From positions 1 to 64,000 of the forward strand of contig NZ_JACHJJ010000012.1 in the NCBI RefSeq assembly GCF_014203605.1: a stretch of DNA of 64,000 bases. Direction: 5' to 3'. The notes beneath the pieces are model-generated. The model saw nothing but the letters and a program-made list of their open reading frames with translations. It ran no database searches and was not told the origin of the DNA. Shown here in pieces: positions 1 to 64,000 of the stretch. The stretch comes from Thiemannella venezuelensis. GTDB taxonomy: Bacteria > Actinomycetota > Actinomycetes > Streptosporangiales > Streptosporangiaceae. The first letter of the stretch is position 1. The number at the start of each line of letters is the position of its first letter. The translations under genes and the position numbers were made by a program.

Positions 1-101
1 TTCGCGCCGGAGGCCAGCATGCGGCGGGTGTGCTTGGTGCCCTCCCCGCCGGTCATGCCCTGCACAATGATCTTGCTGTTCTCGGTCAGCCAGATGGCCA
101 T
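1..101 (-). CDS. sucD: Succinyl-CoA ligase alpha subunit, N-terminal fragment (cut by window edge)
   Basis: Reverse-strand frame beginning MAIWLTENSKIIVQGMTGGE, the typical start of the CoA-binding alpha subunit of succinyl-CoA ligase (ADP/GDP-forming). Only about 33 residues lie inside the window; the CoA-binding fold and the phosphohistidine are outside. It follows sucC by 67 bases in the same direction, so the two are almost certainly co-transcribed and form the SucCD heteromer that interconverts succinyl-CoA and succinate with nucleotide phosphorylation. Being downstream of the operator in front of sucC, it is expected to share its regulation. Confidence 0.9.
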   Translation of the reverse strand, partial: MAIWLTENSKIIVQGMTGGEGTKHTRRMLASGA

Positions 102-168
102 GCCTGCCGCTCCTCTCTCCCGCCCGCCGTCTCCGGACGCCCGCGGGCCGCACCGGTCGCCCGCCCGC

Positions 169-1332
169 TCAGGCGGCCGCGAGCCTGGCCGCCTCCTCGG
201 CGGCGCCGTCCATGGTCGTGACCTGCCGGATCGCCGGGTGGCCGGCCCGCTCCAGGATCCGGCGGCCCGGCTCGGCGTTGTTGCCGTCGAGCCGCACCAC
301 GATGGGGCGGCCCAGGCCGCGCTCGCCGAGCTCGGCGAGCGCGGAGACGATGCCGTCGGCGACCGCGTCGCAGGCCGTGATTCCGCCGAAGACGTTGACG
401 AGGACGGAGCGGACGTCCGGGTCGGAGAGGACGACCTCCAGCCCGTCGGCCATCACCCGGGCCGAGGCGCCGCCGCCGATGTCGAGGAAGTTGGCCGGGC
501 GGACCCCGCCGAGGCGCTCGCCCGCCAGGGCGACGACGTCGAGGGTGCTCATCACCAGCCCGGCGCCGTTGCCGACGACGCCCACCTGCCCGTCGAGCTT
601 GACGTAGTTCAGCCCCTTGGCCCGGGCCCGGGACTCCGGCCCCTCGCCGGGCGGCGCCGCGGCGAAGGCGGTGCGGTCGTGGCGGAAGGCCGCGCCGTCG
701 TCCAGAGTGATCTTGCCGTCCAGCGCGACGACGCCGCCGCCCGGCGTCCAGGCGAGCGGGTTCACCTCCACCAGGAGGGCGTCCTCCTCCGCCGCGACGC
801 GCCACAGGTCTGCCAGCACCCGGGCGACCGCGTCCCGCACGTCGGCGGCGAAGCCCGCCCGCGCCAGGAGCTCCCGCGCGGCCTCCTGCCCGACGCCCTC
901 CCGCGGGTCGACGGGCATGCGGGCCAGCGCCTGCGGCCGGGTGGCCGCGACCTCCTCGATGTCCGCACCGCCCTCGGTCGAGGCCATCGCGAGGAACCGG
1001 CGCTCGGCCCGGTCGACGAGGTAGGCCACGTAGTACTCCTCCACGGCGACCGTGGCGGCCTCCACGAGCACGGTCTCGGCGACGTGGCCCCTGATGTCCG
1101 TGCCGAGGATCCGCCGCGCCGCGTCCTCGGCCGCGGCCGGGCCGGGCGCGGGCCGCACTCCCCCGGCCTTCCCCCGCCCGCCGGTCCTGACCTGCGCCTT
1201 GACGACGACGGGCACACCCAGGCGGGCCGCGATGCCGCGCGCCTCCCGCGGGGTGGCCGCCACTCCTCCGGGCGGGACGGGGATGCCGTGCCGCGCGAAG
1301 AGCTCCTTCGCCTGGTGCTCGAACAGGTCCAC
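169..1332 (-). CDS. sucC: Succinyl-CoA ligase beta subunit
   Basis: 387 residues, normal length for SucC. The N-terminal ATP-grasp fold opens MDLFEHQAKELFARHGIPVP; the ligase domain carries LVNVFGGITACDAVADGI and the RLDGNNAEPGRRIL stretch. The GTG start is preceded by GGGAGGA at five-base spacing. Together with SucD it makes or uses succinyl-CoA. The upstream region carries the ATAC-N-GTAT operator found at all other promoters of the oxalate/formate region, so this copy may be dedicated to that pathway, for example supplying succinyl-CoA to prime CoA transfer onto oxalate. A malate-CoA ligase role cannot be excluded by eye. Whether a second housekeeping sucCD exists elsewhere is unknown. Confidence 0.92.
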   Translation of the reverse strand: MDLFEHQAKELFARHGIPVPPGGVAATPREARGIAARLGVPVVVKAQVRTGGRGKAGGVRPAPGPAAAEDAARRILGTDIRGHVAETVLVEAATVAVEEYYVAYLVDRAERRFLAMASTEGGADIEEVAATRPQALARMPVDPREGVGQEAARELLARAGFAADVRDAVARVLADLWRVAAEEDALLVEVNPLAWTPGGGVVALDGKITLDDGAAFRHDRTAFAAAPPGEGPESRARAKGLNYVKLDGQVGVVGNGAGLVMSTLDVVALAGERLGGVRPANFLDIGGGASARVMADGLEVVLSDPDVRSVLVNVFGGITACDAVADGIVSALAELGERGLGRPIVVRLDGNNAEPGRRILERAGHPAIRQVTTMDGAAEEAARLAAA

Positions 1333-1356
1333 GGCGTCCTCCCGTCAAGGCCTCTT

Positions 1357-1376
1357 GTAGACGGTATACAGTATGC
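1357..1376. promoter_or_regulatory. Operator in front of sucC: three half-sites, 7-base period
   Basis: Reads GTAGAC-G-GTATAC-A-GTATGC, that is two overlapping 6-1-6 dyads sharing the central self-complementary GTATAC. It lies 25 bases upstream of the sucC start. Sixteen bases (1356-1371) are identical to the site in front of the formate dehydrogenase operon (13983-13998). Inferred target of the GntR regulator at 3441. Confidence 0.75.
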
Positions 1377-1422
1377 ATAAGAACACGTCCATACCTCGAC
1401 AGGAATGCCGGATCGGGTTATT

Positions 1423-1435
1423 CCATACAGTATGG
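1423..1435. promoter_or_regulatory. Operator at the MFS transporter start: CCATAC-A-GTATGG
   Basis: A perfect 13-base dyad (six-base arms around one centre base), the cleanest copy of the shared motif in the window. It overlaps the ATG at 1432. If that ATG is used, the message would be leaderless or nearly so and the bound repressor would sit on the transcription start. The spacing to the sucC site suggests both divergent promoters are controlled together. Confidence 0.75.
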
Positions 1436-2766
1436 AGAAGACAGAGTTCGCGGAGAAGACAGGACTCGTCCGGGACTGGCGGGGCCGCAACTACCTCGTC
1501 AGCCGGTCACCGCACGAACTGACCGGCCGCTCCAGGTCGTGGATGTTCTGGCTGCCCTGGGCGGCGATGGCCGCCGTCGGCCCCCTGCAGTACGGCTACG
1601 CGGCCGCCGTACCCGCCCTGATGGAGCAGCATCCCGGCAGGTCCGCCGCCTCCGTCCTGGCCCCGCTGGCCGTCTGGATCGCCTGCCAGGCCGCCACCGC
1701 CCTGCCCACCGCCCTCCTGCTGCGCCGCGGCACGCTCGGAGTCCGCGTGGCCCTGGGCGCCGGGGCCGCCCTCAGCGGCGCGGCGCTGCTCACGCTGGCC
1801 GTCGCCCACCGCGGCCCGGGGACCGGCGGCACCGCGGTGATCGTCGCCGGCTACGCGCTGCTCGGCGGCGTGGGCGCGGGCCTGGTGTACGGCGCGTGCA
1901 CCGAGGCCGTCGCCCGCTGGTACCCCGAGCGCCCCGCGGCCCGCGTCGGCTTCACGACCGGCGCCTTCGCCTACGGCACGGCCCCCCTGGCGATCGCCGT
2001 CGGGCTGGACGCGGACCTGCTGGCGTCCGTGTTCACGGCGGCGGCGCTCATCGCCTGGGCGGTGGTGGGCGCGGCCGCGGCGCTGGTCCGCCTCCCGCCG
2101 CGGCACTGGTGGCCCGGGCACATCGACCCCCGGGCATGGGCCTGCGACCGGCTCGCGCTGCGCAGGAACCCCCGGGCGCTGCGGGAGTTCTCCGTACGGC
2201 AGGCGCTGCGGACCGGCGCCCTCCCCGCGCTGGTGCCGATCCTGGCCTTCGCGGGCGCGGTCTCGATCTTCGACGTGATCGTCCTGGCGGCCTCGGGAGC
2301 GGCCCCGGCCTGGGCCGCCGTCGCCCTGCTCCTGGTGCTCAACGGCGCCGGGCGCGCCTGCGCGATGCTCGCCGCCGAGGCGGCGGGGCGCAAGCACGTG
2401 CTCACCGCGGTCCTCGCGCTGCTGGCCCTCGGGCAACTGCTGCTGGCCGCGGGCGCGACGGCGGGATCGACGGCCGTGACACTGCTCGCGACGGTCCCGG
2501 CCGGTCTCGGCGGGGGCGCGTTCTACCCGCTCGTCGCCAGCCTGGCCCGGGAGTACTTCGGCGAGGAGCACCTGCCCTCGATCCACGGCGTCGTCTACAG
2601 CGCCAAGGTGCTCGCCGGCCTGCTCGGCACCGGCCTGGCGGCCCTGGCGCTGAGCCTGCCGGGGCAGGCGACGGCCCTCCTGCTCGCCGCCGCGCTGGCG
2701 GGAGTCTCCGCGGTCCTGGCCTCCGCCCTGCGCCGGCCCGGCTGGCCCGCCACGCTCCCCCGCTGA
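1432..2766 (+). CDS. oxlT: OxlT-type (OFA family) MFS oxalate/formate transporter
   Basis: About 444 residues with some 12 hydrophobic segments. OFA-family signatures are clear: GLVYGACTEAVARWYPER after the fourth segment, NGAGRACAML in the second half, and FYPLVASLAREYFG followed by VVYSAKVLAG, whose lysine (about residue 392) matches the substrate lysine (K355) of oxalate carrier OxlT. Predicted to exchange oxalate for formate or take up oxalate across the membrane. ATG 1432 (MEKTEFAEK) is preferred; ATG 1405 in the same frame is possible but would place the operator inside the gene and has AGGA abutting the start codon. Divergent from sucC. Confidence 0.82.
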   Translation: MEKTEFAEKTGLVRDWRGRNYLVSRSPHELTGRSRSWMFWLPWAAMAAVGPLQYGYAAAVPALMEQHPGRSAASVLAPLAVWIACQAATALPTALLLRRGTLGVRVALGAGAALSGAALLTLAVAHRGPGTGGTAVIVAGYALLGGVGAGLVYGACTEAVARWYPERPAARVGFTTGAFAYGTAPLAIAVGLDADLLASVFTAAALIAWAVVGAAAALVRLPPRHWWPGHIDPRAWACDRLALRRNPRALREFSVRQALRTGALPALVPILAFAGAVSIFDVIVLAASGAAPAWAAVALLLVLNGAGRACAMLAAEAAGRKHVLTAVLALLALGQLLLAAGATAGSTAVTLLATVPAGLGGGAFYPLVASLAREYFGEEHLPSIHGVVYSAKVLAGLLGTGLAALALSLPGQATALLLAAALAGVSAVLASALRRPGWPATLPR

Positions 2767-2862
2767 CGGGAGCTGACGGGTAGCCGATCGGGCGGACTCG
2801 GTGCCTGGCGTCCGCGTGTCTCCGCCCGCTCCCGGGGCCGGGCGGGAGCGGGCGGCGGACGG

Positions 2863-3159
2863 TCAGCCCGCGTCGTCCTTGCGGGACAGGTAGAGGGACA
2901 TCCGGGTGCCGCTCGGGCTCACGTCGGCGTCGAGCATCTGGTCGTCGAGCGCGGCCGCGGCCTCGGGGTCCAGGAAGACCCGGACGTCCTCCTTCCTGAT
3001 CACCTGGTCGCCGTCGTGCGGCACGCTCGTCAGGGAGAGTTCGAGCGTGGAGGCGTCATCGGCCTTGGGCGTGATGCGCAGCCCCGCCTCCTTGGGCAGG
3101 TTCTCCCCCACCATGAGATCGCGTATCGCCTCCACGGCTTTTTCGGTCAGCGTCAGCAC
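2863..3159 (-). CDS. HesB/IscA-fold small protein without cluster cysteines
   Basis: 98 residues beginning MLTLTEKAVEAIRDLMVGENLPKEAGLRI-, the A-type Fe-S carrier fold (HesB/IscA). The three cysteines that bind iron or clusters in IscA/ErpA are absent: the protein contains no cysteine at all. Such cysteine-less paralogues are common in actinobacteria and their role is unknown; database names such as Fe-S cluster assembly or adhesin should be read with care. It converges on the MFS gene and is divergent from the GntR gene, with no copy of the oxalate-region operator close to its start. Confidence 0.75.
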   Translation of the reverse strand: MLTLTEKAVEAIRDLMVGENLPKEAGLRITPKADDASTLELSLTSVPHDGDQVIRKEDVRVFLDPEAAAALDDQMLDADVSPSGTRMSLYLSRKDDAG

Positions 3160-3361
3160 GGCAGACTCCTAAGGGCGATGGATGCGTCCTGGCCGGCGCC
3201 CGGTTCCGGCGGAGAACCGCACAGGCCGTATCACGTCAAAACGGTTGTCCGTATCCATCTCCCCCTGCCGGAACGGCTCAAACGCGGCAATGATCGTCAA
3301 CGCCGCGCACACGGTGGACCATGATGTGACCAGGCTCACCACGGCGGATCCACTGGTCGCT

Positions 3362-3381
3362 GTATACTGTAGGCAGTCGAC
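3362..3381. promoter_or_regulatory. Operator upstream of gntR (autoregulation site)
   Basis: Reads GTATAC-T-GTAGGC-A-GTCGAC: one good dyad and a weaker third element, keeping the seven-base period. It lies about 60 bases upstream of the regulator's start at 3441. The same motif at the regulator's own promoter and at the catabolic promoters is the main argument that this GntR protein is the ligand-responsive factor. Confidence 0.7.
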
Positions 3382-3440
3382 GACAAACACCGGGCCGTCG
3401 GCAGACGGTGGTCGTGTCGTCCCTTTTTGGAGCAGACAAC

Positions 3441-4184
3441 ATGGTGCGGTCGGAACCAGTGAACCCGGGGGCGGCACCCAAGATCCCGCGCCCGGTCACC
3501 CTCCGCGAGAGCGTCTTCGAGGCGATCCTGGAGCTGATCATCAGCGGGGGCCTCGGCCCCGGCCAGCATCTCGCCGAGAACGAGCTCGCCGAGATGCTCG
3601 GGGTCTCCCGCCAGCCCGTCCGCGAAGCCCTGCAGATGCTCAGCGGCGAGGGCTGGGTCGATCTGCGTCCCGGGCACGGCGCGTTCGTCCACGCGCCGAC
3701 GGTGGAGGAGGCCGACCAGCTGCTCGCCGTCCGCACGCTGCTGGAGACCGAGTCGGCGCGGCTGGCCGCGCTGGACCCGACGGCGGGCGGCACGGCGCGG
3801 TTGCGCGAGATCTGCGCCCGGGGCCGGGCCGCGATCGAGGCCGACGACATCGACGCCGCGGTGGCGGCCAACTCGGAGCTCCACGCCCTGATCACCGAAC
3901 TCTCCGGCAACAAGGTGCTGGCCGAGCTGGCCTCCCAGGTCGCCCGCCGCGTCCGGTGGTACCACACGCCCGTGGCGCGCCACCGCGGCCACGCCTCCTG
4001 GGAGGAGCACGCCCTGCTGATCGACGCCATCGAGGCGGGCGACCAGGAGCGGGCCGAGCAGATCATGCGCGACCACACCGAGCACACCCGCCAGTCCTAC
4101 ATGGAGCAGCGCGCCCAGAGCCCGGACGAACCGGCTCCCGCGCCCCAGCGCCGCCGGCGCCCGCGCTCGCTCAGCGCGAGCTGA
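3441..4184 (+). CDS. GntR family regulator, FCD (FadR) subfamily, proposed oxalate/formate regulator
   Basis: 247 residues. Winged helix near residues 20-85 with LAENELAEMLGVSRQPVREA recognition region, then an all-helical FCD ligand domain with the metal-binding histidines in NSELHALI, WEEHALLIDAI and MRDHTEHT. Start chosen at ATG 3441 because GGAG lies eight bases upstream; an earlier ATG at 3408 lacks a site. The C-terminus is a basic tail rich in Pro and Arg. Family members usually repress and release DNA on binding a small carboxylate or acyl-CoA. The same dyad precedes this gene and five neighbouring units, so it likely controls them all; the inducer could be oxalate, oxalyl-CoA or formate. 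Confidence 0.88.
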   Translation: MVRSEPVNPGAAPKIPRPVTLRESVFEAILELIISGGLGPGQHLAENELAEMLGVSRQPVREALQMLSGEGWVDLRPGHGAFVHAPTVEEADQLLAVRTLLETESARLAALDPTAGGTARLREICARGRAAIEADDIDAAVAANSELHALITELSGNKVLAELASQVARRVRWYHTPVARHRGHASWEEHALLIDAIEAGDQERAEQIMRDHTEHTRQSYMEQRAQSPDEPAPAPQRRRRPRSLSAS

Positions 4185-4260
4185 CGGGCGTTCCACCGGC
4201 GGGTGGTTTCCCCGGAACACCTCGGGCAGAGGTTTGAGGAAGAAAGTTGGTGATGACGTG

Positions 4261-4452
4261 ATGAAGGCGTTCCTCGACCGGCTCCGCTTTCTCGCCGGTA
4301 GACCCGCCGGCGCCCCCGCGGACGGCCGGATGATCGGCCTCGGCCTGGCCACGGCCCTGCGCAGGCACAACTCGGCCGACGGCGCCGAGCACCATCTGCG
4401 CCGCTGGGCCGCGGAACAGCGGATCGGCGCCCCCGAGCACCGGTCCGGGTGA
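4261..4452 (+). CDS. Small hypothetical protein (63 aa)
   Basis: Short frame MKAFLDRLRFLAGRPAG- with a basic, amphipathic character and a second half containing LATALRRHNSADGAEHHLRRW. A TTG start at 4234 or GTG at 4258 are alternatives; a purine-rich GAGGAAG stretch lies rather far upstream of the ATG. It fills the only sizeable gap between gntR and the convergent terC. No family recognised. It could be a chance frame in high-GC DNA. Confidence 0.35.
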   Translation: MKAFLDRLRFLAGRPAGAPADGRMIGLGLATALRRHNSADGAEHHLRRWAAEQRIGAPEHRSG

Positions 4453-4543
4453 GACCCGGCGAGGCGGCTCCCCGGCGGGCCGGAGCACGCCATGGCGGGC
4501 GGGCTCCTCCCCGCGGAGTCACCCGCCCGCGCCGTACCCGATC

Positions 4544-5557
4544 TCACCCGTCCGCGTGCGTCCCCGCCCGCGCCGTGCGGTCCCGGTCGCCCGGATCCGC
4601 CTGGGCCCGGGCGTCGCGCCTGCGGTCGCTGCGCGTCTTGAGCAGGCTGGCCGCGGTGGTGGCCGCCAGGGTGCCGACGATGACGCCCAGGGAGACCGCG
4701 ATGGGGATCTCGGGGGCCCAGGGCACGCCGTCGTGGTGCAGCGCCTCCAGCACGAGCTTCACGCCGATGAACGCCAGGACCACCGCGAGGCCCTTGCTGA
4801 GATAGACCAGGCGGTCCAGCAGCCCGCCGAGCATGAAGAACAGCTGCCGCAGCCCCATGAGCGCGAAGGCGTTGGCGGTGAACACCAGGTAGGGCTCCTT
4901 GGTCAGCCCGAAGATGGCCGGGATCGAGTCCAGGGCGAACAGCAGGTCGGTGGTCCCGATCGCCACCATCACGATCAGCATGGGGGTGACGACCAGGCGG
5001 CCGCCGATCCGCGCCGTGAGCGCCGCTCCGCGGTAGGTCTCCGTCGTGGGCAGCACCCGCCTGACCGTGCGCAGCGCCAGGTTCTCGGAGAACTCCGCCT
5101 CCTCCTCGTGGCCGACCAGCTTCCACGCGGTGTAGACGAGGAAGGCCCCGAAGACGTAGAAGAGCCAGTCGAAGCGGGCGACGGCCTCCGCCCCCGCCGC
5201 GATGAAGAGCCCCCGCATGCCGAGCGCCAGCACGATGCCGACCAGGAGCACCTTCTGCCGGTACGGCCGGGGCACCGCGAAGCGGCTCATGATGAGCAGG
5301 AAGACGAAGAGGTTGTCCACGCTGAGGGAGTACTCGGTGATCCAGCCGGCGAAGAACTCCCCGCCCCGGGCCGGGCCGGCGGCCAGCAGCAGCCCTCCGC
5401 CGAAGGCCCCGGCGAGCAGCACGTAGAAGGCGACCCACCACGTGCACTCGCGGAAGGACGGCTCGCGCGGGTCGCGCGCGACGAGGTAGAAGTCGAGGGC
5501 CAGCACGAGCCCGAAACCGGCGACCGTGACCAGCCACACCCATCCGGGGACGTTCAT
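4544..5557 (-). CDS. TerC family integral membrane protein
   Basis: 337 residues with seven to nine hydrophobic segments. The TerC hallmarks are present: ITEYSLSVDNLFVFLLIM and VAIGTTDLLFALDSIPAIFG, each with acidic residues inside a membrane segment. The family exports or handles metal ions (manganese and others) and is historically linked to tellurite resistance. The C-terminal tail is hydrophilic and basic. Its start overlaps the stop of the 175-residue membrane protein by four bases, making it the last gene of the oxalate operon. A role in metal balance for the metal-rich catabolic enzymes or in calcium-oxalate handling is only a guess. Confidence 0.88.
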   Translation of the reverse strand: MNVPGWVWLVTVAGFGLVLALDFYLVARDPREPSFRECTWWVAFYVLLAGAFGGGLLLAAGPARGGEFFAGWITEYSLSVDNLFVFLLIMSRFAVPRPYRQKVLLVGIVLALGMRGLFIAAGAEAVARFDWLFYVFGAFLVYTAWKLVGHEEEAEFSENLALRTVRRVLPTTETYRGAALTARIGGRLVVTPMLIVMVAIGTTDLLFALDSIPAIFGLTKEPYLVFTANAFALMGLRQLFFMLGGLLDRLVYLSKGLAVVLAFIGVKLVLEALHHDGVPWAPEIPIAVSLGVIVGTLAATTAASLLKTRSDRRRDARAQADPGDRDRTARAGTHADG

Positions 5558-6081
5558 CGTGCTCCCTTCCTCGGCGCCCGGCGGCGCTCGGCGGTCCGCC
5601 TCAGCACCTCCGCGTGCGCGACGTAGCGGCCGAGCAGTTCCCGCGCCCGCGGGTTGCGGCCGCGCACGCGCAGCAGCCAGTACGGCATGAGCCGCTCGTG
5701 CAGCCAGACGAAGCCGAGCGCGAACCCGAGGCTCACCATGGCCTGGTAGGCGAGGAAGCCCGGCAGGCCGCCCGCCAGGACGACCTCCCCGGCCAGGACC
5801 AGTCCCAGGGCCGTCTCCTGCACCAGCCGGGCCAGCGGGAAGCCGGCCAGCCAGTACAGGCCGGCCGGGGCGAACAGGCCGGGCCTGATCGTGCCCCGGC
5901 TCATCAGCAGGCCGTACCCCCCGCCGAGGAGACCGAGCGGGGTGGCGAGCAGGAGCGCCGACAGGGCCGCGGTGCCGGCGGGCTGTCCTGCGATGAGGGT
6001 CAGCCCGCCGGCCGCGGCTCCGGCGACGGCTCCGACGGCCAGCCCGGGCAGGGCGAGCTCGAAGCTGTGCCGGTGCTCCAT
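5554..6081 (-). CDS. Hypothetical membrane protein between Nramp-like carrier and TerC
   Basis: 175 residues, start ATG 6081 overlapping the stop of the Nramp-like gene (ATGA). Four to five hydrophobic stretches, Gly/Ala/Leu rich, then a basic C-terminus (LLRVRGRNPRARELLGRYVAHAEVLRRTAERRRAPRKGAR region, quoted only in part: key residues are clustered Arg). No family recognised. Four-base overlaps on both sides imply translational coupling with the two transporters, so it may be a partner or accessory subunit of one of them. Confidence 0.7.
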   Translation of the reverse strand: MEHRHSFELALPGLAVGAVAGAAAGGLTLIAGQPAGTAALSALLLATPLGLLGGGYGLLMSRGTIRPGLFAPAGLYWLAGFPLARLVQETALGLVLAGEVVLAGGLPGFLAYQAMVSLGFALGFVWLHERLMPYWLLRVRGRNPRARELLGRYVAHAEVLRRTAERRRAPRKGAR

Positions 6082-7586
6082 CAGCCCACGACCACGCCGA
6101 AGGCGAACAGGCTGTAGAAGAGCATGCCCAGGTAGAAGAAGGCGCCGAACCCGATGATCAGGTTGCTCCACCATCTGGGCCTGATGGGTTTGGGCAACAT
6201 CCGGTTGTTCACCAGCAGCAGCGTCACGCAGTAGGCCCCCATCGCGAAGGTCGACAGGAAGGCCAGCGTGTCCAGGATGCCGCTGGGCCCGTCGGCGGGG
6301 CCGAACAGCAGGATGAGGATGCCGAATGCGATCACGCCCCAGAGGAAGCCCGCGTACAGGTGCGAGAGCTTGAACCTCTTGGCCCCCGGGACGAAGTTGT
6401 GGGTCATGTCGGCCTGGCCCCGGGAGAAGGAGTCGAACAGGCCGAGCGTGGCGTTCAGTCCGATGAGCGCGATGAACCCCAGGAAGATCGTGCCGAGCAC
6501 CGGGCTGCCCGCCGAGGAGACGGAGTCGGCCATGGCGGTGAGCGCCACCTCGCGCTCGTCACCCTGGATGGCCGTGCGGACCGCGGGGTCCTGCCGGACC
6601 GCGGCCTGCGCGATCACCGTGAAGGAGATCGTCACCAGCATCGTGATGCCCCAGAACAGCAGCAGCGCGTCGAAGGTGACCCAGCGCCGCCACCCCCGCC
6701 ACTTGGCCATCTCCGCGGGGTCGTCGGTGTCGAACATGAATCCCCGGGAGGGCATGGCCTCCTCCTCGCCGGCGTGCCGCAGCCCGCGGATGCTCGGGAT
6801 GTGCGCGCCCATGCCGGCCCCGGAGTCGCGCAGGTGCAGGGTGTACCACATCTGCTGCATGCCCGAGGGGCCGGCGAAGGCGCACGCGCCGACGATGACC
6901 GGGAACCACGCCGCCGACATGGCCTCGGACGGGAAGTACCCGAACGCGAACATGCCGGTGACCGTGTCGGCCACGTCGCCCCAGGTGCCGACCATCGCCG
7001 CGACGACGGCCGTGCCCAGCACGAGCACGCCGATCAGGATCGAGAGCACGCTCTCCAGCAGGTTGTAGATCACCTTCGCGAGGCTGAAGACGACGCCGAC
7101 GAGGATCAGGCCGGCGACGGCCGTGACCGTCCACGGGATCCCGGTGATCTCCTCGAAGGCCGCGGCCCCCGCCGACAGGTGGCCCGGCCAGATGTAGACC
7201 AGGATCGCCGCGACGAAGAAGAACCACATGAGCGGCTTGAAGACCCGGGCGGCGCCGGAGAAGATGCTCTCTCCGGTGGCCATGGCGTAGCGCGCCATCT
7301 CCAGCATGACCACGGCCTGGAGGGTGACGCCGATGAGGAACAGCCACCGGATCTCCGGTCCGAAGAGCAGGACCAGCCGGGGCCACATGTAGGACTCGCC
7401 CATGCCCACGCCGAGCGCGACGAGGAACACGGTGGGTCCGAGGATGTGCACCGACGGCGGCGCGTCGGGCAGCGTGCGGATGGGCATCGGCTCCAGCCCG
7501 CCCGCGCGCCATACGCGTTCTTCCTGGCCCGGCTGGGCGGGGACCTGCCCGGTCCCCGCCGTCGCCGGTGTTCTTGACGTGTCCAC
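6081..7586 (-). CDS. Nramp-related transporter with divergent metal-site motifs
   Basis: 501 residues, about 11 hydrophobic segments; overall layout resembles Nramp (LeuT-fold) carriers. The two metal-coordinating motifs are altered: in segment 1 the DPGN motif is replaced by GVGMGESYMWP (residues 59-69), and in segment 6 the A/M-P-H motif by GPSGMQQMW (239-247). This argues against a normal Mn/Fe importer. GTG 7586 is chosen because AGGAGG precedes it by seven bases; a GTG at 7649 also opens the frame. Located between the acyl-CoA ligase gene and terC, under the oxc operator. A second carrier for oxalate-related substrate or for Mg is conceivable. Confidence 0.75.
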   Translation of the reverse strand: MDTSRTPATAGTGQVPAQPGQEERVWRAGGLEPMPIRTLPDAPPSVHILGPTVFLVALGVGMGESYMWPRLVLLFGPEIRWLFLIGVTLQAVVMLEMARYAMATGESIFSGAARVFKPLMWFFFVAAILVYIWPGHLSAGAAAFEEITGIPWTVTAVAGLILVGVVFSLAKVIYNLLESVLSILIGVLVLGTAVVAAMVGTWGDVADTVTGMFAFGYFPSEAMSAAWFPVIVGACAFAGPSGMQQMWYTLHLRDSGAGMGAHIPSIRGLRHAGEEEAMPSRGFMFDTDDPAEMAKWRGWRRWVTFDALLLFWGITMLVTISFTVIAQAAVRQDPAVRTAIQGDEREVALTAMADSVSSAGSPVLGTIFLGFIALIGLNATLGLFDSFSRGQADMTHNFVPGAKRFKLSHLYAGFLWGVIAFGILILLFGPADGPSGILDTLAFLSTFAMGAYCVTLLLVNNRMLPKPIRPRWWSNLIIGFGAFFYLGMLFYSLFAFGVVVG

Positions 7587-7659
7587 GTGCGGACCTCCTG
7601 GGGGGTTGGTTGATCCTGCTGGAGTTCCTCTGTTCGCCCCCTCGCTCACGCCGCGCGGC

Positions 7660-9795
7660 TCAGCCGCGCAGCAGCCCGGCCGCCCTGGCCCAGCGGTACT
7701 TGGCGCCGAGCACGGCCACCGGCTTCTCCGTGGTGTAGGGGTAGGCGGCGACGCCGTGGTCGAAGAGGTGCGCGCAGGCGTCCTCGACCTCGGTGTCGCC
7801 GGCCAGCGAGGCGACGACGGGTTTGTCGTTGCCCTTGGCCCTCTCTTCGGCGACCACCCGCGCGACCAGTTCGGCGAAGACCATCGGCGGTGTCACGATG
7901 GTGTGCCAGTAGCCGAGCACCAGCGCGTGCACCCGCGGGTCGGACAGGCCGAGCCTGATGGTGTTCTCGTAGGTGCTCGGCGGCTCGCCGCCGGTGATGT
8001 CGATGGGGTTGCCGGCCGCGCCGAACGGCGGGATGTACGCGCGGAAGGCCTCGTCGAGATCCGGCGGGATCTCCATGAGCGAGAGGCCGTTGTCGACGCA
8101 CGCGTCGGAGAGCAGCACGCCCGAGCCGCCCGCCCCGGTGATGATGACGACGTTCTCCCCCGCGGGGGTGGGCATGAGCGGCAGGGCGCGGGCGTACTCG
8201 AGCATGTCGTTGAGGCCCGGCGCGCGGACCACCCCGGCCTGGCGCAGGATGTCGTCGTAGACCTTGTCGTCGCCGGCCAGCGCCCCGGTGTGGGAGCCGG
8301 CCGCCCGCGCGCCCATCGCGGTGCGCCCGGCCTTGAGCACGATCACCGGCTTGCTCCGCACCACCCGCCGGGCCGCCTCGACGAAGCCGCGCCCGTCCTT
8401 GAGGTCCTCCAGGTGCATGGCGACGCAGCGGGTGTCGTCGTCCTGCTCGAAGAAGGTGAGCAGGTCGTCCTCGTCGATGTCGGCCTTGTTGCCGACGCCC
8501 ACGATCGCCGAGACCCCGGTCCTGGTCGCCCGGCTGAAGCCCAGGATGGCCATGCCGATGCCGCCGCTCTGCGAGGTCAGCGCCACCCCGCCCTTGACGT
8601 CGTACGGCGTGCAGAACGTGGCGCAGAGGTTCTCCGGCGTGTAGTAGTAGCCGTAGATGTTGGGGCCGAGCACGCGCACGCCGTGCCGGCGCGCGATCTC
8701 CACGATCTCCCGCTGCCCTTCCGCGTTCCCGGTCTCGGCGAACCCGGACGGGATCATGATGGCGCCCGCCACGCCCTTGCGGCCCGCCTGCTCCAGGGCC
8801 GCGGGCACGAGCTTGGCGGGGATCGCGAAGACCGCCACGTCCACCTCGCCCGGCACCTCGGCGACGCTCGGATAGGCGGGCAGGCCGAGGATCTCCGGGG
8901 CCTTGGGGTTGACCGGATAGATGTGGCCGCGGTAGCCGCCGTCGATCAGGTTACGCATGACCGAGTTGCCGATCTTGCCGGTCTCGCCCGACGCGCCGAT
9001 CACCGCGACGGAGCGCGGCCGGAAGATGCGGTTCATGGAGGCGAGGATCTCCTCGCGCGACGGCCGTACCCGCTCGGGCTCCGGCCGGTCGGCGAGCAGC
9101 ATCCGCACGTCGGCCGCGACCGCCCCGGCCGCGGTGGCGAAGACGGGGTTGAGGTCCACCTCGGCCAGCTCGGGGAAGTCGCCGGCCAGCGCGCCCACTC
9201 GTTCGATCATGTCCGCGAGCGCCCTCCTGTCCGCCGGCTCGGCGCCCCGGGCACCGCGCAGCACTTCGGCCGCCCTGATGTCGTCCAGCATCCCCATGGC
9301 ATCTTCACCCGTGAGCGGGGCGAGCCGGAAGGTCACATCTCTGATCACCTCGACCAGGACGCCGCCGAGCCCGAAGGCGACGATCTTGCCGAAGGTCGGG
9401 TCGGTGACCGCACCGATGATCACTTCGTGGCCGCCGCCGACCATGGCCTGCACCTGGACGCCGTCGATCGCCGCCTCGGGGTTGTGGGCGCGCGCCGCCG
9501 CCATGACCTGGTCGTAGCCCGCGCGCACCGCCGCCGGGTCGCGCAGGCCGACGAGCACGCCGCCCGCCTCCGTCTTGTGCAGGATGTCGGGTGAGACGAT
9601 CTTCAGCACCACGGGGAGGCCGAGCTCCTCCGCGACGGCGGCGGCCTCCTCGGCCGAGGCCGCCAGCCCCTCTCCCGGGGTCGTGATGCCGTAGGCGTCG
9701 CAGATCCGGCGCCCCTCGGGCGCGGTCAGGGCCGTCCGGCCCTCAGCGCGGGCCTTGTCCAGCACCTCCCGCACCGCGGCACGGTCGTACGCCAT
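7660..9795 (-). CDS. ADP-forming acyl-CoA ligase (ATP-grasp / CoA-binding fusion)
   Basis: 711 residues. Domain order: ATP-grasp (about 10-235, with VVLKIVSPDILHKTEAGGV), CoA-binding Rossmann domain (about 260-350, SVAVIGASGETGKIGNSV), then succinyl-CoA-ligase-like domains including the phosphohistidine motif SHTGALAGDD (His502). This is the acetate-CoA ligase (ADP-forming) type with the ATP-grasp part at the N-terminus. It would make an acyl-CoA from a carboxylate and ATP. Start overlaps the frc stop (ATGA). Context suggests oxalate, formate or a related short acid as substrate, perhaps to prime the CoA-transferase cycle; the exact substrate cannot be read from sequence. Confidence 0.85.
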   Translation of the reverse strand: MAYDRAAVREVLDKARAEGRTALTAPEGRRICDAYGITTPGEGLAASAEEAAAVAEELGLPVVLKIVSPDILHKTEAGGVLVGLRDPAAVRAGYDQVMAAARAHNPEAAIDGVQVQAMVGGGHEVIIGAVTDPTFGKIVAFGLGGVLVEVIRDVTFRLAPLTGEDAMGMLDDIRAAEVLRGARGAEPADRRALADMIERVGALAGDFPELAEVDLNPVFATAAGAVAADVRMLLADRPEPERVRPSREEILASMNRIFRPRSVAVIGASGETGKIGNSVMRNLIDGGYRGHIYPVNPKAPEILGLPAYPSVAEVPGEVDVAVFAIPAKLVPAALEQAGRKGVAGAIMIPSGFAETGNAEGQREIVEIARRHGVRVLGPNIYGYYYTPENLCATFCTPYDVKGGVALTSQSGGIGMAILGFSRATRTGVSAIVGVGNKADIDEDDLLTFFEQDDDTRCVAMHLEDLKDGRGFVEAARRVVRSKPVIVLKAGRTAMGARAAGSHTGALAGDDKVYDDILRQAGVVRAPGLNDMLEYARALPLMPTPAGENVVIITGAGGSGVLLSDACVDNGLSLMEIPPDLDEAFRAYIPPFGAAGNPIDITGGEPPSTYENTIRLGLSDPRVHALVLGYWHTIVTPPMVFAELVARVVAEERAKGNDKPVVASLAGDTEVEDACAHLFDHGVAAYPYTTEKPVAVLGAKYRWARAAGLLRG

Positions 9796-11030
9796 CAGAT
9801 CACCCCGTCCGTCTTCAGCTCGGCGAGCTCCCGCGCGGAGAGGCCGAGGCCGGTGTAGATCTCGGTGTTGTGCTCGCCCAGCAGGGGCGGGGCGGTGACC
9901 TCGACCGGGGAGTCGGACAGCTTCAGCGGGCTGCCGACCGTCACGAACGAGCCGCGCTCGGGGTGCGCGACCTCGACGACCGCGCCCTCCCTGCGCAGGG
10001 TCTCGTCGCCGATCAGTTCTTCGGTCGAGAGGATCGGGCCGCACGGGACGCCGGCGGCGTTGAGCCGGTCGAGGACCTCCCACTTGCCGTGGCGGCCGCT
10101 CCACTCCTCGATGAGCTGGAACATCTTGTCCAGCTTCGGCAGCCGGGCCGCCGGCGTGGCCCACTCGGGGTCGGCGGCCAGCTCGGGGCGGCCGATGATC
10201 TCCGCGAGCGGCGCCCAGCCGACCGGCTGGACGATGACGTAGATGTAGTCGTTGGGGCCGCCCGGCGCGCATCGCACGGCCCAGCCGGGCTGCCCGCCGC
10301 CGGAGGCGTTCCCCGAGCGGGGGACCTCCGTGCCGAAGGTCTTGTTGGGGTACTCGGCCAGCGGGCCGTGCGCCAGCCGCTGCTGGTCGCGGAGCTTCAC
10401 CCGGCACAGGTTGAGCACGGCGTGCTGCATGGCGACCTGGACCCGCTGGCCCCGGCCGGTCCGCTCGCGCTGGTAGAGCGCCGCCAGGATGCCCGCGACG
10501 GCGTGCACGCCGGTGCCGGAGTCGCCGATCTGCGCCCCGGTGGCCAGCGGCGGCCCGTCCTCGAAGCCGGTGGTGCTCATCGAGCCGCCCATCGCCTGGG
10601 CGATCACCTCGTAGGCCTTGAAGTCCGCGTAGCGGCCCGGACCGAAGCCCTTGATCGAGGCGTAGACGAGCCGGGGGTTGAGCTCCCGGAGCCGCTCCCA
10701 GGTGAAGCCCATCCGGTCGACGGCGCCGGGACCGAAGTTCTCCACCATGACGTCGGAGCCGCGCACCAGGTCGGTGAAGATCTCCTTGCCGCGCTCGCTC
10801 TTCATGTTGAGCGTGATGCTGCGCTTGTTGCAGTTCAGCATCGTGAAGTAGAGGCTGTCGACGCCGGGGACGTCGCGCAGCTGCCCGCGCGTGATGTCGC
10901 CCGAGGGGGCCTCCAGCTTGACCACGTCGGCGCCCAGCCACGCCAGGAGCTGGGTGCAGGACGGGCCGGACTGCACGTGGGTCATGTCGAGGACGCGGAC
11001 GCCCTCCAGCGCCCTGCCGGATCCGGTCAT
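9795..11030 (-). CDS. frc: Formyl-CoA:oxalate CoA-transferase
   Basis: 411 residues, class III CoA-transferase (CaiB/BaiF). Matches the Oxalobacter enzyme at diagnostic places: [49 protein letters not shown], the catalytic aspartate in QIGDSGTG (Asp170; Asp169 in Oxalobacter), and the glycine loop [11 protein letters not shown] that is typical of true formyl-CoA transferases. It moves CoA from formyl-CoA to oxalate giving oxalyl-CoA and formate. Ten bases after the ThDP enzyme gene and overlapping the ligase gene, so firmly in one operon. This is the strongest single indicator that the region handles oxalate. Confidence 0.93.
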
Positions 11031-11040
11031 CGCTCGCCCC

Positions 11041-12732
11041 TCACTTGTACATGGTCTGGTTCATGGTTCCGGGGGCGTAGACCTCCGGATCGACCCATAC
11101 GTTGATCAGCGCGGGCTTGCCCGACTCGCGGGCGCGCTCCAGGGCGGGGCGGATGCCGGCGGGGTCCCTGACCTCCTCGCCGTGGCCGCCCAGCATCCGG
11201 GCGAACTCGTCGTAGCGGACGTCGCCGAGGGTGTTGCCGACCCGGGCGCGCGACTCGCCGTACTTGGCCGCCTGGCCGTACCGGATCTGGTTCATCGAGG
11301 AGTTGTTGCCGATGACCCCGATGAACGGCAGGCCGAAGCGGACCATGGTCTCGAAGTCCCAGCCGGTGAGGCTGAAGGCGCCGTCGCCGAAGAGGCAGAG
11401 CACCTCCTTGTCCGGGCGGGCGTGCTTGGCGGCCATCGCGAAGGCCACACCGACGCCGAGGGTGCCCAGCGGCCCGGGGTCCATCCAGTGGCCGGGCGAC
11501 TTGGGCTGCACGACCTGGCCGGAGAAGGTGACGATGTCGCCGCCGTCGCCGATGTAGACGGTGTCCTCGGTGAGGAACTCGTTGATCTCGTGGACGAGCC
11601 GGTAGGGGTCGATCGGCCGGGAGTCCGACAGCTGCCGGGGCAGCCGCTTGTCGAAGGCCTGCTTCTCGACCGCGCGCAGCTCCTCCAGCCACTCCTTGCG
11701 GCGGGCCGCGCCGTTGTCGGTGCGGCCGGAGGCGGCCTGCGCGGCGGCGGAGAGCACGAGCCCGGCGTCGCCGACGATGCCGAGGTCGATGTCGCGGTTC
11801 TTCCCGACGGTGCGGTAGTCGAGGTCGATCTGGACCACGGTGGCGGCGGGCGACAGGCGCCTGCCGTAGCCCATCCGGAAGTCGAACGGGGTGCCGACGA
11901 TGATGATCAGGTCGGCGTTGCCGAACGCGTGGCGCCGCGAGAGCTGGAAGTGGTGGGGGTCGCCGGGCGGGAGCGTGCCGCGGCCCGAGCCGTTCATGTA
12001 GGCCGGGACGTTCAGCGCGCGGACGAAGTCGATCGCGTCGTCGGTGGCGCGGCAGGTCCAGACCTGGCTGCCCAGCAGGACGCAGGGCTTCTCGGCGTGG
12101 GCGAGCAGGTCGGCCAGGCGCTCGATCGCCTCCGGGTCGCCGGCCTGGCGGGTGGAGGCGCGGTAGCGGCCGGCCTCGGGGACGCGGGCGGCCGACAGCG
12201 GGACCCTGGCGTCGAGCACGTCGCGCGGGATCTCCAGGAACGACGGGCCGGGCGCGCCGTGGTAGCACTCGCGGAAGGCCATCGACACGATGTCGGCCAC
12301 CCGTTCGGTCGAGGGCACCGTGGCGGCGAACTTGGTGATCGGGGTCATCATGTCGACGTGCGGCAGGTCCTGCAGCGAGCCCATCTTGTGCTGGCTGAGG
12401 GCGCCCTGGCCGCCGATGAGCAGCATGGGGCTCTCCGCCCGGAAGGCGTTGGCCACGCCGGTGACCGCGTCGGTGGTCCCGGGGCCCGCCGTCACGACCG
12501 CGCACCCCGGCTTCCCGGTGATCCGCGCGTAGCCGTCGGCGGCATGCGCGGCCACCTGCTCGTGGCGGACGTCGACCACATCGATGCCCTCGTCCACGCA
12601 ACCGTCGTAGATGTCGATGATGTGGCCGCCGCAGAGCGTGAAGATCACATCGATCCCCTCCGCCTTGAGCGCCTTGGCCACCAGGTGTCCGCCGGAGATC
12701 GTTTCCGGCGCCGTGTCCGTCGGCTGGGTCAT
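11041..12732 (-). CDS. Thiamine-diphosphate enzyme, probable oxalyl-CoA decarboxylase (atypical)
   Basis: 563 residues with the three-domain ThDP decarboxylase/acetolactate synthase layout: catalytic Glu58 in [16 protein letters not shown], central domain, and [19 protein letters not shown] with the metal-binding GNN stretch. Start ATG 12732 ([10 protein letters not shown]) with AGAGGA eight bases upstream. Residues usual in oxalyl-CoA decarboxylase are changed: the GDYEE-MDQ region (Tyr120-Glu121 in Oxalobacter) reads [12 protein letters not shown], and the C-terminal Ser-Gly-Arg loop is absent. Sequence alone fits an acetolactate-synthase-like or 2-hydroxyacyl-CoA-lyase-like clade; the adjoining frc and shared operator favour decarboxylation of oxalyl-CoA. 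Confidence 0.75.
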
Positions 12733-12757
12733 CCGAGCGGTCCTCTCGTTGTGTTCT

Positions 12758-12777
12758 GCATACTGCATACCGTATGA
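12758..12777. promoter_or_regulatory. Operator upstream of the oxc-frc operon
   Basis: Plus strand reads GCATAC-T-GCATAC-C-GTATGA: a dyad with a repeated left half-site, keeping the seven-base period. It starts 26 bases upstream of the ThDP-enzyme start codon at 12732. Confidence 0.72.
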
Positions 12778-12936
12778 GGGTCATGGTCACCCCTCCGCCT
12801 GGTGATGTCCAGACCCTTTGTCGCCGGGTGCGTCCCCGCGGGGCCGCCCGGCGACCGCGCCTCGGCGGGCGCACCGGCGGACGGAGCCCGCCGCCGGCCG
12901 CTCCGGCCGCCTGGACGCTTCTTGACCGGCAATTTT

Positions 12937-12956
12937 CCATACTGTATACCGAATGC
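12937..12956. promoter_or_regulatory. Operator upstream of panE
   Basis: Reads CCATAC-T-GTATAC-C-GAATGC, a strong dyad plus a third weaker half-site. It ends 26 bases before the panE start. With the site at 12758 it brackets a 159-base GC-rich spacer shared by the divergent oxc and panE promoters. Confidence 0.72.
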
Positions 12957-12982
12957 AGTGTCGACGCGGGACGGAGTCCGCC

Positions 12983-13972
12983 ATGAAAGTCGCTGTTCTC
13001 GGCGCCGGCGCCATCGGCGCCTATGTCGGCGCCGCCCTGCACCGGGCCGGGGCCGAGGTGCACCTCATCGCGCGCGGCGAGCACCTGGCGGCGATGCGCA
13101 GGTCCGGCGTGCGGGTGCTGAGCCCGAGGGGAGACTTCACCGCCCGCCCCCACGCCACCGACGACCCGGCCCAGGTGGGCCCGGTGGACCACGTCTTCCT
13201 GGGACTGAAGGCCACCTCCTACGCGGCCGCCGGCCCCCTGGTCGAGCCCCTGCTCCACGAGGCCACCGGCATCGTCGCCGCCCAGAACGGCATCCCGTGG
13301 TGGTACTTCCACCGGCTCCCCGGCCCCTACCTGGGCCGCTCCATCCAGAGCGTCGACCCCCGGGGGGCGGTCACCGCCGCCCTCCCGCCGGAGCGCGCCA
13401 TCGGGTGCGTCGTCTACGCCGCCACCGAGATCGAGGCCCCCGGCGTGATCCGCCACCTGGAGGGCACCCGCTTCTCCGTGGGCGAGCCGGACGGCTCCCT
13501 CTCCCCCCGCTGCCTGGCCTTCAGCGAGGCCATGGTCGCCGGCGGCCTGAAGTGCCCCGTGGAGGCCGACCTGAGACGCGACATCTGGATCAAGCTCATG
13601 GGCAACATCGCGTTCAACCCGATCAGTGCCCTCACCCGGGCCACGATGGCGGGCATCTGCCGCCACCGCGGGACCCGCGAACTGGTCGTCGCGATGATGC
13701 GCGAGACCGTCGAGGTGGCCCGCCGGGTCGGCTGCGACCCCGGCGTCTCCATCGAGCGCAGGCTCTCCGGCGCCGAGCGCGCCGGAGAGCACAAGACCTC
13801 GACCCTCCAGGACCTGGAGCGGGGCAGGCCCCTGGAGCTGGACGCGATCCTCGCCGCCGTCGTGGAGCTGGCGGAGCTGACCGGCGCCGAGGTCCCCACG
13901 CTGCGCGCGGTCCACGCGGTCTCCGACCTGCTGGCCGAGCAGGCGCGGCGGGGCCTTGTTCCGGCGGGCTGA
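12983..13972 (+). CDS. PanE/ApbA family reductase, candidate oxalyl-CoA reductase
   Basis: 329 residues. Rossmann motif GAGAIGAYVG at residues 7-16; the C-terminal domain carries the family lysine in WIKLMGNIAFNPISAL and a glutamate in LELDAIL. GGAG lies six bases before ATG 12983. Family members reduce 2-oxo groups with NAD(P)H, classically ketopantoate. In Methylobacterium extorquens a PanE homologue (PanE2) is the oxalyl-CoA reductase that makes glyoxylate. Here the gene has the shared operator and faces oxc, so an assimilatory oxalyl-CoA reductase is the best reading; pantothenate synthesis is less likely in this setting. Substrate is not determined by sequence. Confidence 0.8.
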   Translation: MKVAVLGAGAIGAYVGAALHRAGAEVHLIARGEHLAAMRRSGVRVLSPRGDFTARPHATDDPAQVGPVDHVFLGLKATSYAAAGPLVEPLLHEATGIVAAQNGIPWWYFHRLPGPYLGRSIQSVDPRGAVTAALPPERAIGCVVYAATEIEAPGVIRHLEGTRFSVGEPDGSLSPRCLAFSEAMVAGGLKCPVEADLRRDIWIKLMGNIAFNPISALTRATMAGICRHRGTRELVVAMMRETVEVARRVGCDPGVSIERRLSGAERAGEHKTSTLQDLERGRPLELDAILAAVVELAELTGAEVPTLRAVHAVSDLLAEQARRGLVPAG

Positions 13973-13976
13973 AGCG

Positions 13977-14003
13977 ACATACTGTAGACGGTATACAGGA
14001 TTC
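13977..14003. promoter_or_regulatory. Operator upstream of the formate dehydrogenase operon
   Basis: Reads ACATAC-T-GTAGAC-G-GTATAC and then a weak fourth element A-GGATTC. Sixteen bases are identical to the sucC site. It begins five bases after the panE stop, so the formate dehydrogenase genes have their own regulated promoter in addition to any read-through. Confidence 0.72.
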
Positions 14004-14064
14004 CTTGTGAGGCCGGCCGCCGGCCGGCCCCGGCGGCCCGGGGTCCCGATGCTGGAGGCGATCG

Positions 14065-15990
14065 ATGAAGAGAAGGCGCGCCGAGCGCTACGACCGGCTC
14101 ACCCACCCCCTCGTCCGGGAGGACGGCGTGCTCCGCCGCGCCGGCTGGGAGGAGGCGCTGGACCGGGCCGCGGAGGGGTTCCGCAGGAACGCCGCCCGGC
14201 ACGGGCCCGACGCCTTCGCCATGTTGTCGTGCGCCCGTTCCACCAACGAGATGAACTACGTGGCCCAGAAGTTCGCCAGGGTCGTCGTGGGCACCAACAA
14301 CGTCGACTCCTGCAACCGCACCTGCCACGCGCCGAGCGTGGCCGGCCTGTCGGCGGTCTTCGGCAGCGGCGGCGGCACCTCCTCCTACCAGGAGGTCGAG
14401 GACACCGACGTGATCGTGATGTGGGGGTCGGCGGCCCGCGACGCCCACCCGATCTTCTTCCAGCACGTGCTGAAGGGGATCAGGAAAGGCGCCAGGATGT
14501 TCGCGGTCGACCCCCGGCGCACGGGCACGGCCCGGTGGGCCGACCGCTGGCTGGGGCTGAACGTCGGCACCGACATCCCGCTCGCCCACGCGGTCGCCCG
14601 GGAGATCGTCCACGCCGGGCTGCACAACACCGCGTTCGTCGAGCGCGCCACCGAGGGCTTCGCGGAGTTCGCCGCCTCGGTCGAGCCGTGGACCCTGCAG
14701 GCGGCCGAACAGGTCACCGGGGTGCCCGCCGGCGCGATCCGGGAGCTCGCGCACGCCTACGCCCGGGCCGACCGCGCCCAGCTGTGCTGGACGCTCGGGA
14801 TCACCGAGCACCACAACGCCACCGACAACGTGCGCGCGCTCATCAACCTGGCCCTGCTCACCGGCCACGTCGGGCGCTACGGCTCGGGCCTGTCCCCGCT
14901 GCGCGGGCAGAACAACGTGCAGGGGGGCGGCGACATGGGCGCCATCCCCAACCGGCTCCCCGGCTTCCAGGACATCCTCGAACCGGCCGTCCGGGCCCGG
15001 TTCGAGCAGGCGTGGCAGGCCCCCCTCCAGCCACGCTACGGCCTCAACCTCACCGAGATGCTGGAGGCGATGGGCGAGGGGAAGGTCACCACCTGCTACA
15101 TCGTCGGGGAGAACCCCGTGCAGTCCGAGGCCGACTCCCTCAACTGCGTCAAACGGCTGGGCATGCTCGACCACCTGGTCGTGCAGGACATCTTCCTCAC
15201 CAAGACCGCCCTGATGGCCGACGTGGTCCTGCCCGCCGGCGCGGCCTGGTGCGAGAGCGAGGGCACCTTCACCAACAGCGAGCGCAGGGTGCAGCGGGTG
15301 CGCAAGGCGATCGAGCCGCCGGGCGAGGCCCGTGACGACATCGTGATCCTCTGCGAGCTCGCCCGCCGTCTCGGCCACGACTGGCACTACGACGGCGCCG
15401 AGGAGGTCTGGGACGAACTGCGGCGGTTGTCGCCCGCGCACGCCGGAATGACCTACCGGCGCCTGGCCGACCTGCAGGGCATCCAGTGGCCCTGCCCGTC
15501 CGAGGACTCCCTGGAGCCCCCCTTCCTGCACGGGCGGCTCTGGGAGACCGACCCCGCCAGGCGCGGCAGGGCCGCGCCCTTCGCGATCCTGCGGCACTCC
15601 CCCCCGGTCGACCTGCTCGACGACGACTACCCGCTCCGGCTGACCACCGGCCGGCGTCTCGACTCCTACAACACCGGCGTGCAGTCCTCCGGCTTCGCCT
15701 CCCCGCTGCGCCGGGGCGAGACCGTCGAGCTCTCCCCCGAGGACGCCGCGCGGCTCGGCGTGGTCCCGGGCGAGGAGGTCAGGATCACCTCCCGGCGGGG
15801 CTCGGTGGTCGCCCCGGTCTTCGTCGACCCCGGCCTGCGCCCCGGGCTGGTCTTCATGACCATGCACTTCCCCGACGAGGTCGACACCAACTCCCTGACC
15901 ATCGAGGCGACCTGCCCGATCGCGGGCACCGCCGAGTTCAAGGCGGCCGCCGTCCGCGTCGACAGGCTCGTGCCCGCGAAGGCCGGGTGA
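14065..15990 (+). CDS. fdhA: Formate dehydrogenase catalytic chain lacking its N-terminal Fe-S lobe
   Basis: 641 residues of the Mo-bis-MGD formate dehydrogenase alpha subunit. The molybdenum ligand is a cysteine, Cys87 followed by His88 in NNVDSCNRTCHAP (selenocysteine in some homologues). Later motifs are YIVGENPVQSEADS, VVLPAGAAWCESEGTFTNSERR and the C-terminal cofactor domain TTGRRLDSYNTGVQ. The usual first 50-plus residues that bind a 4Fe-4S cluster (CxxCxxxC...C-x-K) are absent; they are found at the end of the protein at 18000. Active site and cluster lobe must therefore assemble from two chains. Product: CO2 plus electrons passed to the NuoEF-like subunit. Confidence 0.88.
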   Translation: MKRRRAERYDRLTHPLVREDGVLRRAGWEEALDRAAEGFRRNAARHGPDAFAMLSCARSTNEMNYVAQKFARVVVGTNNVDSCNRTCHAPSVAGLSAVFGSGGGTSSYQEVEDTDVIVMWGSAARDAHPIFFQHVLKGIRKGARMFAVDPRRTGTARWADRWLGLNVGTDIPLAHAVAREIVHAGLHNTAFVERATEGFAEFAASVEPWTLQAAEQVTGVPAGAIRELAHAYARADRAQLCWTLGITEHHNATDNVRALINLALLTGHVGRYGSGLSPLRGQNNVQGGGDMGAIPNRLPGFQDILEPAVRARFEQAWQAPLQPRYGLNLTEMLEAMGEGKVTTCYIVGENPVQSEADSLNCVKRLGMLDHLVVQDIFLTKTALMADVVLPAGAAWCESEGTFTNSERRVQRVRKAIEPPGEARDDIVILCELARRLGHDWHYDGAEEVWDELRRLSPAHAGMTYRRLADLQGIQWPCPSEDSLEPPFLHGRLWETDPARRGRAAPFAILRHSPPVDLLDDDYPLRLTTGRRLDSYNTGVQSSGFASPLRRGETVELSPEDAARLGVVPGEEVRITSRRGSVVAPVFVDPGLRPGLVFMTMHFPDEVDTNSLTIEATCPIAGTAEFKAAAVRVDRLVPAKAG

Positions 15991-15994
15991 GGGC

Positions 15995-17884
15995 ATGGAC
16001 CTCCGGTTCCGCGACGCCGAACCGTCGGCGGAGGAGCGGGCGGCGGTCGACGCCGTCCTCGGCCCTCCCCCGAGCGGCTGGGAGGGCGGCGCCCGCACCG
16101 AGGAGGACCTGCGGTTCGCCTCGGGCGGCCACGAGGCCCGCGACCGCCGCGATCTCCTGCTCCCCGCGCTGCACGCGGTCAACGACCGGATCGGGTGGAT
16201 CAGCCAGGGGGCGCTCGACTACGTCTGCCGCCGTCTGACCGTGCCGCCCGCCGAGGCGTACGGCGTGGCGACGTTCTACTCGTTGTTCTCCCTGAAGCCG
16301 CGCCCCACCCGGGTCCTGCACGTCTGCACCGACCTGGCCTGCCGGGCGCGCGGGGCGGAGGCCGTACGGCGCGGCGTGGCGGAGGCCCTGGGACCGCCCG
16401 GCGCGTCCTGGCGGCCCAGCCCCTGCCTCGGCCTGTGCGAGCGGGCCCCGGCAGCGCTCGCCCTGGAGGCGGGCGAGGTGCCGAAGGCCGCCGTGTACGG
16501 CCCGATGGCACCGGACCGGGAGGCGGCGGGGCGTCCCGGTCCGGGCGCGGCGGACGACGCCCCGGCCGGTCCTCCCGGCGTGGACCTCACCGAGCGGCCG
16601 GAGCCCCCGGCCGAGCACGCCGTGCCCCAGGCGGGCCGGGACGGGCTGGTCCTGCTGCGCCGGGTGGGGAGGGTCGATCCGGCGAGCCTCGACGACTACC
16701 GCGCCGAGGGCGGCTACGCGGCGCTGCGCCGGGCCTTCGCGCTCGGCCCGGCCGGGGTCGTCCGCGAGGTGCTCGACTCGGGCCTGGTCGGCCGGGGCGG
16801 GGCGGCGTTCCCCACCGGGCGCAAGTGGGAGGCGGCCGCCGGCCGGCCCGACCACCCCCACTACCTGGTCTGCAACGCCGACGAGAGCGAGCCCGGCACG
16901 TTCAAGGACCGCGTGATCATGGAGGGCGACCCGTACGCCCTGGTCGAGGCGATGACCATCGCGGGTTACGCGACCGGCTGCCACCGGGGCTACCTCTACA
17001 TCCGCGGCGAGTACCCCCGCGCCGTCCGCCGCATGTCCCACGCCATCGCCGCGGCCCGTTCGCGCGGCCTGCTCGGCGACGACGTCATGGGCCAGGGATA
17101 CGCCTTCGACATCGAGCTCCGGCGCGGCGCGGGCGCCTACATCTGCGGCGAGGAGACGGCGATCTTCAACTCGATCGAGGGCTACCGCGGCGAGCCGCGC
17201 AGCAAGCCGCCCTTCCCCGTGGAGAAGGGGCTGTTCGGCAAGCCGACGGTGGTCAACAACGTCGAGACCCTGGTCAACGTGCCGCCCATCCTGCTCGCCG
17301 GCGCCGGCGCCTACGCCGCGACCGGCACCGCGGGTTCGACCGGCCCCAAGCTCTTCTGCGTCTCGGGCGCCGTCGCCCGGCCGGGCGTCTACGAGGTGCC
17401 GTTCGGCGCCACCCTGCGCGACCTGCTCGGCCTGGCCGGAGGCACGACCGGGACGCTCCGGGCGGTGCTGCTGGGCGGGGCCGCGGGCGCCTTCGTCCGC
17501 CCCGGCGAGCTGGACGTGCCGCTCACCTTCGAGGGCACCCGCGCGATCGGGGCGACGCTGGGCTCGGGCGTGGTGCTCGCGCTCGACGAGAGCGTCGACC
17601 TGGCCGGGATCCTGCTCCGCATCGCCGGGTTCTTCCGCGACGAGTCGTGCGGGCAGTGCGTGCCCTGCCGGGTGGGCACCGTACGCCAGGAGGAGGCGCT
17701 GCACCGGCTCAGCCTCAGGCCCGCCCCGGGGGACGCCGCAGGCGACCTCGCGCTGCTGAGGGAGGTCGGCCAGGCCATGCGCGACGCCTCGATCTGCGGG
17801 CTCGGCCAGACCGCGTGGAACGCGGTCGAGTCCGCCATCGACCGCCTGGGCGTCTTCTCCCCCCGGGAAGGGTCGCCGGCATGA
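15995..17884 (+). CDS. Formate dehydrogenase diaphorase subunit, NuoE-NuoF fusion
   Basis: 629 residues. Residues about 45-165 are a thioredoxin-like 2Fe-2S domain (NuoE/FdsG type) with Cys111, Cys116, Cys144 and Cys148. From about 220 a NuoF/FdsB module follows: FMN loop GRGGAAFPTGRKW, NAD site GAGAYICGEETAIF, and the 4Fe-4S motif SCGQCVPCR plus ICGLGQT. A proline-rich linker joins the parts. It takes electrons from the catalytic chain and reduces NAD+. Starts four bases after fdhA. Not complex I: no other nuo genes are present and the partners are formate dehydrogenase parts. Confidence 0.9.
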   Translation: MDLRFRDAEPSAEERAAVDAVLGPPPSGWEGGARTEEDLRFASGGHEARDRRDLLLPALHAVNDRIGWISQGALDYVCRRLTVPPAEAYGVATFYSLFSLKPRPTRVLHVCTDLACRARGAEAVRRGVAEALGPPGASWRPSPCLGLCERAPAALALEAGEVPKAAVYGPMAPDREAAGRPGPGAADDAPAGPPGVDLTERPEPPAEHAVPQAGRDGLVLLRRVGRVDPASLDDYRAEGGYAALRRAFALGPAGVVREVLDSGLVGRGGAAFPTGRKWEAAAGRPDHPHYLVCNADESEPGTFKDRVIMEGDPYALVEAMTIAGYATGCHRGYLYIRGEYPRAVRRMSHAIAAARSRGLLGDDVMGQGYAFDIELRRGAGAYICGEETAIFNSIEGYRGEPRSKPPFPVEKGLFGKPTVVNNVETLVNVPPILLAGAGAYAATGTAGSTGPKLFCVSGAVARPGVYEVPFGATLRDLLGLAGGTTGTLRAVLLGGAAGAFVRPGELDVPLTFEGTRAIGATLGSGVVLALDESVDLAGILLRIAGFFRDESCGQCVPCRVGTVRQEEALHRLSLRPAPGDAAGDLALLREVGQAMRDASICGLGQTAWNAVESAIDRLGVFSPREGSPA

Positions 17885-18003
17885 CCGCCCCCGGAGGGAA
17901 CGCCGGCACGGCGGCCGCCGGGCGGATCCCCGGCGCGGCGGGCCGCTTCTCCGTCCCTCCCCGGCGCGGAGGCCGGGGGCCACACGCTGGAGGCAGCCGA
18001 TGA
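17881..18003 (+). CDS. Gap-bridging mini-ORF (40 aa)
   Basis: ATG 17881 overlaps the stop of the NuoEF gene (ATGA) and its own TGA overlaps the next start at 18000 (ATGA again). The peptide is Gly/Pro/Ala/Arg rich with no recognisable motif. It may serve only to carry ribosomes across the gap; high GC makes such frames fairly common by chance. Confidence 0.3.
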   Translation: MTAPGGNAGTAAAGRIPGAAGRFSVPPRRGGRGPHAGGSR

Positions 18004-18872
18004 GCGCCGTTCCCCTGCAGCCGCCCCGGCGGCTGATCGAGATGACCGTCGACGGACAGGAGGTCCGCGTACCCGAGGGGGCGACCGTCCTGGACGCCTG
18101 CGCCGCGGCGGGCAAGGACATCCCCACCCTCTGCCACGGCGACACCCTCACCCCCAAGAACGCCTGCCGGGTCTGCGTGGTGGAGGTCGAGGGCTCCCGC
18201 ACGCTCGCCCCCGCCTGCTCCCGCAGGGCCGAGCCGGGCATGGTGGTGGGCACCGCGACCGAGCGCGCCCGGCACAGCCGCAAGGTCGTCCTGGAGCTTC
18301 TGGCCTCCTCCACCGACCTGTCCACGACACCGCGCGCCGCCGAGTGGATCGGCGAGTACGGCGCGCGGCCGGACCGCTTCGGCCCGGAGGCGGCCACGGT
18401 CGCGCAGCCGCCCAAGGTCGACAACGACCTCTACGTGCGCGACTACGCCAAGTGCATCCTGTGCTACAAGTGCGTCGACGCCTGCGGGGAGCAGTGGCAG
18501 AACACCTTCGCCATCGCGGTCGCCGGGCGGGGCTTCGACGCGGTGATCTCCACCGAGCACGACGCCCCGCTGACCGACTCGGCGTGCGTCTACTGCGGCA
18601 ACTGCGTGGAGGTCTGCCCCACCGGGGCGCTGTCGTTCAAGAGTGAGTTCGACATGCGCGCGGCGGGCGAGTGGGACGAGCCGCGGCAGACGCAGACGAC
18701 GACGATCTGCAGCTACTGCGGGGTCGGCTGCAACCTGACCCTGCACGTGCAGGACAACCGGATCGTCAAGGTGAGCTCGCCGCACGACAACCCGGTCACC
18801 CGCGGCAACCTCTGCATCAAGGGCCGTTTCGGCTACCAGCACGTCCAGAACGTGGGGCCGTCCGATGGGTAG
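18000..18872 (+). CDS. Formate dehydrogenase Fe-S chain carrying the displaced N-terminal lobe of FdhA
   Basis: 290 residues. Order: plant-type 2Fe-2S domain (Cys45, 56, 59, 73); two 4Fe-4S ferredoxin clusters (Cys152/155/158/162 and Cys196/199/202/206); then residues 233-285 are the molybdopterin-oxidoreductase Fe4S4 domain with Cys237, Cys240, Cys244, Cys272 and Lys274, which in normal FdhA is fused to the catalytic chain. The His/Cys-ligated cluster segment usual after the 2Fe-2S domain lacks its cysteines here (LSTTPRAAEWIGEYG region). GGAGG lies six bases before ATG 18000. It bridges the Mo site and the diaphorase subunit. Confidence 0.88.
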   Translation: MSAVPLQPPRRLIEMTVDGQEVRVPEGATVLDACAAAGKDIPTLCHGDTLTPKNACRVCVVEVEGSRTLAPACSRRAEPGMVVGTATERARHSRKVVLELLASSTDLSTTPRAAEWIGEYGARPDRFGPEAATVAQPPKVDNDLYVRDYAKCILCYKCVDACGEQWQNTFAIAVAGRGFDAVISTEHDAPLTDSACVYCGNCVEVCPTGALSFKSEFDMRAAGEWDEPRQTQTTTICSYCGVGCNLTLHVQDNRIVKVSSPHDNPVTRGNLCIKGRFGYQHVQNVGPSDG

Positions 18873-18889
18873 CCGCGCGACGGGCGGCA

Positions 18890-18937
18890 GTGCGACGGGC
18901 AGGCCGTGCGATGGGTAGGCCGTGCGATGGGTAGGGT
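18890..18937. repeat. Three tandem 16-base units across the fdhD start
   Basis: Units at 18890, 18906 and 18922 read GTGCGAYGGGYAGGCC with two base changes in the first and an altered end in the third. Units two and three each contain ATGGGTAGG, but 16 is not a multiple of three, so only the last ATG (18927) opens the fdhD frame; a GTG at 18906 also does. Confidence 0.7.
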
Positions 18938-19757
18938 CACGGTCAGGCGCCGGGTCCTGCGGTTGCGGGACTCCACGGCCACCCGCAAGGTCGACGCGCT
19001 GGCCGCCGAGGAGCCGCTGGAGATCCGGCTCGGCGGCCGGCCGCTCACGGTCACGATGCGCACCCCCGGCGACGACTTCGACCTGGCCGCCGGGTTCCTC
19101 GTCGGCGAGGGGGTGATCTCCTCCGCGGAGGAGATCACCGCGATCCGCTACTGCGCGGGCGCGACCGCGGACGGCCGCAACACCTACAACGTGCTCGACG
19201 TCACCCTGGCCGCCGGGACCGCGCCGCCGCCCGCGTCGCTGGAGCGCAACTTCTACACGACCTCCTCCTGCGGGGTCTGCGGGAAGGCCTCCCTCGACGC
19301 GGTCCGCACGGTCGCCACGTGGCGGGTGGACGGCGACCCGGTCCGGGTGCCGGCCGAGGTGATCGCGGCCCTGCCCGACCGGCTCCGCGCGGCCCAGCGG
19401 GTGTTCGACCGGACCGGCGGCCTGCACGCCGCGGGCCTGTTCGCCCCGGACGGGACCCCGCTGTGCGTGCGGGAGGACGTGGGCCGCCACAACGCGGTGG
19501 ACAAGCTGGTGGGCTGGGCGGTGCGCGACGGCCGGCTGCCGCTGGCCTCCGGCGTGCTGATGGTCTCCGGGCGCGCCTCGTTCGAGCTCGTCCAGAAGGC
19601 GGTGATGGCCGGGATCCCGGTGCTCGCCGCCGTCTCGGCTCCCTCCTCGCTGGCCGTGGAGCTCGCCGCGGAGGCGGGCCTGACCCTCGCCGGGTTCGTC
19701 CGGGGCGCCTCGATGAACGTCTACAGCAGGGAGGACCGGATCGGCGCGGCCATCTAG
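18927..19757 (+). CDS. fdhD: FdhD sulfurtransferase for formate dehydrogenase maturation
   Basis: 276 residues. The paired cysteines Cys115 and Cys118 in SSCGVCGK are the sulfur-relay residues; other family marks are [30 protein letters not shown] and [12 protein letters not shown]. It passes sulfur to the Mo-bis-MGD cofactor before insertion into formate dehydrogenase and is essential for activity in studied systems. Start ATG 18927 (MGRVTVRRR); GTG 18906 would add seven residues. Last gene of the formate dehydrogenase operon, followed by a hairpin. Confidence 0.93.
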
Positions 19758-19811
19758 CCCGTCTGGCGTGCGTCCGGGGACCCCGCCCGGGACCGCACCC
19801 GGCTTCCCTCG

Positions 19812-19835
19812 GAGGCGGGCGGATCGGCCCGCCTC
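19812..19835 (+). terminator. Hairpin after fdhD
   Basis: Nine-base arms GAGGCGGGC / GCCCGCCTC around GGATCG, with no U-run, as is usual in high-GC actinobacteria. It separates the formate dehydrogenase operon from the zinc operon. Confidence 0.55.
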
Positions 19836-19948
19836 TCCCTGAACGCCGGTGAGGGGACCGCGTCGCGGCGGCGACCGCGTCCCGGCACGGCGGCGGGGGA
19901 CCGGACGGCGAATCGCCCCCTCGCCTCCGGCCCCTCCGCAGCCGATTT

Positions 19949-19963
19949 TGACAACCATTTTCA
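19949..19963. promoter_or_regulatory. Zur box upstream of znuA
   Basis: TGACAACCATTTTCA; its complement TGAAAATGGTTGTCA resembles the actinobacterial Zur consensus. It lies 21 bases before the znuA start and so would overlap the promoter. The zur gene is the last of the same operon. Confidence 0.75.
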
Positions 19964-19983
19964 TCGGCGCGCATACTGGACGC

Positions 19984-20946
19984 ATGATGTCCGACTCCTC
20001 CCGACGTATCCGTATGCGCGTCACCGGTCTGCTCGCCGGAGCCACGCTTCTCACCGCCGCCGCCTGCGGCACCGGAGCTGAAGGCTCGGCCGCGTCCGGC
20101 GGCTCCGGGGGAGGCGCTCCGGAGATCGCCGCCGCCTTCTACCCGCTGCAGTGGCTGGCCGAGCGGGTGGGCGGGTCCGACGCCGCCGTCACCGGGCTGA
20201 CCAAGCCCGGCGTCGAGCCGCACGATCTGGAACTCTCACCGCAGACGGTCGCCGAGCTGGAGCAGACATCCCTGGTGGTCTACATCAAGGGCGTGCAGCC
20301 CGCCGTGGACGAGGCCGTCGAACAGCACGCCGCCGACCGGGGCTTCGACGCGGCCACCGCCGTCACCACCATCCCCGCCGGGGAGGGGCACGGGCACGAG
20401 GAGGAGGCGGGCGGGCACGGCGACGAGCACGGGGTCTCCTACGACCCGCACCTCTGGCTCGACCCGAGCCGCTTCGCCACCGTCGCGACCAGGCTCGGCG
20501 AGAAACTGGCCGCCGCCGACCCCGCCCACGCCCAGGGGTACAAGGACCGCGCCGCGCAGACCGCCGCGGACCTGACCGCCCTCGACAAGGAGCTGGCCGA
20601 GGGCCTGGCGAACTGCGCCTCCGACGCCATGGTCACCAGCCACGAGGCCTTCGGCTACCTGGCCGACCGCTACAAGCTCCACCAGATCGGCATCAGCGTC
20701 GACCCCGACACCGAGCCCTCCCCCGCGCGCCTGGCCGAAGTGTCCGAAGTGGCCAAGCGGGAAAAAGTGACTACGATTTTCACCGAGACCCTCGTCAGCC
20801 CGAAGGTCGCCGAGGTTCTCGCCCAGGAGGTCGGCGCCACGACGGCGGTTCTCGACCCGATCGAGAGCCGGCCCGCCACCGGCGACTACCTGTCGGCCAT
20901 GCGCCAGAACCTCACGACCCTCAAGGCGGCCCTGAGCTGCTCGTAA
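19984..20946 (+). CDS. znuA: Zinc ABC transporter substrate-binding lipoprotein
   Basis: About 320 residues. Basic start, hydrophobic stretch and lipobox LTAAAC give a secreted lipoprotein. Cluster A-1 metal-binding fold: FYPLQWLAERVGG, GVEPHDLELSP, a His/Glu/Asp-rich loop (GEGHGHEEEAGGHGDEHG) between the domains, DPHLWLDP, and TSHEAFGYLADRY. Captures zinc outside the membrane and passes it to ZnuBC. ATG 19984 or 19987 are equivalent; an ATG at 20014 is also possible. A Zur box precedes it. Confidence 0.92.
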   Translation: MMSDSSRRIRMRVTGLLAGATLLTAAACGTGAEGSAASGGSGGGAPEIAAAFYPLQWLAERVGGSDAAVTGLTKPGVEPHDLELSPQTVAELEQTSLVVYIKGVQPAVDEAVEQHAADRGFDAATAVTTIPAGEGHGHEEEAGGHGDEHGVSYDPHLWLDPSRFATVATRLGEKLAAADPAHAQGYKDRAAQTAADLTALDKELAEGLANCASDAMVTSHEAFGYLADRYKLHQIGISVDPDTEPSPARLAEVSEVAKREKVTTIFTETLVSPKVAEVLAQEVGATTAVLDPIESRPATGDYLSAMRQNLTTLKAALSCS

Positions 20947-20954
20947 AGGCACCT

Positions 20955-21734
20955 GTGACAGACAGAGAAGAAGCGTTCGCCATGCGCGGCGGCCAGGTCA
21001 GCCTGGACCGCCGCCCGGTGCTGCGCGGCATCGACCTGACCGTCCGCTCCGGCGAGGTGGTGGCCGTGCTCGGCGCGAACGGGTCGGGCAAGTCCACGCT
21101 CGTCCGCGCCCTGCTCGGCCTGATCCCCCTGTCCGGGGGCTCCACCCTCCTGTACGGCCGCCCGCCCGCGCGCTTCCGGGAGTGGTGGCGGATCGGCTAC
21201 GTTCCCCAGCGGCTCTCGGTGGGCGGCGGAGTGCCGGCCACCATCCGCGAGGTCGTCGCCTCCGGGCGGATCTCCCGGCAGAGCCGGTTCCGCCTGACCG
21301 GCGCGGCCGACGCCGCCGCGACCACCCGCGCCCTGGAGGCGGTCGGCCTGGCCGACCGCGCCGGGGACCCGGTCCAGGCGCTGTCCGGCGGGCAGCAGCA
21401 GCGGGTGCTGATCGCCCGCGCCCTGGCCGGCGAGCCCGACACCTTCGTCATGGACGAGCCGACCGCGGGCGTGGACGCCGCCAGCCAGCAGTTGCTGGCC
21501 GACACCCTGACCGGCCTCGTCGATCAGGGCAGGACGGTCGTCCTGGTCGCCCACGAACTCGGCCCGCTGGAGCCGCTGATCACCCGCGCCGTGGTCCTGC
21601 AGGACGGCTGCGTCTGCCACGACGGCCCCCCGCCCAAGGCGGTCGGCGCGCACGCGCTGCCCGGCCACGACCACGTGCACCCGCACGCCGAGGAGCGACC
21701 CGCGGGCACGCTCGACTGGAGACCCACCTCGTGA
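20955..21734 (+). CDS. znuC: Zinc ABC transporter ATPase
   Basis: 259 residues from GTG 20955. Walker A GANGSGKST, Q-loop VPQR, signature LSGGQQQR, Walker B TFVMDEPTAGVD and the switch histidine in VAHEL. The C-terminal tail is His-rich (PGHDHVHPHAEE), a possible metal-sensing or storage feature seen in some zinc importers. It lies eight bases after znuA and is separated from znuB by a 64-base gap bridged by a tiny frame. Confidence 0.92.
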   Translation: MTDREEAFAMRGGQVSLDRRPVLRGIDLTVRSGEVVAVLGANGSGKSTLVRALLGLIPLSGGSTLLYGRPPARFREWWRIGYVPQRLSVGGGVPATIREVVASGRISRQSRFRLTGAADAAATTRALEAVGLADRAGDPVQALSGGQQQRVLIARALAGEPDTFVMDEPTAGVDAASQQLLADTLTGLVDQGRTVVLVAHELGPLEPLITRAVVLQDGCVCHDGPPPKAVGAHALPGHDHVHPHAEERPAGTLDWRPTS

Positions 21735-21802
21735 CCGCCGACGCCAGGGGGGCCGCCCTCACCCCGCGCCCCCACCCGCCCGCCCCGGAGGCGGCCCCGT
21801 GA
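21731..21802 (+). CDS. Gap-bridging mini-ORF (23 aa) between znuC and znuB
   Basis: GTG 21731 overlaps the znuC stop (GTGA) and its TGA overlaps the znuB start (GTGA). Pro/Ala-rich peptide without motif. The same two-sided overlap design occurs at 17881-18003. It may be translational coupling or chance. Confidence 0.25.
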   Translation: MTADARGAALTPRPHPPAPEAAP

Positions 21803-22632
21803 TCGACCTGCTCCAGTACGACTTCATGCAGCGGGCGCTGGTCGCCGCGTTCCTCGTCGGCCTGGCCGCCCCGGCCATCGGCACCTTCATCGTCCAGCGC
21901 CGCCTGGCCCTGCTGGGCGACGGCATCGGGCACATCGCGCTGACCGGCGTGGCGCTCGGCTTCCTGACCGGCACCGCCCCCGTGCTGACCGCCGTGCTGG
22001 TCGCGGTGCTCGGCGCCGTCGCCATCGAGCTGGTCCGCGCGCGCGGCAGGACCAGCGGCGACGTGGCGCTCGCGCTGCTGTTCTACGGCGGCATCGCCGG
22101 CGGCGTGCTGCTCATCTCGCTCGCCCCCGGGGGGAGCAACGCCACCCTCATGTCCTACCTGTTCGGCTCGATCAGCAGCGTCACGGCCCAGGACGTCCTG
22201 GTGATCGCCCTGCTCGCGGTGGCCGTGCTCCTCGTGGTGACCGTCTTCGGCCGGGAGCTGTTCGTGCTCTGCCAGGACGAGGAGGTCGCCAGGGCGAGCG
22301 GTCTGCCGGTGCGCTTCCTCAGCCTGCTGATCGCGGTCACCGCCGCGCTGACCGTGGTCGTCGCCATGCGGGTGGTCGGGCTGCTGCTCGTCAGCGCCCT
22401 CATGGTCATCCCGGTGGCGACCGGCCAGCAGCTCACCCGGGGCTTCCGCAGTACGATACTCCTGGCCATGCTCTTCGGGACGGTCGCCACGGTGGGCGGC
22501 CTCACCTCGTCGTTCTACGTCGAGGCGCCGCCGGGCGCCCTCATCGTGCTCGTCGCGCTGGGAGGGTTCGCCCTGGCCCTCGGGCTCGGTAGATTCGTAC
22601 GCCGGAACCGACCCCAGGAGTCCCGTCAATGA
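21799..22632 (+). CDS. znuB: Zinc ABC transporter permease
   Basis: 277 residues with about eight hydrophobic segments, ABC-3 family (ZnuB/MntB). Typical segments are FLVGLAAPAIGTFIVQRRLALLGDGIGH and the coupling region RVVGLLLVSALMVIPVATG. GTG start at 21799. Its stop overlaps the zur start by four bases. Forms the membrane channel of the ZnuABC importer. Confidence 0.92.
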   Translation: MIDLLQYDFMQRALVAAFLVGLAAPAIGTFIVQRRLALLGDGIGHIALTGVALGFLTGTAPVLTAVLVAVLGAVAIELVRARGRTSGDVALALLFYGGIAGGVLLISLAPGGSNATLMSYLFGSISSVTAQDVLVIALLAVAVLLVVTVFGRELFVLCQDEEVARASGLPVRFLSLLIAVTAALTVVVAMRVVGLLLVSALMVIPVATGQQLTRGFRSTILLAMLFGTVATVGGLTSSFYVEAPPGALIVLVALGGFALALGLGRFVRRNRPQESRQ

Positions 22633-23015
22633 GCAACAGACGCGATGCCGTCCATGAGATCCTCCGCCAGAGCGAGGGCTTCCGCAGCGCGCAGGACGTC
22701 TACGCCGAGATGCGCGCCGAGGGCGCCAAGATCGGCCTGACCACGGTCTACCGGGCACTCCAGACGCTGGCCGACAACGGCCAGGTGGACGTGCTGCGCA
22801 CCGACGACGGCGAGTCGGTCTACCGGGCGTGCGCCAGCGTGCACCACCACCACCACCTGGTCTGCCGGCGGTGCGGCCGGACCGTGGAGGTGGCCGGGCC
22901 CGCGGTGGAGCGCTGGGCGGAGGCGGTCGGCACCGAGCACGGCTTCACCGAGATCACCCACACGGTCGAGGTGTTCGGCACCTGCTCGTCCTGCTCGGCG
23001 GCGAAGGCGGGCTGA
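22629..23015 (+). CDS. zur: Zinc uptake regulator, Fur family
   Basis: 128 residues. Winged helix with TTVYRALQTLADNGQVDVL, a histidine run HHHHHLVCRRCG, and the structural zinc cysteine pairs CRRC and CSSC. Represses zinc import when zinc is replete by binding the box at 19949. ATGA overlap with znuB puts regulator and transporter in one operon, giving feedback control. Confidence 0.92.
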   Translation: MSNRRDAVHEILRQSEGFRSAQDVYAEMRAEGAKIGLTTVYRALQTLADNGQVDVLRTDDGESVYRACASVHHHHHLVCRRCGRTVEVAGPAVERWAEAVGTEHGFTEITHTVEVFGTCSSCSAAKAG

Positions 23016-23198
23016 CCGGGCGGGAGCCGTACGGACGGCACGGACGCGGGCGGCGGGGATCGCAGACGGTGACGCGACCGATACGGCGATGTCCGGTCAC
23101 GGCAAACTCCCGCGGGGCTCTGGAGAGATACGCTTCCGGGACGACGCGTCACCGTACGCGCGCCGCCGCGCCCGCGACCGCATATAACAGGAGTCAAC

Positions 23199-23747
23199 AT
23201 GCCATTCGGACATGACATGGTGCACTCACTCGCCACCGCCGTCGACCTGGTCAACACCTCACCCGCCACCGGAGGGGAAGACGGGCTGGGCGACCTGGCG
23301 CAACTCTGCGAGTTCGTGCAGCGGTGGCAGGTGAGCGGCGTCGAGGACCTCGGCGCCGAGGACCTCGCACAGGTCCGCACCCTGCGCGAGGCCTTCCACA
23401 AGGTCTTCACCGCCCCGGACCAGGCCACCGCGGTCATCCGGCTGAACACCCTGCTGAGCCGGACCCGCATCACCCCGCGCCTGACCGAGCACGACGGCCA
23501 TCCCCTGCACGTGCACTACTTCGCCCCGGGAGCCTCCCTCGGCGAGCACCTGTCGGCCGATCTCGGCGTGGCCCTGGCCCACCTGCTCGTCGAGGGCGAG
23601 TGGGAGCGCCTGCGCACCTGCTCGGCGCCCGACTGCGAGCGCGTCTTCGTCGACGAGTCCCGCAACCGGTCGCGGGTCTACTGCGACAGCCGTACCTGCG
23701 GCAACCGCATGCACGTGGCCGCCTACCGCGCCCGCCGCCGCGCCTGA
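23199..23747 (+). CDS. ABATE / CGNR zinc-finger protein, putative transcription regulator
   Basis: 182 residues. N-terminal helical stress-related domain begins with the LVNTSPATGG region after DMVHSLATAVD; the C-terminal zinc finger is CSAPDCERVFVDESRNRSRVYC and ends with CGNRMHVAAYRARRR, the defining CGNR motif. AGGAG is well placed before ATG 23199. The family is frequent in actinobacteria and assumed to bind DNA. Nothing ties it to a specific target here; it lies between the zinc operon and a convergent cupin gene. Confidence 0.85.
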   Translation: MPFGHDMVHSLATAVDLVNTSPATGGEDGLGDLAQLCEFVQRWQVSGVEDLGAEDLAQVRTLREAFHKVFTAPDQATAVIRLNTLLSRTRITPRLTEHDGHPLHVHYFAPGASLGEHLSADLGVALAHLLVEGEWERLRTCSAPDCERVFVDESRNRSRVYCDSRTCGNRMHVAAYRARRRA

Positions 23748-23804
23748 GCCGGGCGGCGGGACCGGGCGGCCCGGCCCGTCAGGCGGCGGACCGGGGCGCT
23801 GCCG

Positions 23805-24164
23805 CTACTCCTTCGCCTTGGCGTAGTCCGCGGCGCCGCCCGAGAACTCGTAGATCACGACCTGCTCGTCGCCGATGACCCAGGCGTCGTGCCCGGCCGG
23901 GCAGACGAAGACCTCGCCGGGCCCCACCTCCGTCTCCGTGCCGTCGCCCATCCGGATGTGGAGCCGGCCCTGCATGACGAACGCGTTGTGGTCGACCTCG
24001 CACAAGTCCGTGCCGACGATCGGTTTGACCGACTCCGACCAGCGCCAGCCGGGCTCGAAGGTGGCGGCGCCGAAACTCAGCCCGGTCAGGTTGCACACCT
24101 CCAGGTGCCCCTTCGGGAAGTCCCGGCGCTCGTCCGGCTTGTCGATGCTCTTGACTTCGATCAT
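23805..24164 (-). CDS. Cupin-domain protein
   Basis: 119 residues, single cupin barrel. Motif 1 is degenerate (PIVGTDLCEVDHNAFVMQGRLHIRMGDG) and motif 2 is VGPGEVFVCPAGHDAWVIGDE. Few metal-binding histidines remain in the expected places, so the ligand or activity is unclear. Converges on the CGNR gene and lies downstream of uppS. Likely cytoplasmic; function unknown. Confidence 0.75.
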   Translation of the reverse strand: MIEVKSIDKPDERRDFPKGHLEVCNLTGLSFGAATFEPGWRWSESVKPIVGTDLCEVDHNAFVMQGRLHIRMGDGTETEVGPGEVFVCPAGHDAWVIGDEQVVIYEFSGGAADYAKAKE

Positions 24165-24250
24165 GACGTTCCCCCTTCGTCAGCTTCAGTGTCGCACCGG
24201 CACATGGCGGCCACAAGGCGGCGACCTGCGGCGAAGGCCGTCCGGGAGGG

Positions 24251-25027
24251 CTAGCCGACCTGGTTGGGGACGGCTCCGCCGTACCTCCGGTCGCGTTTGG
24301 CGTAGGTCTCGCACGCCTCCCACAGATCGCGGCGGTCGAAGTCGGGCCAGAGCCGGTTGAGGAAGACCATCTCGGCGTAGGCCGTCTGCCAGATCAGGAA
24401 GTTGGAGGTGCGTTGCTCCCCGGAGGAGCGCACGAACAGGTCCACGTCCGGGATCTGCGGCTCGTCCAGGTAGCGGGCGAAGGTCTCCTCCTTGACCCGG
24501 CCCGGCTTGACCCGCCCGGCGGCGATGTCCTCGGCCAGCCGGAGCGCGGCGTCGACGATCTCGGCGCGACCGCCGTAGTTGACGCAGAACTGCAGGGTCA
24601 GCGTGGAGTTGCCCTCGGTCATCTCCTCGGCGTCCTGGAGCTCGGAGATCACGCTCTTCCACAGCCTCCCGGGACGGCCGGCCCAGCGGACCCGCACGCC
24701 CATCGCGTGCAACTGGTCGCGGCGGCGGCGGATGACGTCGCGGTTGAACCCCATCAGGAAGCGGACCTCGTCGGGGGAGCGCTTCCAGTTCTCGGTGGAG
24801 AAGGCGTAGGCCGACAGGTAGGGGATGCCCAGCTCGATCGCGCCCTCGATCACGTCGAAGAGCGAGGCCTCACCCGCCTTGTGCCCCTCGGTGCGCGGCA
24901 GGCCGCGCTGCTTGGCCCACCGGCCGTTGCCGTCCATCACGATCGCCACGTGCCGGGGCACGAGGTCGCGCGGGATCGGCGGCGGGACGGCGCCGGAGGG
25001 GTGCGGGGCGGGCGGGCGGACGTTCAC
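24251..25027 (-). CDS. uppS: Isoprenyl transferase (undecaprenyl diphosphate synthase)
   Basis: 258 residues from GTG 25027, overlapping the recO stop by four bases. Catalytic Asp in [14 protein letters not shown], then [12 protein letters not shown], and the C-terminal [19 protein letters not shown] and [14 protein letters not shown] motifs are all intact. Condenses isopentenyl diphosphates in cis to give the C50/C55 lipid carrier for peptidoglycan and other envelope polymers. The recO-uppS pairing next to zur-znu is a conserved actinobacterial order. Confidence 0.93.
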
Positions 25028-25761
25028 GTGGCGGGCTCCCTTTCTACGTGTCGGAGAGAGCGTATGCCGTGTTCCAGGTGCCACTGCAGATAGGCGGCGA
25101 CCAGGCCGCTGCACTCGGTGCGGTGCCGGGCGAGTGAGGCGTCGGCGGCGGGCCAGTCGCCCTTGAGCAGCGCCAGCATCAGCGCGAGGGTCTCCCCCTC
25201 GGGTACGGCGGCGCCCGCGGGACGGCAGTTCCCGCAGACCATGCCGCCGGCCACGATGGCGAACGCCCGCACGGCCGTGGCCTGGCACCGGGCGCACGCC
25301 TGGAGCGCGGGGGCGTACCCGGCCACGGCCAGCGAGCGCAGGAAGTAGGCGTCGAGCACCAGCCTGGCCTCGTGCTCGGCGGCGGCCAGCGCCCGCAGCC
25401 CTCCGACGAGCAGCAGGAACTGGCGGAGCGCGGGCTCCTTCTCCCCCATGATCAGCCGGTCGGCGGTCTCCAGCATCGCGCTGCCCGCGGTGTAGCGCGG
25501 GTAGTCGGCCACGAGCGCCTCGCCGTACGGGCGGATGGTCTCCGCCTGGGTGACCACGTCCAGCGTGCGGCCGGTGTGCAACTGGAGGTCGACGTGGGTG
25601 AACGGCTCCAGCCGGGCGCCGAAGCGCGAGGTGGTCCGCCGCACGCCCTTGGCGACGCCCCGGATCTTCCCCGTCCGCTTGGTGAGGACGGTGACGATGC
25701 GGTCGGCCTCTCCCAGCTTGTGGGTGCGCAAGACGACGCCCTCGTCACGGTACAGACTCAC
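25024..25761 (-). CDS. recO: DNA repair protein RecO
   Basis: 245 residues from GTG 25761 ([21 protein letters not shown]), which is where orthologues normally begin; the open frame runs further upstream but the added residues are unlike RecO. OB-fold N-terminus, helical middle, and a four-cysteine zinc site CARCQ...CGNC. Loads RecA in gap repair with RecF/RecR. Translationally coupled to uppS. Confidence 0.92.
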
Positions 25762-25927
25762 TTTCCCCAGTTTAGCCGGGAGCCCCACGTGGAAGGCCTC
25801 GAAGCGCGGCCGGGCGGCACGGAACCACCACGGATGCGTGCTGTTCACCTGGAACTCACTAAACTTTGACCTCTGGCGCCATCCCCGCCATGTTCAACCC
25901 GGATCCACCCCCGCACGAAAGGGTGCC

Positions 25928-27508
25928 ATGCCCCGCGTGGTCCTGCTGGGCTCATCGCCCGGCCCTGATGCCGCCTCCGGCCAGTCCGCGCCGCCCGCCG
26001 CGCTGACTCTGCCCGCGCTTCCCGGCTGTCCGACGGTGATCGGCAAGCTGCACGGCCAGCTCGCCTCGCTCGACCCGGCGCCGGTGACGATCGCCCGCTC
26101 CGGCGACGCCGCCGCCTACCGGGGATTCCCGGGCACGCTCGTGGAGACCTCCGATCTCGCGGCCGACCTGCGCGCCGTGGCCGAGGCCGCCGAGCGCGCC
26201 ACGGAGAATCTGCTGATCCTCCCGGCCAACTCGCTGATCCACGACGAGCTGATCTACCAGATCACCAAGTCGAAGCGCGGCGCGCTCGCGCTGATCACCA
26301 AGGAGCCCCGGGAGGAGGACGAGAACGGCGACGCCATCGTCCCGGACGTCCCCATCGACGAGGCCCAGCCCGAGATCGGCGACCGCACCCTGGAGGGCCT
26401 CCCGGTCCGGGCGCGCGCCGCCAAGTCCCGGGTGATCTCGGTCGGCTCGGCCTACCACGCCGTGACCCGGCCCAACGCCGTCCTGCTCGGCCCGCTGCAC
26501 CTGCACGTCAGGCACGCGCCCACGCTCGCCGAGGCCGCCCGCGAGCTGGCCGAGATGGCCCACCTGTTCGGTCCCGAGGACGACCTGCTCCAGCTCCTGG
26601 TCCTCGGCCTGGTACGGCGCGGCGTCTCGGTCGGCATCCGCGGCCGCCGCGACCTGTTCTACCGCCGAGTGGCCACGCAGGCCGAGGCCGAGCAGTTCGT
26701 CGCGGAGATGTCCGCCTTCGACGAGGACCGGGCCCGGCTGAACAACGCGGTCAAGGGCGCCGACGGCTTCTTCACCACCTACTTCGTCAGCACCTACTCG
26801 CGCTTCATCGCCCGCTGGGCGGCCCGGCGCGGACTCACGCCCAACCAGGTCACGCTGATCTCGATCGCCCTGGGCGTGGCGTCCGCGCTGTGCTTCGCCA
26901 CCGGCGCGCGCGCCGGCATGGTCGCGGGCGGCATCCTGATCTACTTCGCGTTCGTGTTCGACTGCGTGGACGGCCAGGTCGCGCGCTACGCCCGCAAGTT
27001 CGGGGTGCTCGGCGCCTGGCTGGACGCCACCTTCGACCGGTTCAAGGAGTACGTGGTCTTCGCCGGCCTGGCGGTCGGCGCGGCCGTATCGGGCGTCGGC
27101 GACGTCTGGACGCTGGCGCTGATCGCGCTCGGCGCGCAGTCCATCAAACACCTGCTGGACTTCTCCTTCGGCGCGGCCAACCGGCGCAAGCCGCCGTCGC
27201 CGCTGCCCGGCATCCCGCTCTCGATCAGTCCCGACACCCCGCTCCGCGCGGCCCTGGAGGAGCGCAAGGTCGCCCGCAGCGGCGGCACCATCCGCAGCCT
27301 GCTGAAGATGTGGAGCAAGGCGGGCAAGTACCGCGCCATGCACTGGGCCCGCAAGATGATCGTCTTCCCGATCGGCGAGCGCTTCGCCGTCATCGCCATC
27401 GCCGGCGCCTTCTTCGACGCCCGCGTCACCTTCCTGACGCTGATCATCTGGGGCGGCGTCGGCGCCGCCTACTCGCTCACCGGACGTCTGATGAGGTCGC
27501 TCGCATGA
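25928..27508 (+). CDS. CDP-alcohol phosphatidyltransferase with an N-terminal extra domain
   Basis: 526 residues. The C-terminal half has the diagnostic motif DCVDGQVARYARKFG...D...D (D-x2-DG-x2-AR-x8-G-x3-D-x3-D) and several membrane segments, so it should transfer a phosphate-linked head group from a CDP-alcohol to an acceptor. The first 230 or so residues are soluble and include a stretch (HAVTRPNAVLLGPLHLHV) with no clear assignment. Coupled by ATGA to the next gene, whose fold is often fused to such enzymes in other actinobacteria. Head group unknown; inositol-phosphate or related polar lipids are possible. Confidence 0.8.
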   Translation: MPRVVLLGSSPGPDAASGQSAPPAALTLPALPGCPTVIGKLHGQLASLDPAPVTIARSGDAAAYRGFPGTLVETSDLAADLRAVAEAAERATENLLILPANSLIHDELIYQITKSKRGALALITKEPREEDENGDAIVPDVPIDEAQPEIGDRTLEGLPVRARAAKSRVISVGSAYHAVTRPNAVLLGPLHLHVRHAPTLAEAARELAEMAHLFGPEDDLLQLLVLGLVRRGVSVGIRGRRDLFYRRVATQAEAEQFVAEMSAFDEDRARLNNAVKGADGFFTTYFVSTYSRFIARWAARRGLTPNQVTLISIALGVASALCFATGARAGMVAGGILIYFAFVFDCVDGQVARYARKFGVLGAWLDATFDRFKEYVVFAGLAVGAAVSGVGDVWTLALIALGAQSIKHLLDFSFGAANRRKPPSPLPGIPLSISPDTPLRAALEERKVARSGGTIRSLLKMWSKAGKYRAMHWARKMIVFPIGERFAVIAIAGAFFDARVTFLTLIIWGGVGAAYSLTGRLMRSLA

Positions 27509-28218
27509 TCACCCAGCCGCAGGCCACTCCCGCTCCGGATCCCTACGAGGAGCGGCTCCGCGTGCAGACCGCACGCCTGCTCGCCTACCGCGACGACGGC
27601 CCGCTGGTCACCCTGCTCCGCCGCAGGGTGGGGCCGGGCCTGCCCCCGGTGCCGGCCGCCCTCGCCGCGCTGCTCGCCATCGTCGCCATGGCGGTGGCCG
27701 GGCTGCTCGGCGAAGGACCGGTCCTGCTCGTCCCGGCCCTGGTCATGGTGGCGCTGGTGCTGCCCACCGCGGCCCGCGACCACCTGGGCAAGCTCGACTG
27801 GCTGGTGCCGCCGCTGATCCGGGGCACCGAGTTCCTCGTCATGATCCTGGTCGGCCTGGCCGCCGAGGCGCCCAAGTGGCTGGTCTTCGTGCTGATCTAC
27901 GTGGTCGGCTACCACACCTACGACACGGTCTACCGGACCCGGCAGAGCATCTGGCCGCCCGACTGGGTGTTCCGGGCCGGTCTGGGCTGGGAGCTCCGGC
28001 TGCTGATCATCGGTGCGGGTGCCGCGCTGGACGTGCTGACCTGGGTGCTGGCGGTGCTCACGCTCTACCTGGGCGTGCTGTTCGCGGTGGAGAGCGTGAC
28101 CAGCTGGGTCCGCCTGGACAAGGAGTCGGCGGCGGTCAAGGCCTCCGCCGAGGCCGACCTCGAGGCCTCTCCGGAGGAGGCCCTGGAGCAGGCGACCGGC
28201 GAGGCCGAGCCGACCTGA
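27505..28218 (+). CDS. Membrane protein, probably DUF5941-like partner of the phosphatidyltransferase
   Basis: 237 residues; short soluble start, then four to six hydrophobic segments including the VYVVGYHTYDTVYRTRQSIWPPDWVFR loop (quoted in part by its key Tyr/His/Trp residues) and an acidic C-terminal tail. I associate this pattern with DUF5941, normally found next to or fused with CDP-alcohol transferases, but cannot verify it here. Overlaps the preceding gene by four bases, so the two products probably work together at the membrane. Confidence 0.6.
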   Translation: MITQPQATPAPDPYEERLRVQTARLLAYRDDGPLVTLLRRRVGPGLPPVPAALAALLAIVAMAVAGLLGEGPVLLVPALVMVALVLPTAARDHLGKLDWLVPPLIRGTEFLVMILVGLAAEAPKWLVFVLIYVVGYHTYDTVYRTRQSIWPPDWVFRAGLGWELRLLIIGAGAALDVLTWVLAVLTLYLGVLFAVESVTSWVRLDKESAAVKASAEADLEASPEEALEQATGEAEPT

Positions 28219-28236
28219 CGCGGGCCGTACGACGAC

Positions 28237-28271
28237 GCGAAGGGCCGTGGCGCACCGCCGCGGCCCTTCGC
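28237..28271 (+). terminator. Hairpin after the phosphatidyltransferase pair
   Basis: Eleven-base perfect arms GCGAAGGGCCG / CGGCCCTTCGC around a 13-base loop, 19 bases after the stop; no U-run. Confidence 0.65.
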
Positions 28272-28358
28272 CGTGCCCGGGCCCCGTGCCCCCGGTCGTG
28301 CCCCCGTCCCGGTGCCCCGTCGCGGCCCTCCGCCGCACCCCCGCCGCGGCGGGGAGCT

Positions 28359-28847
28359 GTGTTACAAAGCAACGTGGAGTTGGACCGGCTGGACCGAGAC
28401 ATCATCGGGGCGCTCGTCGAGGACGCCCGCGCCACCTACGCCGAGATCGGGCAGCGGGTGGGCCTGTCGGCGTCGGCGGTGAAGCGGCGGGTGGACCGCC
28501 TGCGCGAGACTGGGGCGATCACCGGGTTCACCGCGAGGGTGGAGCCCGCCGCCCTCGGCTGGACCACCGAGGCGTACGTGGAGCTGTTCTGCGCGGGCCG
28601 CACCTCCCCCGCGGAGATCGGACTGGCGGTGGCCCGCCACCCCGAGGTGGTCTCGGCCTGCACCATCACCGGCGAGGCCGACGCGCTGCTGCACATCAGG
28701 GCGACGGACGTGCGCCACGTGGAGCAGGTGATCGAGCGCATCGTGGCGGAGCCGTTCGTGGTGCGGACCAAGAGCTCCATCGTGCTCTCCCGGCTGATCG
28801 AGGCCCCGCTGATCACCTCGCGCAACGAATCGCCGTTCGCTCTCTGA
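28359..28847 (+). CDS. Lrp/AsnC family regulator of the arginine/ornithine genes
   Basis: About 162 residues. Helix-turn-helix ATYAEIGQRVGLSASAVKRRVDRL and a RAM ligand domain (VSACTITGEADALLHIRATD). GTG 28359 is used here; GTG 28374 (MELDRLDRD) is an equally plausible start. It precedes ddaH and rocD in the same direction, and Lrp-type regulators next to rocD usually respond to arginine or ornithine. No operator was identified with confidence. Confidence 0.85.
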   Translation: MLQSNVELDRLDRDIIGALVEDARATYAEIGQRVGLSASAVKRRVDRLRETGAITGFTARVEPAALGWTTEAYVELFCAGRTSPAEIGLAVARHPEVVSACTITGEADALLHIRATDVRHVEQVIERIVAEPFVVRTKSSIVLSRLIEAPLITSRNESPFAL

Positions 28848-28954
28848 GACACGCAACAGGCCCGCGCCGACACGCAAGATCGGGCTATTGGCCTGCGTGA
28901 ACCCCGTTCCTAGGCTGTTGCCGTTCCCACCACGACGTCCTTGCGGGGTTCTGT

Positions 28955-29749
28955 ATGACGAGGCACTACCTCATGTGTCGGCCCGACCACTTCGCGGTGG
29001 AGTACGCGATCAATCCGTGGATGGATCCCGGGGCCGGCGCCGACCGCGAGGTGGCGATCCGGCAGTGGGAAGGGCTGAAGAGCGCCTACGAGGGGCTCGG
29101 CCACCGGGTGAGCCTGATCGACCCGCTGGAGGGCCTGCCCGACATGGTCTTCGCCGCCAACGGCGCGCTGGTCGTCGGCGGCCGGGTGTACGGCGCGCGC
29201 TTCGCCCACCCCGAGCGGGCGGCCGAGGGCCCGGCGTACCTGAGGTGGTTCACCGACAACGGCTACGACCGGGTGCACGCGGCGGCCTCCGTCAACGAGG
29301 GCGAGGGCGACTTCCTCACCCTCGACCACGTCGTGCTGGCCGGGACCGGTTTCCGCACCGACGTCGCCGCGCACGCCGAGGCCCAGGAGTTCCTCGGCCG
29401 CCCGGTGGTGACGCTGCGCCTGGTGGACCCGCGCTTCTACCACCTGGACACCGCGCTGTTCCCGCTGGACGGCCGGAACGTGGCCTACTTCCCCGGCGCC
29501 TTCTCCGCGGGGAGCCGGGAGGTCCTGCGTCACCTGTTCCCCGACGCCGTCATCGCCGACGCCGACGACGCGGCCGTCCTGGGCCTGAACGCGGTCAGCG
29601 ACGGCACCAGCGTGGTGATCAGCGCCGAGGCGTCCGGCCTGCAGCTGGAGCTCAAGCGGCGCGGCTTCGAGGTCGTCCCGGTCGAGCTCTCCGAGCTGCG
29701 CAAGGCGGGCGGCGGCCCGAAGTGCTGCACGCTGGAGATCCGGGGATAA
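28955..29749 (+). CDS. DDAH-fold amidinohydrolase, candidate arginine dihydrolase
   Basis: 264 residues of the guanidine-modifying superfamily. Visible active-site elements: CRPDHFAVEYAINPWM (Asn20), FAANGALVVGG (Asn69), EGEGDF (Glu117, Asp119), RFYHLDTALFPL (His163) and a C-terminal nucleophile in GGGPKCCTLE (Cys257 or 258). Usually named dimethylarginine dimethylaminohydrolase. The INPWM segment and the conserved Asn are reminiscent of the N-terminal domain of cyanobacterial ArgZ/AgrE, which converts arginine directly to ornithine. With rocD next door this would feed arginine into glutamate. Confidence 0.75.
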   Translation: MTRHYLMCRPDHFAVEYAINPWMDPGAGADREVAIRQWEGLKSAYEGLGHRVSLIDPLEGLPDMVFAANGALVVGGRVYGARFAHPERAAEGPAYLRWFTDNGYDRVHAAASVNEGEGDFLTLDHVVLAGTGFRTDVAAHAEAQEFLGRPVVTLRLVDPRFYHLDTALFPLDGRNVAYFPGAFSAGSREVLRHLFPDAVIADADDAAVLGLNAVSDGTSVVISAEASGLQLELKRRGFEVVPVELSELRKAGGGPKCCTLEIRG

Positions 29750-29795
29750 GCCGGGTGGACAGGATTTCGAACCAGAGGAAAACGGTGATATCCGG

Positions 29796-31010
29796 ATGAC
29801 CAGCACGGCCGAGCTCATCGAGCTCAGTGAGCGCCGCAGCGCGCACAACTACCACCCGCTCCCCGTCGTGATCCGCGAGGCCCAGGGCGCCTGGGTCGTC
29901 GACGTCGAGGGCAGGCGGTACCTCGACTGCCTGTCCGGCTACTCCTCGCTGAACTTCGGCCACGGCAACGCGAAGATCATCGAGGCGGCCCGGGAGCAGC
30001 TCGACAGACTCACCCTCACCAGCCGCGCCTTCTTCCACGACCGGTTCGCGGCCTTCGCCGCGGGCCTGGCCGACCTGACCGGCAAGGACATGGTCCTGCC
30101 GATGAACACCGGCGCCGAGGCCGTCGAGACCGCCATCAAGGTGGCCCGCAAGTGGGGCTACCAGGTCAAGGGCGTCGCCCGCGACCAGGCGAACATCGTC
30201 GTCATGGAGGACAACTTCCACGGCCGCACCACGACGATCGTGAGCTTCTCCACCGACCCCGACGCCCGCGACGACTACGGCCCCTACACGCCGGGCTTCC
30301 GGATCGTGAAGTACGGCTCGGCGGAGGCGGTCCGCGAGGCGGTCGACGCCGACACGGTCGCGGTCATGGTCGAGCCCATCCAGGGCGAGGCGGGCGTGCT
30401 GGTGCCACCGGACGGCTACCTCCGGCAGATCCGCGAGATCTGCACCGAGAACAACGTGCTGATGATCGCCGACGAGATCCAGTCCGGCCTCGGCCGTACC
30501 GGCGAGACCTTCGCCTGCGAGCACGAGGGCGTCGTGCCCGACGTCTACGTGCTGGGCAAGGCCCTGGGCGGCGGCGTCGTCCCGGTCTCGGCGATCGCGG
30601 CGGACCAGGACGTGCTCGGCGTGATCAGGCCGGGCCAGCACGGCTCCACCTTCGGCGGCAACCCGCTCGCCTGCGCGGTGGCGTGCGCGGTCATCGAGAT
30701 CCTCAGGACCGGGGAGTACCAGGCCAGGGCCAGGGAGCTCGGCGGCGTCCTGCACGAGCGGCTGCGCGGCCTGGTGGGCCGGAGCGGTGTGGTGGCGGTG
30801 CGCGGGCGCGGCCTGTGGGCGGGCATCGACATCGACCCGTCCATCGCGACCGGCCGCGAGGTCTCCGAGGCCCTGATGGCCCGCGGGGTCCTGGCCAAGG
30901 ACACCCACGGCTCCACGATCCGCCTCGCCCCGCCGATCGTCGTCTCCGAGGAGGACCTCCTGTGGGCCGTCGACCAGCTCGCCGAGGCGGTCGGGGAGCT
31001 CGCCGGCTGA
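29796..31010 (+). CDS. rocD: Ornithine aminotransferase
   Basis: 404 residues, class III PLP aminotransferase. PLP-binding [44 protein letters not shown], and the Schiff-base lysine in [29 protein letters not shown] and [14 protein letters not shown] are typical of ornithine-oxo-acid transaminases. Converts ornithine and 2-oxoglutarate to glutamate semialdehyde and glutamate. Follows the amidinohydrolase by 46 bases, so both are likely one operon under the Lrp protein. Confidence 0.92.
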
Positions 31011-31087
31011 CCTTCCCGATACGGCCCACGCCGCAGGATGCGGCCGCAGCCTCACTCACGCGGGAAACCGCCCTGCGCATTCGCGTA

Positions 31088-31876
31088 CTGATCTAGAAAT
31101 GTGGGCGTGACCTGGGGACGGGTGCCCGATAACGACCGTTGGTCCTGGTGGCAGCCTGGAGATATGAGGTACCCCGACAGAAGCGGAGGACTGTCCGCAC
31201 CGGAACGGGATCGGCGCGAGGCGCTGCGGTTCCGGGCCGCGGACATGTTCGCCGGGAAGATCCCGCCACCGCGGGTCGCTCGTCTGCTGGGCGTCACCCG
31301 CAAATCCGTCTACGAGTGGCACGCACTGTGGAAGCACGGCGGCACGGCCGCCCTGGCCTCCAAGGGCGCCGCCGGGAGCGGCTGCAAGCTCACCGAGGAG
31401 CGGCTGGACCGGCTGGAGGTGTTCCTGGAGCAGGGGGCCCGCGCACACGGCTGGGACGAGCAGCGCTGGACCAGCGCCCGCGTCGCCGTACTGATCGCCG
31501 CCAGGTTCCACCGTACCTACACTCCACGCGGGGTGGCCTACCTGCTCCAGCGGCTCGGCTGGTCGTTCCAGGTACCGGCGCATCGGGCCGCCCGGCGCGA
31601 CGAAGAGATCGTCACCTGGATCGACGCCCAGGACGACTGGCTGCTGGTCTACCGGCTGCCGCCGTACGCACCCGATCTCAACCCGGCCGAGGGCATCTGG
31701 TCCAACCTGCGCACCAGGCTGCTCAACTTCACCGTGAACGGCATCGACCAGCTCACCGCACTGATCAGGAGCCGGCTCAAACCTCTGCAGTACCGGCCCG
31801 ACCTGCTGGATGGGTTCATCGCCGAGACCGGACTCGTGCTCTCCGATCCGGCATAACCACCAGCTTTCTCACTCAG
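31088..31876 (+). mobile_element. IS630-family remnant with inverted repeats and TA flanks
   Basis: Left end CTGATCTAGAAATGTGGGCG (31088-31107) and right end, read on the other strand, CTGAGTGAGAAAGCTGGTGG (31857-31876) match at 14 of 20 bases, and both are flanked by TA (31086-31087 and 31877-31878), the target duplication of this family. The element is about 0.79 kb, shorter than the usual 1.1-1.2 kb because the transposase has an internal deletion. Confidence 0.75.
31164..31856 (+). pseudogene. IS630-type transposase, in-frame internal deletion
   Basis: The N-terminal helix-turn-helix part is intact (VARLLGVTRKSVYEWHALWKHGG through LLQRLGWSFQVPAHRAARRDEEIVTWID). The reading then jumps directly to DDWLLVYRLPPYAPDLNPAEGIWSNLR, the C-terminal part that follows the second catalytic aspartate. 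The section holding the first two DDE acids, roughly 130-140 residues, is missing without a frameshift. The protein of about 230 residues could bind the ends but not catalyse; mobilisation would need a full-length relative in trans. Start taken at ATG 31164; earlier starts would lie at the element edge. Confidence 0.8.
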
Positions 31877-33296
31877 TAGGCGCCCATGCGCTGATGAGGT
31901 CTTCCGGGCCGTAAGCCGCAGCCAGGCCGCCTGTGGTGACTCCGGCCCTCGAAACGGCGATCATCGGCAGGTCGCCTCCTCCCGGTACGGCTCCCTGCGC
32001 CCTGGCCAGTTCGACGAGGTCGTGGTTGTCGAACGGGCGGTCCTCCAGCCACTTGATGGAGCCGGAGAAGAACAGGCGCTTGGCGATCGGCTCGCGGTCG
32101 GCGCCGATGATGTCGATCTCCACGTCGTTCGTCCGGGTCCAGAAGGAGCCGACCTCCACGACGTCGGGGAAGAGGTCGTCGGGCAGGAGCCGTGACAGGG
32201 CCTCGCGGATCACCGGCTCCACCGCGCGTCCCCGCCAGGACGTCCAGCCCTCGCGGATGCGGCGGAGCACCACGTCGGAGCGCCCGCGCTCCAGCAGCGG
32301 CAGCCCGGGCTCCAGGAAACGCGTCCAGAACCGCAGGTAGGGGTCGGCGATCCGGTAGCGCCGGTCCTTGGAGGGGCGGGTGCTCAGCGGGAGTTCGGCG
32401 GCCACGACCCGCTTGGTGACGAGCAGGTCCAGCGAGCGGGTCGCCGTCGCGGCGGCGAGCCCTCCCGATGCCCTGGAGATGTTGGCGAAGGTCCGCTCGC
32501 CGGACCCGATGACACCGAGGACGTCCTTGGCGATCGCCTGCTTGGGGAACTCCGCGGCGAGCGAGCGCTCCGCGGAGACGAGCAGCGGGGAGGTGGGGTC
32601 GGTCAGGGCACGCCCCAGAAAGTCCCACAACCCTTCTCCGCTCCCCCATTCCGCGCAGATCAGCGGGAGGCCGCCGGTCACCAGCCAGGCGTCGAACGTC
32701 TCCGCGGGAGGGAGGCCGAGCATCCGGCCGACCTCACCGGGGGCGAGCGGGCCGAGCTTCATCTCCCGTCCGCGCTGGTAGAACGGCCGGCCGTAGCCGG
32801 TGAGCGCCTCCATCACGGAGAGGTCCGAGCCGATGAGGATCAGCAGGACCGGCTTCTGCTCGAAGTAGCGGTCCCAGGCTCGCTGCAGGGTCCCCTCGAA
32901 GCCCGGATCGCCCTGGGCGAGGTAGGGGACCTCGTCGATCACCACGATGGACGCCCGGTCGTCGGGGAGCACCTGACCGAGGAGGTGGAAGGCGCCGTCC
33001 CAGCTGCTCAGGGGCGTCTTGGCCAGCAACTCCCATTCCGGCGCCCCCGAGAGGAAGGCGTCCTTGCGGAACTGCTCCAGCTCCTGCTCCAGCCGGACCC
33101 CGCCCGCGGTGTAGTAGAGCACCGGGGCACCGGCCGACCGCACGAACTCCTCGACCAGCCGCGATTTCCCCACCCTCCGACGGCCGCGCATGACCAGGCA
33201 TCGCCCGGGACGGCTCTTCCCTGTCTCCGCACGCACCGCGTCCAGATGGTCATGCAGCAGGGCGAGCTCCCGCTCGCGTCCGACGAACTCCACCAC
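31869..33296 (-). CDS. AAA ATPase (DUF234-type), 3' end formed by the IS630 remnant
   Basis: 475 residues. N-terminal FVGRERELALLHDHL, Walker A GRRRVGKSR, Walker B IVVIDEVPYLA, sensor LILIGSD, winged-helix middle and a C-terminal DUF234-like nuclease-fold domain (EVGSFWTRTNDVEIDIIGAD). Such ATPases are widespread, often near mobile DNA, with uncertain roles. The stop codon (TCA at 31869-31871 on this strand) is inside the right inverted repeat of the IS element, so the last residues (TE) come from the insertion; the original C-terminus may have been longer. A long inverted repeat precedes the start. Confidence 0.82.
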   Translation of the reverse strand: MVEFVGRERELALLHDHLDAVRAETGKSRPGRCLVMRGRRRVGKSRLVEEFVRSAGAPVLYYTAGGVRLEQELEQFRKDAFLSGAPEWELLAKTPLSSWDGAFHLLGQVLPDDRASIVVIDEVPYLAQGDPGFEGTLQRAWDRYFEQKPVLLILIGSDLSVMEALTGYGRPFYQRGREMKLGPLAPGEVGRMLGLPPAETFDAWLVTGGLPLICAEWGSGEGLWDFLGRALTDPTSPLLVSAERSLAAEFPKQAIAKDVLGVIGSGERTFANISRASGGLAAATATRSLDLLVTKRVVAAELPLSTRPSKDRRYRIADPYLRFWTRFLEPGLPLLERGRSDVVLRRIREGWTSWRGRAVEPVIREALSRLLPDDLFPDVVEVGSFWTRTNDVEIDIIGADREPIAKRLFFSGSIKWLEDRPFDNHDLVELARAQGAVPGGGDLPMIAVSRAGVTTGGLAAAYGPEDLISAWAPTE

Positions 33297-33302
33297 GGCA
33301 TG

Positions 33303-33348
33303 CTCTCATTGATGTTAGTAACTTCACTGATACTTCCATCAACGAGAG
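33303..33348. promoter_or_regulatory. Inverted repeat at the ATPase promoter
   Basis: Arms CTCTCATTGATG (33303-33314) and CATCAACGAGAG (33337-33348) match at 11 of 12 positions around a 22-base AT-rich spacer. It begins seven bases from the GTG start. It could be an operator or a 5' leader stem. This is a clearly AT-rich island in the local sequence. Confidence 0.5.
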
Positions 33349-33415
33349 TAACCTTTCCGGCGGCGAGGTCCGCGGCGGTCCGGCCTCCCCGGCCTCGGCG
33401 GGTTTCCCGCGGCGG

Positions 33416-35464
33416 TCAGTTCTGCTCGCTGAGCACCCCTATGACGTACTTGTTGATCCGGCTCGCCGCGGCCTGCGAGACCTCGGTGAAGTGCAGGCGG
33501 ATCTCTGCGCCGTCACCGCCCCTCCTGTGGTGGACGATCTCGGCGCCCAGCGTCAGGACGTCCTCGCCCCGCAGCGGGATGTCGATCTCGACGAGGTCGC
33601 CGTGCTTCAGCGGGGCGTCCCGGCCGGTGGAGCAGTGCGCCCCCGAGGCGCTCAGGTCGAGCAGCTGGACGGGGTGGCTGCGGCCGGCCGAGCGGATCCA
33701 GGTGGCGTCGCCGATCGCCGCGCGCGGGAAGCTGCGCCGTTCGAGCTGGGTGGCCAGGTCCGCCATGGTCGAGATCCGGCGGATCGCCCGGTCCAGATAC
33801 TCCCTGAGCAGATCGACGCTGGAGTGCTGCTGCCGGGTGATGACGCCGACCTGCGCGGTGGCCTCGTCGAGGGTGCCGACGCCACTGGTCATCTCGGTGA
33901 GCGCCACCGCCATGGCGGTGGCGTTCTGCTCCAGCGACCGGATGATGGCGGTGATCTCGTCGGTCGACCGGGTCGTCGTCGTGGCCAGCTCCTTCACCTC
34001 GTTGGCCACGACGCTGAACCCCTTGCCCGCCTCACCCGCGTGAACCGCCTCGATGGTGGCGTTGAGCGCGAGCAGGTTGGTCTGCATGGCCACGCTCGAG
34101 ATGATGTGGGCGATCCCCTCCACCTTGTGCAGGCTCAGCTCGAGCTGCTCGACGGTGTCGTTGGCCCGGCGCGCCTGCTCGACGACGCGGTGGGTGATGG
34201 TGTCGGTCACGCTGACGCGCTCGTCGATGGTGTCGGCCGTACCACGCAGTTCGTCGGTCTTGTCGACGACCACCTGGAGCTCGTCCAGGATGTTCGAGAC
34301 GCTGCCGTTGATCATCTCCTGGGCTCGCTGGCGGGCCTGCTGCTCGCTGAGCTGGCGCTCGGCGTAGGTGACGCGCAGCTGCTCCTCCCGCGCGACGTTG
34401 GCCTGCTCCAGCTCCGCGTCCTGCGCGGCCATCGCATCGAGCATGGTGTCGATGGCCCGTCCCAGCGCGCCGATCTCGCCGCCGTCGCCGGACCGCACGC
34501 GCAGGGTGCGGTCCCCCGAGGCGATGACGGCCTCGGCGGTACGCCGGAGCGGCCCGACCTGCCGCCGGATCCCCCGGCGCACCAGCAGGATCACCGCCGC
34601 GAACAGGAGTGCCGCCGCGATCGCGGTCATCAGGAACATGTCGCGCAGCGCCGTCGTCGCCGTCTCGTGGATCGGGCGGTCGCGTACCGCCTCGATCAGG
34701 ATCGGCTCTCCCTCGACGGCGGGCAGGGCGACGGTCATCCCGATGCGGTCCTCGTCGAGGGCCTTCGTGACGACCTTCAGCTCGCCCAGCCGGCTGGAGA
34801 GCGTGAGAGGGCGCCCGCCCGCCGTCCGGGCCTCGCTCACCCGTTCCACCGGCAGGCCGATCTGCTCGCCGAGTGCGGCGAGGCGATCCTCGCTGAGGGC
34901 CTTGAAGTAGATGAGACCGCCCGCGGGCTCGGCGCCGCTGCCACCGGGATGGCTGGCGAAGCCGCAGTACAGGAACGGCGTGCCGGACGTCGGGACGACG
35001 CCGCAGCGGGCCGACCCCGGGTCGGCGCCGATGTCGAAGAGCCTCCGCAACGACTCGGGCCGGGCCAGGTCGGCCGGGAGCGGGGCGAACCCCGCCCCGG
35101 TCCCGGCCAGCCCTCCGACCCGTACGGTGCCGTCCGGTCCGGTGCCGACGACACCGTCCACACCGTAGATGCGCTGGATGTCACCCGGCGGGAAATCCGC
35201 CTCGAAGGCGGCTCCGTCGGCCTCACGCACATCCGCGAAGGAACTGTCCCAGATCGAGTTGGTCGCCCCGTAGTCGCCGAGCAGGCGGATCTCGTAGTCC
35301 AGCGCGATGCGTATCCGCTGCGCGTTCTGGGCCATCTGGTCGGCCTCGACGCGGTCGAACGCGGTGACCGCGACCTGTCGCTGGGCCACGAAACCGAGCG
35401 CGACGACTGCGACGACGACGAGCCCCGCCAGAGGGGATCCGGCTCTGAGGCGACTGAGTTTCAC
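33416..35464 (-). CDS. Methyl-accepting chemotaxis-type receptor with C-terminal PilZ domain
   Basis: 682 residues. N-terminal membrane helix, extracellular CHASE4-like domain (about 40-270), second membrane helix ([15 protein letters not shown]), HAMP linker, long coiled coil, the MCP hairpin [22 protein letters not shown] with [12 protein letters not shown], then a PilZ domain with RRSFPR and DLSASGA, the two c-di-GMP contact motifs. It therefore could sense an outside signal and the second messenger. No cheA, cheW or flagellar gene is in the window. The combination is unusual for an actinomycete and could relate to motile spores or to non-chemotactic signalling. Confidence 0.85.
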
Positions 35465-35602
35465 GGCGACTCCATCGACCCTCGCACGCCGATCCTGAGG
35501 AGAAGCCCTGCCTGCGGAGAAACCCTGTCTGCGGACCCCGCCGTGCCGTGATCCCGTTGACGGAAGTGACTCCGCCGGTGCTTCCGCCGGGGGACCGGCT
35601 CC

Positions 35603-37174
35603 TTAGACCGGCAGTTCCACGGTGGCGACCTCCATGACCTCGGTGGTGCTGGCGGTCTCCCAGCGCACGGAGACCGGGCCGTCCAGCGACAGGGTGGCGA
35701 TGGCGTTGGAGAACCAGGGGCCGTCGGTGATCCGCCACTTGACCGGGGGGCGCGGGATCTTCGCCAGGCGGGCCAGCAGGCCGCCGATCAGGGTGGCGAC
35801 GCCGAACTGGGCGACGATGTTGGCGAGCCGGAGGACACGGCTCAGCGGGTTGCGGATGGGCGAGCAGACGAGCTGGTAGATCGGGTGCTTCCTGGCCTTC
35901 GCGGCATACGAGTAGTGGATGTCCCCGGAGAGGATGATCACGGGCTTGCCGGTCCGGGCCAGCAGCCGGGACAGGTCCTCGAAGGAGCGGCGGAAGGCCG
36001 ACCAGTGCTCCAGGTCGAAGGTCTGGCGCAGCCACTCCGACCAGCGGGCGATCCGCGGGCCCCAGGCGCCCTGGGCCAGCGCCTCGTTCCAGTTCTGCAC
36101 GTGGTGGATGCCGGCCGGGAGCAGGAACGGCACCGAGGTGCCGATCACGAAGCGCTCGACGCCCTCCCCCGCCAGCTGCCCGGTGAGCCACTCCCACTCC
36201 ACGGGGTCGAGCATCCGCCGGTCCCCCGGGGTGAGCTGCCGCGCGCACCGCGAGTCGAGCATGATCAGGCGGGTGGTGCCCAGGTCGCGGGCGTAGCTCC
36301 ACCGGCTGTCGGCGGGGACGGCGTCGGCGTGCGCGGCGAAGGTGTCGAGGATCTCGGCCCCGTCGCCCTCGGCGGCGCACAGCTTGCCGAGCAGGCCGTC
36401 GGCGTCGCGCTCGGCCGGCGACAGGTTGCCCAGGTGCTGGTAGATCCAGTAGGCCCCGAGCCCGGCGACCACCCGGCGCGGCCACCACTCCACCTGGGCC
36501 ATCTTCGCGCGCCAGTCGGAGGAGGTGTTCCAGTCGTCGCGGAGGTCGTGGTCATCGAAGATCATTCCGGTGGGCACGGTGGAGAGCAGCCAGCGGATCT
36601 CCGGGTCGGTCCAGGCCACCCGGTACAGCTCGGCGTACTCCTCGAAGTCGGCGATCTCGGTCTTCGGCTCGTCGTCCCTGCGGTTCTTGATGAACTCCAG
36701 CATCTCGGCGGAGGGCTCGTCGGCGTAGACCTGGTCGCCGAGCAGCAGCAGCAGGTCGGGCCAGTCCTGCTCGGGGGCCTCCATCATGCGGCAGCCGTAC
36801 GCGCGCAGCACGTCGACCCCGTGCGAGATCGTGTGGACCACGTCGTGCGGCACGCTGGTCCGGCAGGAGCCGAACATCACCTTCCGGGGGCCGTCCGGGC
36901 CGAGCAGCCGGATCCGGCTGGGCGGATGGTCCGGCAGCGGCCAGACGCGCTCGGAGCCGAGACGGACCTCGTAGGCTCCGCCGCCGGCCAGGTCCACGAT
37001 CGCGTAGTGGTGGCCGTGCACGGTGAAGGTCCGCGCGCTCGCCCGCGTCTCCCCGGCCTCGACCGTCACCTCGCACGGCTCGCTGGTCTCCACCCAGACC
37101 GAGGCGCTCCGCTCGTCGACATAACGCAGCAGCGGCCCGACGACAAGTTCCGGCACGTTCACCCTCCCAGACAC
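35603..37174 (-). CDS. PhoD-like alkaline phosphatase / phosphodiesterase
   Basis: 523 residues. Metallophosphatase motifs: FGSCRTS, LLLLGDQVYADEP, MIFDDHDLRDDWN, and VIILSGDIHYSYAA. The N-terminal fibronectin-like domain of PhoD is present (GPLLRYVDERSASVWVE). There is no Tat or Sec signal, so the enzyme is probably cytoplasmic, unlike secreted PhoD. Substrate unknown; phosphodiester or phosphomonoester hydrolysis is expected. Confidence 0.85.
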   Translation of the reverse strand: MSGRVNVPELVVGPLLRYVDERSASVWVETSEPCEVTVEAGETRASARTFTVHGHHYAIVDLAGGGAYEVRLGSERVWPLPDHPPSRIRLLGPDGPRKVMFGSCRTSVPHDVVHTISHGVDVLRAYGCRMMEAPEQDWPDLLLLLGDQVYADEPSAEMLEFIKNRRDDEPKTEIADFEEYAELYRVAWTDPEIRWLLSTVPTGMIFDDHDLRDDWNTSSDWRAKMAQVEWWPRRVVAGLGAYWIYQHLGNLSPAERDADGLLGKLCAAEGDGAEILDTFAAHADAVPADSRWSYARDLGTTRLIMLDSRCARQLTPGDRRMLDPVEWEWLTGQLAGEGVERFVIGTSVPFLLPAGIHHVQNWNEALAQGAWGPRIARWSEWLRQTFDLEHWSAFRRSFEDLSRLLARTGKPVIILSGDIHYSYAAKARKHPIYQLVCSPIRNPLSRVLRLANIVAQFGVATLIGGLLARLAKIPRPPVKWRITDGPWFSNAIATLSLDGPVSVRWETASTTEVMEVATVELPV

Positions 37175-37492
37175 TCCAGGCCGGCGGAGCCCTTCCAGCG
37201 GGCCCGCCGTACCGGCACGCCCCGTTCCGGTGCCCGGTCATCCCACCCGATAACAACGGATCATCAGCTATGCCTAGAAAAGGATAAACATCAGCACAAG
37301 AGGGATATCCATCCTCACCGGATCCCGGTGGGACGCCCCGGCGACCGCGCCGGGCATCGGGGACCGTCACGAACGGCCGGGCGACACGCGGGCTCCCGCC
37401 GCCCGGATACGACGGGGACCGACCGGGCGGTTCCGGACGGGACGGGCACGGACTCGCACCCGCCCCGCCCGGAAGACCCGGTCCGGCGCGGT
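37175..37492. other. Intergenic stretch upstream of the phosphatase gene
   Basis: 318 bases with no convincing gene. The part near 37250-37310 is AT-richer and likely holds the phosphatase promoter (several GGATAA-type words and a GGATATCC palindrome). The rest is GC-rich filler without a clear hairpin. Confidence 0.4.
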
Positions 37493-38044
37493 CTACCGGG
37501 AGAAGACTCCGCTCAGCACGCCCCCCAGCACCTCGGTGGGGCGCTGCTGCTCCCCGTGGAGAGAGGTCACGGCGACGAGCGCCCCGGTGGCGCCGGGGAC
37601 GACCCACTGCATGACGCGCAGCTGCCGCTGCGCCTTCGCGACCTCGGCGGGGGTGTCCTCTCCCGGTTTCACGCCGCCCTCGGCCGGGACCTCGCCCGCC
37701 TGCTCGAGCGTGGCGCCGAGCTTCCTGCTGTAGGCGGTGGCGGCCAGCGCCGCGGTGGTCAGCGCCAGTTTGAGCATGGAGCTGGATCCCACACCGCGCT
37801 GGCGGGCGACGCGCCCCTTGTTGGCCATCAGCAGGCCCGTCGCACCGACGAGGTGCATGGCGATGCCCGCCAGGTTGACCGGCGTCCACCGGTCCCATCC
37901 CGCGTTCGCCACCCGCGTACGCTCGCGCCTGTCACTGACCTTGGAAGATGCGCCGTTCAGGCCGACGGCCCCCATCAGCGAGCCGCCGAACCAGATCGCC
38001 ATCCCGATGTCGTGCATGCTGCGTATGACGGTGTTGCGTTGCAT
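37493..38044 (-). CDS. Conserved hypothetical membrane protein
   Basis: 183 residues with three to four hydrophobic segments. The N-terminus SMHDIGMAIWFGGSLMGAVGLNGAS is distinctive; the middle contains LAGIAMHLVGATGLLMANKGR, then a hydrophilic acidic loop (EVPAEGGVKPGEDTPAEVAKAQRQ) and a last membrane helix. I recognise this as a widespread actinobacterial membrane family without assigned role. Adjacent genes give no clear functional hint. Confidence 0.7.
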   Translation of the reverse strand: MQRNTVIRSMHDIGMAIWFGGSLMGAVGLNGASSKVSDRRERTRVANAGWDRWTPVNLAGIAMHLVGATGLLMANKGRVARQRGVGSSSMLKLALTTAALAATAYSRKLGATLEQAGEVPAEGGVKPGEDTPAEVAKAQRQLRVMQWVVPGATGALVAVTSLHGEQQRPTEVLGGVLSGVFSR

Positions 38045-38200
38045 GTGACCCCCCTGTCACCGGTAACGGAGTCGCGGTCCCCTTACCGGCACCACCATGC
38101 CGGTACCGCGACGAAAGGTCGTTTACCCGGATTGCGACATGAGATCCGCGCATGTCCCGACTTTCGAGAATGGATCATCTCCGGGTCCGGCGATGCGGCC

Positions 38201-38275
38201 TCACGCGACGCTCGACTCGACGTCCACACCGCCCGGCAGCGCCTTGGAGGAGGGGCAGTGCCGGTGCGCCTGCCC
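38201..38275 (-). pseudogene. Possible C-terminal remnant of an OsmC/Ohr-type protein
   Basis: The reverse-strand frame ends AHRHCPSSKALPGGVDVESS followed by Val-Ala and a stop; the HCPxSKALxGG-V-V pattern resembles the peroxidatic C-terminus of OsmC-family hydroperoxide reductases. Upstream residues are Pro/Arg-rich and unlike the family, and no complete gene fits. A decayed gene is the simplest reading; chance resemblance is possible because the match is only about 20 residues. Confidence 0.4.
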
Positions 38276-38390
38276 GGCCGGGCGGACGGCCGGCGACCGG
38301 CCGGACGGATCCTCGCCGCCGCGGCCTCCGGCCACCGGCGTGGACGTCCGCTCCGGGACCACTCCAGATCGGCGGTCGTCCTCCGGGAAG

Positions 38391-38407
38391 CCCGCCATAT
38401 TGGCGGG
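38391..38407. promoter_or_regulatory. Palindrome CCCGCCA-TAT-TGGCGGG
   Basis: Perfect seven-base arms around TAT, about 195 bases before the gdh start. Could be a regulator site or a short hairpin; no partner assigned. Confidence 0.4.
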
Positions 38408-38601
38408 TTCCTTTCCCCGCCCCGAGGCGCTTTCCTCGATGACAACAGATCAGCCGGTAAGTGGGGAAACACACAAAGATCAGCCACCGAAACGCAACAT
38501 GTCCACCTTGGCGTGATCAACACCCCATAACTACGCTGATCATGACAAACTGCCACGAGCGGAGCAATGGCGCTCCGCTCACCGTATGGAGGACTCCCTT
38601 C

Positions 38602-39888
<1,287 letters not shown>

Positions 39889-39900
39889 CGGCCACCGGAT

Positions 39901-39932
39901 CCGCCGGGACCCACCCCACCGGGTCCCGGCGG
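39901..39932. terminator. Hairpin between convergent gdh and GGDEF-EAL genes
   Basis: Perfect 12-base arms CCGCCGGGACCC / GGGTCCCGGCGG around an eight-base loop, 12 bases after the gdh stop and 29 bases from the end of the convergent gene; probably works in both directions. Confidence 0.7.
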
Positions 39933-39961
39933 GCCCGGTCCCCGGTGGAAGAAGCCCTCCG

Positions 39962-42319
39962 TCAGGCGGCGTTCCGCCACGGGGCGGTGTCCAGCAGCTC
40001 GTCGACCCGCGGGGCGGGGACGGGCGGCGAGAACAGGTAGCCCTGCGCCAGGGGGCGCCCCATCTGCTGCAGCAGGGCGGCCTGCTCGGAGGTCTCCACG
40101 CCCTCGACCACGGTGTCCAGGTGCAGGCTGGCCGAGAGCTCCATGATCGCCTTGGTGAAGGCCTGCGTCTGGTGGGGCCCCTCCTCCGTCAGCGCGATGG
40201 TGAACGAGCGGTCGATCTTGAGGACGTCCACCGGCAGGGTGCGCAGGTAGGCCAGGGACGAGTAGCCGGTGCCGAAGTCGTCCAGGGCGATGCGCACGCC
40301 GTGCTCGCGCAGGGCGTCGAGGACGCCGATGAGGCGCTGGGTCTCGGCCGGGGTGGTGGCCAGCAGCATGCTCTCGGTGATCTCCAGGGTCAGCGCTCCC
40401 TCGGGCAGCTCGTGCCGGACCAGCGTCTCCAGGACCATGGCGCCGAAGCCGTCCTCGCGCAGCTGGCGGCCGGAGACGTTGACGGCGACCGAGATGCCGT
40501 ACCGCTCGTGCCAGCGGCGCGCGTCGGCGCAGGCCTGCTCCAGCACCCACCGGCCGATCGGGACGATGAGGCCGGTCTCCTCGGCGACGGGGATGAAGAT
40601 GTCCGGCCGGACCGGCCTGCCCCCGGTGGGAGTCCAGCGCAGCAGGGCCTCGACCCCGCAGATGTCACCGTCGATCAGGTTCACCACGGGCTGGTAGTTC
40701 AGGGTGAACTCGTCGCCCGCGAGCGCCCGGCGCAGCTCGGCGGTGAGCCGGGTGCGCTCCAGCTGGGCGTCGCGCAGCCCCGGCTCGAAGACGGCGATCT
40801 GGTCCTTGCCCGCGTTCTTGGCCGCGTACAGCGCCAGGTCCGCGTTGCGCAGGGCCTCCGACGGACTGTCGACGCCGAGCCCGGCCAGGATGCCGATGCT
40901 GGTGGTCAGGTGCAGCTCCCGGGCCTCCAGCCGGTAGGGGGCCCGCACCGCGGTCAGCACGCGCCGGGCCAGGGCGAGCGCCTCCTCGGGCGTCGCCTCG
41001 GGCAGCAGCAGGGCGAACTCGTCGCCACCGAGGCGGGCCAGGATCCGGCCCGGGGCCTCGACGGTGTTCAGCCTCCGGGCCACGTGGGTGAGCAGCTCGT
41101 CCCCGATCGGGTGGCCGAAGGTGTCGTTGACGTCCTTGAACCCGTCCAGGTCCAGCAGGAGCAGCGCGGGCGGCCGTATGCCGGGAAGGGAGGAGGAGGC
41201 GATGATCGTGTGCTCGAGGGACTGGCTGAGCAGGGTCCGGTTGGCCAGCCCGGTCAGCGGGTCGTGCAGGGCGCGGTGCGAGAGGCTGCGCTGGAGCGCC
41301 TCCTGCCGGCGCAGGGCGACGCCCAGCTCGGCGGAGCGCTCCTCCGCGAGCCGCGCGAGGGTGTTCAGGCGCAGCACCAGCAGTACGGCCAGCATCACGG
41401 TCAGCGCCGTGTTCATCAGGCCGTCGAAGAAGTGGCCCGACCCGGAGGACTCCAGGGACGCGTGGCCGAGTCCGGAGACCAGCGGGCTGAGCAGCGCCAG
41501 ACCCAGGAAGGCCATCACCCGTCCCCGGCTGGACACGACGGGCGTGCGCAGGCGCCTCCCGGCGGCGTCGGGGTGCAGGACGGCGGCGCCGGACAGGACG
41601 GAGAAGCCCAGCCAGCCGAGCGTGGCGGCGGCGCCGGAGGACCGGCCCGCCACCTGGTCGACCAGGTAGGCGCCGTCTCCGGCGAACAGGGACAGGTAGG
41701 CGGCGCCCAGCAGCCGCAGCCACGGCGCGCGGCGGTTGTCGAACGCCAGCCGCAGGAGGATGCCGACGGCGAACAGGTCGATGACGGGGATGGCGACCGC
41801 GAACGCGAGGTCCGCGCCGGTGCGCCCGCTCGCGTCGATCAGCGGGCCGATCAGGAAGGTCCACAGCGGCATCGCCACGCAGACGGCGATGATGCCCGCG
41901 TCCAGCAGCCCGGCCCCGCGCGAGCCCTCGGCCCGCAGGCTGAGCATCGTCAGCGCGACCAGCGACAGGGCGTAGGTGGCCAGGGTGCCGGCCCGGTACA
42001 GGTCCATGGACCCGGGGATCTCCAGCCAGACCCAGCCGACGCCCCAGGCCAGGGTGGTCGAGAGCCAGGCGGAGACGGCGGCGACGCACAGCAGCCGCCA
42101 CGGCCACAGTCCGGTGAGCCCGTTCCTGCGGGCACCGGTCAGGACGGCGGCCGCCGAGGCCCCCTGCGCCAGCACCCACGCCAGCACGTCCAGTGCCGGG
42201 GAGACGGAGGCGAGGAACGGGGTCGCCGCGGTCAGCGCGGTGGCCGCCAGGAGGTAGACCAGCCAGAGCCGGGAGGCTCCGGTGAGGCGCGAGAGGGCGG
42301 AGGGGAACACCTCGGGCAC
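39962..42319 (-). CDS. Membrane GGDEF-EAL c-di-GMP enzyme
   Basis: 785 residues from GTG 42319, chosen because a strong GGAGGTGAG lies seven bases upstream. About ten membrane segments fill residues 1-320. The GGDEF domain is intact (ARLGGDEFALLL) with DPLTGLANRTLL and LDLDGFKDVNDTFGH; no inhibitory RxxD site stands five residues before it. The EAL domain has GVEALLRW, NVSGRQLRE, EITESMLL and DDFGTGYSSLAYL, so all main catalytic residues seem present. The protein could both make and degrade c-di-GMP. The PilZ-bearing receptor at 33416 is a possible local responder. Confidence 0.9.
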   Translation of the reverse strand: MPEVFPSALSRLTGASRLWLVYLLAATALTAATPFLASVSPALDVLAWVLAQGASAAAVLTGARRNGLTGLWPWRLLCVAAVSAWLSTTLAWGVGWVWLEIPGSMDLYRAGTLATYALSLVALTMLSLRAEGSRGAGLLDAGIIAVCVAMPLWTFLIGPLIDASGRTGADLAFAVAIPVIDLFAVGILLRLAFDNRRAPWLRLLGAAYLSLFAGDGAYLVDQVAGRSSGAAATLGWLGFSVLSGAAVLHPDAAGRRLRTPVVSSRGRVMAFLGLALLSPLVSGLGHASLESSGSGHFFDGLMNTALTVMLAVLLVLRLNTLARLAEERSAELGVALRRQEALQRSLSHRALHDPLTGLANRTLLSQSLEHTIIASSSLPGIRPPALLLLDLDGFKDVNDTFGHPIGDELLTHVARRLNTVEAPGRILARLGGDEFALLLPEATPEEALALARRVLTAVRAPYRLEARELHLTTSIGILAGLGVDSPSEALRNADLALYAAKNAGKDQIAVFEPGLRDAQLERTRLTAELRRALAGDEFTLNYQPVVNLIDGDICGVEALLRWTPTGGRPVRPDIFIPVAEETGLIVPIGRWVLEQACADARRWHERYGISVAVNVSGRQLREDGFGAMVLETLVRHELPEGALTLEITESMLLATTPAETQRLIGVLDALREHGVRIALDDFGTGYSSLAYLRTLPVDVLKIDRSFTIALTEEGPHQTQAFTKAIMELSASLHLDTVVEGVETSEQAALLQQMGRPLAQGYLFSPPVPAPRVDELLDTAPWRNAA

Positions 42320-42426
42320 GATCTGGCTCACCTCCTTCGCCGTCCGTCCTGTCGTGGGCACAGTGACTCGGAACCCACCATCGGTCCGGCGCGGAGGATC
42401 CTGAGCGTTTCCGTCCGGCCGGGGGC

Positions 42427-42897
42427 TCACGAACGGGCGTGGCCCCGGGGCGACGGCGGGGAGTCCGGCCCGTCCAGAACGCTGACCAGCCGTTCCAGCT
42501 CGCGCATGAGCCGCTCGGTGCGCTCCAGGCCGTAGGCCGCCTCGATCACCCGGTGGTGCCCGGCCACCCCGCCCTCCACCCGGGCGAGCAGCTCGGCGCC
42601 CCGGTCGGCGAGGAAGACCGCGACCCTGCGGCGGTCGGCCGGGTCGTGTCCCCGGTAGACCAGCGAACGGTCGACGAGCCGGTCGACCGCCTTGGTCAGC
42701 GTCGGGTGCGGCATCAGCACGGCCTCGGCCAGTTCGCCCATGGAGTGGCCGCGGCCGTCGGCGAGGCCGCGCAGGATGCGCCACTGCTCGACGGTGACGT
42801 CCTCGGCCGCCAGCGCGGCGGCGAGCCCCCGGTTGACGCTGCGCTCGGCCCGGCTGAGCAGGTAGGCGAGCGAGGATCCCAGCCCGGTCGTCACCAC
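42427..42897 (-). CDS. MarR family regulator
   Basis: 156 residues from GTG 42897 with GGGAG six bases upstream. Winged helix: VEQWRILRGLADGRGHSMGELAEAV, then MPHPTLTKAVDRLVDRSLVYRGHDPADRRRV, the family wing with Asp-Arg-Arg. Divergent from the AmiC-like gene with about 110 bases between starts, so it may regulate the amide genes. Confidence 0.88.
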   Translation of the reverse strand: MVTTGLGSSLAYLLSRAERSVNRGLAAALAAEDVTVEQWRILRGLADGRGHSMGELAEAVLMPHPTLTKAVDRLVDRSLVYRGHDPADRRRVAVFLADRGAELLARVEGGVAGHHRVIEAAYGLERTERLMRELERLVSVLDGPDSPPSPRGHARS

Positions 42898-43007
42898 GTG
42901 GAGCTCCCGTCTGCATCCCGGTTGGACAACGGACCTGCCGGGCCCGTCTCCACGGGAGGATACTCGGCTCCGTGGCAGAAGCCGTCCCAGGAGGAGCCGT
43001 CGCAACC

Positions 43008-44075
43008 GTGATCACCCCCTTGGAGGCGCGGCTGCTCGGGACGTCCGCGCTGCGCGTCGGGCTCGTGGTCCCGGTCTCCGGGGTGCTCGGGCTGGTCGGG
43101 CCGTGCGCGATCAACTGCGCGATCCTGGCCGCCGACGAGGTCAACCGCGCGGGCGGGATCCTCGGCAGGCAGGTCGAGCTGGTGCTCGTCGACGGCGGCC
43201 GCCCTGCGGAGCTGGTCGCGGCCGAGACCGGCGCGCTGGTGTCCGCCGGAGCCGTCGACGCGGTGGCCGGGACCTGCGGCAGCGACGTGCGCGTGGCGGT
43301 GGTCCGGGCGCTGGCCGGGCGGGTGCCGTTCGTCTACGCCCCGCCGTACGAGGGGGGCGGCCACGCGCCCGGCGTCTACTTCCTGGGCGAGACGCCGGAG
43401 CGGCAGCTCGGGCCCGGCATCGACTGGCTGGTCGCCGGCCGCCGCGCCCGCCGCTGGTACCTGCTCGGCAACGACTACGTCTGGCCGCGCCTGGTCCACG
43501 CGGCGGCCAGACGGCGCCTGGCCGGGCACGGCGCCTCGGTGGTCGGCGAGCGGCTGGTGCCGTACGGCGTGCGGGCCTTCGCCCCCCTGCTGGAGGAGCT
43601 GGCCGCCGCGCGGGCCGACGCGGTGCTGCTCAGCCTGATCGGCAGTGACCTCGTCGCCTTCAACCGGGCCTTCGCCGCGGCGGGGCTGCCGTGCGCGCGG
43701 CTCTGCGGGGCGCTGGAGGAGCACGGCCTGCTCGGCGTCGGCGGTGACACGACCGGCGAGCTGTACGGGGCGATGGGCTACTTCGCGAGCATGGTCACCG
43801 AGGAGAGCCTGAGTCTGGGCGAACGCTACACCCGGCGCTTCGGCCCCACCGCGCCGCTGCTCAACGGGCACGGGCAGGGCTGCTACGAGGCGGTGCTGAT
43901 GATCGCCGCGCTCGCCGCCCGCGCCGGGACCCTCGCGGTGCCCGCGGTGGACGCGGCCGCCGACGGCGCGTCGATCGTCACGGCGCGCGGACGGCTGACG
44001 CTCCGGGGCCGGGGCGTGCGGCGGCACGCGCATCTCGGCCGGGCCGACGGGCTCGACTTCGACATCATGTGCTGA
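43008..44075 (+). CDS. AmiC/UrtA-like periplasmic-binding-fold protein without signal peptide
   Basis: About 355 residues, Leu/Ile/Val-binding fold (Peripla_BP_6): RVGLVVPVSGVLGLVGPCA, AADEVNRAGGILGRQVELV, FVYAPPYEGGGHAPGVYFLGE and RRWYLLGNDYVWPR match the pattern of AmiC, the cytoplasmic amide sensor, and of UrtA. No signal sequence or lipobox, so it should be intracellular. GTG 43008 has AGGAGGAG 11 bases upstream; GTG 42972 in frame is an alternative. With a permease and a formamidase downstream it probably senses an amide. No AmiR-type antiterminator is nearby. Confidence 0.78.
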   Translation: MITPLEARLLGTSALRVGLVVPVSGVLGLVGPCAINCAILAADEVNRAGGILGRQVELVLVDGGRPAELVAAETGALVSAGAVDAVAGTCGSDVRVAVVRALAGRVPFVYAPPYEGGGHAPGVYFLGETPERQLGPGIDWLVAGRRARRWYLLGNDYVWPRLVHAAARRRLAGHGASVVGERLVPYGVRAFAPLLEELAAARADAVLLSLIGSDLVAFNRAFAAAGLPCARLCGALEEHGLLGVGGDTTGELYGAMGYFASMVTEESLSLGERYTRRFGPTAPLLNGHGQGCYEAVLMIAALAARAGTLAVPAVDAAADGASIVTARGRLTLRGRGVRRHAHLGRADGLDFDIMC

Positions 44076-44209
44076 ACGGCGTGAGGACGCGGCGTGCGAG
44101 GGCGGAGCGCGGGACCGCGAGGAGATCATCCAGAAGCTTCCAATAGAAATCTTTTCCTTTTCAAGGATTAGCTCTAGGGTACGGCTGCCCCCTTCGTCAA
44201 GGAGCCGCC
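44076..44209 (+). promoter_or_regulatory. AT-rich promoter region before the permease
   Basis: Around 44130-44185 is a sharply AT-richer stretch with CCTTTTCAAGG (an imperfect dyad) and TAGGGT as a possible -10. It suggests the permease and formamidase have their own regulated promoter. Confidence 0.45.
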
Positions 44210-45616
44210 ATGGCAACCGACCCCTCTCTGGAGCACTTCGGCTACCAGCAGGAACTCCGCAGGTCGCTGAGCTTCACCGACCTGCTCGTCTACGGCCTGA
44301 TCTTCATGGTGCCGATCGCCCCGTTCGGCATCTTCGGCAGCGTCTACCAGGGCTCCGGCGGCATGGTCGCCCTCGCCTACGTCATCGGCATGGTCGCGAT
44401 GGCCTTCACCGCACTGTCCTACGCGCAGATGGCCCGGGCCTTCCCGATGGCCGGCTCGGTCTACACCTACGCCGGCCGCGGCATCGCCGCACCGGTCGGC
44501 TTCCTGGCCGGGTGGGTGATCCTGCTCGACTACGTGCTGGTGCCCGCCCTGCTCTACCTCATCGCGAGCTACGCGATGGCCTCGTTCGTTCCCCTCATCC
44601 CCGTCTGGGGCTGGCTGGTCATCTTCGTGCTGCTGAACACGGTGGTGAACTACGCGGGCATCCAGATGACCGCCCGGATCACCAAGGTCATGCTGGTCGC
44701 CGAGCTCATCGTGCTGGCGGTCTTCCTGGTCGTCGGCCTGGTCGCGCTGGCCCAGGGGAAGGCCCAGGCGGGCGCGCTCAGCCCGCTCTTCGACTCCTCG
44801 ACGTTCTCCTGGCCCCTGGTCTTCGGCGCGGTCTCGATCGCGGTGCTGTCCTTCCTCGGGTTCGACGGCATCTCGATGCTGGCCGAGGAGAACCGGGAGG
44901 ACAGCCGGGTGCTCGGGCGGTCCATGGTGGCCGCGCTCGGCCTGGCGGGCGTGCTGTTCATCGCGCAGACCTGGGTGGGCGCGCTGCTGACCCCGGACCG
45001 GGAGAAGCTGCTGGCCGAGGGCGACCCGGCGGGCACCGCGTTCTACGACATGGCCGAGTTCGCCGGGGGCCACTGGCTCGGCGTGCTCACCGCCGTCGCC
45101 ACCGCGATCGCCTGGGGGTTCGCCAACTCGCTGGTCGCCCAGGCCGCCACCTCCCGGCTGCTGTTCGCGATGGCCCGCGACCGCCAGCTCCCCCGGTTCC
45201 TGGCCCGGGTGGACCCGGCCCGGCGGGTCCCGGTCAACGCGACGCTGCTCGTGGCCGCGGTCTCCCTGGCCGTGGGCCTGTACCTGACCACCCGCGACGA
45301 CGGCATCGGCCTGATCAGCGGGCTGGTCAACTTCGGCGCGATGACCGCCTTCCTCGCGCTGCACGTCTCGGTCGTCGTCCACCACGTCCTGCGGCGGGGC
45401 AGCCGCGACTGGTGGCGGCACCTGATCGCCCCGGCGATCGGCTTCGCGATCCTGGTCTACGTCGTGGTCAACGCCAGCATCGCGGCCCAGGCCCTCGGCC
45501 TGGCCTGGCTCGGCCTCGGCGTGGTGGTGCTCGGCGCCTCCTACGCCCTGGGCCGGCGCCCCACCCTGTCCGGCCTGAACGATCCCTCGGACGCCTCCCC
45601 CAAGCAGACCCTCTGA
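44210..45616 (+). CDS. APC family amino acid / amide permease
   Basis: 468 residues, about 12 membrane segments. The N-terminal family marker LRRSLSFTDLLVYGLIFMVPIAPFGIFG and the conserved AFPMAGSVYTYAGRGI are typical of the amino-acid-polyamine-organocation superfamily; FLGFDGISMLAEENRED is another conserved spot. Likely imports a small nitrogen compound. It is followed by the formamidase gene at 86 bases, so amides or amino-acid-like substrates are favoured. Confidence 0.85.
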   Translation: MATDPSLEHFGYQQELRRSLSFTDLLVYGLIFMVPIAPFGIFGSVYQGSGGMVALAYVIGMVAMAFTALSYAQMARAFPMAGSVYTYAGRGIAAPVGFLAGWVILLDYVLVPALLYLIASYAMASFVPLIPVWGWLVIFVLLNTVVNYAGIQMTARITKVMLVAELIVLAVFLVVGLVALAQGKAQAGALSPLFDSSTFSWPLVFGAVSIAVLSFLGFDGISMLAEENREDSRVLGRSMVAALGLAGVLFIAQTWVGALLTPDREKLLAEGDPAGTAFYDMAEFAGGHWLGVLTAVATAIAWGFANSLVAQAATSRLLFAMARDRQLPRFLARVDPARRVPVNATLLVAAVSLAVGLYLTTRDDGIGLISGLVNFGAMTAFLALHVSVVVHHVLRRGSRDWWRHLIAPAIGFAILVYVVVNASIAAQALGLAWLGLGVVVLGASYALGRRPTLSGLNDPSDASPKQTL

Positions 45617-45702
45617 CCGCCCGACCCCAGGAGAGATCACGTGTTCGACGCATCCGAGGCGCCGCCGCCCTCCCCGAGCCCCCGGACCCCGGGAGGCGCA
45701 CG

Positions 45703-46713
45703 ATGAACGTCGTCTCCTACCGGCCCGGCCCGGCCGAACTCGCCTACACCTTCGGCGGCCGTCCCGCCGTCGGCACCGTACGGCCCGGCACGATCCTGGA
45801 GCTGTACACCGAGGACTGCTTCGGCGGGCGGGTCCGCTCGGTCGACGACCTGCCCTCGAAGGTCTGCGAGTTCCCCTACCTCAACCCGGTCACCGGCCCC
45901 TTCCACGTCGAGGGCGCCGAGCCCGGCGACACGCTCGCGCTGCACTTCGTCGCCATCGAGCCGGCCAGGGACTGGGCGGTCTCCACCACGTTCCCGCACT
46001 TCGGCGCGTTGACCGCGACCCACACGACGGCGATGCTGCACCCGCCGCTGGACGAGGTCGTCTGGCGCTACGACGTCGACGCGGAGAAAGGCGTGGTCCG
46101 CTACCGCGCCCGCCGGAGCGACTTCACCGTCGAGCTCCCGCTGGACCCCATGCACGGCACCGTCGGCGTCGCGCCGGGCGCCTCCGAGGCCCGGATGACG
46201 ATCACCCCGGACGCCCACGGCGGCAACATGGACACCCCCGAGCTGCGTGCGGGAGTGACCGTGTACCTCGGCGTGAACGTCGCGGGGGGGCTGTTCGCGA
46301 TCGGCGACGGCCACGCCCGGCAGGGGCACGGCGAGGTCTGCGGCACCGCGGTCGAGGCGGCGATGAACACCGTGGTGGCGGTGGAGCTGATCAAGGGGGT
46401 GAGCACCCCCTGGCCGCGGCTGGAGGACGACGGCCACCTGATGTCCACCGGCTCGGCCCGCCCGCTGGAGGACGCCTACCGGATCAGCCAGCACGACCTG
46501 GTCACCTGGGCCGCCGAGCTCACCGGCCTGGACGTCCTGGACGCCTACCAGCTCGTCAGCCAGGCGGGCCAGGCCCCGGTCGGCAACGTCTGCGACAGCA
46601 ACTACACCATGGTCGCCAAGCTCCCCAAGGACTACCTGGGCGGTCCCGCCGTCTACGAGTCGGCCCACGACCGCCTGCGCTCCCTGGGCCGCCGCTACCT
46701 GTCGGAGCGCTGA
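45703..46713 (+). CDS. Acetamidase/formamidase family hydrolase
   Basis: 336 residues from ATG 45703 with GGGAGG six bases upstream. FmdA/AmdA features: ILELYTEDCFGGR, HVEGAEPGDTLALHF, TPDAHGGNMDTPEL, the GDGHARQGHGEVCGTAVE metal and catalytic region, and NYTMVAKLPKDYLG. Hydrolyses formamide or acetamide to the acid and ammonia. If formamide is used, the formate could be oxidised by the dehydrogenase encoded at 14-18.9 kb. It forms a small operon with the permease. Confidence 0.88.
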   Translation: MNVVSYRPGPAELAYTFGGRPAVGTVRPGTILELYTEDCFGGRVRSVDDLPSKVCEFPYLNPVTGPFHVEGAEPGDTLALHFVAIEPARDWAVSTTFPHFGALTATHTTAMLHPPLDEVVWRYDVDAEKGVVRYRARRSDFTVELPLDPMHGTVGVAPGASEARMTITPDAHGGNMDTPELRAGVTVYLGVNVAGGLFAIGDGHARQGHGEVCGTAVEAAMNTVVAVELIKGVSTPWPRLEDDGHLMSTGSARPLEDAYRISQHDLVTWAAELTGLDVLDAYQLVSQAGQAPVGNVCDSNYTMVAKLPKDYLGGPAVYESAHDRLRSLGRRYLSER

Positions 46714-46726
46714 CAGCCCCGGAACC

Positions 46727-46768
46727 GTCCCGCACCGCCGCACGACCCGGAGTGCGACGGCGCGGGAC
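46727..46768 (+). terminator. Hairpin after the formamidase gene
   Basis: Arms GTCCCGCACCGCCGCAC and GTGCGACGGCGCGGGAC pair with two mismatches around an eight-base loop, 13 bases after the stop. Confidence 0.6.
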
Positions 46769-46813
46769 CTCCCGGAGAGCGCCGCCGTCCCTCCCCACGA
46801 CCCGGGCGCGCCG

Positions 46814-47704
46814 TCACGGCCGGGCGGCTCTGACGATGTCCTCGCAGAGGGCGTGGGTGGCCAGGGCGTCTCCGGCGTCGAGGACGGCGCCCGAGCGGAC
46901 CGCGTCCAGGAACTCCAGGCAGACCTGCTCGATGCCGCGCTGGCGGGAGACCGGGGTCCAGTCGCCGCGCCGGGTGAGGGTCTCGGTCCCGGCGTAGTCG
47001 GTCACCTCGGCGAGGTTGGCCACCCGGCGCTTGGCGCCGCCGCCCATGACCTCCACGGTCTCCTCGGACGCGCCGCCCACCCTGTTCATGATCCCGAAGG
47101 CGGTGAAGCCGTCGCCGGAGAGCTCCAGGGTCACGTGCTCCAGCAGGCCGTCCCTGACCCGGGTCCGGATGCCGGTGTGCCCGACCTCGCCGGGGACCAG
47201 GAAACGGAGGGTGTCCACGACGTGGACGAAGTCGTCGAAGATCGCGGTCCGCGGGTCCTCGGCCAGCCCTCTGCGGTTCTTCTGCATCACGACCAGGTGC
47301 CGGGGCAGGTCCAGCAGGGCCGCGTAGGACGGCGCCCGGCGGCGGTTGAAGCCCACGAGCAGGGAGCGCTCCCGCTCGCGCGCCAGCCGTACGAGACGCT
47401 CGGACTCGGCGAGGGTGTAGGCGATCGGCTTGTCCAGGTAGACGTGGACGCCCGCACGGAGCAGCGGTTCGACGATCTCCGCGTGCGCGCTCGTGGCCGC
47501 GTGCACGAAGGCGGCGTCGACTCCCGCCTTCACGACCTCCTCCACCGAGGTGAAGCGGGGCCCGATCCGGTGGGCGTCGCCGAGCCGGTCGAGGACGGCC
47601 CGGTTGCGGGTGCACAGGTGGAGGTCGAGGCCGGGCAGCGCGGACAGGACCGGCAGGTAGGCCTTCTCCGCGATGTCCCCGAGACCGATCATGGCAATCT
47701 TCAT
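46814..47704 (-). CDS. Gfo/Idh/MocA family oxidoreductase
   Basis: 296 residues. N-terminal NAD(P)-binding MKIAMIGLGDIAEKAYLPVL, the family lysine in HVYLDKPIAYTLAESERL, and a C-terminal half opening FDDFVHVVDTLRFL. Family members oxidise or reduce sugars and cyclitols; the substrate cannot be told. Single gene between a terminator and the epimerase gene. Confidence 0.85.
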   Translation of the reverse strand: MKIAMIGLGDIAEKAYLPVLSALPGLDLHLCTRNRAVLDRLGDAHRIGPRFTSVEEVVKAGVDAAFVHAATSAHAEIVEPLLRAGVHVYLDKPIAYTLAESERLVRLARERERSLLVGFNRRRAPSYAALLDLPRHLVVMQKNRRGLAEDPRTAIFDDFVHVVDTLRFLVPGEVGHTGIRTRVRDGLLEHVTLELSGDGFTAFGIMNRVGGASEETVEVMGGGAKRRVANLAEVTDYAGTETLTRRGDWTPVSRQRGIEQVCLEFLDAVRSGAVLDAGDALATHALCEDIVRAARP

Positions 47705-47832
47705 GCCGCGACCCTACGGCCTGCGGCCCGGGCCGGACGGCCGGATCGCATGGCGTGCCGTCCGGTCCGGGCCGCACGCCTCTCCCTACGGCCCTGCGCA
47801 CACCCTTCCACGCGGGCCTGCCCCGGAAGGGC

Positions 47833-48777
47833 TCACGCCGCCGTGGCCAGGCGCTCGCGCCACCAGGCGATCGTCTCGGCCAGTGCCTCGTCCATCGGGG
47901 TGGGCGCCGTGCCGAAGGTCACCTGGAAGTCGGTGGAGTCGAGGACGAACGGCCGGACGAACTGGTACCGCAGCTCCTCCAGCTCGCCGAGCACGGGAGA
48001 GAAGGCTCCCGCCGTGCGGAGCAGCCAGTGGGGCATGGCCCTGACCCCGGGGTTGCGCACCCCGGCCAGTTCGCACAGGCGCTCCGCCACGGCGCGGTAG
48101 GTCATCGCGGGTCCCGTCGGGACGTGCCAGGCGCGGCCCCAGGACCGGTCGTCGCCTGCGGCGGTCACCAGGGCGCGGGCCACGTCGGGCACGTAGGTCC
48201 AGCTGTGCGGCTGGTCCGGGTCGCCGATGTGGCGGACGGCCTTGCCCGTGAGCAGGCGGGGGACGAGCCTGTCGCCCAGGTGCGACTGGTCCAGGCAGCC
48301 GGGGCCGAAGTAGTCGGACCCGCGCACCTCGGTCACCCGGACCCGCCCGGCCTCGTGCGCGGCCAGGGCATCGCGCCACATGCGGGCTCGGATGGCGCCC
48401 TTGGCCGAGGGTGGCGCGAGCGGGTCGCCCTCCTTCATCGGGCGGCCGGGCGCGGCGTAGACGTAGAGGTTGCCGAGGATGACGTATCCGGCTCCGGCGG
48501 CCTCGGCGGCCCCCAGCAGGGACCCCGCCATCGGCGGCCAGTCCTGCGCCCAGCGGTGGTAGGGCGGGTTGACGCAGTTGTAGAGGGTGTCGGCGCCCTG
48601 CGTCAGGGCGGTCATCCGCTCCCGGTCGGCCGCGTCCGCGGCGACCTTGCGGACCCCGGGCAGGTCGGGGCCGGAACCGGACCGGCTGACGAGGACGACC
48701 TCGTGCCCCTGCCCGGCCAGCAGCGCGGCGACCTGGGAGCCGACCTGTCCCGCCCCGGCGATGACGTGCTTACCCAT
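47833..48777 (-). CDS. NAD(P)-dependent epimerase/dehydratase-like protein
   Basis: 314 residues from ATG 48777 (MGKHVIAGAGQVGSQVAALLAG), an extended short-chain dehydrogenase fold. The glycine motif is GAGQVGS; the catalytic YxxxK is not obvious. NCVNPPYHRWAQDWPPMAGSLL and the substrate side HSWTYVPDVARALV fit the atypical NmrA/epimerase type. AGAGGA is suitably placed; ATG 48783 is an alternative. Lies downstream of the small YrdB-like gene and opposite the TetR gene, whose operators may control both. Confidence 0.8.
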   Translation of the reverse strand: MGKHVIAGAGQVGSQVAALLAGQGHEVVLVSRSGSGPDLPGVRKVAADAADRERMTALTQGADTLYNCVNPPYHRWAQDWPPMAGSLLGAAEAAGAGYVILGNLYVYAAPGRPMKEGDPLAPPSAKGAIRARMWRDALAAHEAGRVRVTEVRGSDYFGPGCLDQSHLGDRLVPRLLTGKAVRHIGDPDQPHSWTYVPDVARALVTAAGDDRSWGRAWHVPTGPAMTYRAVAERLCELAGVRNPGVRAMPHWLLRTAGAFSPVLGELEELRYQFVRPFVLDSTDFQVTFGTAPTPMDEALAETIAWWRERLATAA

Positions 48778-48795
48778 GATCATTCTTCCTCTCAT

Positions 48796-48835
48796 CGGTT
48801 CCTGCCGGTTCTCACCGGTTCTCACTGGTTCCAGG
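48796..48835. repeat. Four tandem 10-base units at the YrdB-like stop codon
   Basis: CGGTTCCTGC, CGGTTCTCAC, CGGTTCTCAC, TGGTTCCAGG. The first two lie between the genes and the last two include the stop and final codons of the YrdB-like gene. Likely local slippage; the number of units may vary between strains. Confidence 0.6.
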
Positions 48836-49166
48836 CGAGCCGCAGGATGGCGTTGACGACGTAGACGGCGGCGAAGGCGAGCGCCGGGGTGAGGCGGCCG
48901 GCCAGGGCGAGGGCCGCGGCGCCGCCGCCGAACCAGAGCAGCTCCAGCGCCACCCTGGCCAGTCCGGTCAGCGGGACCCGGGCGTCGTTGGCGGCGCCGA
49001 AGACCGCCCAGACCGCGATGAACAGGGCGACCCCGCCGAGCCCGAGGAGCAGTTTCACCGGCCAGTTCTGGCCCGCGGTGAAGCCCCAGTAGCCGACCGA
49101 GGCCAGCACACCCAGCTCCAGCAGGAACATCACGAGGAGGTTGGTGCTCTTGGCGAGGGGCAGCAT
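48822..49166 (-). CDS. YrdB-like (DUF2568) small membrane protein
   Basis: 114 residues with four membrane helices. LLVMFLLELGVLASVGYWGF and VWAVFGAANDARVPL are the marks of this family, whose function is unknown. Divergent from the tetR gene; the two TetR-type palindromes lie directly between, so it is a probable target of that regulator together with the downstream epimerase. Confidence 0.82.
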   Translation of the reverse strand: MLPLAKSTNLLVMFLLELGVLASVGYWGFTAGQNWPVKLLLGLGGVALFIAVWAVFGAANDARVPLTGLARVALELLWFGGGAAALALAGRLTPALAFAAVYVVNAILRLAWNQ

Positions 49167-49197
49167 CGGGACTCCTTAGAGATTGCCGTTCCGTTCT

Positions 49198-49212
49198 GAG
49201 AGCAATGCTCTC
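49198..49212. promoter_or_regulatory. TetR operator 1: GAGAGCA-A-TGCTCTC
   Basis: Perfect 15-base palindrome between the YrdB-like gene and tetR, 32 bases from the YrdB-like start. Confidence 0.8.
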
Positions 49213-49232
49213 TCATTGGAGCAGAGTCCGTC

Positions 49233-49247
49233 AAGAGCAGTGCTCTC
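49233..49247. promoter_or_regulatory. TetR operator 2: AAGAGCA-G-TGCTCTC
   Basis: Second copy of the same palindrome, 35 bases centre to centre from the first (one mismatch at the outer base) and 33 bases before the tetR start. One operator per divergent promoter is the likely layout. Confidence 0.8.
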
Positions 49248-49279
49248 GTTTCTCTTCGGTGCTCTGGTACGGTCGTCGC

Positions 49280-49999
49280 ATGAACGCAGGCCGTACAGCA
49301 CGGGAACGGGTCCGGGCCGAGCTGACCCGCGAGATCACCGACATAGCGCGCAGGCAGCTGGCCGTCGACGGCGCGGCGGGGCTCTCGCTCCGCGCGGTCG
49401 CCCGGGAGATGGGCATGGTCTCCTCGGCGATCTACCGCTACTTCCCCTCCCGGGACGACCTGCTCACAGCGCTGATCATCGACGGCTACAACACCGCCGG
49501 CGAGGCCGTCGAGAGGGCCGACGCCGCCTGCCCGCGCTCCGACTACACCGGACGGTGGCTGGCGGTCTGCCACGCCGTGCGGGACTGGGCGCTGGCCCGC
49601 CCGCACGAGTACGCGCTGCTGTACGGCTCGCCCGTGCCCGGCTACCAGGCGCCGATGGACACCGTCACCGCGGCGGTCCGCGACACCGTCGTCTACGGCC
49701 GGATCCTCTCCGAGGCCCATGCCGCCGGGGCCCTGAACCCGCCGGGCGTCTGCCCTCCCGCGCCCGCCTCCTTCGCCGGCGACGCGGCACGCGTGCGCGA
49801 GGTCATGCCCGGCGTCCCCGACGACGTGGTCGCCCGCGCCCTGGTCGCCTGGAGCGGCCTGTTCGGCTGGGTGAGCTTCGAGCTGTTCGGCCAGTTCAAC
49901 GCCGTGGTCCTGGATCCGGCGACGGCCTTCGGCCACGCCATGCGCTGCCACGCCGCCCTGCTCGGGCTCCCGGCTCCCGCCGCTCCCCCGCACCGGTAG
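49280..49999 (+). CDS. TetR family regulator
   Basis: 239 residues from ATG 49280. N-terminal helix-turn-helix AAGLSLRAVAREMGMVSSAIYRYFPSRDDLL is a textbook TetR domain; the C-terminal ligand domain (TetR_C_33-like, FGWVSFELFGQF) is hydrophobic. Earlier starts would run through the operators. Divergent from the YrdB-like gene; autoregulation through twin palindromes is expected. Ligand unknown. Confidence 0.9.
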   Translation: MNAGRTARERVRAELTREITDIARRQLAVDGAAGLSLRAVAREMGMVSSAIYRYFPSRDDLLTALIIDGYNTAGEAVERADAACPRSDYTGRWLAVCHAVRDWALARPHEYALLYGSPVPGYQAPMDTVTAAVRDTVVYGRILSEAHAAGALNPPGVCPPAPASFAGDAARVREVMPGVPDDVVARALVAWSGLFGWVSFELFGQFNAVVLDPATAFGHAMRCHAALLGLPAPAAPPHR

Positions 50000-50073
50000 A
50001 CGGCCCCGCTCCCTCCGGCGGCGGGGCGGACGGGCGGGTGCGGCGTCCGGGGCGGCGGTGGCAGGATGCCGGG

Positions 50074-51198
50074 ATGGATTCGATCTTGCGTAGCGCGGGC
50101 GAGCTGCTCGGCACCGAACTGTCCGACCCGGTCGACCTGGGCGGCAGCATGCGCAGCACCGTGCTGCGCTGCCGTACGGCCGGCGGCGGAACCGTGATCG
50201 TCAAGTCGTTCACCGACGGGCCCGAGGGGCTGCGCGGTTTCACCTCCGAGGCGGCCGGGCTCTCACTGCGGCTGGCGGGCCCCGAACTGCTGGGCGTGGA
50301 CACCTCCGTGCCGCTGGTGGTGATGGCGGATCTCGGAGACGCGCCGTCCCTGGCGGACGTCCTGCTCGGGGACGATCCGGAGGCCGCCGCGGAGGGCCTG
50401 CTGACCTGGGCCCGCGGGCTCGGGCGGCTGGCCGCGGGGTCGGTGCCCAGGCGCGCCGACCTCGCGTCGCTCTGGACGCGGTACGGCGGAGGCGCGACGT
50501 CCTGGGAGGACGAGCCGTGGATCGGGCAGAACGCCGCCCGCCTGCTCGCCTCGCTCGCCGGAGCCGGGCTCGTGATGCCGGCCGGGCTGGCCGGGGAGCT
50601 GGCCGGGATCGGGGCGGTGGCCGCGGAGGAGTACCCGGCGTTCACCCCGGGCGACACCTGCCCCGACAACAACCTGCTCACCACGGAGGGCCTGCGGCTG
50701 ATCGACTTCGAGGCCGCCTGCTTCCAGTCGGTCTTCCTGACCGCCGCGTACTGCCGGATGCCGTTCTCCACCTGCTGGTGCGTCTTCCGGCTCCCGTCCG
50801 GGCTGGCGGAGGAGATCGAGCGGGTCTTCCGCGCGGAGGTCGTGGCGGCCTACCCGGCGCTGGCGGAGGACGAGGTCTGGCAGGCGGGGATGCGGCGGGC
50901 GACCGTGGTCTGGACGGTGTTCGCGACGGTGAACATGCTGCCGCGCACCGTGGAGGACGGGCCGATCCACCGGACCCGGCGGCCGGTCCCGACCCGGCGG
51001 CAGGTGCTGAGGCACCGCTGGGAGCTGGCGAGCACGGTCGAGGAGTATCCGGCGTTCGCCGAGACGATGCGGCTGCTGCTGCGGGAGGTCGCCGGAGGCT
51101 GGGACGTGCCCCCGCTGCCCGGGTACCCCGCGTTCTCCGGCCTGCGCGCCGGACCGGCCGGCCCGGCCGCCGCGGCCGTACCGACCGGCTCGCAATGA
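50074..51198 (+). CDS. Phosphotransferase-fold protein (APH-like), atypical catalytic loop
   Basis: 374 residues. Kinase-like features: GGGTVIVKSF (ATP-site lysine), PLVVMADLGDAPSL hinge, TPGDTCPDNNLLTTEG catalytic loop and LIDFEAACFQ for metal binding. The usual HGDxxxxN reads PGDTCPDNN, so the His is lost while Asp and Asn remain. It may phosphorylate a small molecule, but there is no reason to call it an antibiotic resistance gene. Preceded by TetR in the same direction, not evidently co-regulated. Confidence 0.65.
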   Translation: MDSILRSAGELLGTELSDPVDLGGSMRSTVLRCRTAGGGTVIVKSFTDGPEGLRGFTSEAAGLSLRLAGPELLGVDTSVPLVVMADLGDAPSLADVLLGDDPEAAAEGLLTWARGLGRLAAGSVPRRADLASLWTRYGGGATSWEDEPWIGQNAARLLASLAGAGLVMPAGLAGELAGIGAVAAEEYPAFTPGDTCPDNNLLTTEGLRLIDFEAACFQSVFLTAAYCRMPFSTCWCVFRLPSGLAEEIERVFRAEVVAAYPALAEDEVWQAGMRRATVVWTVFATVNMLPRTVEDGPIHRTRRPVPTRRQVLRHRWELASTVEEYPAFAETMRLLLREVAGGWDVPPLPGYPAFSGLRAGPAGPAAAAVPTGSQ

Positions 51199-51501
51199 CT
51201 CCGGCGCGACCGCCGGCGCCGGTCCCCTCGCGGGCACGGGCGATCTCGCGCACCTTGCCCGCGTTCAGCGGACGGCGGCACTTCCCCGCCGGTCGAATAC
51301 GTTTTCCGTCCTTTCTTCAGGGATGAATCCCGGCTTTCTGCCGGACGAAATTCTCAATCAGCGCGATATCCGCAAATCCATTACCCCTTTCTTGGGATTG
51401 AGCTTGTTCTGTTGACATGCTGTTGATTACCGTGTGAATGACGTGGGGGACGCCGCCTCCTGATCTGGTTCTGGTGCAGCGAGCCGTACGAGGGGAGCAG
51501 C
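51199..51501. other. Intergenic stretch before the WXG100-like module
   Basis: 303 bases, no gene seen. From about 51290 the sequence is AT-richer than its surroundings; TTGACA at 51412-51417 is a likely -35 box for the module starting at 51502. A CCGGCTTTCTGCCGG hairpin near 51331-51345 could end transcription from the left. Confidence 0.5.
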
Positions 51502-51744
51502 GTGGCCGAGCTCGATCGCGAGGCGATGCGGGCCGTCGTGGAGCGGATCCGGCGGCTCTCGGACGAGCACTGGTGGGCGCTCGATCCCTCCTGCCGCCTG
51601 ATGGAGGACGACGCGTGGGTGGGGCCCGCGGGTGCCCGGTTCGGCACGCAGGTCCACGCCGACCAGCGGGAGCTGCGCGCCGTGCTCGCAGAGGCGGTGC
51701 ACAGCGCGGAGCGGAAGCTCGCCTCGCTGCCGGAGCGGCCATGA
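51502..51744 (+). CDS. Small WXG100-like helical protein
   Basis: 80 residues, mostly helical, with a central DDAWVGPAGARFG turn that resembles the W-x-G bend of WXG100 (ESX) proteins, between two helices of about 35 residues. GTG start. Its stop overlaps the start of the next gene (ATGA). WXG100 proteins are carried by type VII secretion and usually pair with a larger partner. No ESX ATPase is in the window, so secretion would need a system elsewhere. Confidence 0.6.
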   Translation: MAELDREAMRAVVERIRRLSDEHWWALDPSCRLMEDDAWVGPAGARFGTQVHADQRELRAVLAEAVHSAERKLASLPERP

Positions 51745-53957
51745 CGACCGGCCCGGAGTTCACCGGAGTCAGGCAGGCCGAGTTCGACGCGATGGCCGGC
51801 GAGCACACCCAGGCCGCCGGGCGGCTGGAGCAGCTCGCACAGGCGCTGTACGGCGAGCTGCAGGGCGCCGGGCTCGACACCTCCCCCGCGGTGCGGCTGC
51901 GGGAGCTGGCCGGGCGGGTCACCGCGCAGGCCGAGGACCTGCGGCGGCGGCAGAAGCTGGTCCACGAGCTGGATCGGCGGAAGGTCGCCTTCGGGGTGAG
52001 CACGCCCGCCGGAAGCTTCCTGAAGGTCCCCGACACGCTGGAGGCCGCCCGTGGCCTGCTGGACGGGACGCTGGCGGGCCGCGCGGCGCTGAAAGGCGCG
52101 GACGGCGACGCCAGGGCACTGGCGGAGCTGGAGAAGTACGCCTCGCGGACCGGGGACGCGGAGTTCGCCAAGGTGTTCCTGAGCGTGCTGGGCGCCGGAG
52201 GCGTGACGCGGCTGCCCGGCTCGCTCGCCGTGCGGCTGCGCGAGGCCGCGAGCCGCGGAGACTCCGATCGTGTGGCGCGGCTCTCCGCCTCGGGCAAGCA
52301 GGCCCTGCGCATGCTGAGCACGGCTCTGGCCAAGGGAACCGACCCGAAGAACCCCGCGTACATGGGCGCCGGTTTCCTCAGGAGCCTGGCCAAGGAGGGC
52401 CGGAAGGAGCACAAGGCCGGTGACACGAAGTACGCGGGCTACCAGGCCCAGGCGCTGATCTGGCGTGCCCACGACGGGAAGACGCCGTTCTCGAAGGAGT
52501 TCATGGAGGTCGTCGGGCGCGACGCGGTCGTCTACGAGCAGGAGCGGTACAAAAGCAGGTGGGCGGCGAGCAAGGACCTGCTGGGCCGGACCTTCGCGGG
52601 AGACCAGATCCCCATGTTCGATCTGGCCTCCTCACTCGGTCTGGGCGGTCTGCTGAGGCCGGGGACGCACGCGGGCGGTCCGGGCGCGCAGACCAGGTCG
52701 TCGGTGGTGGACGATCTGTTCCACGCGGCGAGCTTCGGCAAGGACGCCTCCCAGGCCCTGCTGAACCACACCCCGGCGGGGTGGAAGGAGTCCGTGCTCG
52801 ACTACATGCTGACCACGCGGTGGAACGCCTTCCGCTACCTGGACGACTACAAGCCGTTCAACGACGTGCTGATCGCCGCGACGACCGGTCAGGACACCAC
52901 GTCCCAGAAACTGGCGTCCGAGATGACCAAGATCCTCGCCGACGAGGTCCGCCCCGCCTTCGCCAAGGGCGACGACGGGAACCTGTCAATCAAAGACCGG
53001 GCGGCATTCGACCGCTTCACGCCTCTGGGCTACCCGCTGGCCCGCGCGCTGGCGGCCAACATCGACCAGTTCTCCCGGCTCCTGCTCAACCACGCGACCT
53101 TCGGCAAGGCCTCGGCGGAGGACCTGTCCTACGCGCTGACGCTGGCCACTGCCAATGACGCCGGATTCGAGGCCCTGGTACGGGCTCAGACCGAGCACAT
53201 GCGGGCGGCTCTCGACACTGTGCCCCCGGTGGGTCTCACCGCGGCCAATGCCGAGAAGCTGGGTTTCACGAAGTCCGATGTCAAGAAGTTCGACTTCGAC
53301 GAGGATGGACGAGTCGACAAGGCCGACATCAAGCAGTTCCTGACCGACCGGACCGTGGCGGAGGCCCGTCCCTTCGGGCACATTGTGGAGATCCGCCATC
53401 AGACGCTGATCGCCCAAGGGTTGGACGGCAAGAAGGCGAGCGACGCCTTGAAAAACATGGTGCGGGACGGCATCGGCCTGTTCCCCGTGCCGGGCTCCCG
53501 GCAGTTGGGCGAGCAGGTCGGCCAGGCCTTCAGCGGACTGGTCACCAGTGCCTACGACAAGCTGACCGGATTCGGATACGACGCGCTCTCCAAGCAGATC
53601 GGCCAGCAGGCGGCCACTCAGGGGCGAAGCATGGACGAAGCTCATCGGACGCTGGGAGACAACCGGGTTGCGGTGGAGCGACTGGCAGAGCAAATGATCG
53701 CCACTGCCATGCTGAACAAGGGCATGCTCGATGAATTCGCCCTAAAGGATCAGTCGTTCGCGATGGGAACCCCGCCGAGACTCAAGCCCTTCACCGAGAT
53801 GACCCCGCAGGAGTACAGCCAGTTCCTCGAATGGGCACGCGTAACCGGTGGAAGTGACGACCTGATGGACCGCTTCCATAACACCTTCCGCAGGACCAGC
53901 CATGTGGACGACTACCTCGACCTGCAGATTCCATCCTCCCCGGCAGGTGACAAGTGA
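51741..53957 (+). CDS. Large helical protein with an EF-hand, partner of the WXG100-like protein
   Basis: 738 residues, helix-rich, no signal peptide or membrane helix. The N-terminal 120 residues are coiled and WXG/LXG-like (QAEFDAMAGEHTQAAGRLEQL). Near residues 510-525 there is one canonical calcium loop, DFDEDGRVDKAD (acids at positions 1, 3, 5, 9 and 12). I suspect the actinobacterial DUF6571 group but cannot confirm. The last third is clearly less GC-rich than neighbouring genes, hinting at recent acquisition. Overlaps both neighbours by four bases. Could be a secreted effector or structural partner. Confidence 0.6.
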   Translation: MTTGPEFTGVRQAEFDAMAGEHTQAAGRLEQLAQALYGELQGAGLDTSPAVRLRELAGRVTAQAEDLRRRQKLVHELDRRKVAFGVSTPAGSFLKVPDTLEAARGLLDGTLAGRAALKGADGDARALAELEKYASRTGDAEFAKVFLSVLGAGGVTRLPGSLAVRLREAASRGDSDRVARLSASGKQALRMLSTALAKGTDPKNPAYMGAGFLRSLAKEGRKEHKAGDTKYAGYQAQALIWRAHDGKTPFSKEFMEVVGRDAVVYEQERYKSRWAASKDLLGRTFAGDQIPMFDLASSLGLGGLLRPGTHAGGPGAQTRSSVVDDLFHAASFGKDASQALLNHTPAGWKESVLDYMLTTRWNAFRYLDDYKPFNDVLIAATTGQDTTSQKLASEMTKILADEVRPAFAKGDDGNLSIKDRAAFDRFTPLGYPLARALAANIDQFSRLLLNHATFGKASAEDLSYALTLATANDAGFEALVRAQTEHMRAALDTVPPVGLTAANAEKLGFTKSDVKKFDFDEDGRVDKADIKQFLTDRTVAEARPFGHIVEIRHQTLIAQGLDGKKASDALKNMVRDGIGLFPVPGSRQLGEQVGQAFSGLVTSAYDKLTGFGYDALSKQIGQQAATQGRSMDEAHRTLGDNRVAVERLAEQMIATAMLNKGMLDEFALKDQSFAMGTPPRLKPFTEMTPQEYSQFLEWARVTGGSDDLMDRFHNTFRRTSHVDDYLDLQIPSSPAGDK

Positions 53958-54544
53958 GGCTTCGCCGTCTCTCCGTCACTCTGACCTCCCTCGCGTTCCT
54001 CGCTGCGGCCTGCACCTCGGAGAACGACGCAGCGTCCACACCCGCCCCGCATCCCCGCCCGGTCGTGGACTCAGCCCCTTACATCTGCAAACTCGTGCCC
54101 GAGCAGGCGTTTCGCCTGGTCAGCGGCGTTACTGAGCCGCTCATGGAAAAAACATACGGCGGTGAGAGCAGCGGCGAGTGCCAAGACCCGGACGCATCCC
54201 TCCCTCCGTTGATAGTGACCTGGCTATGGGCGGGTGAAGGGACAAGCCAAGAGCATCTGGACTATCTCCTGGATAGCAGGCGTCAGCTCTATAGCAGGTA
54301 CGACGGAACCACGCTCCCCACGGACCTCGGAAAGGGCTGGGCCGCTTATCTGTCGACCAGCGCGCTCCCCGATCCGCTCTACCGGGTGAGTGCGAAGTTC
54401 CGCTGCGACGGAAAAGACCGGATGATCGACATCTACCTAGCCCAGGTCGCCGAGGGCAGGGATGCGATCAAGGACATGATCGAGCTGATGCGCATCGCCC
54501 AGAAGCGCTACGGCGAACTGTACGGCTGCACGCCGGGCACGTAG
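53954..54544 (+). CDS. Putative lipoprotein, DUF3558-like
   Basis: 196 residues. Basic start, hydrophobic stretch and lipobox LAAAC give a membrane-anchored exported protein. The mature part begins with a Ser/Thr/Pro-rich linker and keeps paired cysteines (YICKLV...GECQDP and FRCDG...YGCTPG) like DUF3558 lipoproteins. GTG start overlaps the previous gene. It is the third member of the module and could be an immunity or anchoring protein. Base composition is lower in GC than the flanks. Confidence 0.7.
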   Translation: MRLRRLSVTLTSLAFLAAACTSENDAASTPAPHPRPVVDSAPYICKLVPEQAFRLVSGVTEPLMEKTYGGESSGECQDPDASLPPLIVTWLWAGEGTSQEHLDYLLDSRRQLYSRYDGTTLPTDLGKGWAAYLSTSALPDPLYRVSAKFRCDGKDRMIDIYLAQVAEGRDAIKDMIELMRIAQKRYGELYGCTPGT

Positions 54545-54574
54545 CGGAGCCGTACCGTCCCCGCAGAAAACGCA

Positions 54575-54614
54575 CGCGACCGCGCCTCCCAAGGTCTCGG
54601 AGGGCGCGGTCGCG
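54575..54614. terminator. Hairpin between the module and convergent leuA
   Basis: Twelve-base perfect arms CGCGACCGCGCC / GGCGCGGTCGCG, extended by four more pairs with a bulge, centred between the lipoprotein stop and the leuA stop. Confidence 0.75.
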
Positions 54615-54698
54615 TGGCGGTGGGCGGCCTTGTGGGCGTGTGCCGGACGCCCCGGGCCGCGGCAGGTCGGTGCCGGGCCCCGGCGCGGGAGCCGTACG

Positions 54699-56480
<1,782 letters not shown>

Positions 56481-56499
<19 letters not shown>

Positions 56500-56525
56500 C
56501 AGCTAAGAAGAAGCCCGCGCAGCAT
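56481..56525 (-). CDS. leuL: Leucine leader peptide of leuA (14 aa)
   Basis: Reads MLRGLLLSCRDEGL then TAG. Five of 14 residues are leucine, including three successive CTT codons, which are rare in this GC-rich DNA. It ends 75 bases before leuA and overlaps a strong hairpin. A promoter lies immediately upstream so that translation would start at, or within a few bases of, the 5' end. This is the classical arrangement for ribosome-mediated attenuation. Leucine leaders of this type are known in front of leuA in other actinobacteria. Confidence 0.8.
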
Positions 56526-56534
56526 GCACGATAC

Positions 56535-56564
56535 GTTATCAGAGAGTTTCAAAAATCCAGGCAA
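56535..56564 (-). promoter_or_regulatory. Promoter of the leuA leader
   Basis: TTGCCT (56559-56564) and GATAAC (56535-56540) as read on the minus strand, spaced by 18 bases; transcription would begin just before the leader ATG at 56525. The spacer is AT-rich. Confidence 0.6.
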
Positions 56565-56721
56565 CGGTCTCACATGACGGAACACAAGTCTCTTGACGTG
56601 CCGCGATGGCGGTTCCGGCCCTCGGGGCGCCGGCGGTGGAGCCCCTGAGGGGCGGCCCGGGCCCGGCCCGGCTCCGGGCCTCGTACGGCGGGGCGGCCCG
56701 GACCCGGCCCGCGCGCGGGGG

Positions 56722-56982
56722 TCAGGCCGACCAGGCGATGCCGTTCTCGCCGAGCCAGTCGCGGTCCTTCTGGTCGGGCTCCTGCGCGACGTCCACGCCG
56801 AGGACGGTGATCGGCCCCTTGGTCCCGAAGTGCTGGACGGTCTCGTCGCCCTCGGTCAGCACCAGCCGTTCGAAGCTCGGCGGCCAGCGCAGCAGGATGC
56901 GGCGGGCGCAGACGCCGCACGCCCACTCCTCGGAACCGTCGGGCCGGGTGGCGACATGCAGGAGTTCGTGAGGAATGTCCAT
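56722..56982 (-). CDS. Small hypothetical protein with CxxC motif
   Basis: 86 residues, MDIPHELLHVATRPDGSEEWACGVCARRILLRWPP- with one CxxC pair and an acidic second half. Likely cytoplasmic; maybe a small zinc-binding protein, although only two cysteines and two histidines are available. Stand-alone gene upstream of the leuA promoter. No family recognised beyond conserved actinobacterial hypothetical. Confidence 0.6.
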   Translation of the reverse strand: MDIPHELLHVATRPDGSEEWACGVCARRILLRWPPSFERLVLTEGDETVQHFGTKGPITVLGVDVAQEPDQKDRDWLGENGIAWSA

Positions 56983-57195
56983 CGCTAACCACTCTTCGCT
57001 ATCAGACGAACACCTTCCGCTACCCTATCTCTGCCCCGAAAAAAGGTACTTATTCCCCCAAGAGGAGCCGGCGGATCGGATGAGGCCCCGCAGGATCTTC
57101 ACCCCCGTCCGGTGCCCCCTGCACCCGAGTGGGCGTGCCCGCGCCGGTTACAGTCCGGAGGGAGGGTAGGACAGAGGGGACGTAGGGGGTTCGAC

Positions 57196-57441
57196 ATGAA
57201 AGACGACGACATCCTCGCCCATATCAACCGGCTCATCGCGGAGGAGCGCGAGCTCCGCACGTCGCTGGCGGCCGGCTCCATCTCCTCACACGAGGAGAAC
57301 CACCGGATCAGATATCTCGAGGAGGCCCTCGACCAGGCGTGGGACCTGCTCAGGCAGCGTCGGGCGAGGCGGGAGTTCGGTGACGACCCGGGAGCGGCGG
57401 CGCCCCGCCCGATCGAGGAGGTCGAGGAGTACCAGCAGTAG
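57196..57441 (+). CDS. DUF2630 family protein
   Basis: 81 residues, MKDDDILAHINRLIAEERELR then EENHRIRYLEEALDQAWDLLRQRRARREFG: a short helical protein typical of DUF2630, common in actinobacteria and of unknown function. Its last 92 bases overlap the end of the convergent membrane protein gene on the other strand, so one of the two C-termini is encoded antisense to the other. Confidence 0.8.
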   Translation: MKDDDILAHINRLIAEERELRTSLAAGSISSHEENHRIRYLEEALDQAWDLLRQRRARREFGDDPGAAAPRPIEEVEEYQQ

Positions 57442-58609
57442 GTTCCTCACCCCTGCCGGGACCGCCGGGTTCCCGGGACTTCCCCGGATCCGTCGGGCGG
57501 CCGGGGCAGCGGGGGTCGCTGGGCTTCTCCAGCGGGTCCGGGGCGAACCACGCGAGCACGCTGTGCTCGACATACCAGCGGTTCAGCGCGACGCGGCTGC
57601 GCGGGATCTGGCCGAGATCGGGGCAGAGGAACTGCGAGGCCACCGCGCCGTTGGGGATGAACCGCACGGTCCCGTCCCGGTCCAGGAAGGTGGAGACCCG
57701 GTCGTCGGTCGCGATCACATGGCCGAGCAGCACCTTCCCCGCGATCTCCTCGTCGGCGCCCTCGTCGGAGATCTCCAGCCCCATCAGCGGCAGGATCGGC
57801 GCCTCCACCACGACGGCCGCGGTGAACAGCGGCGCCAGCGCGAGCACCGCGACGGCCACCGTCGAGGTCAGGGCCGCGGCGGCGCGGGCGGGGACCGGCC
57901 CGGTCAGCAGGACCGCCAGCCCCGGAGGCAGCGCGAGCAGGACCGCGGTCACCACGTCCCGCTCCGCGAGCGCCTGGCCGATGGCCGGGGCGAGCCACAC
58001 GTAGAGTCCCACCGCCGCCACCAGGGGGAGCAGCAGCGTGAACACGACGATCAGGTCCCGCCGTACGGGCATCCGGTCGTGGATCGTCAGGCCGAGCACC
58101 GCCAGCGAGAGCGCGATCAGCGTGGGTAGGAACCGCAGCTGCCAGCTCACCGCGCCGACCATGACGGAGAGCACCACGACCCAGTCCGGGATGCGGTCGG
58201 CCGCCGCCGACAACCAGGAGGAGCGGGCGGTGCTGACCCGGTAGAGGGTGCCGAGCGCGCGGCCGGTCAGCACGAGGGCGGGCAGCACCCACAGGGTGGT
58301 CAGCAGCACCGCCGTGAGCAGGCCGAGCGCGCTGACGTGCTGGACCAGCAGGAGCAGCGTCTGGGTGTCCTGGCGGCTGGCGTACCACAGGCGCACGACG
58401 AGCAGGGCCAGCGGGAACGCCGGCAGCATCGCGAACATCCACTGCTGGTTGCCGTGTCCGCCGCGCTGCCCGGCCCGCGCCTCCGGCACCGGCTTCCCGG
58501 ACGTCGCGTGCTCCCCGGACGGCCGCGCCGCGGCCTGCCCGCTCCCGGTCCCGCGCTCCCCGGCCTCCCGGGGAGCTCCCGGAGGCGGAGCCGCGTCCGG
58601 CTCGCTCAT
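57350..58609 (-). CDS. Multi-spanning membrane protein coupled to a solute-binding protein
   Basis: 419 residues: a hydrophilic N-terminus, eight to nine membrane segments (about 60-310), then a soluble C-terminal region with GKVLLGHVIATDDRVSTFLDRDGTVRFIPNGAVASQFLC and a Pro/Arg-rich tail. Start ATG 58609 overlaps the stop of the binding-protein gene. No transporter family is recognised and there is no ATPase nearby, so it may act with the binding protein as a receptor instead of a permease. The tail overlaps the DUF2630 gene and may be annotated shorter elsewhere. Confidence 0.65.
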   Translation of the reverse strand: MSEPDAAPPPGAPREAGERGTGSGQAAARPSGEHATSGKPVPEARAGQRGGHGNQQWMFAMLPAFPLALLVVRLWYASRQDTQTLLLLVQHVSALGLLTAVLLTTLWVLPALVLTGRALGTLYRVSTARSSWLSAAADRIPDWVVVLSVMVGAVSWQLRFLPTLIALSLAVLGLTIHDRMPVRRDLIVVFTLLLPLVAAVGLYVWLAPAIGQALAERDVVTAVLLALPPGLAVLLTGPVPARAAAALTSTVAVAVLALAPLFTAAVVVEAPILPLMGLEISDEGADEEIAGKVLLGHVIATDDRVSTFLDRDGTVRFIPNGAVASQFLCPDLGQIPRSRVALNRWYVEHSVLAWFAPDPLEKPSDPRCPGRPTDPGKSREPGGPGRGEEPTAGTPRPPRSGGAPPLPGRHRTPASPDAA

Positions 58610-59679
58610 CCGTCGTCCCGTTGCGCGATCCCCCGCTCCCACGGCCAGCGCCGCACGTCGGGCTCCGGCACCGGCGGCTGCGTGCGGCCGGCGACCTGCT
58701 CCCTCGGGTTGTGCCGCTGCATGGGGCTGATGAACCGCTCGTAGGCCTCCTCCCAGCGCAGGTCCCTGGGGTCGGTGGCGGAGCGGTGCAGGGAGAGGTC
58801 GACGAGGGTGCGCAGCGCCGTGTTGGTCCCGGCGTTGACGGCCCACTGCTCCGGGGTCTCCAGGCCGATGTCGTGGTGCTCCAGCAGGTCCGGCTCGTTC
58901 TCGACGAACCCGGCCAGGAGCGCGGTGTCGGTCGTGACCGCCTCGTACTCCTCCGCCTTGAGGCCCGCGACGCACTCGCTGATCCGGTTCTTGCGGGTGA
59001 CGTCGGCGCCGACCTTGTCCACCTCGGTCTCGGAGGTCGAGGTGGCGAGGGTGCACACCTTCTTGCCCCGGAGCTGCGCCAGCGAGGTCACGTCGGCGTG
59101 CCCCTTGCGGGTGATGACGGACTGCTGGGTCTCCAGGTAGGGCGTGGAGAAGCCGATCGCGGGGTTCTCCCGCCGCGCCGGCGTCACGCTGAACGTGGCC
59201 ACCACGAGATCGACCTTGACGTGCTGGCCGGCGGCGTTCCTGGCCGTCATCCGGGCCCGGTCCTCGGTCTCGATGGACAGGAACTCGACCTCGTCCGCGC
59301 GGAAGCCGAGATCGGCTGCGATCATGAGGGCGATCTCGATGTCGAAGCCCTCGTAGCCGCCGTCGGGCCGGCGCAGCGCTATGCCCGGGGTGTCGTCCTT
59401 CACCCCGACCAGGAGCCGGTCCTTGCCGTTCAGTCCCGCCTGCTCCAGCAACTCCGCCTCGGTGGGCGGTCCCGTCTCCCATACGGCCCAGCCCGCGACG
59501 AACACCGCCGCCAGCACCGCGGCGAGCCAGCCGGCCAGCCGCAGGCGGCGGCCTCCGGACCGCTCCCCGCCGCCGGCCTCCTCCGCCGTTCCCGCCGTGT
59601 CCGGAGGCGGCGGCGCGGACGGCTCCGGCTCCGCCGCGGAGCCCGGCCCCTGCCTCGTCCTCCTCCTGAAAGGCAGCAC
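58606..59679 (-). CDS. Membrane-anchored family 3 solute-binding protein
   Basis: 357 residues from GTG 59679 with GGAGG five bases upstream. Cytosolic Pro/Glu-rich start, one membrane helix (LAGWLAAVLAAVFVAGWAVW) and then an SBP_bac_3 domain: LVGVKDDTPGIALRRPDGGYEGFDIEIALMIA and IGFSTPYLETQQSVI. It resembles glutamate/glutamine-binding proteins but has a transmembrane anchor instead of a lipobox. Coupled by ATGA to the membrane protein gene. May be a sensor or anchor rather than an importer component. Confidence 0.8.
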   Translation of the reverse strand: MLPFRRRTRQGPGSAAEPEPSAPPPPDTAGTAEEAGGGERSGGRRLRLAGWLAAVLAAVFVAGWAVWETGPPTEAELLEQAGLNGKDRLLVGVKDDTPGIALRRPDGGYEGFDIEIALMIAADLGFRADEVEFLSIETEDRARMTARNAAGQHVKVDLVVATFSVTPARRENPAIGFSTPYLETQQSVITRKGHADVTSLAQLRGKKVCTLATSTSETEVDKVGADVTRKNRISECVAGLKAEEYEAVTTDTALLAGFVENEPDLLEHHDIGLETPEQWAVNAGTNTALRTLVDLSLHRSATDPRDLRWEEAYERFISPMQRHNPREQVAGRTQPPVPEPDVRRWPWERGIAQRDDG

Positions 59680-59979
59680 GGCGACCTCCGGATCCGGATT
59701 CCCTCGATGTCCACGGAATTCTTGGGGCAGGGTACGGCAGGGCCCGGAAACGACACACTCCTCGGCGGCAACAGTCACCAAGAAGTGATCAAACCGCTGG
59801 AAACCAGCGCGACGTCGGCGTGCGATGCTGTACGGCCCCACCACCGGTGACCGGATCCGGCCGGCCGGCGGTCGTGCCGCGGCGGAGCCGGTGATCGTGT
59901 TGCCGGGGTGAGGAACGGGCTCCGGTGATTGTGCGCGTGGCGCCTGTCCGCGGTCCGGCCCGAAAACTACCCTGGGCCG
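59680..59979. other. Divergent intergenic region
   Basis: 300 bases between the solute-binding protein gene and the small membrane protein gene. It should hold both promoters; an AT-richer patch is at 59700-59830. No gene, repeat or clear operator seen. Confidence 0.4.
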
Positions 59980-60447
59980 ATGGCCGACCCCACCGCCTCG
60001 CCCTCCGCCTCCCCCGTGTCCGGCCGTGCCCTGCCGGTCGCGGTGATCGCCGCAGGCGCCCTGCTGGCGGTGACCGCCTTCCTGCCCTGGGCGGGGATCA
60101 GGGCGGACATCGTCGTCATCGGCTCGGTGAGCGAGCACGTCCGGGGCGTGGACGACTGGTCGGGGGTGCTCGCGCTGGTCTCCGGAGCCGCCGCGACGGC
60201 GCTCGGCGTCGCGGGCGTCATGCGGGACCTGCGGCTGGCCGCCCTCGCGGCGCTGCCGGGCGCGGTCACCGTCCTGGTCCTGCTGGTCTTCCTCAGCGAT
60301 CCCCGGGGCAGGGCCGAGAACGTCTCGATCGACCTCGGCGGTCTGGTGACGGTCCGGCCGACCATCGAGTACGGCTGGTTCGCCGCGCTCGCGGCGGCAC
60401 TGGCGGTGACCGTGCTGGGGGTCGCCGTCCTGGTCCGGCGGCCGTGA
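59980..60447 (+). CDS. Small hypothetical membrane protein (four helices)
   Basis: 155 residues; Ser/Pro-rich start then four hydrophobic helices (LPVAVIAAGALLAVTAFLPWAG, LALVSGAAATALGVAGVM, LAALPGAVTVLVLLVFL and a last one near the C-terminus). The layout, with a conserved-looking LPWAG after helix one and a short loop with VGSVSEHVRGVDDW-like composition, is common in actinobacterial membrane proteins of unknown role. Convergent with era. Confidence 0.65.
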   Translation: MADPTASPSASPVSGRALPVAVIAAGALLAVTAFLPWAGIRADIVVIGSVSEHVRGVDDWSGVLALVSGAAATALGVAGVMRDLRLAALAALPGAVTVLVLLVFLSDPRGRAENVSIDLGGLVTVRPTIEYGWFAALAAALAVTVLGVAVLVRRP

Positions 60448-60548
60448 CCGCGCCCTGGTCCGCACCCGCAGGCGCCGCTTCCCGGAGCCGCCCCGCCCGG
60501 GGAGCGGATCTGCGCGCGGAAGGCGGGCGCGGGCCTCGGAGCGGGGCC

Positions 60549-61469
60549 TCAGTCGTAGAAGCCGAGGCGGCGCAGCTGCTTGGGGTCGCGCTGCCAGTCC
60601 TTGGCGACGCTGATCCGCAGGTCGAGGTAGACCCGGGTGCCGAGCAGGGCCTCGATCTGCTTGCGGGCCCTGCTGCCGACGTCCTTCAGCCGGGTGCCCT
60701 TGTGGCCGATCACGATGGCCTTCTGCGACGGGCGTTCGACGAACATGTGCGCGTAGATGTCGAGCAGGCCGTCCCGGCCCTCGCGGGGTGTCATCTCGTC
60801 GACGACGACCGCGATCGAGTGCGGCAGCTCGTCGCGGACGCCCTCCAGGGCGGCCTCGCGGATCAGCTCGCCGACCAGGACCTGCTCCGGCTCGTCGGTG
60901 AGCTGCCCGCCCTCGTAGAGGGGAGGGCTCACCGGGAGCCTGGCGATCAGCTGGTCGGCCGCCACGTCGAGCTGCTCCCCGGACTGCGCGGAGACCGGGA
61001 CGATCTCCGCGAAGTCGGCGAGGGCAGAGACGGCGAGCAACTGCTCGGCGATCTGCTCGCGGGTGGCCAGGTCGCACTTGGTGACCACGGCGATCACCGG
61101 GGTCTTCCTGACCGCCGCGAGCTTCTCGGCGATGAACTTGTCACCCCTGCCGACGGGCTCGTTGGCGGGGACGCAGAAGCCGATCACGTCGACCTCGGTG
61201 AGCGTGGACAGCACCAGGCTGTCCAGCCGCTCGCCGAGCAGCGTGCGCGGGCGGTGCAGGCCGGGTGTGTCCACGATGATGAGCTGGGCGTCCGGGCGGT
61301 GCACGATGCCGCGGATGACCCGCCGGGTGGTCTGCGGCTTGGACGAGGTGATCGCCACCTTGGTGCCGACCAACGCGTTCATCAGCGTGGACTTGCCGAC
61401 GTTGGGCCGGCCGACGAAGCAGGCGAAACCCGCGTGGAAATCAGCAGCTGAGGAACTCACGTCACCCAT
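60549..61469 (-). CDS. era: GTPase Era
   Basis: 306 residues. GTPase boxes GRPNVGKS, DTPG, TKCD and the switch SSKPQTTRR; C-terminal KH domain with GHKGTRLKDVGSRARKQIEALLG. Binds 16S rRNA 3' end in small-subunit assembly. It lies downstream of the deaminase-like gene as in many actinobacteria. Confidence 0.95.
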   Translation of the reverse strand: MGDVSSSAADFHAGFACFVGRPNVGKSTLMNALVGTKVAITSSKPQTTRRVIRGIVHRPDAQLIIVDTPGLHRPRTLLGERLDSLVLSTLTEVDVIGFCVPANEPVGRGDKFIAEKLAAVRKTPVIAVVTKCDLATREQIAEQLLAVSALADFAEIVPVSAQSGEQLDVAADQLIARLPVSPPLYEGGQLTDEPEQVLVGELIREAALEGVRDELPHSIAVVVDEMTPREGRDGLLDIYAHMFVERPSQKAIVIGHKGTRLKDVGSRARKQIEALLGTRVYLDLRISVAKDWQRDPKQLRRLGFYD

Positions 61470-61486
61470 TGTCCCCGATGCGGGGA

Positions 61487-61819
61487 TCAGCTCTGACGGA
61501 GCGTGCCGTCCGGCGCGGCCACGAGCAGGGTCGCTCCGCCCAGGTCGCGCACCGTCCGGGCGTCCGCCTCGCTCGGCCCGTCGCCCGCCGTGACCAGTGC
61601 CGCCGCCTCCAGGGACCGCGCCCCGCTGGAGACCGCCATCGCCACCGCGACCTGCAGCGCGGACAGCGTCAGCGAGGGCAGCGCGACGTTGGTCGAGGAG
61701 TAGGTCCTGCCGGTCTCGTCGCGTACGGCGGCGCCCTCGGCGGCGCCGTTGCGGGCACGGGCCGAGCGGGCAAGCGTAATGATCTTGTTGTCCTCGGGGT
61801 CGAGGGTCGTCTCACTCAC
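61487..61819 (-). CDS. Cytidine-deaminase-like protein without zinc ligands
   Basis: 110 residues from GTG 61819. ARSARARNGAAEGAAVRDETGRTYSSTNVALPSLTLSALQVAVAMAVSSGA resembles the cytidine deaminase core (described by segments; key elements are the Arg-rich first helix and the SSTNVALPSL strand). The zinc motifs HAE/CAE and PCxxC are missing, so it is unlikely to be an active deaminase. Orthologues are found in front of era across actinobacteria under the name cytidine deaminase; its role is unknown. Stop is 17 bases before the era start. Confidence 0.75.
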   Translation of the reverse strand: MSETTLDPEDNKIITLARSARARNGAAEGAAVRDETGRTYSSTNVALPSLTLSALQVAVAMAVSSGARSLEAAALVTAGDGPSEADARTVRDLGGATLLVAAPDGTLRQS

Positions 61820-61862
61820 GGGGACAAGGGTATTCAGCTCTCGCGGGCCCGTGCGCACCCGG

Positions 61863-62519
61863 TCACTCGGCCACCCGGTCGGCGAAGAACCGGGCGAGCC
61901 GCTCGGTGCGTCCGGCGTCGGCGCCCGCGACCGCCGTGTGCACCAGCGAGACGAGGGTCCGCCCCGAGCGGACGAAGACCACGTGCATCTCGTACGGGTA
62001 TCCGTTCAGCCGGCCGCGCAGCCGCCTGGCCGCCGTGCCGTCCCCGATCTCCGCCAGCTCCAGGCCCGAGGCCGCCAGGGCGGTGCCTCCGCCCGCCGGA
62101 TCCGTCGCGGCCGGGCAGCCCTCCAGCGCCTCGGCCAGGTCGTCGAAACGGGCCTCGGCGCCCTGGCCGGGGTAGGTCGTCAGGACGACCCCCGCCAGCT
62201 CGCCCAGCCCGTCTCCGTGATAGGTCGCGCTCGCCCGCACGCTCTGCGCCCGTTTCCGGGAGGCTCCTCCCGCCTCGTCCAGGACTCGCCGGCAGTCGCG
62301 GTCGGCCGGGCGGAACGGAGGCCGCCATCCTTCACGGGGCTGGGCGGAGAACCCCTCCGGCAGCCCCTCCGCCTCCCGCAGCAGCCCGCTCAGCCGGTCC
62401 AGCTCCGTACGGGCCTCGGCCTCAGCGTAGATCGTCGCACCCGACCCGCAACCCGCCGCGGCCCCGCCCAGGACCGCGCAGGCTGCGGTCAGCGCTACAG
62501 CTCGAATCCCCCACGTCAT
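61863..62519 (-). CDS. Putative lipoprotein
   Basis: 218 residues: short basic start, hydrophobic helix, lipobox GGAAAGCG, then a soluble domain with one likely disulfide pair (DRDCRRVLDEAGG and LEGCPAATDPAG), reminiscent of the PknH-sensor-like fold seen in mycobacterial and streptosporangial lipoproteins. Exported and anchored in the membrane. No functional link with neighbours. Confidence 0.7.
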   Translation of the reverse strand: MTWGIRAVALTAACAVLGGAAAGCGSGATIYAEAEARTELDRLSGLLREAEGLPEGFSAQPREGWRPPFRPADRDCRRVLDEAGGASRKRAQSVRASATYHGDGLGELAGVVLTTYPGQGAEARFDDLAEALEGCPAATDPAGGGTALAASGLELAEIGDGTAARRLRGRLNGYPYEMHVVFVRSGRTLVSLVHTAVAGADAGRTERLARFFADRVAE

Positions 62520-62946
62520 GACTTCCCCCGAATGTCACGTGCGGGCTGATCGTCCCCGCCGATCCGCTTTCTTCCCTTCGAAGAAAAGCGACAATCATCC
62601 GGAAAACGTCAAGGGTGTCCTCGCCCGCATCACGCGGGCGAGGACACCCTTGATCGGCCGGGGTACAGCCGGCTAGCTGGCCGCGCCCGTCCTTCCCCCG
62701 AGAGCCGGTCTTCGCGCCGCGAACCCCTCCCGGCGCTCGGACCGCTCCCCGGCCCCCGCCTTGGCGAGTGCCGCGGGAAGATCGTCGCGCAGGATGCTTG
62801 CAGACCGCTTGCGGACGCCTTGAGACCGCCGGTCGCGGGCGCGGCGGCGGGACGGAGCCCCGCCGCCTCCGGCGAGGACGGGCCGCCTTCTCCGGAGACC
62901 GGGCGTGCGGAGGCCACGCGCACCGGGCCCGGCGAAGGCCGGGGGC
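62520..62946. other. Intergenic region with a strong hairpin
   Basis: 427 bases between the lipoprotein start and the end of the CBS protein gene. Includes the 20-base stem at 62609-62653; 62660-62940 is GC-rich with no convincing gene on either strand. The AT-richer 62540-62605 likely holds the lipoprotein promoter. Confidence 0.5.
62609..62653. terminator. Perfect 20-base-pair hairpin
   Basis: Arms TCAAGGGTGTCCTCGCCCGC and its exact complement around a five-base loop ATCAC. It stands 290 bases after the CBS protein stop (reading on the minus strand) and 90 bases ahead of the lipoprotein gene, so it insulates the two units in both directions. Confidence 0.8.
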
Positions 62947-64000
62947 TCAGCCGTGGTCGGCGGAGACGGGCGGGGTGCCGGACTCGGCCGCGCCGCCCCG
63001 CCGGACCAGGACCGTGCCGATCCGGTTGCGCCGCCCCTCGAGGCTCTCAGCCGTCAGGCTGAGCCCCTCCACCACCGCCTCCGAGCCCGCGATCGGCACC
63101 CGGCCCAGCGCGTGCGCCAGCAGGCCGCCGACCGTCTCCACGTCGTCCACGTCCAGCTCCACGCCGAACATGTCCTCCAGATCCCCCACCGGCAGCCGGG
63201 CCGTCACCCGGACGGCACCGTCCTCCAGCTGCTCCACCGGGGGCGTCTCCTGGTCGTACTCGTCGGTGATCTCACCGACGATCTCCTCCAGGACGTCCTC
63301 GATGGTGACCAGGCCCGCCGTCCCGCCGTACTCGTCGATGACGATGGCCTGGTGGATCTGGCGGGCCTGCATCTCCCGCAGGAGCTGGTCGATCGGCTTG
63401 CTCTCCGGCACGTAGCCCGCCGGGCGCATGATCGAATCCACCGGTTCGGCCCGGCCGGCGTCCCCGGCCTCCTGGACCCTGCGCACGACGTCCTTGAGGT
63501 AGGCGATGCCGATGACGTCGTCCTCGTTCTCGCCGACCACGGGGATGCGGGAGAAACCGCTGCGCAGGGCGAGCGAGAGGGCCTGGTTCAGGGTCTTGCC
63601 ACGCTCGATGAACACCATGTCGGTACGGGGCACCATGACCTCGCGGACGATGGTGTCGCCGAGCTCGAAGACCGAGTGGATCATCTCCCGCTCGTCCGGC
63701 TCGATGACCCTGCGCTCCTCCGCCAGGTCGACCAGGTCGCGCAGCTCGGCCTCGGAGGTGAACGGGCCCTCCCGGAAGCCCTTGCCGGGCGTCACGGCGT
63801 TGCCGAGCAGGATGAGGAGCTTGGGGAGCGGGCCGAAGATCCGCGTGAGGCCGTACACCAGCGGAGCGCTCGCGAGCGCGATCGGCTCGGCGTGCTGGCG
63901 GCCCAGGGTCCGCGGGGAGACCCCGACGATCACGTAACTGATCACGACCATGACCGCGGCCGCCGAGGCGTAGGCCCAGCCCTGGTCGCCGAGCCAGTCG
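62947..64000 (-). CDS. CorC/HlyC-type CBS-domain membrane protein, N-terminus outside window
   Basis: At least 350 residues; the frame continues past the window edge. Visible: the end of the CNNM/DUF21 membrane domain (VMVVISYVIVGVSPRTLGRQ), two CBS domains (MVPRTDMVFIERGKTLNQAL and IMRPAGYVPESKPIDQLL, with DEYGGTAGLVTIEDVLEEIVGEI between them and the next part) and a CorC_HlyC C-terminal domain. Likely Mg2+ export or regulation; the old name hemolysin is misleading. Its position before the deaminase-like gene and era follows the conserved ybeY-CBS-era order. Confidence 0.9.
   Translation of the reverse strand, partial: DWLGDQGWAYASAAAVMVVISYVIVGVSPRTLGRQHAEPIALASAPLVYGLTRIFGPLPKLLILLGNAVTPGKGFREGPFTSEAELRDLVDLAEERRVIEPDEREMIHSVFELGDTIVREVMVPRTDMVFIERGKTLNQALSLALRSGFSRIPVVGENEDDVIGIAYLKDVVRRVQEAGDAGRAEPVDSIMRPAGYVPESKPIDQLLREMQARQIHQAIVIDEYGGTAGLVTIEDVLEEIVGEITDEYDQETPPVEQLEDGAVRVTARLPVGDLEDMFGVELDVDDVETVGGLLAHALGRVPIAGSEAVVEGLSLTAESLEGRRNRIGTVLVRRGGAAESGTPPVSADHG

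Follow-up and report, generated by a model that had tools for sequence, protein, structure and literature searches.

The window, which is the whole stretch of 64,000 nucleotides from Thiemannella venezuelensis analysed here, carries a gene for a ThDP enzyme directly ahead of a gene for formyl-CoA:oxalate CoA-transferase (frc). The question raised by this locus is which reaction the enzyme, labelled OXCL in this report, catalyses. By comparing sequences we concluded that OXCL is very probably an oxalyl-CoA decarboxylase of independent origin, arising from the ThDP branch to which the actinobacterial 2-hydroxyacyl-CoA lyase (AcHACL) also belongs. OXCL probably works like oxalyl-CoA decarboxylase (OXC) yet stands outside the known OXC family.

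On the minus strand, the OXCL reading frame begins with the ATG at 12732 and continues uninterrupted as far as its stop at 11041. An alternative start further out (12768) falls within an operator-like site (12757-12776), so the start at 12732 was preferred. The frc start at 11030 lies 10 bases downstream, exactly as the first-pass annotation had stated, and the product is a clear match to TIGR03253 (Table 1). The Frc protein was conserved around Q17, D169, and the G259/G260 loop, and Gln stood at the W48 position, like most bacterial Frc in PMC10192776 (papers are cited here by PMC number, from excerpts of their text). The third gene encodes a fused NDP-forming acyl-CoA ligase of 711 aa, which scored under the cut-offs of the named ligase families. 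We compared the locus with 80 named loci, the best 80 of at least 591 OXCL relatives, and the order OXCL-frc-ligase on one strand was present in all of them (80/80).

Table 1. Features of the window around OXCL; the named loci represent the top 80 among at least 591 relatives.
Feature	Position	Strand	Evidence
SucC-like ADP-forming CoA ligase beta subunit	169..1332	-	NF001913 457.8 bits, cut-off 370
Operator-like palindrome between sucC and MFS gene	1356..1377	.	0 expected in shuffles
MFS transporter related to oxalate/formate antiporter (OFA) family	1405..2766	+	TIGR00890 E 1.3e-20, TIGR04259 E 5.5e-17
Operator-like site 5' of GntR gene	3361..3375		
GntR/FCD regulator	3408..4184	+	Pfam GntR and FCD; operator-like site 3361-3375
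TerC/Alx-family membrane protein, frequent neighbour	4544-5557	-	
206-aa protein without family match, frequent neighbour	5554-6174	-	
Nramp-family transporter, frequent neighbour	6081..7649	-	NF037982 459.1 bits, cut-off 50
NDP-forming acyl-CoA ligase (fused, 711 aa), candidate CoA ligase for oxalate or formate	7660..9795	-	third cluster gene in 80/80 named loci
frc, formyl-CoA:oxalate CoA-transferase	9795..11030	-	TIGR03253 660.7 bits, cut-off 504.2
OXCL, ThDP enzyme, putative non-canonical oxalyl-CoA decarboxylase, 563 aa	11041..12732	-	followed by frc and ligase in 80/80 named loci
Operator-like palindrome 5' of OXCL-frc-ligase	12757..12776		
Operator-like palindrome 5' of PanE-type gene	12936..12957		
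PanE/ApbA-type reductase, candidate oxalyl-CoA reductase	12983..13972	+	NF005089 448.4 bits, cut-off 223
Operator-like site 5' of formate dehydrogenase genes	13978..13997		
Formate dehydrogenase alpha, main part	14065..15990	+	TIGR01591 650.8 bits, under cut-off 666.25
NuoE/NuoF-like formate dehydrogenase subunit	15995..17884	+	
Ferredoxin-type subunit with Fe4S4 N-terminal part of formate dehydrogenase alpha	18000..18872	+	TIGR01591 profile 1-50 at residues 235-284
FdhD, formate dehydrogenase accessory protein	18906..19757	+	NF001943 399.4 bits, cut-off 269

OXCL scored under every curated cut-off among the best 25 of its 50 matched families. It was rejected as a canonical OXC with 239.2 bits against TIGR03254 (cut-off 739.4), residues and trees also being against it, as an AcHACL with 366.1 bits against NF058623 (cut-off 600), and as a biosynthetic acetolactate synthase with 323.5 bits against TIGR00118 (cut-off 538.35). 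The top NCBIfam match was the acetolactate synthase PRK05858 (NF004516), where OXCL reached 508.5 bits and was again rejected at the cut-off of 587. This score is what speaks for OXCL being a PRK05858-type acetolactate synthase whose position next to frc is accidental. However, the value is under the curated cut-off and biosynthetic acetolactate synthases are found on another branch of the tree. The linkage to frc in 80/80 named loci (best 80 of at least 591) led us to reject chance neighbourhood and already contradicts this explanation, and the co-occurrence with frc in 55/55 genomes of the window's family also speaks against it; we regard it as practically out of the question.

Residues were compared in an alignment of 66 proteins, 26 of them OXCL (the window protein, 20 from the 80 named loci, 2 from other genome loci, and 3 from proteobacterial loci). 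Relative to Oxalobacter OXC, Y120 was replaced by L120, E121 by Q121, Y483 by I483, and S553 by G555 (as aligned), and R555 had no counterpart; each of these changes was seen in 26/26 OXCL rows. The 17 canonical OXC rows kept Y120, Y483, and S553 throughout (17/17) and E121 in 15 (Gln in the other 2), while position 555 was variable. The substrate residues Y120, E121, Y483, and S553 are reported as conserved in OXC, with R555 in about 50% (PMC10192776). The earlier observation that OXCL has neither the Tyr-Glu pair nor the C-terminal Ser-Gly-Arg loop therefore extends to every OXCL row of the alignment. The catalytic E56 of OXC was retained as E58 in 26/26 OXCL, which is weak evidence for OXC membership because this residue was common to all other rows of the alignment except E. 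coli GCL.

Compared with canonical OXC (TIGR03254; O. formigenes 2c31, E. coli 2q27, and M. extorquens 7ayg), OXCL has the same superfamily fold, frc partner, some of the cluster neighbours, and Glu56. It differs in its low identity to 15 canonical OXCs (23-31%), in forming a separate clade, and in having none of Y120/E121/Y483/S553/R555. Moreover, the OXC segments KGAAY, GARLNW, and MDSN were not conserved, and the C-terminal tail was different. In the OXC of Mycobacterium mageritense, Ala versions of Y126/E127/Y485 retained about 10% activity (PMC7190790). Since the substrate residues of OXC are replaced in OXCL and such Ala versions are about 10% active, a different binding mode must be assumed if OXCL is a decarboxylase.

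The best-scoring solved structures for OXCL were those of AcHACL (7pt1-4 and 9qz4-7), which makes more exact the earlier suggestion of a likeness to lyase and acetolactate synthase types. OXCL shares with AcHACL the broader branch, the GGH motif, the Leu-Gln pair (L120-Q121 in OXCL, L127-Q128 in AcHACL), and, in a low-confidence model, a helix at the Glu493 region. These likenesses, together with the formyl-CoA chemistry common to both, would suit a 2-hydroxyacyl-CoA lyase, or a formyl-CoA:aldehyde ligase if the reaction ran backwards, with Frc and formate dehydrogenase only disposing of formyl-CoA. Glu493 is the acid/base residue of AcHACL (PMC8760513). Its position in the alignment was set via the aligned E493A/S/Q structure chains and the numbering offset. 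It was occupied by Ile483 in 26/26 OXCL and by Glu in 3/3 HICL rows, which argues against a lyase, although the E493A variant of AcHACL keeps about a tenth of kcat (PMC8760513). OXCL also differs from AcHACL by Cys in place of Gln41, by its linkage to frc and oxalate-type genes, and by the missing C-terminal lid; this large lid domain is a feature of AcHACL (PMC8760513), whereas OXCL has a short tail ending in QTMYK. The OFA-like transporter and the PanE-type reductase that accompany OXCL in the window, and the canonical OXC found where the cluster lacks OXCL (see below), are further points against it. The HICL gene sits with hcl/mpd genes (PMC7176365), and the OXCL neighbours identified here belong to other families. 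We consider a lyase or ligase function very unlikely; the joining of formyl-CoA and an aldehyde, which the first-pass annotation had offered as its second alternative, is disfavoured by the exchange with OXC and by the Ile at the Glu493 position.

For a decarboxylase, Ile483 is a fitting residue, since decarboxylation needs no proton acceptor, unlike the cleavage of 2-hydroxyacyl-CoA (PMC8760513). The AlphaFold model of OXCL was mediocre (pLDDT 70.6), with a helix at 479-491 and unreliable loops and tail. Foldseek E-values ranked the AcHACL chains top, but TM-scores were slightly higher for M. extorquens OXC (0.81-0.82) than for AcHACL (0.75-0.78). As the two measures point in opposite directions, the model is undecided between AcHACL and OXC.

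Maximum-likelihood trees were built from 66 rows and from 63 rows after dropping three long branches, and the question of a common OXC/OXCL clade was set before tree building. OXCL and canonical OXC formed separate groups, each at 100/100. In the 66-row tree, OXC joined HACL/S 8vzj, and OXCL was placed with unnamed relatives, a PRK05858-like protein of the window's own genome, and HICL. Constraining OXC and OXCL together was rejected with p-AU values of 2.3e-27 (66 rows) and 4.2e-43 (63 rows), both trees carrying a long-branch warning. The phylogeny that the first-pass annotation had proposed places OXCL outside canonical OXC, and no grouping within oxc was seen.

The PRK05858-like paralogue (C22:133212-134858) lies on another contig than frc and is about 40% identical to OXCL. 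It groups with the HICL/OXCL branch, not with acetolactate synthases, and differs from OXCL by a Glu at the 493 position. Because of this placement and the Glu, it may be a misnamed 2-hydroxyacyl-CoA lyase. The nearest relatives of OXCL, nine proteins with 45-48% identity, came from other families of the phylum and showed Asp for Asn at position 477. Their genomes contained no frc over the cut-off, and none was present among the nearby ORFs picked, a selection in which the relative itself was unlisted at two loci.

The occurrence of OXCL was then compared with that of frc and canonical OXC. Among 150 genomes of the window's family, OXCL (called at 79% identity or more, the next matches being at about 42%) was present in 55, frc in 59, and canonical OXC in 8. 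All 55 OXCL genomes contained frc, the other 4 frc genomes contained OXC, and no genome had OXCL and OXC together. The p values for the OXCL-frc association (Fisher, 1e-36), for the perfect complement among frc genomes (2e-6), and for the OXCL/OXC exclusion, which taken alone was weak (0.023), are only indicative, because the genomes share ancestry and the counts are not independent. Among 246 genomes of the phylum, frc was found in 8, of which 3 had OXCL and 5 had OXC (one at 730 bits, just below the cut-off), and both enzymes in 0. Canonical OXC was also absent from 50 further OXCL genomes (0/50; drawn from the 80 named loci, best 80 of at least 591), and none over the cut-off was found elsewhere in the window's own genome.

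Similar results were obtained from a plasmid collection, which takes in chromids and a few chromosome-sized records. OXCL (65% identity or more) was present in 8 records, all with frc, and OXC in 27, with an overlap of 0; a ninth match at 36% identity was left out of the OXCL count. The 38 records with frc comprised 8 with OXCL, 23 with OXC, and 7 with neither on the same record. OXC without frc over the cut-off was seen in 4/8 OXC genomes of the family and 2/7 of the phylum. Since OXC occurs without frc, and both enzymes are missing from 7/38 plasmid-collection records with frc, frc is an imperfect pointer. Taken as a whole, this distribution of sequences suggests that OXCL does the job of OXC.

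Direct exchange of the two enzymes was visible in related clusters. The cluster of genome G310 is ordered sucC/OXCL-frc-ligase-MFS. In G331, from the same genus (probably Streptomyces), the order is sucC/frc-ligase-MFS without OXCL, about 140 bases lie in the place of OXCL, and the frc is 79% identical to that of the window. About 22 kb off, the same contig carries a canonical OXC together with formate dehydrogenase genes and a GntR gene sharing 54% identity with its window counterpart; the OXC gene is outside the frc cluster itself. Cupriavidus metallidurans has sucC/OXCL-frc-ligase, whereas C. campinensis has sucC/frc-ligase with a canonical OXC-frc just upstream. In a Streptomyces-like genus and in Cupriavidus, versions of this cluster that lack OXCL have a canonical OXC nearby.

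A further exchange was seen between Skermanella, which has GntR-OXC-frc-ligase-sucC and whose ligase shares 67% identity with that of the window, and Phyllobacterium, where OXCL-frc-sucCD is accompanied by this ligase, an annotated oxlT, and a neighbouring PanE-type gene. In Streptomyces fungicidicus the order is OXCL-frc-ligase-OFA transporter. Within the bases fetched, this ligase type was absent from the OXC stretches of Paracoccus (which has sucCD and GntR), E. coli, Caballeronia SBC1, and M. bullatum. SucC- or SucCD-like CoA ligase genes recurred near OXCL clusters and canonical OXC clusters alike, and the SucC/SucCD-like ligase is a candidate oxalate-CoA or formate-CoA ligase.

These results also bear on the idea that OXCL forms a C-C bond, for example between formyl-CoA or an oxalyl-CoA-derived carbanion and glyoxylate, as an assimilation step in place of a decarboxylation. 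With four mutations, the OXC of M. extorquens can condense formyl-CoA and formaldehyde (PMC8760513), and the divergent PanE-type reductase is an expected supplier of glyoxylate, both of which agree with such a reaction. However, it would leave the genomes with OXCL and frc without a known decarboxylase, as canonical OXC was found in 0 of 55 in the family, 3 in the phylum, and 50 named (of the best 80 of at least 591), and canonical OXC appears where OXCL is missing. We therefore judge C-C bond formation extremely unlikely. The first alternative of the first-pass annotation, an independent origin of the OXC role, is strongly supported by the genomic evidence, namely the AU tests, the pairing with frc in every orthologue-bearing genome or locus checked, the lack of coexistence with OXC in the samples, and the OXC standing where OXCL is missing.

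The neighbouring genes of the window fit oxalate use, with an OFA-like transporter, CoA ligases, a PanE-type reductase, formate dehydrogenase, and five operator-like sites. The MFS transporter scored under the cut-offs of TIGR00890, TIGR04259, and its top match, the L-lactate MFS family NF049980. Divergent from OXCL are the PanE-type reductase, three formate dehydrogenase genes, and fdhD. The formate dehydrogenase alpha subunit was split: profile positions 49-672 were matched by the main gene (14065-15990), and positions 1-50 (the Fe4S4 domain) formed the end of the gene at 18000-18872, two genes on. The Nramp-type, 206-aa, and TerC-type genes (4544-7649) trail the oxalate genes in many of the best 80 loci of at least 591, and this trio is perhaps concerned with metal handling tied to metal oxalates. 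A Pfam search with the Nramp-family transporter gave no match at 1e-5.

A palindromic motif CATACTGTATACCGTATG with an overlapping TGTATACNGTATRCA was detected at five places of the window, and shuffled windows gave 0. The listed ORF of the PanE-type reductase begins at 12953, inside one of these sites. A similar site (at most 3 mismatches) was found near the OXCL start in 79/80 named loci (best 80 of at least 591), compared with 26/400 random control stretches. At no more than 2 mismatches, the motif was absent from the G310, G331-frc, and S. fungicidicus loci; the OXC locus of G331 contained two such sites, neither adjoining OXC. The GntR/FCD protein is a probable regulator of the OXCL cluster and probably controls the units bearing the operator-like sites, a role that we infer together with its ligand.

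The proposed pathway would begin with oxalate uptake via the OFA-like MFS transporter. Frc would transfer CoA from formyl-CoA to oxalate, with the ligases priming the cycle. OXCL would use Glu58 to form the ThDP ylide, which would attack the thioester carbonyl of oxalyl-CoA; CO2 would leave, the carbanion would be protonated, and formyl-CoA would be released. Frc would free formate, to be oxidised by the adjacent formate dehydrogenase, and the PanE-type reductase may divert part of the oxalyl-CoA to glyoxylate. As candidates for taking over carboxylate and CoA binding, we propose the near-invariant tail (YAPGT..QTMYK) and the segment NNS(S/A)MNQIRYGQ. The tail residues G555-K563 were invariant in 38/38 actinobacterial rows, and each of the three proteobacterial rows differed once, at 557 or 558. 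S479 of the segment was Ala in two proteobacterial rows.

The same pathway logic is seen in Cupriavidus necator H16, where frc-oxc-apbA2 combines frc, an oxalyl-CoA decarboxylase, and a PanE-type reductase; the PanE-type gene of the window parallels apbA2/panE2 (PMC7486775). Deletion of frc-oxc abolished growth on oxalate, and deletion of the nearby PanE homologue slowed it (PMC7486775). The H16 decarboxylase gene is annotated oxc and may be of either type.

OXCL was present in 87/199 genomes of the G331 genus, with matches 82-86% identical and one at 71%. Among the matches listed (best 80 of at least 591), Streptomyces loci were 83-85% identical to the window protein. Many OXCL records presumably belong to Streptosporangiaceae and Pseudonocardiaceae, judging by our family assignment of the record titles. 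In the plasmid collection, OXCL was also found in records of Cupriavidus metallidurans, Caballeronia, and Phyllobacterium. The NCBI product name, where the gene is listed, is 'thiamine pyrophosphate-binding protein', and the present finding suggests a better name for this common gene.

It is likely that OXCL represents a second independently evolved oxalyl-CoA decarboxylase family with a new mode of holding oxalyl-CoA (the QTMYK tail and the NNS(S/A)MNQIRYGQ segment), that it serves filamentous soil actinobacteria as their usual enzyme for oxalate, occurring also in Cupriavidus, Caballeronia, and Phyllobacterium, and that it was exchanged more than once with OXC in clusters that otherwise resemble each other. 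Oxalate degradation in many soil actinobacteria appears to rely on an enzyme which evolved separately from the textbook OXC and occupies its place in the cluster. Robertson and Meyers 2022 is reportedly a study on oxalate use in Kribbella. In the open literature, no assignment of a function to OXCL was found among the matches listed, and earlier recognition in subscription papers is possible. The excerpted text of the C. metallidurans genome paper (PMC2864759) makes no mention of oxalyl or formyl-CoA; as far as their excerpts go, PMC6370202 concerns another pathway and PMC9107242 merely cites an OXC paper.

In bacterial oxalotrophy, oxc is regarded as a key gene, and canonical oxc was used to take its census (PMC10192776). 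If OXCL does decarboxylate oxalyl-CoA, many soil actinobacteria go uncounted in such censuses (OXCL in 55/150 genomes of the window's family, OXC in 8/150). Evolution would then have solved the same decarboxylation twice, separately, in one fold, giving a natural comparison of ThDP decarboxylase with formyl-CoA lyase/ligase that is relevant to the engineering of one-carbon enzymes.

Two minor observations were made on related sequences. Bacterial HACL/S relatives were found in only one of 100 phylum genomes, at the place of a canonical OXC. One record bears the title Rhodococcus rhodnii NRRL B-16535 but belongs to a genome of about 12.4 Mb, and in the tree its OXCL paired with that of Actinocrispum wychmicini; the label of this record may be wrong.
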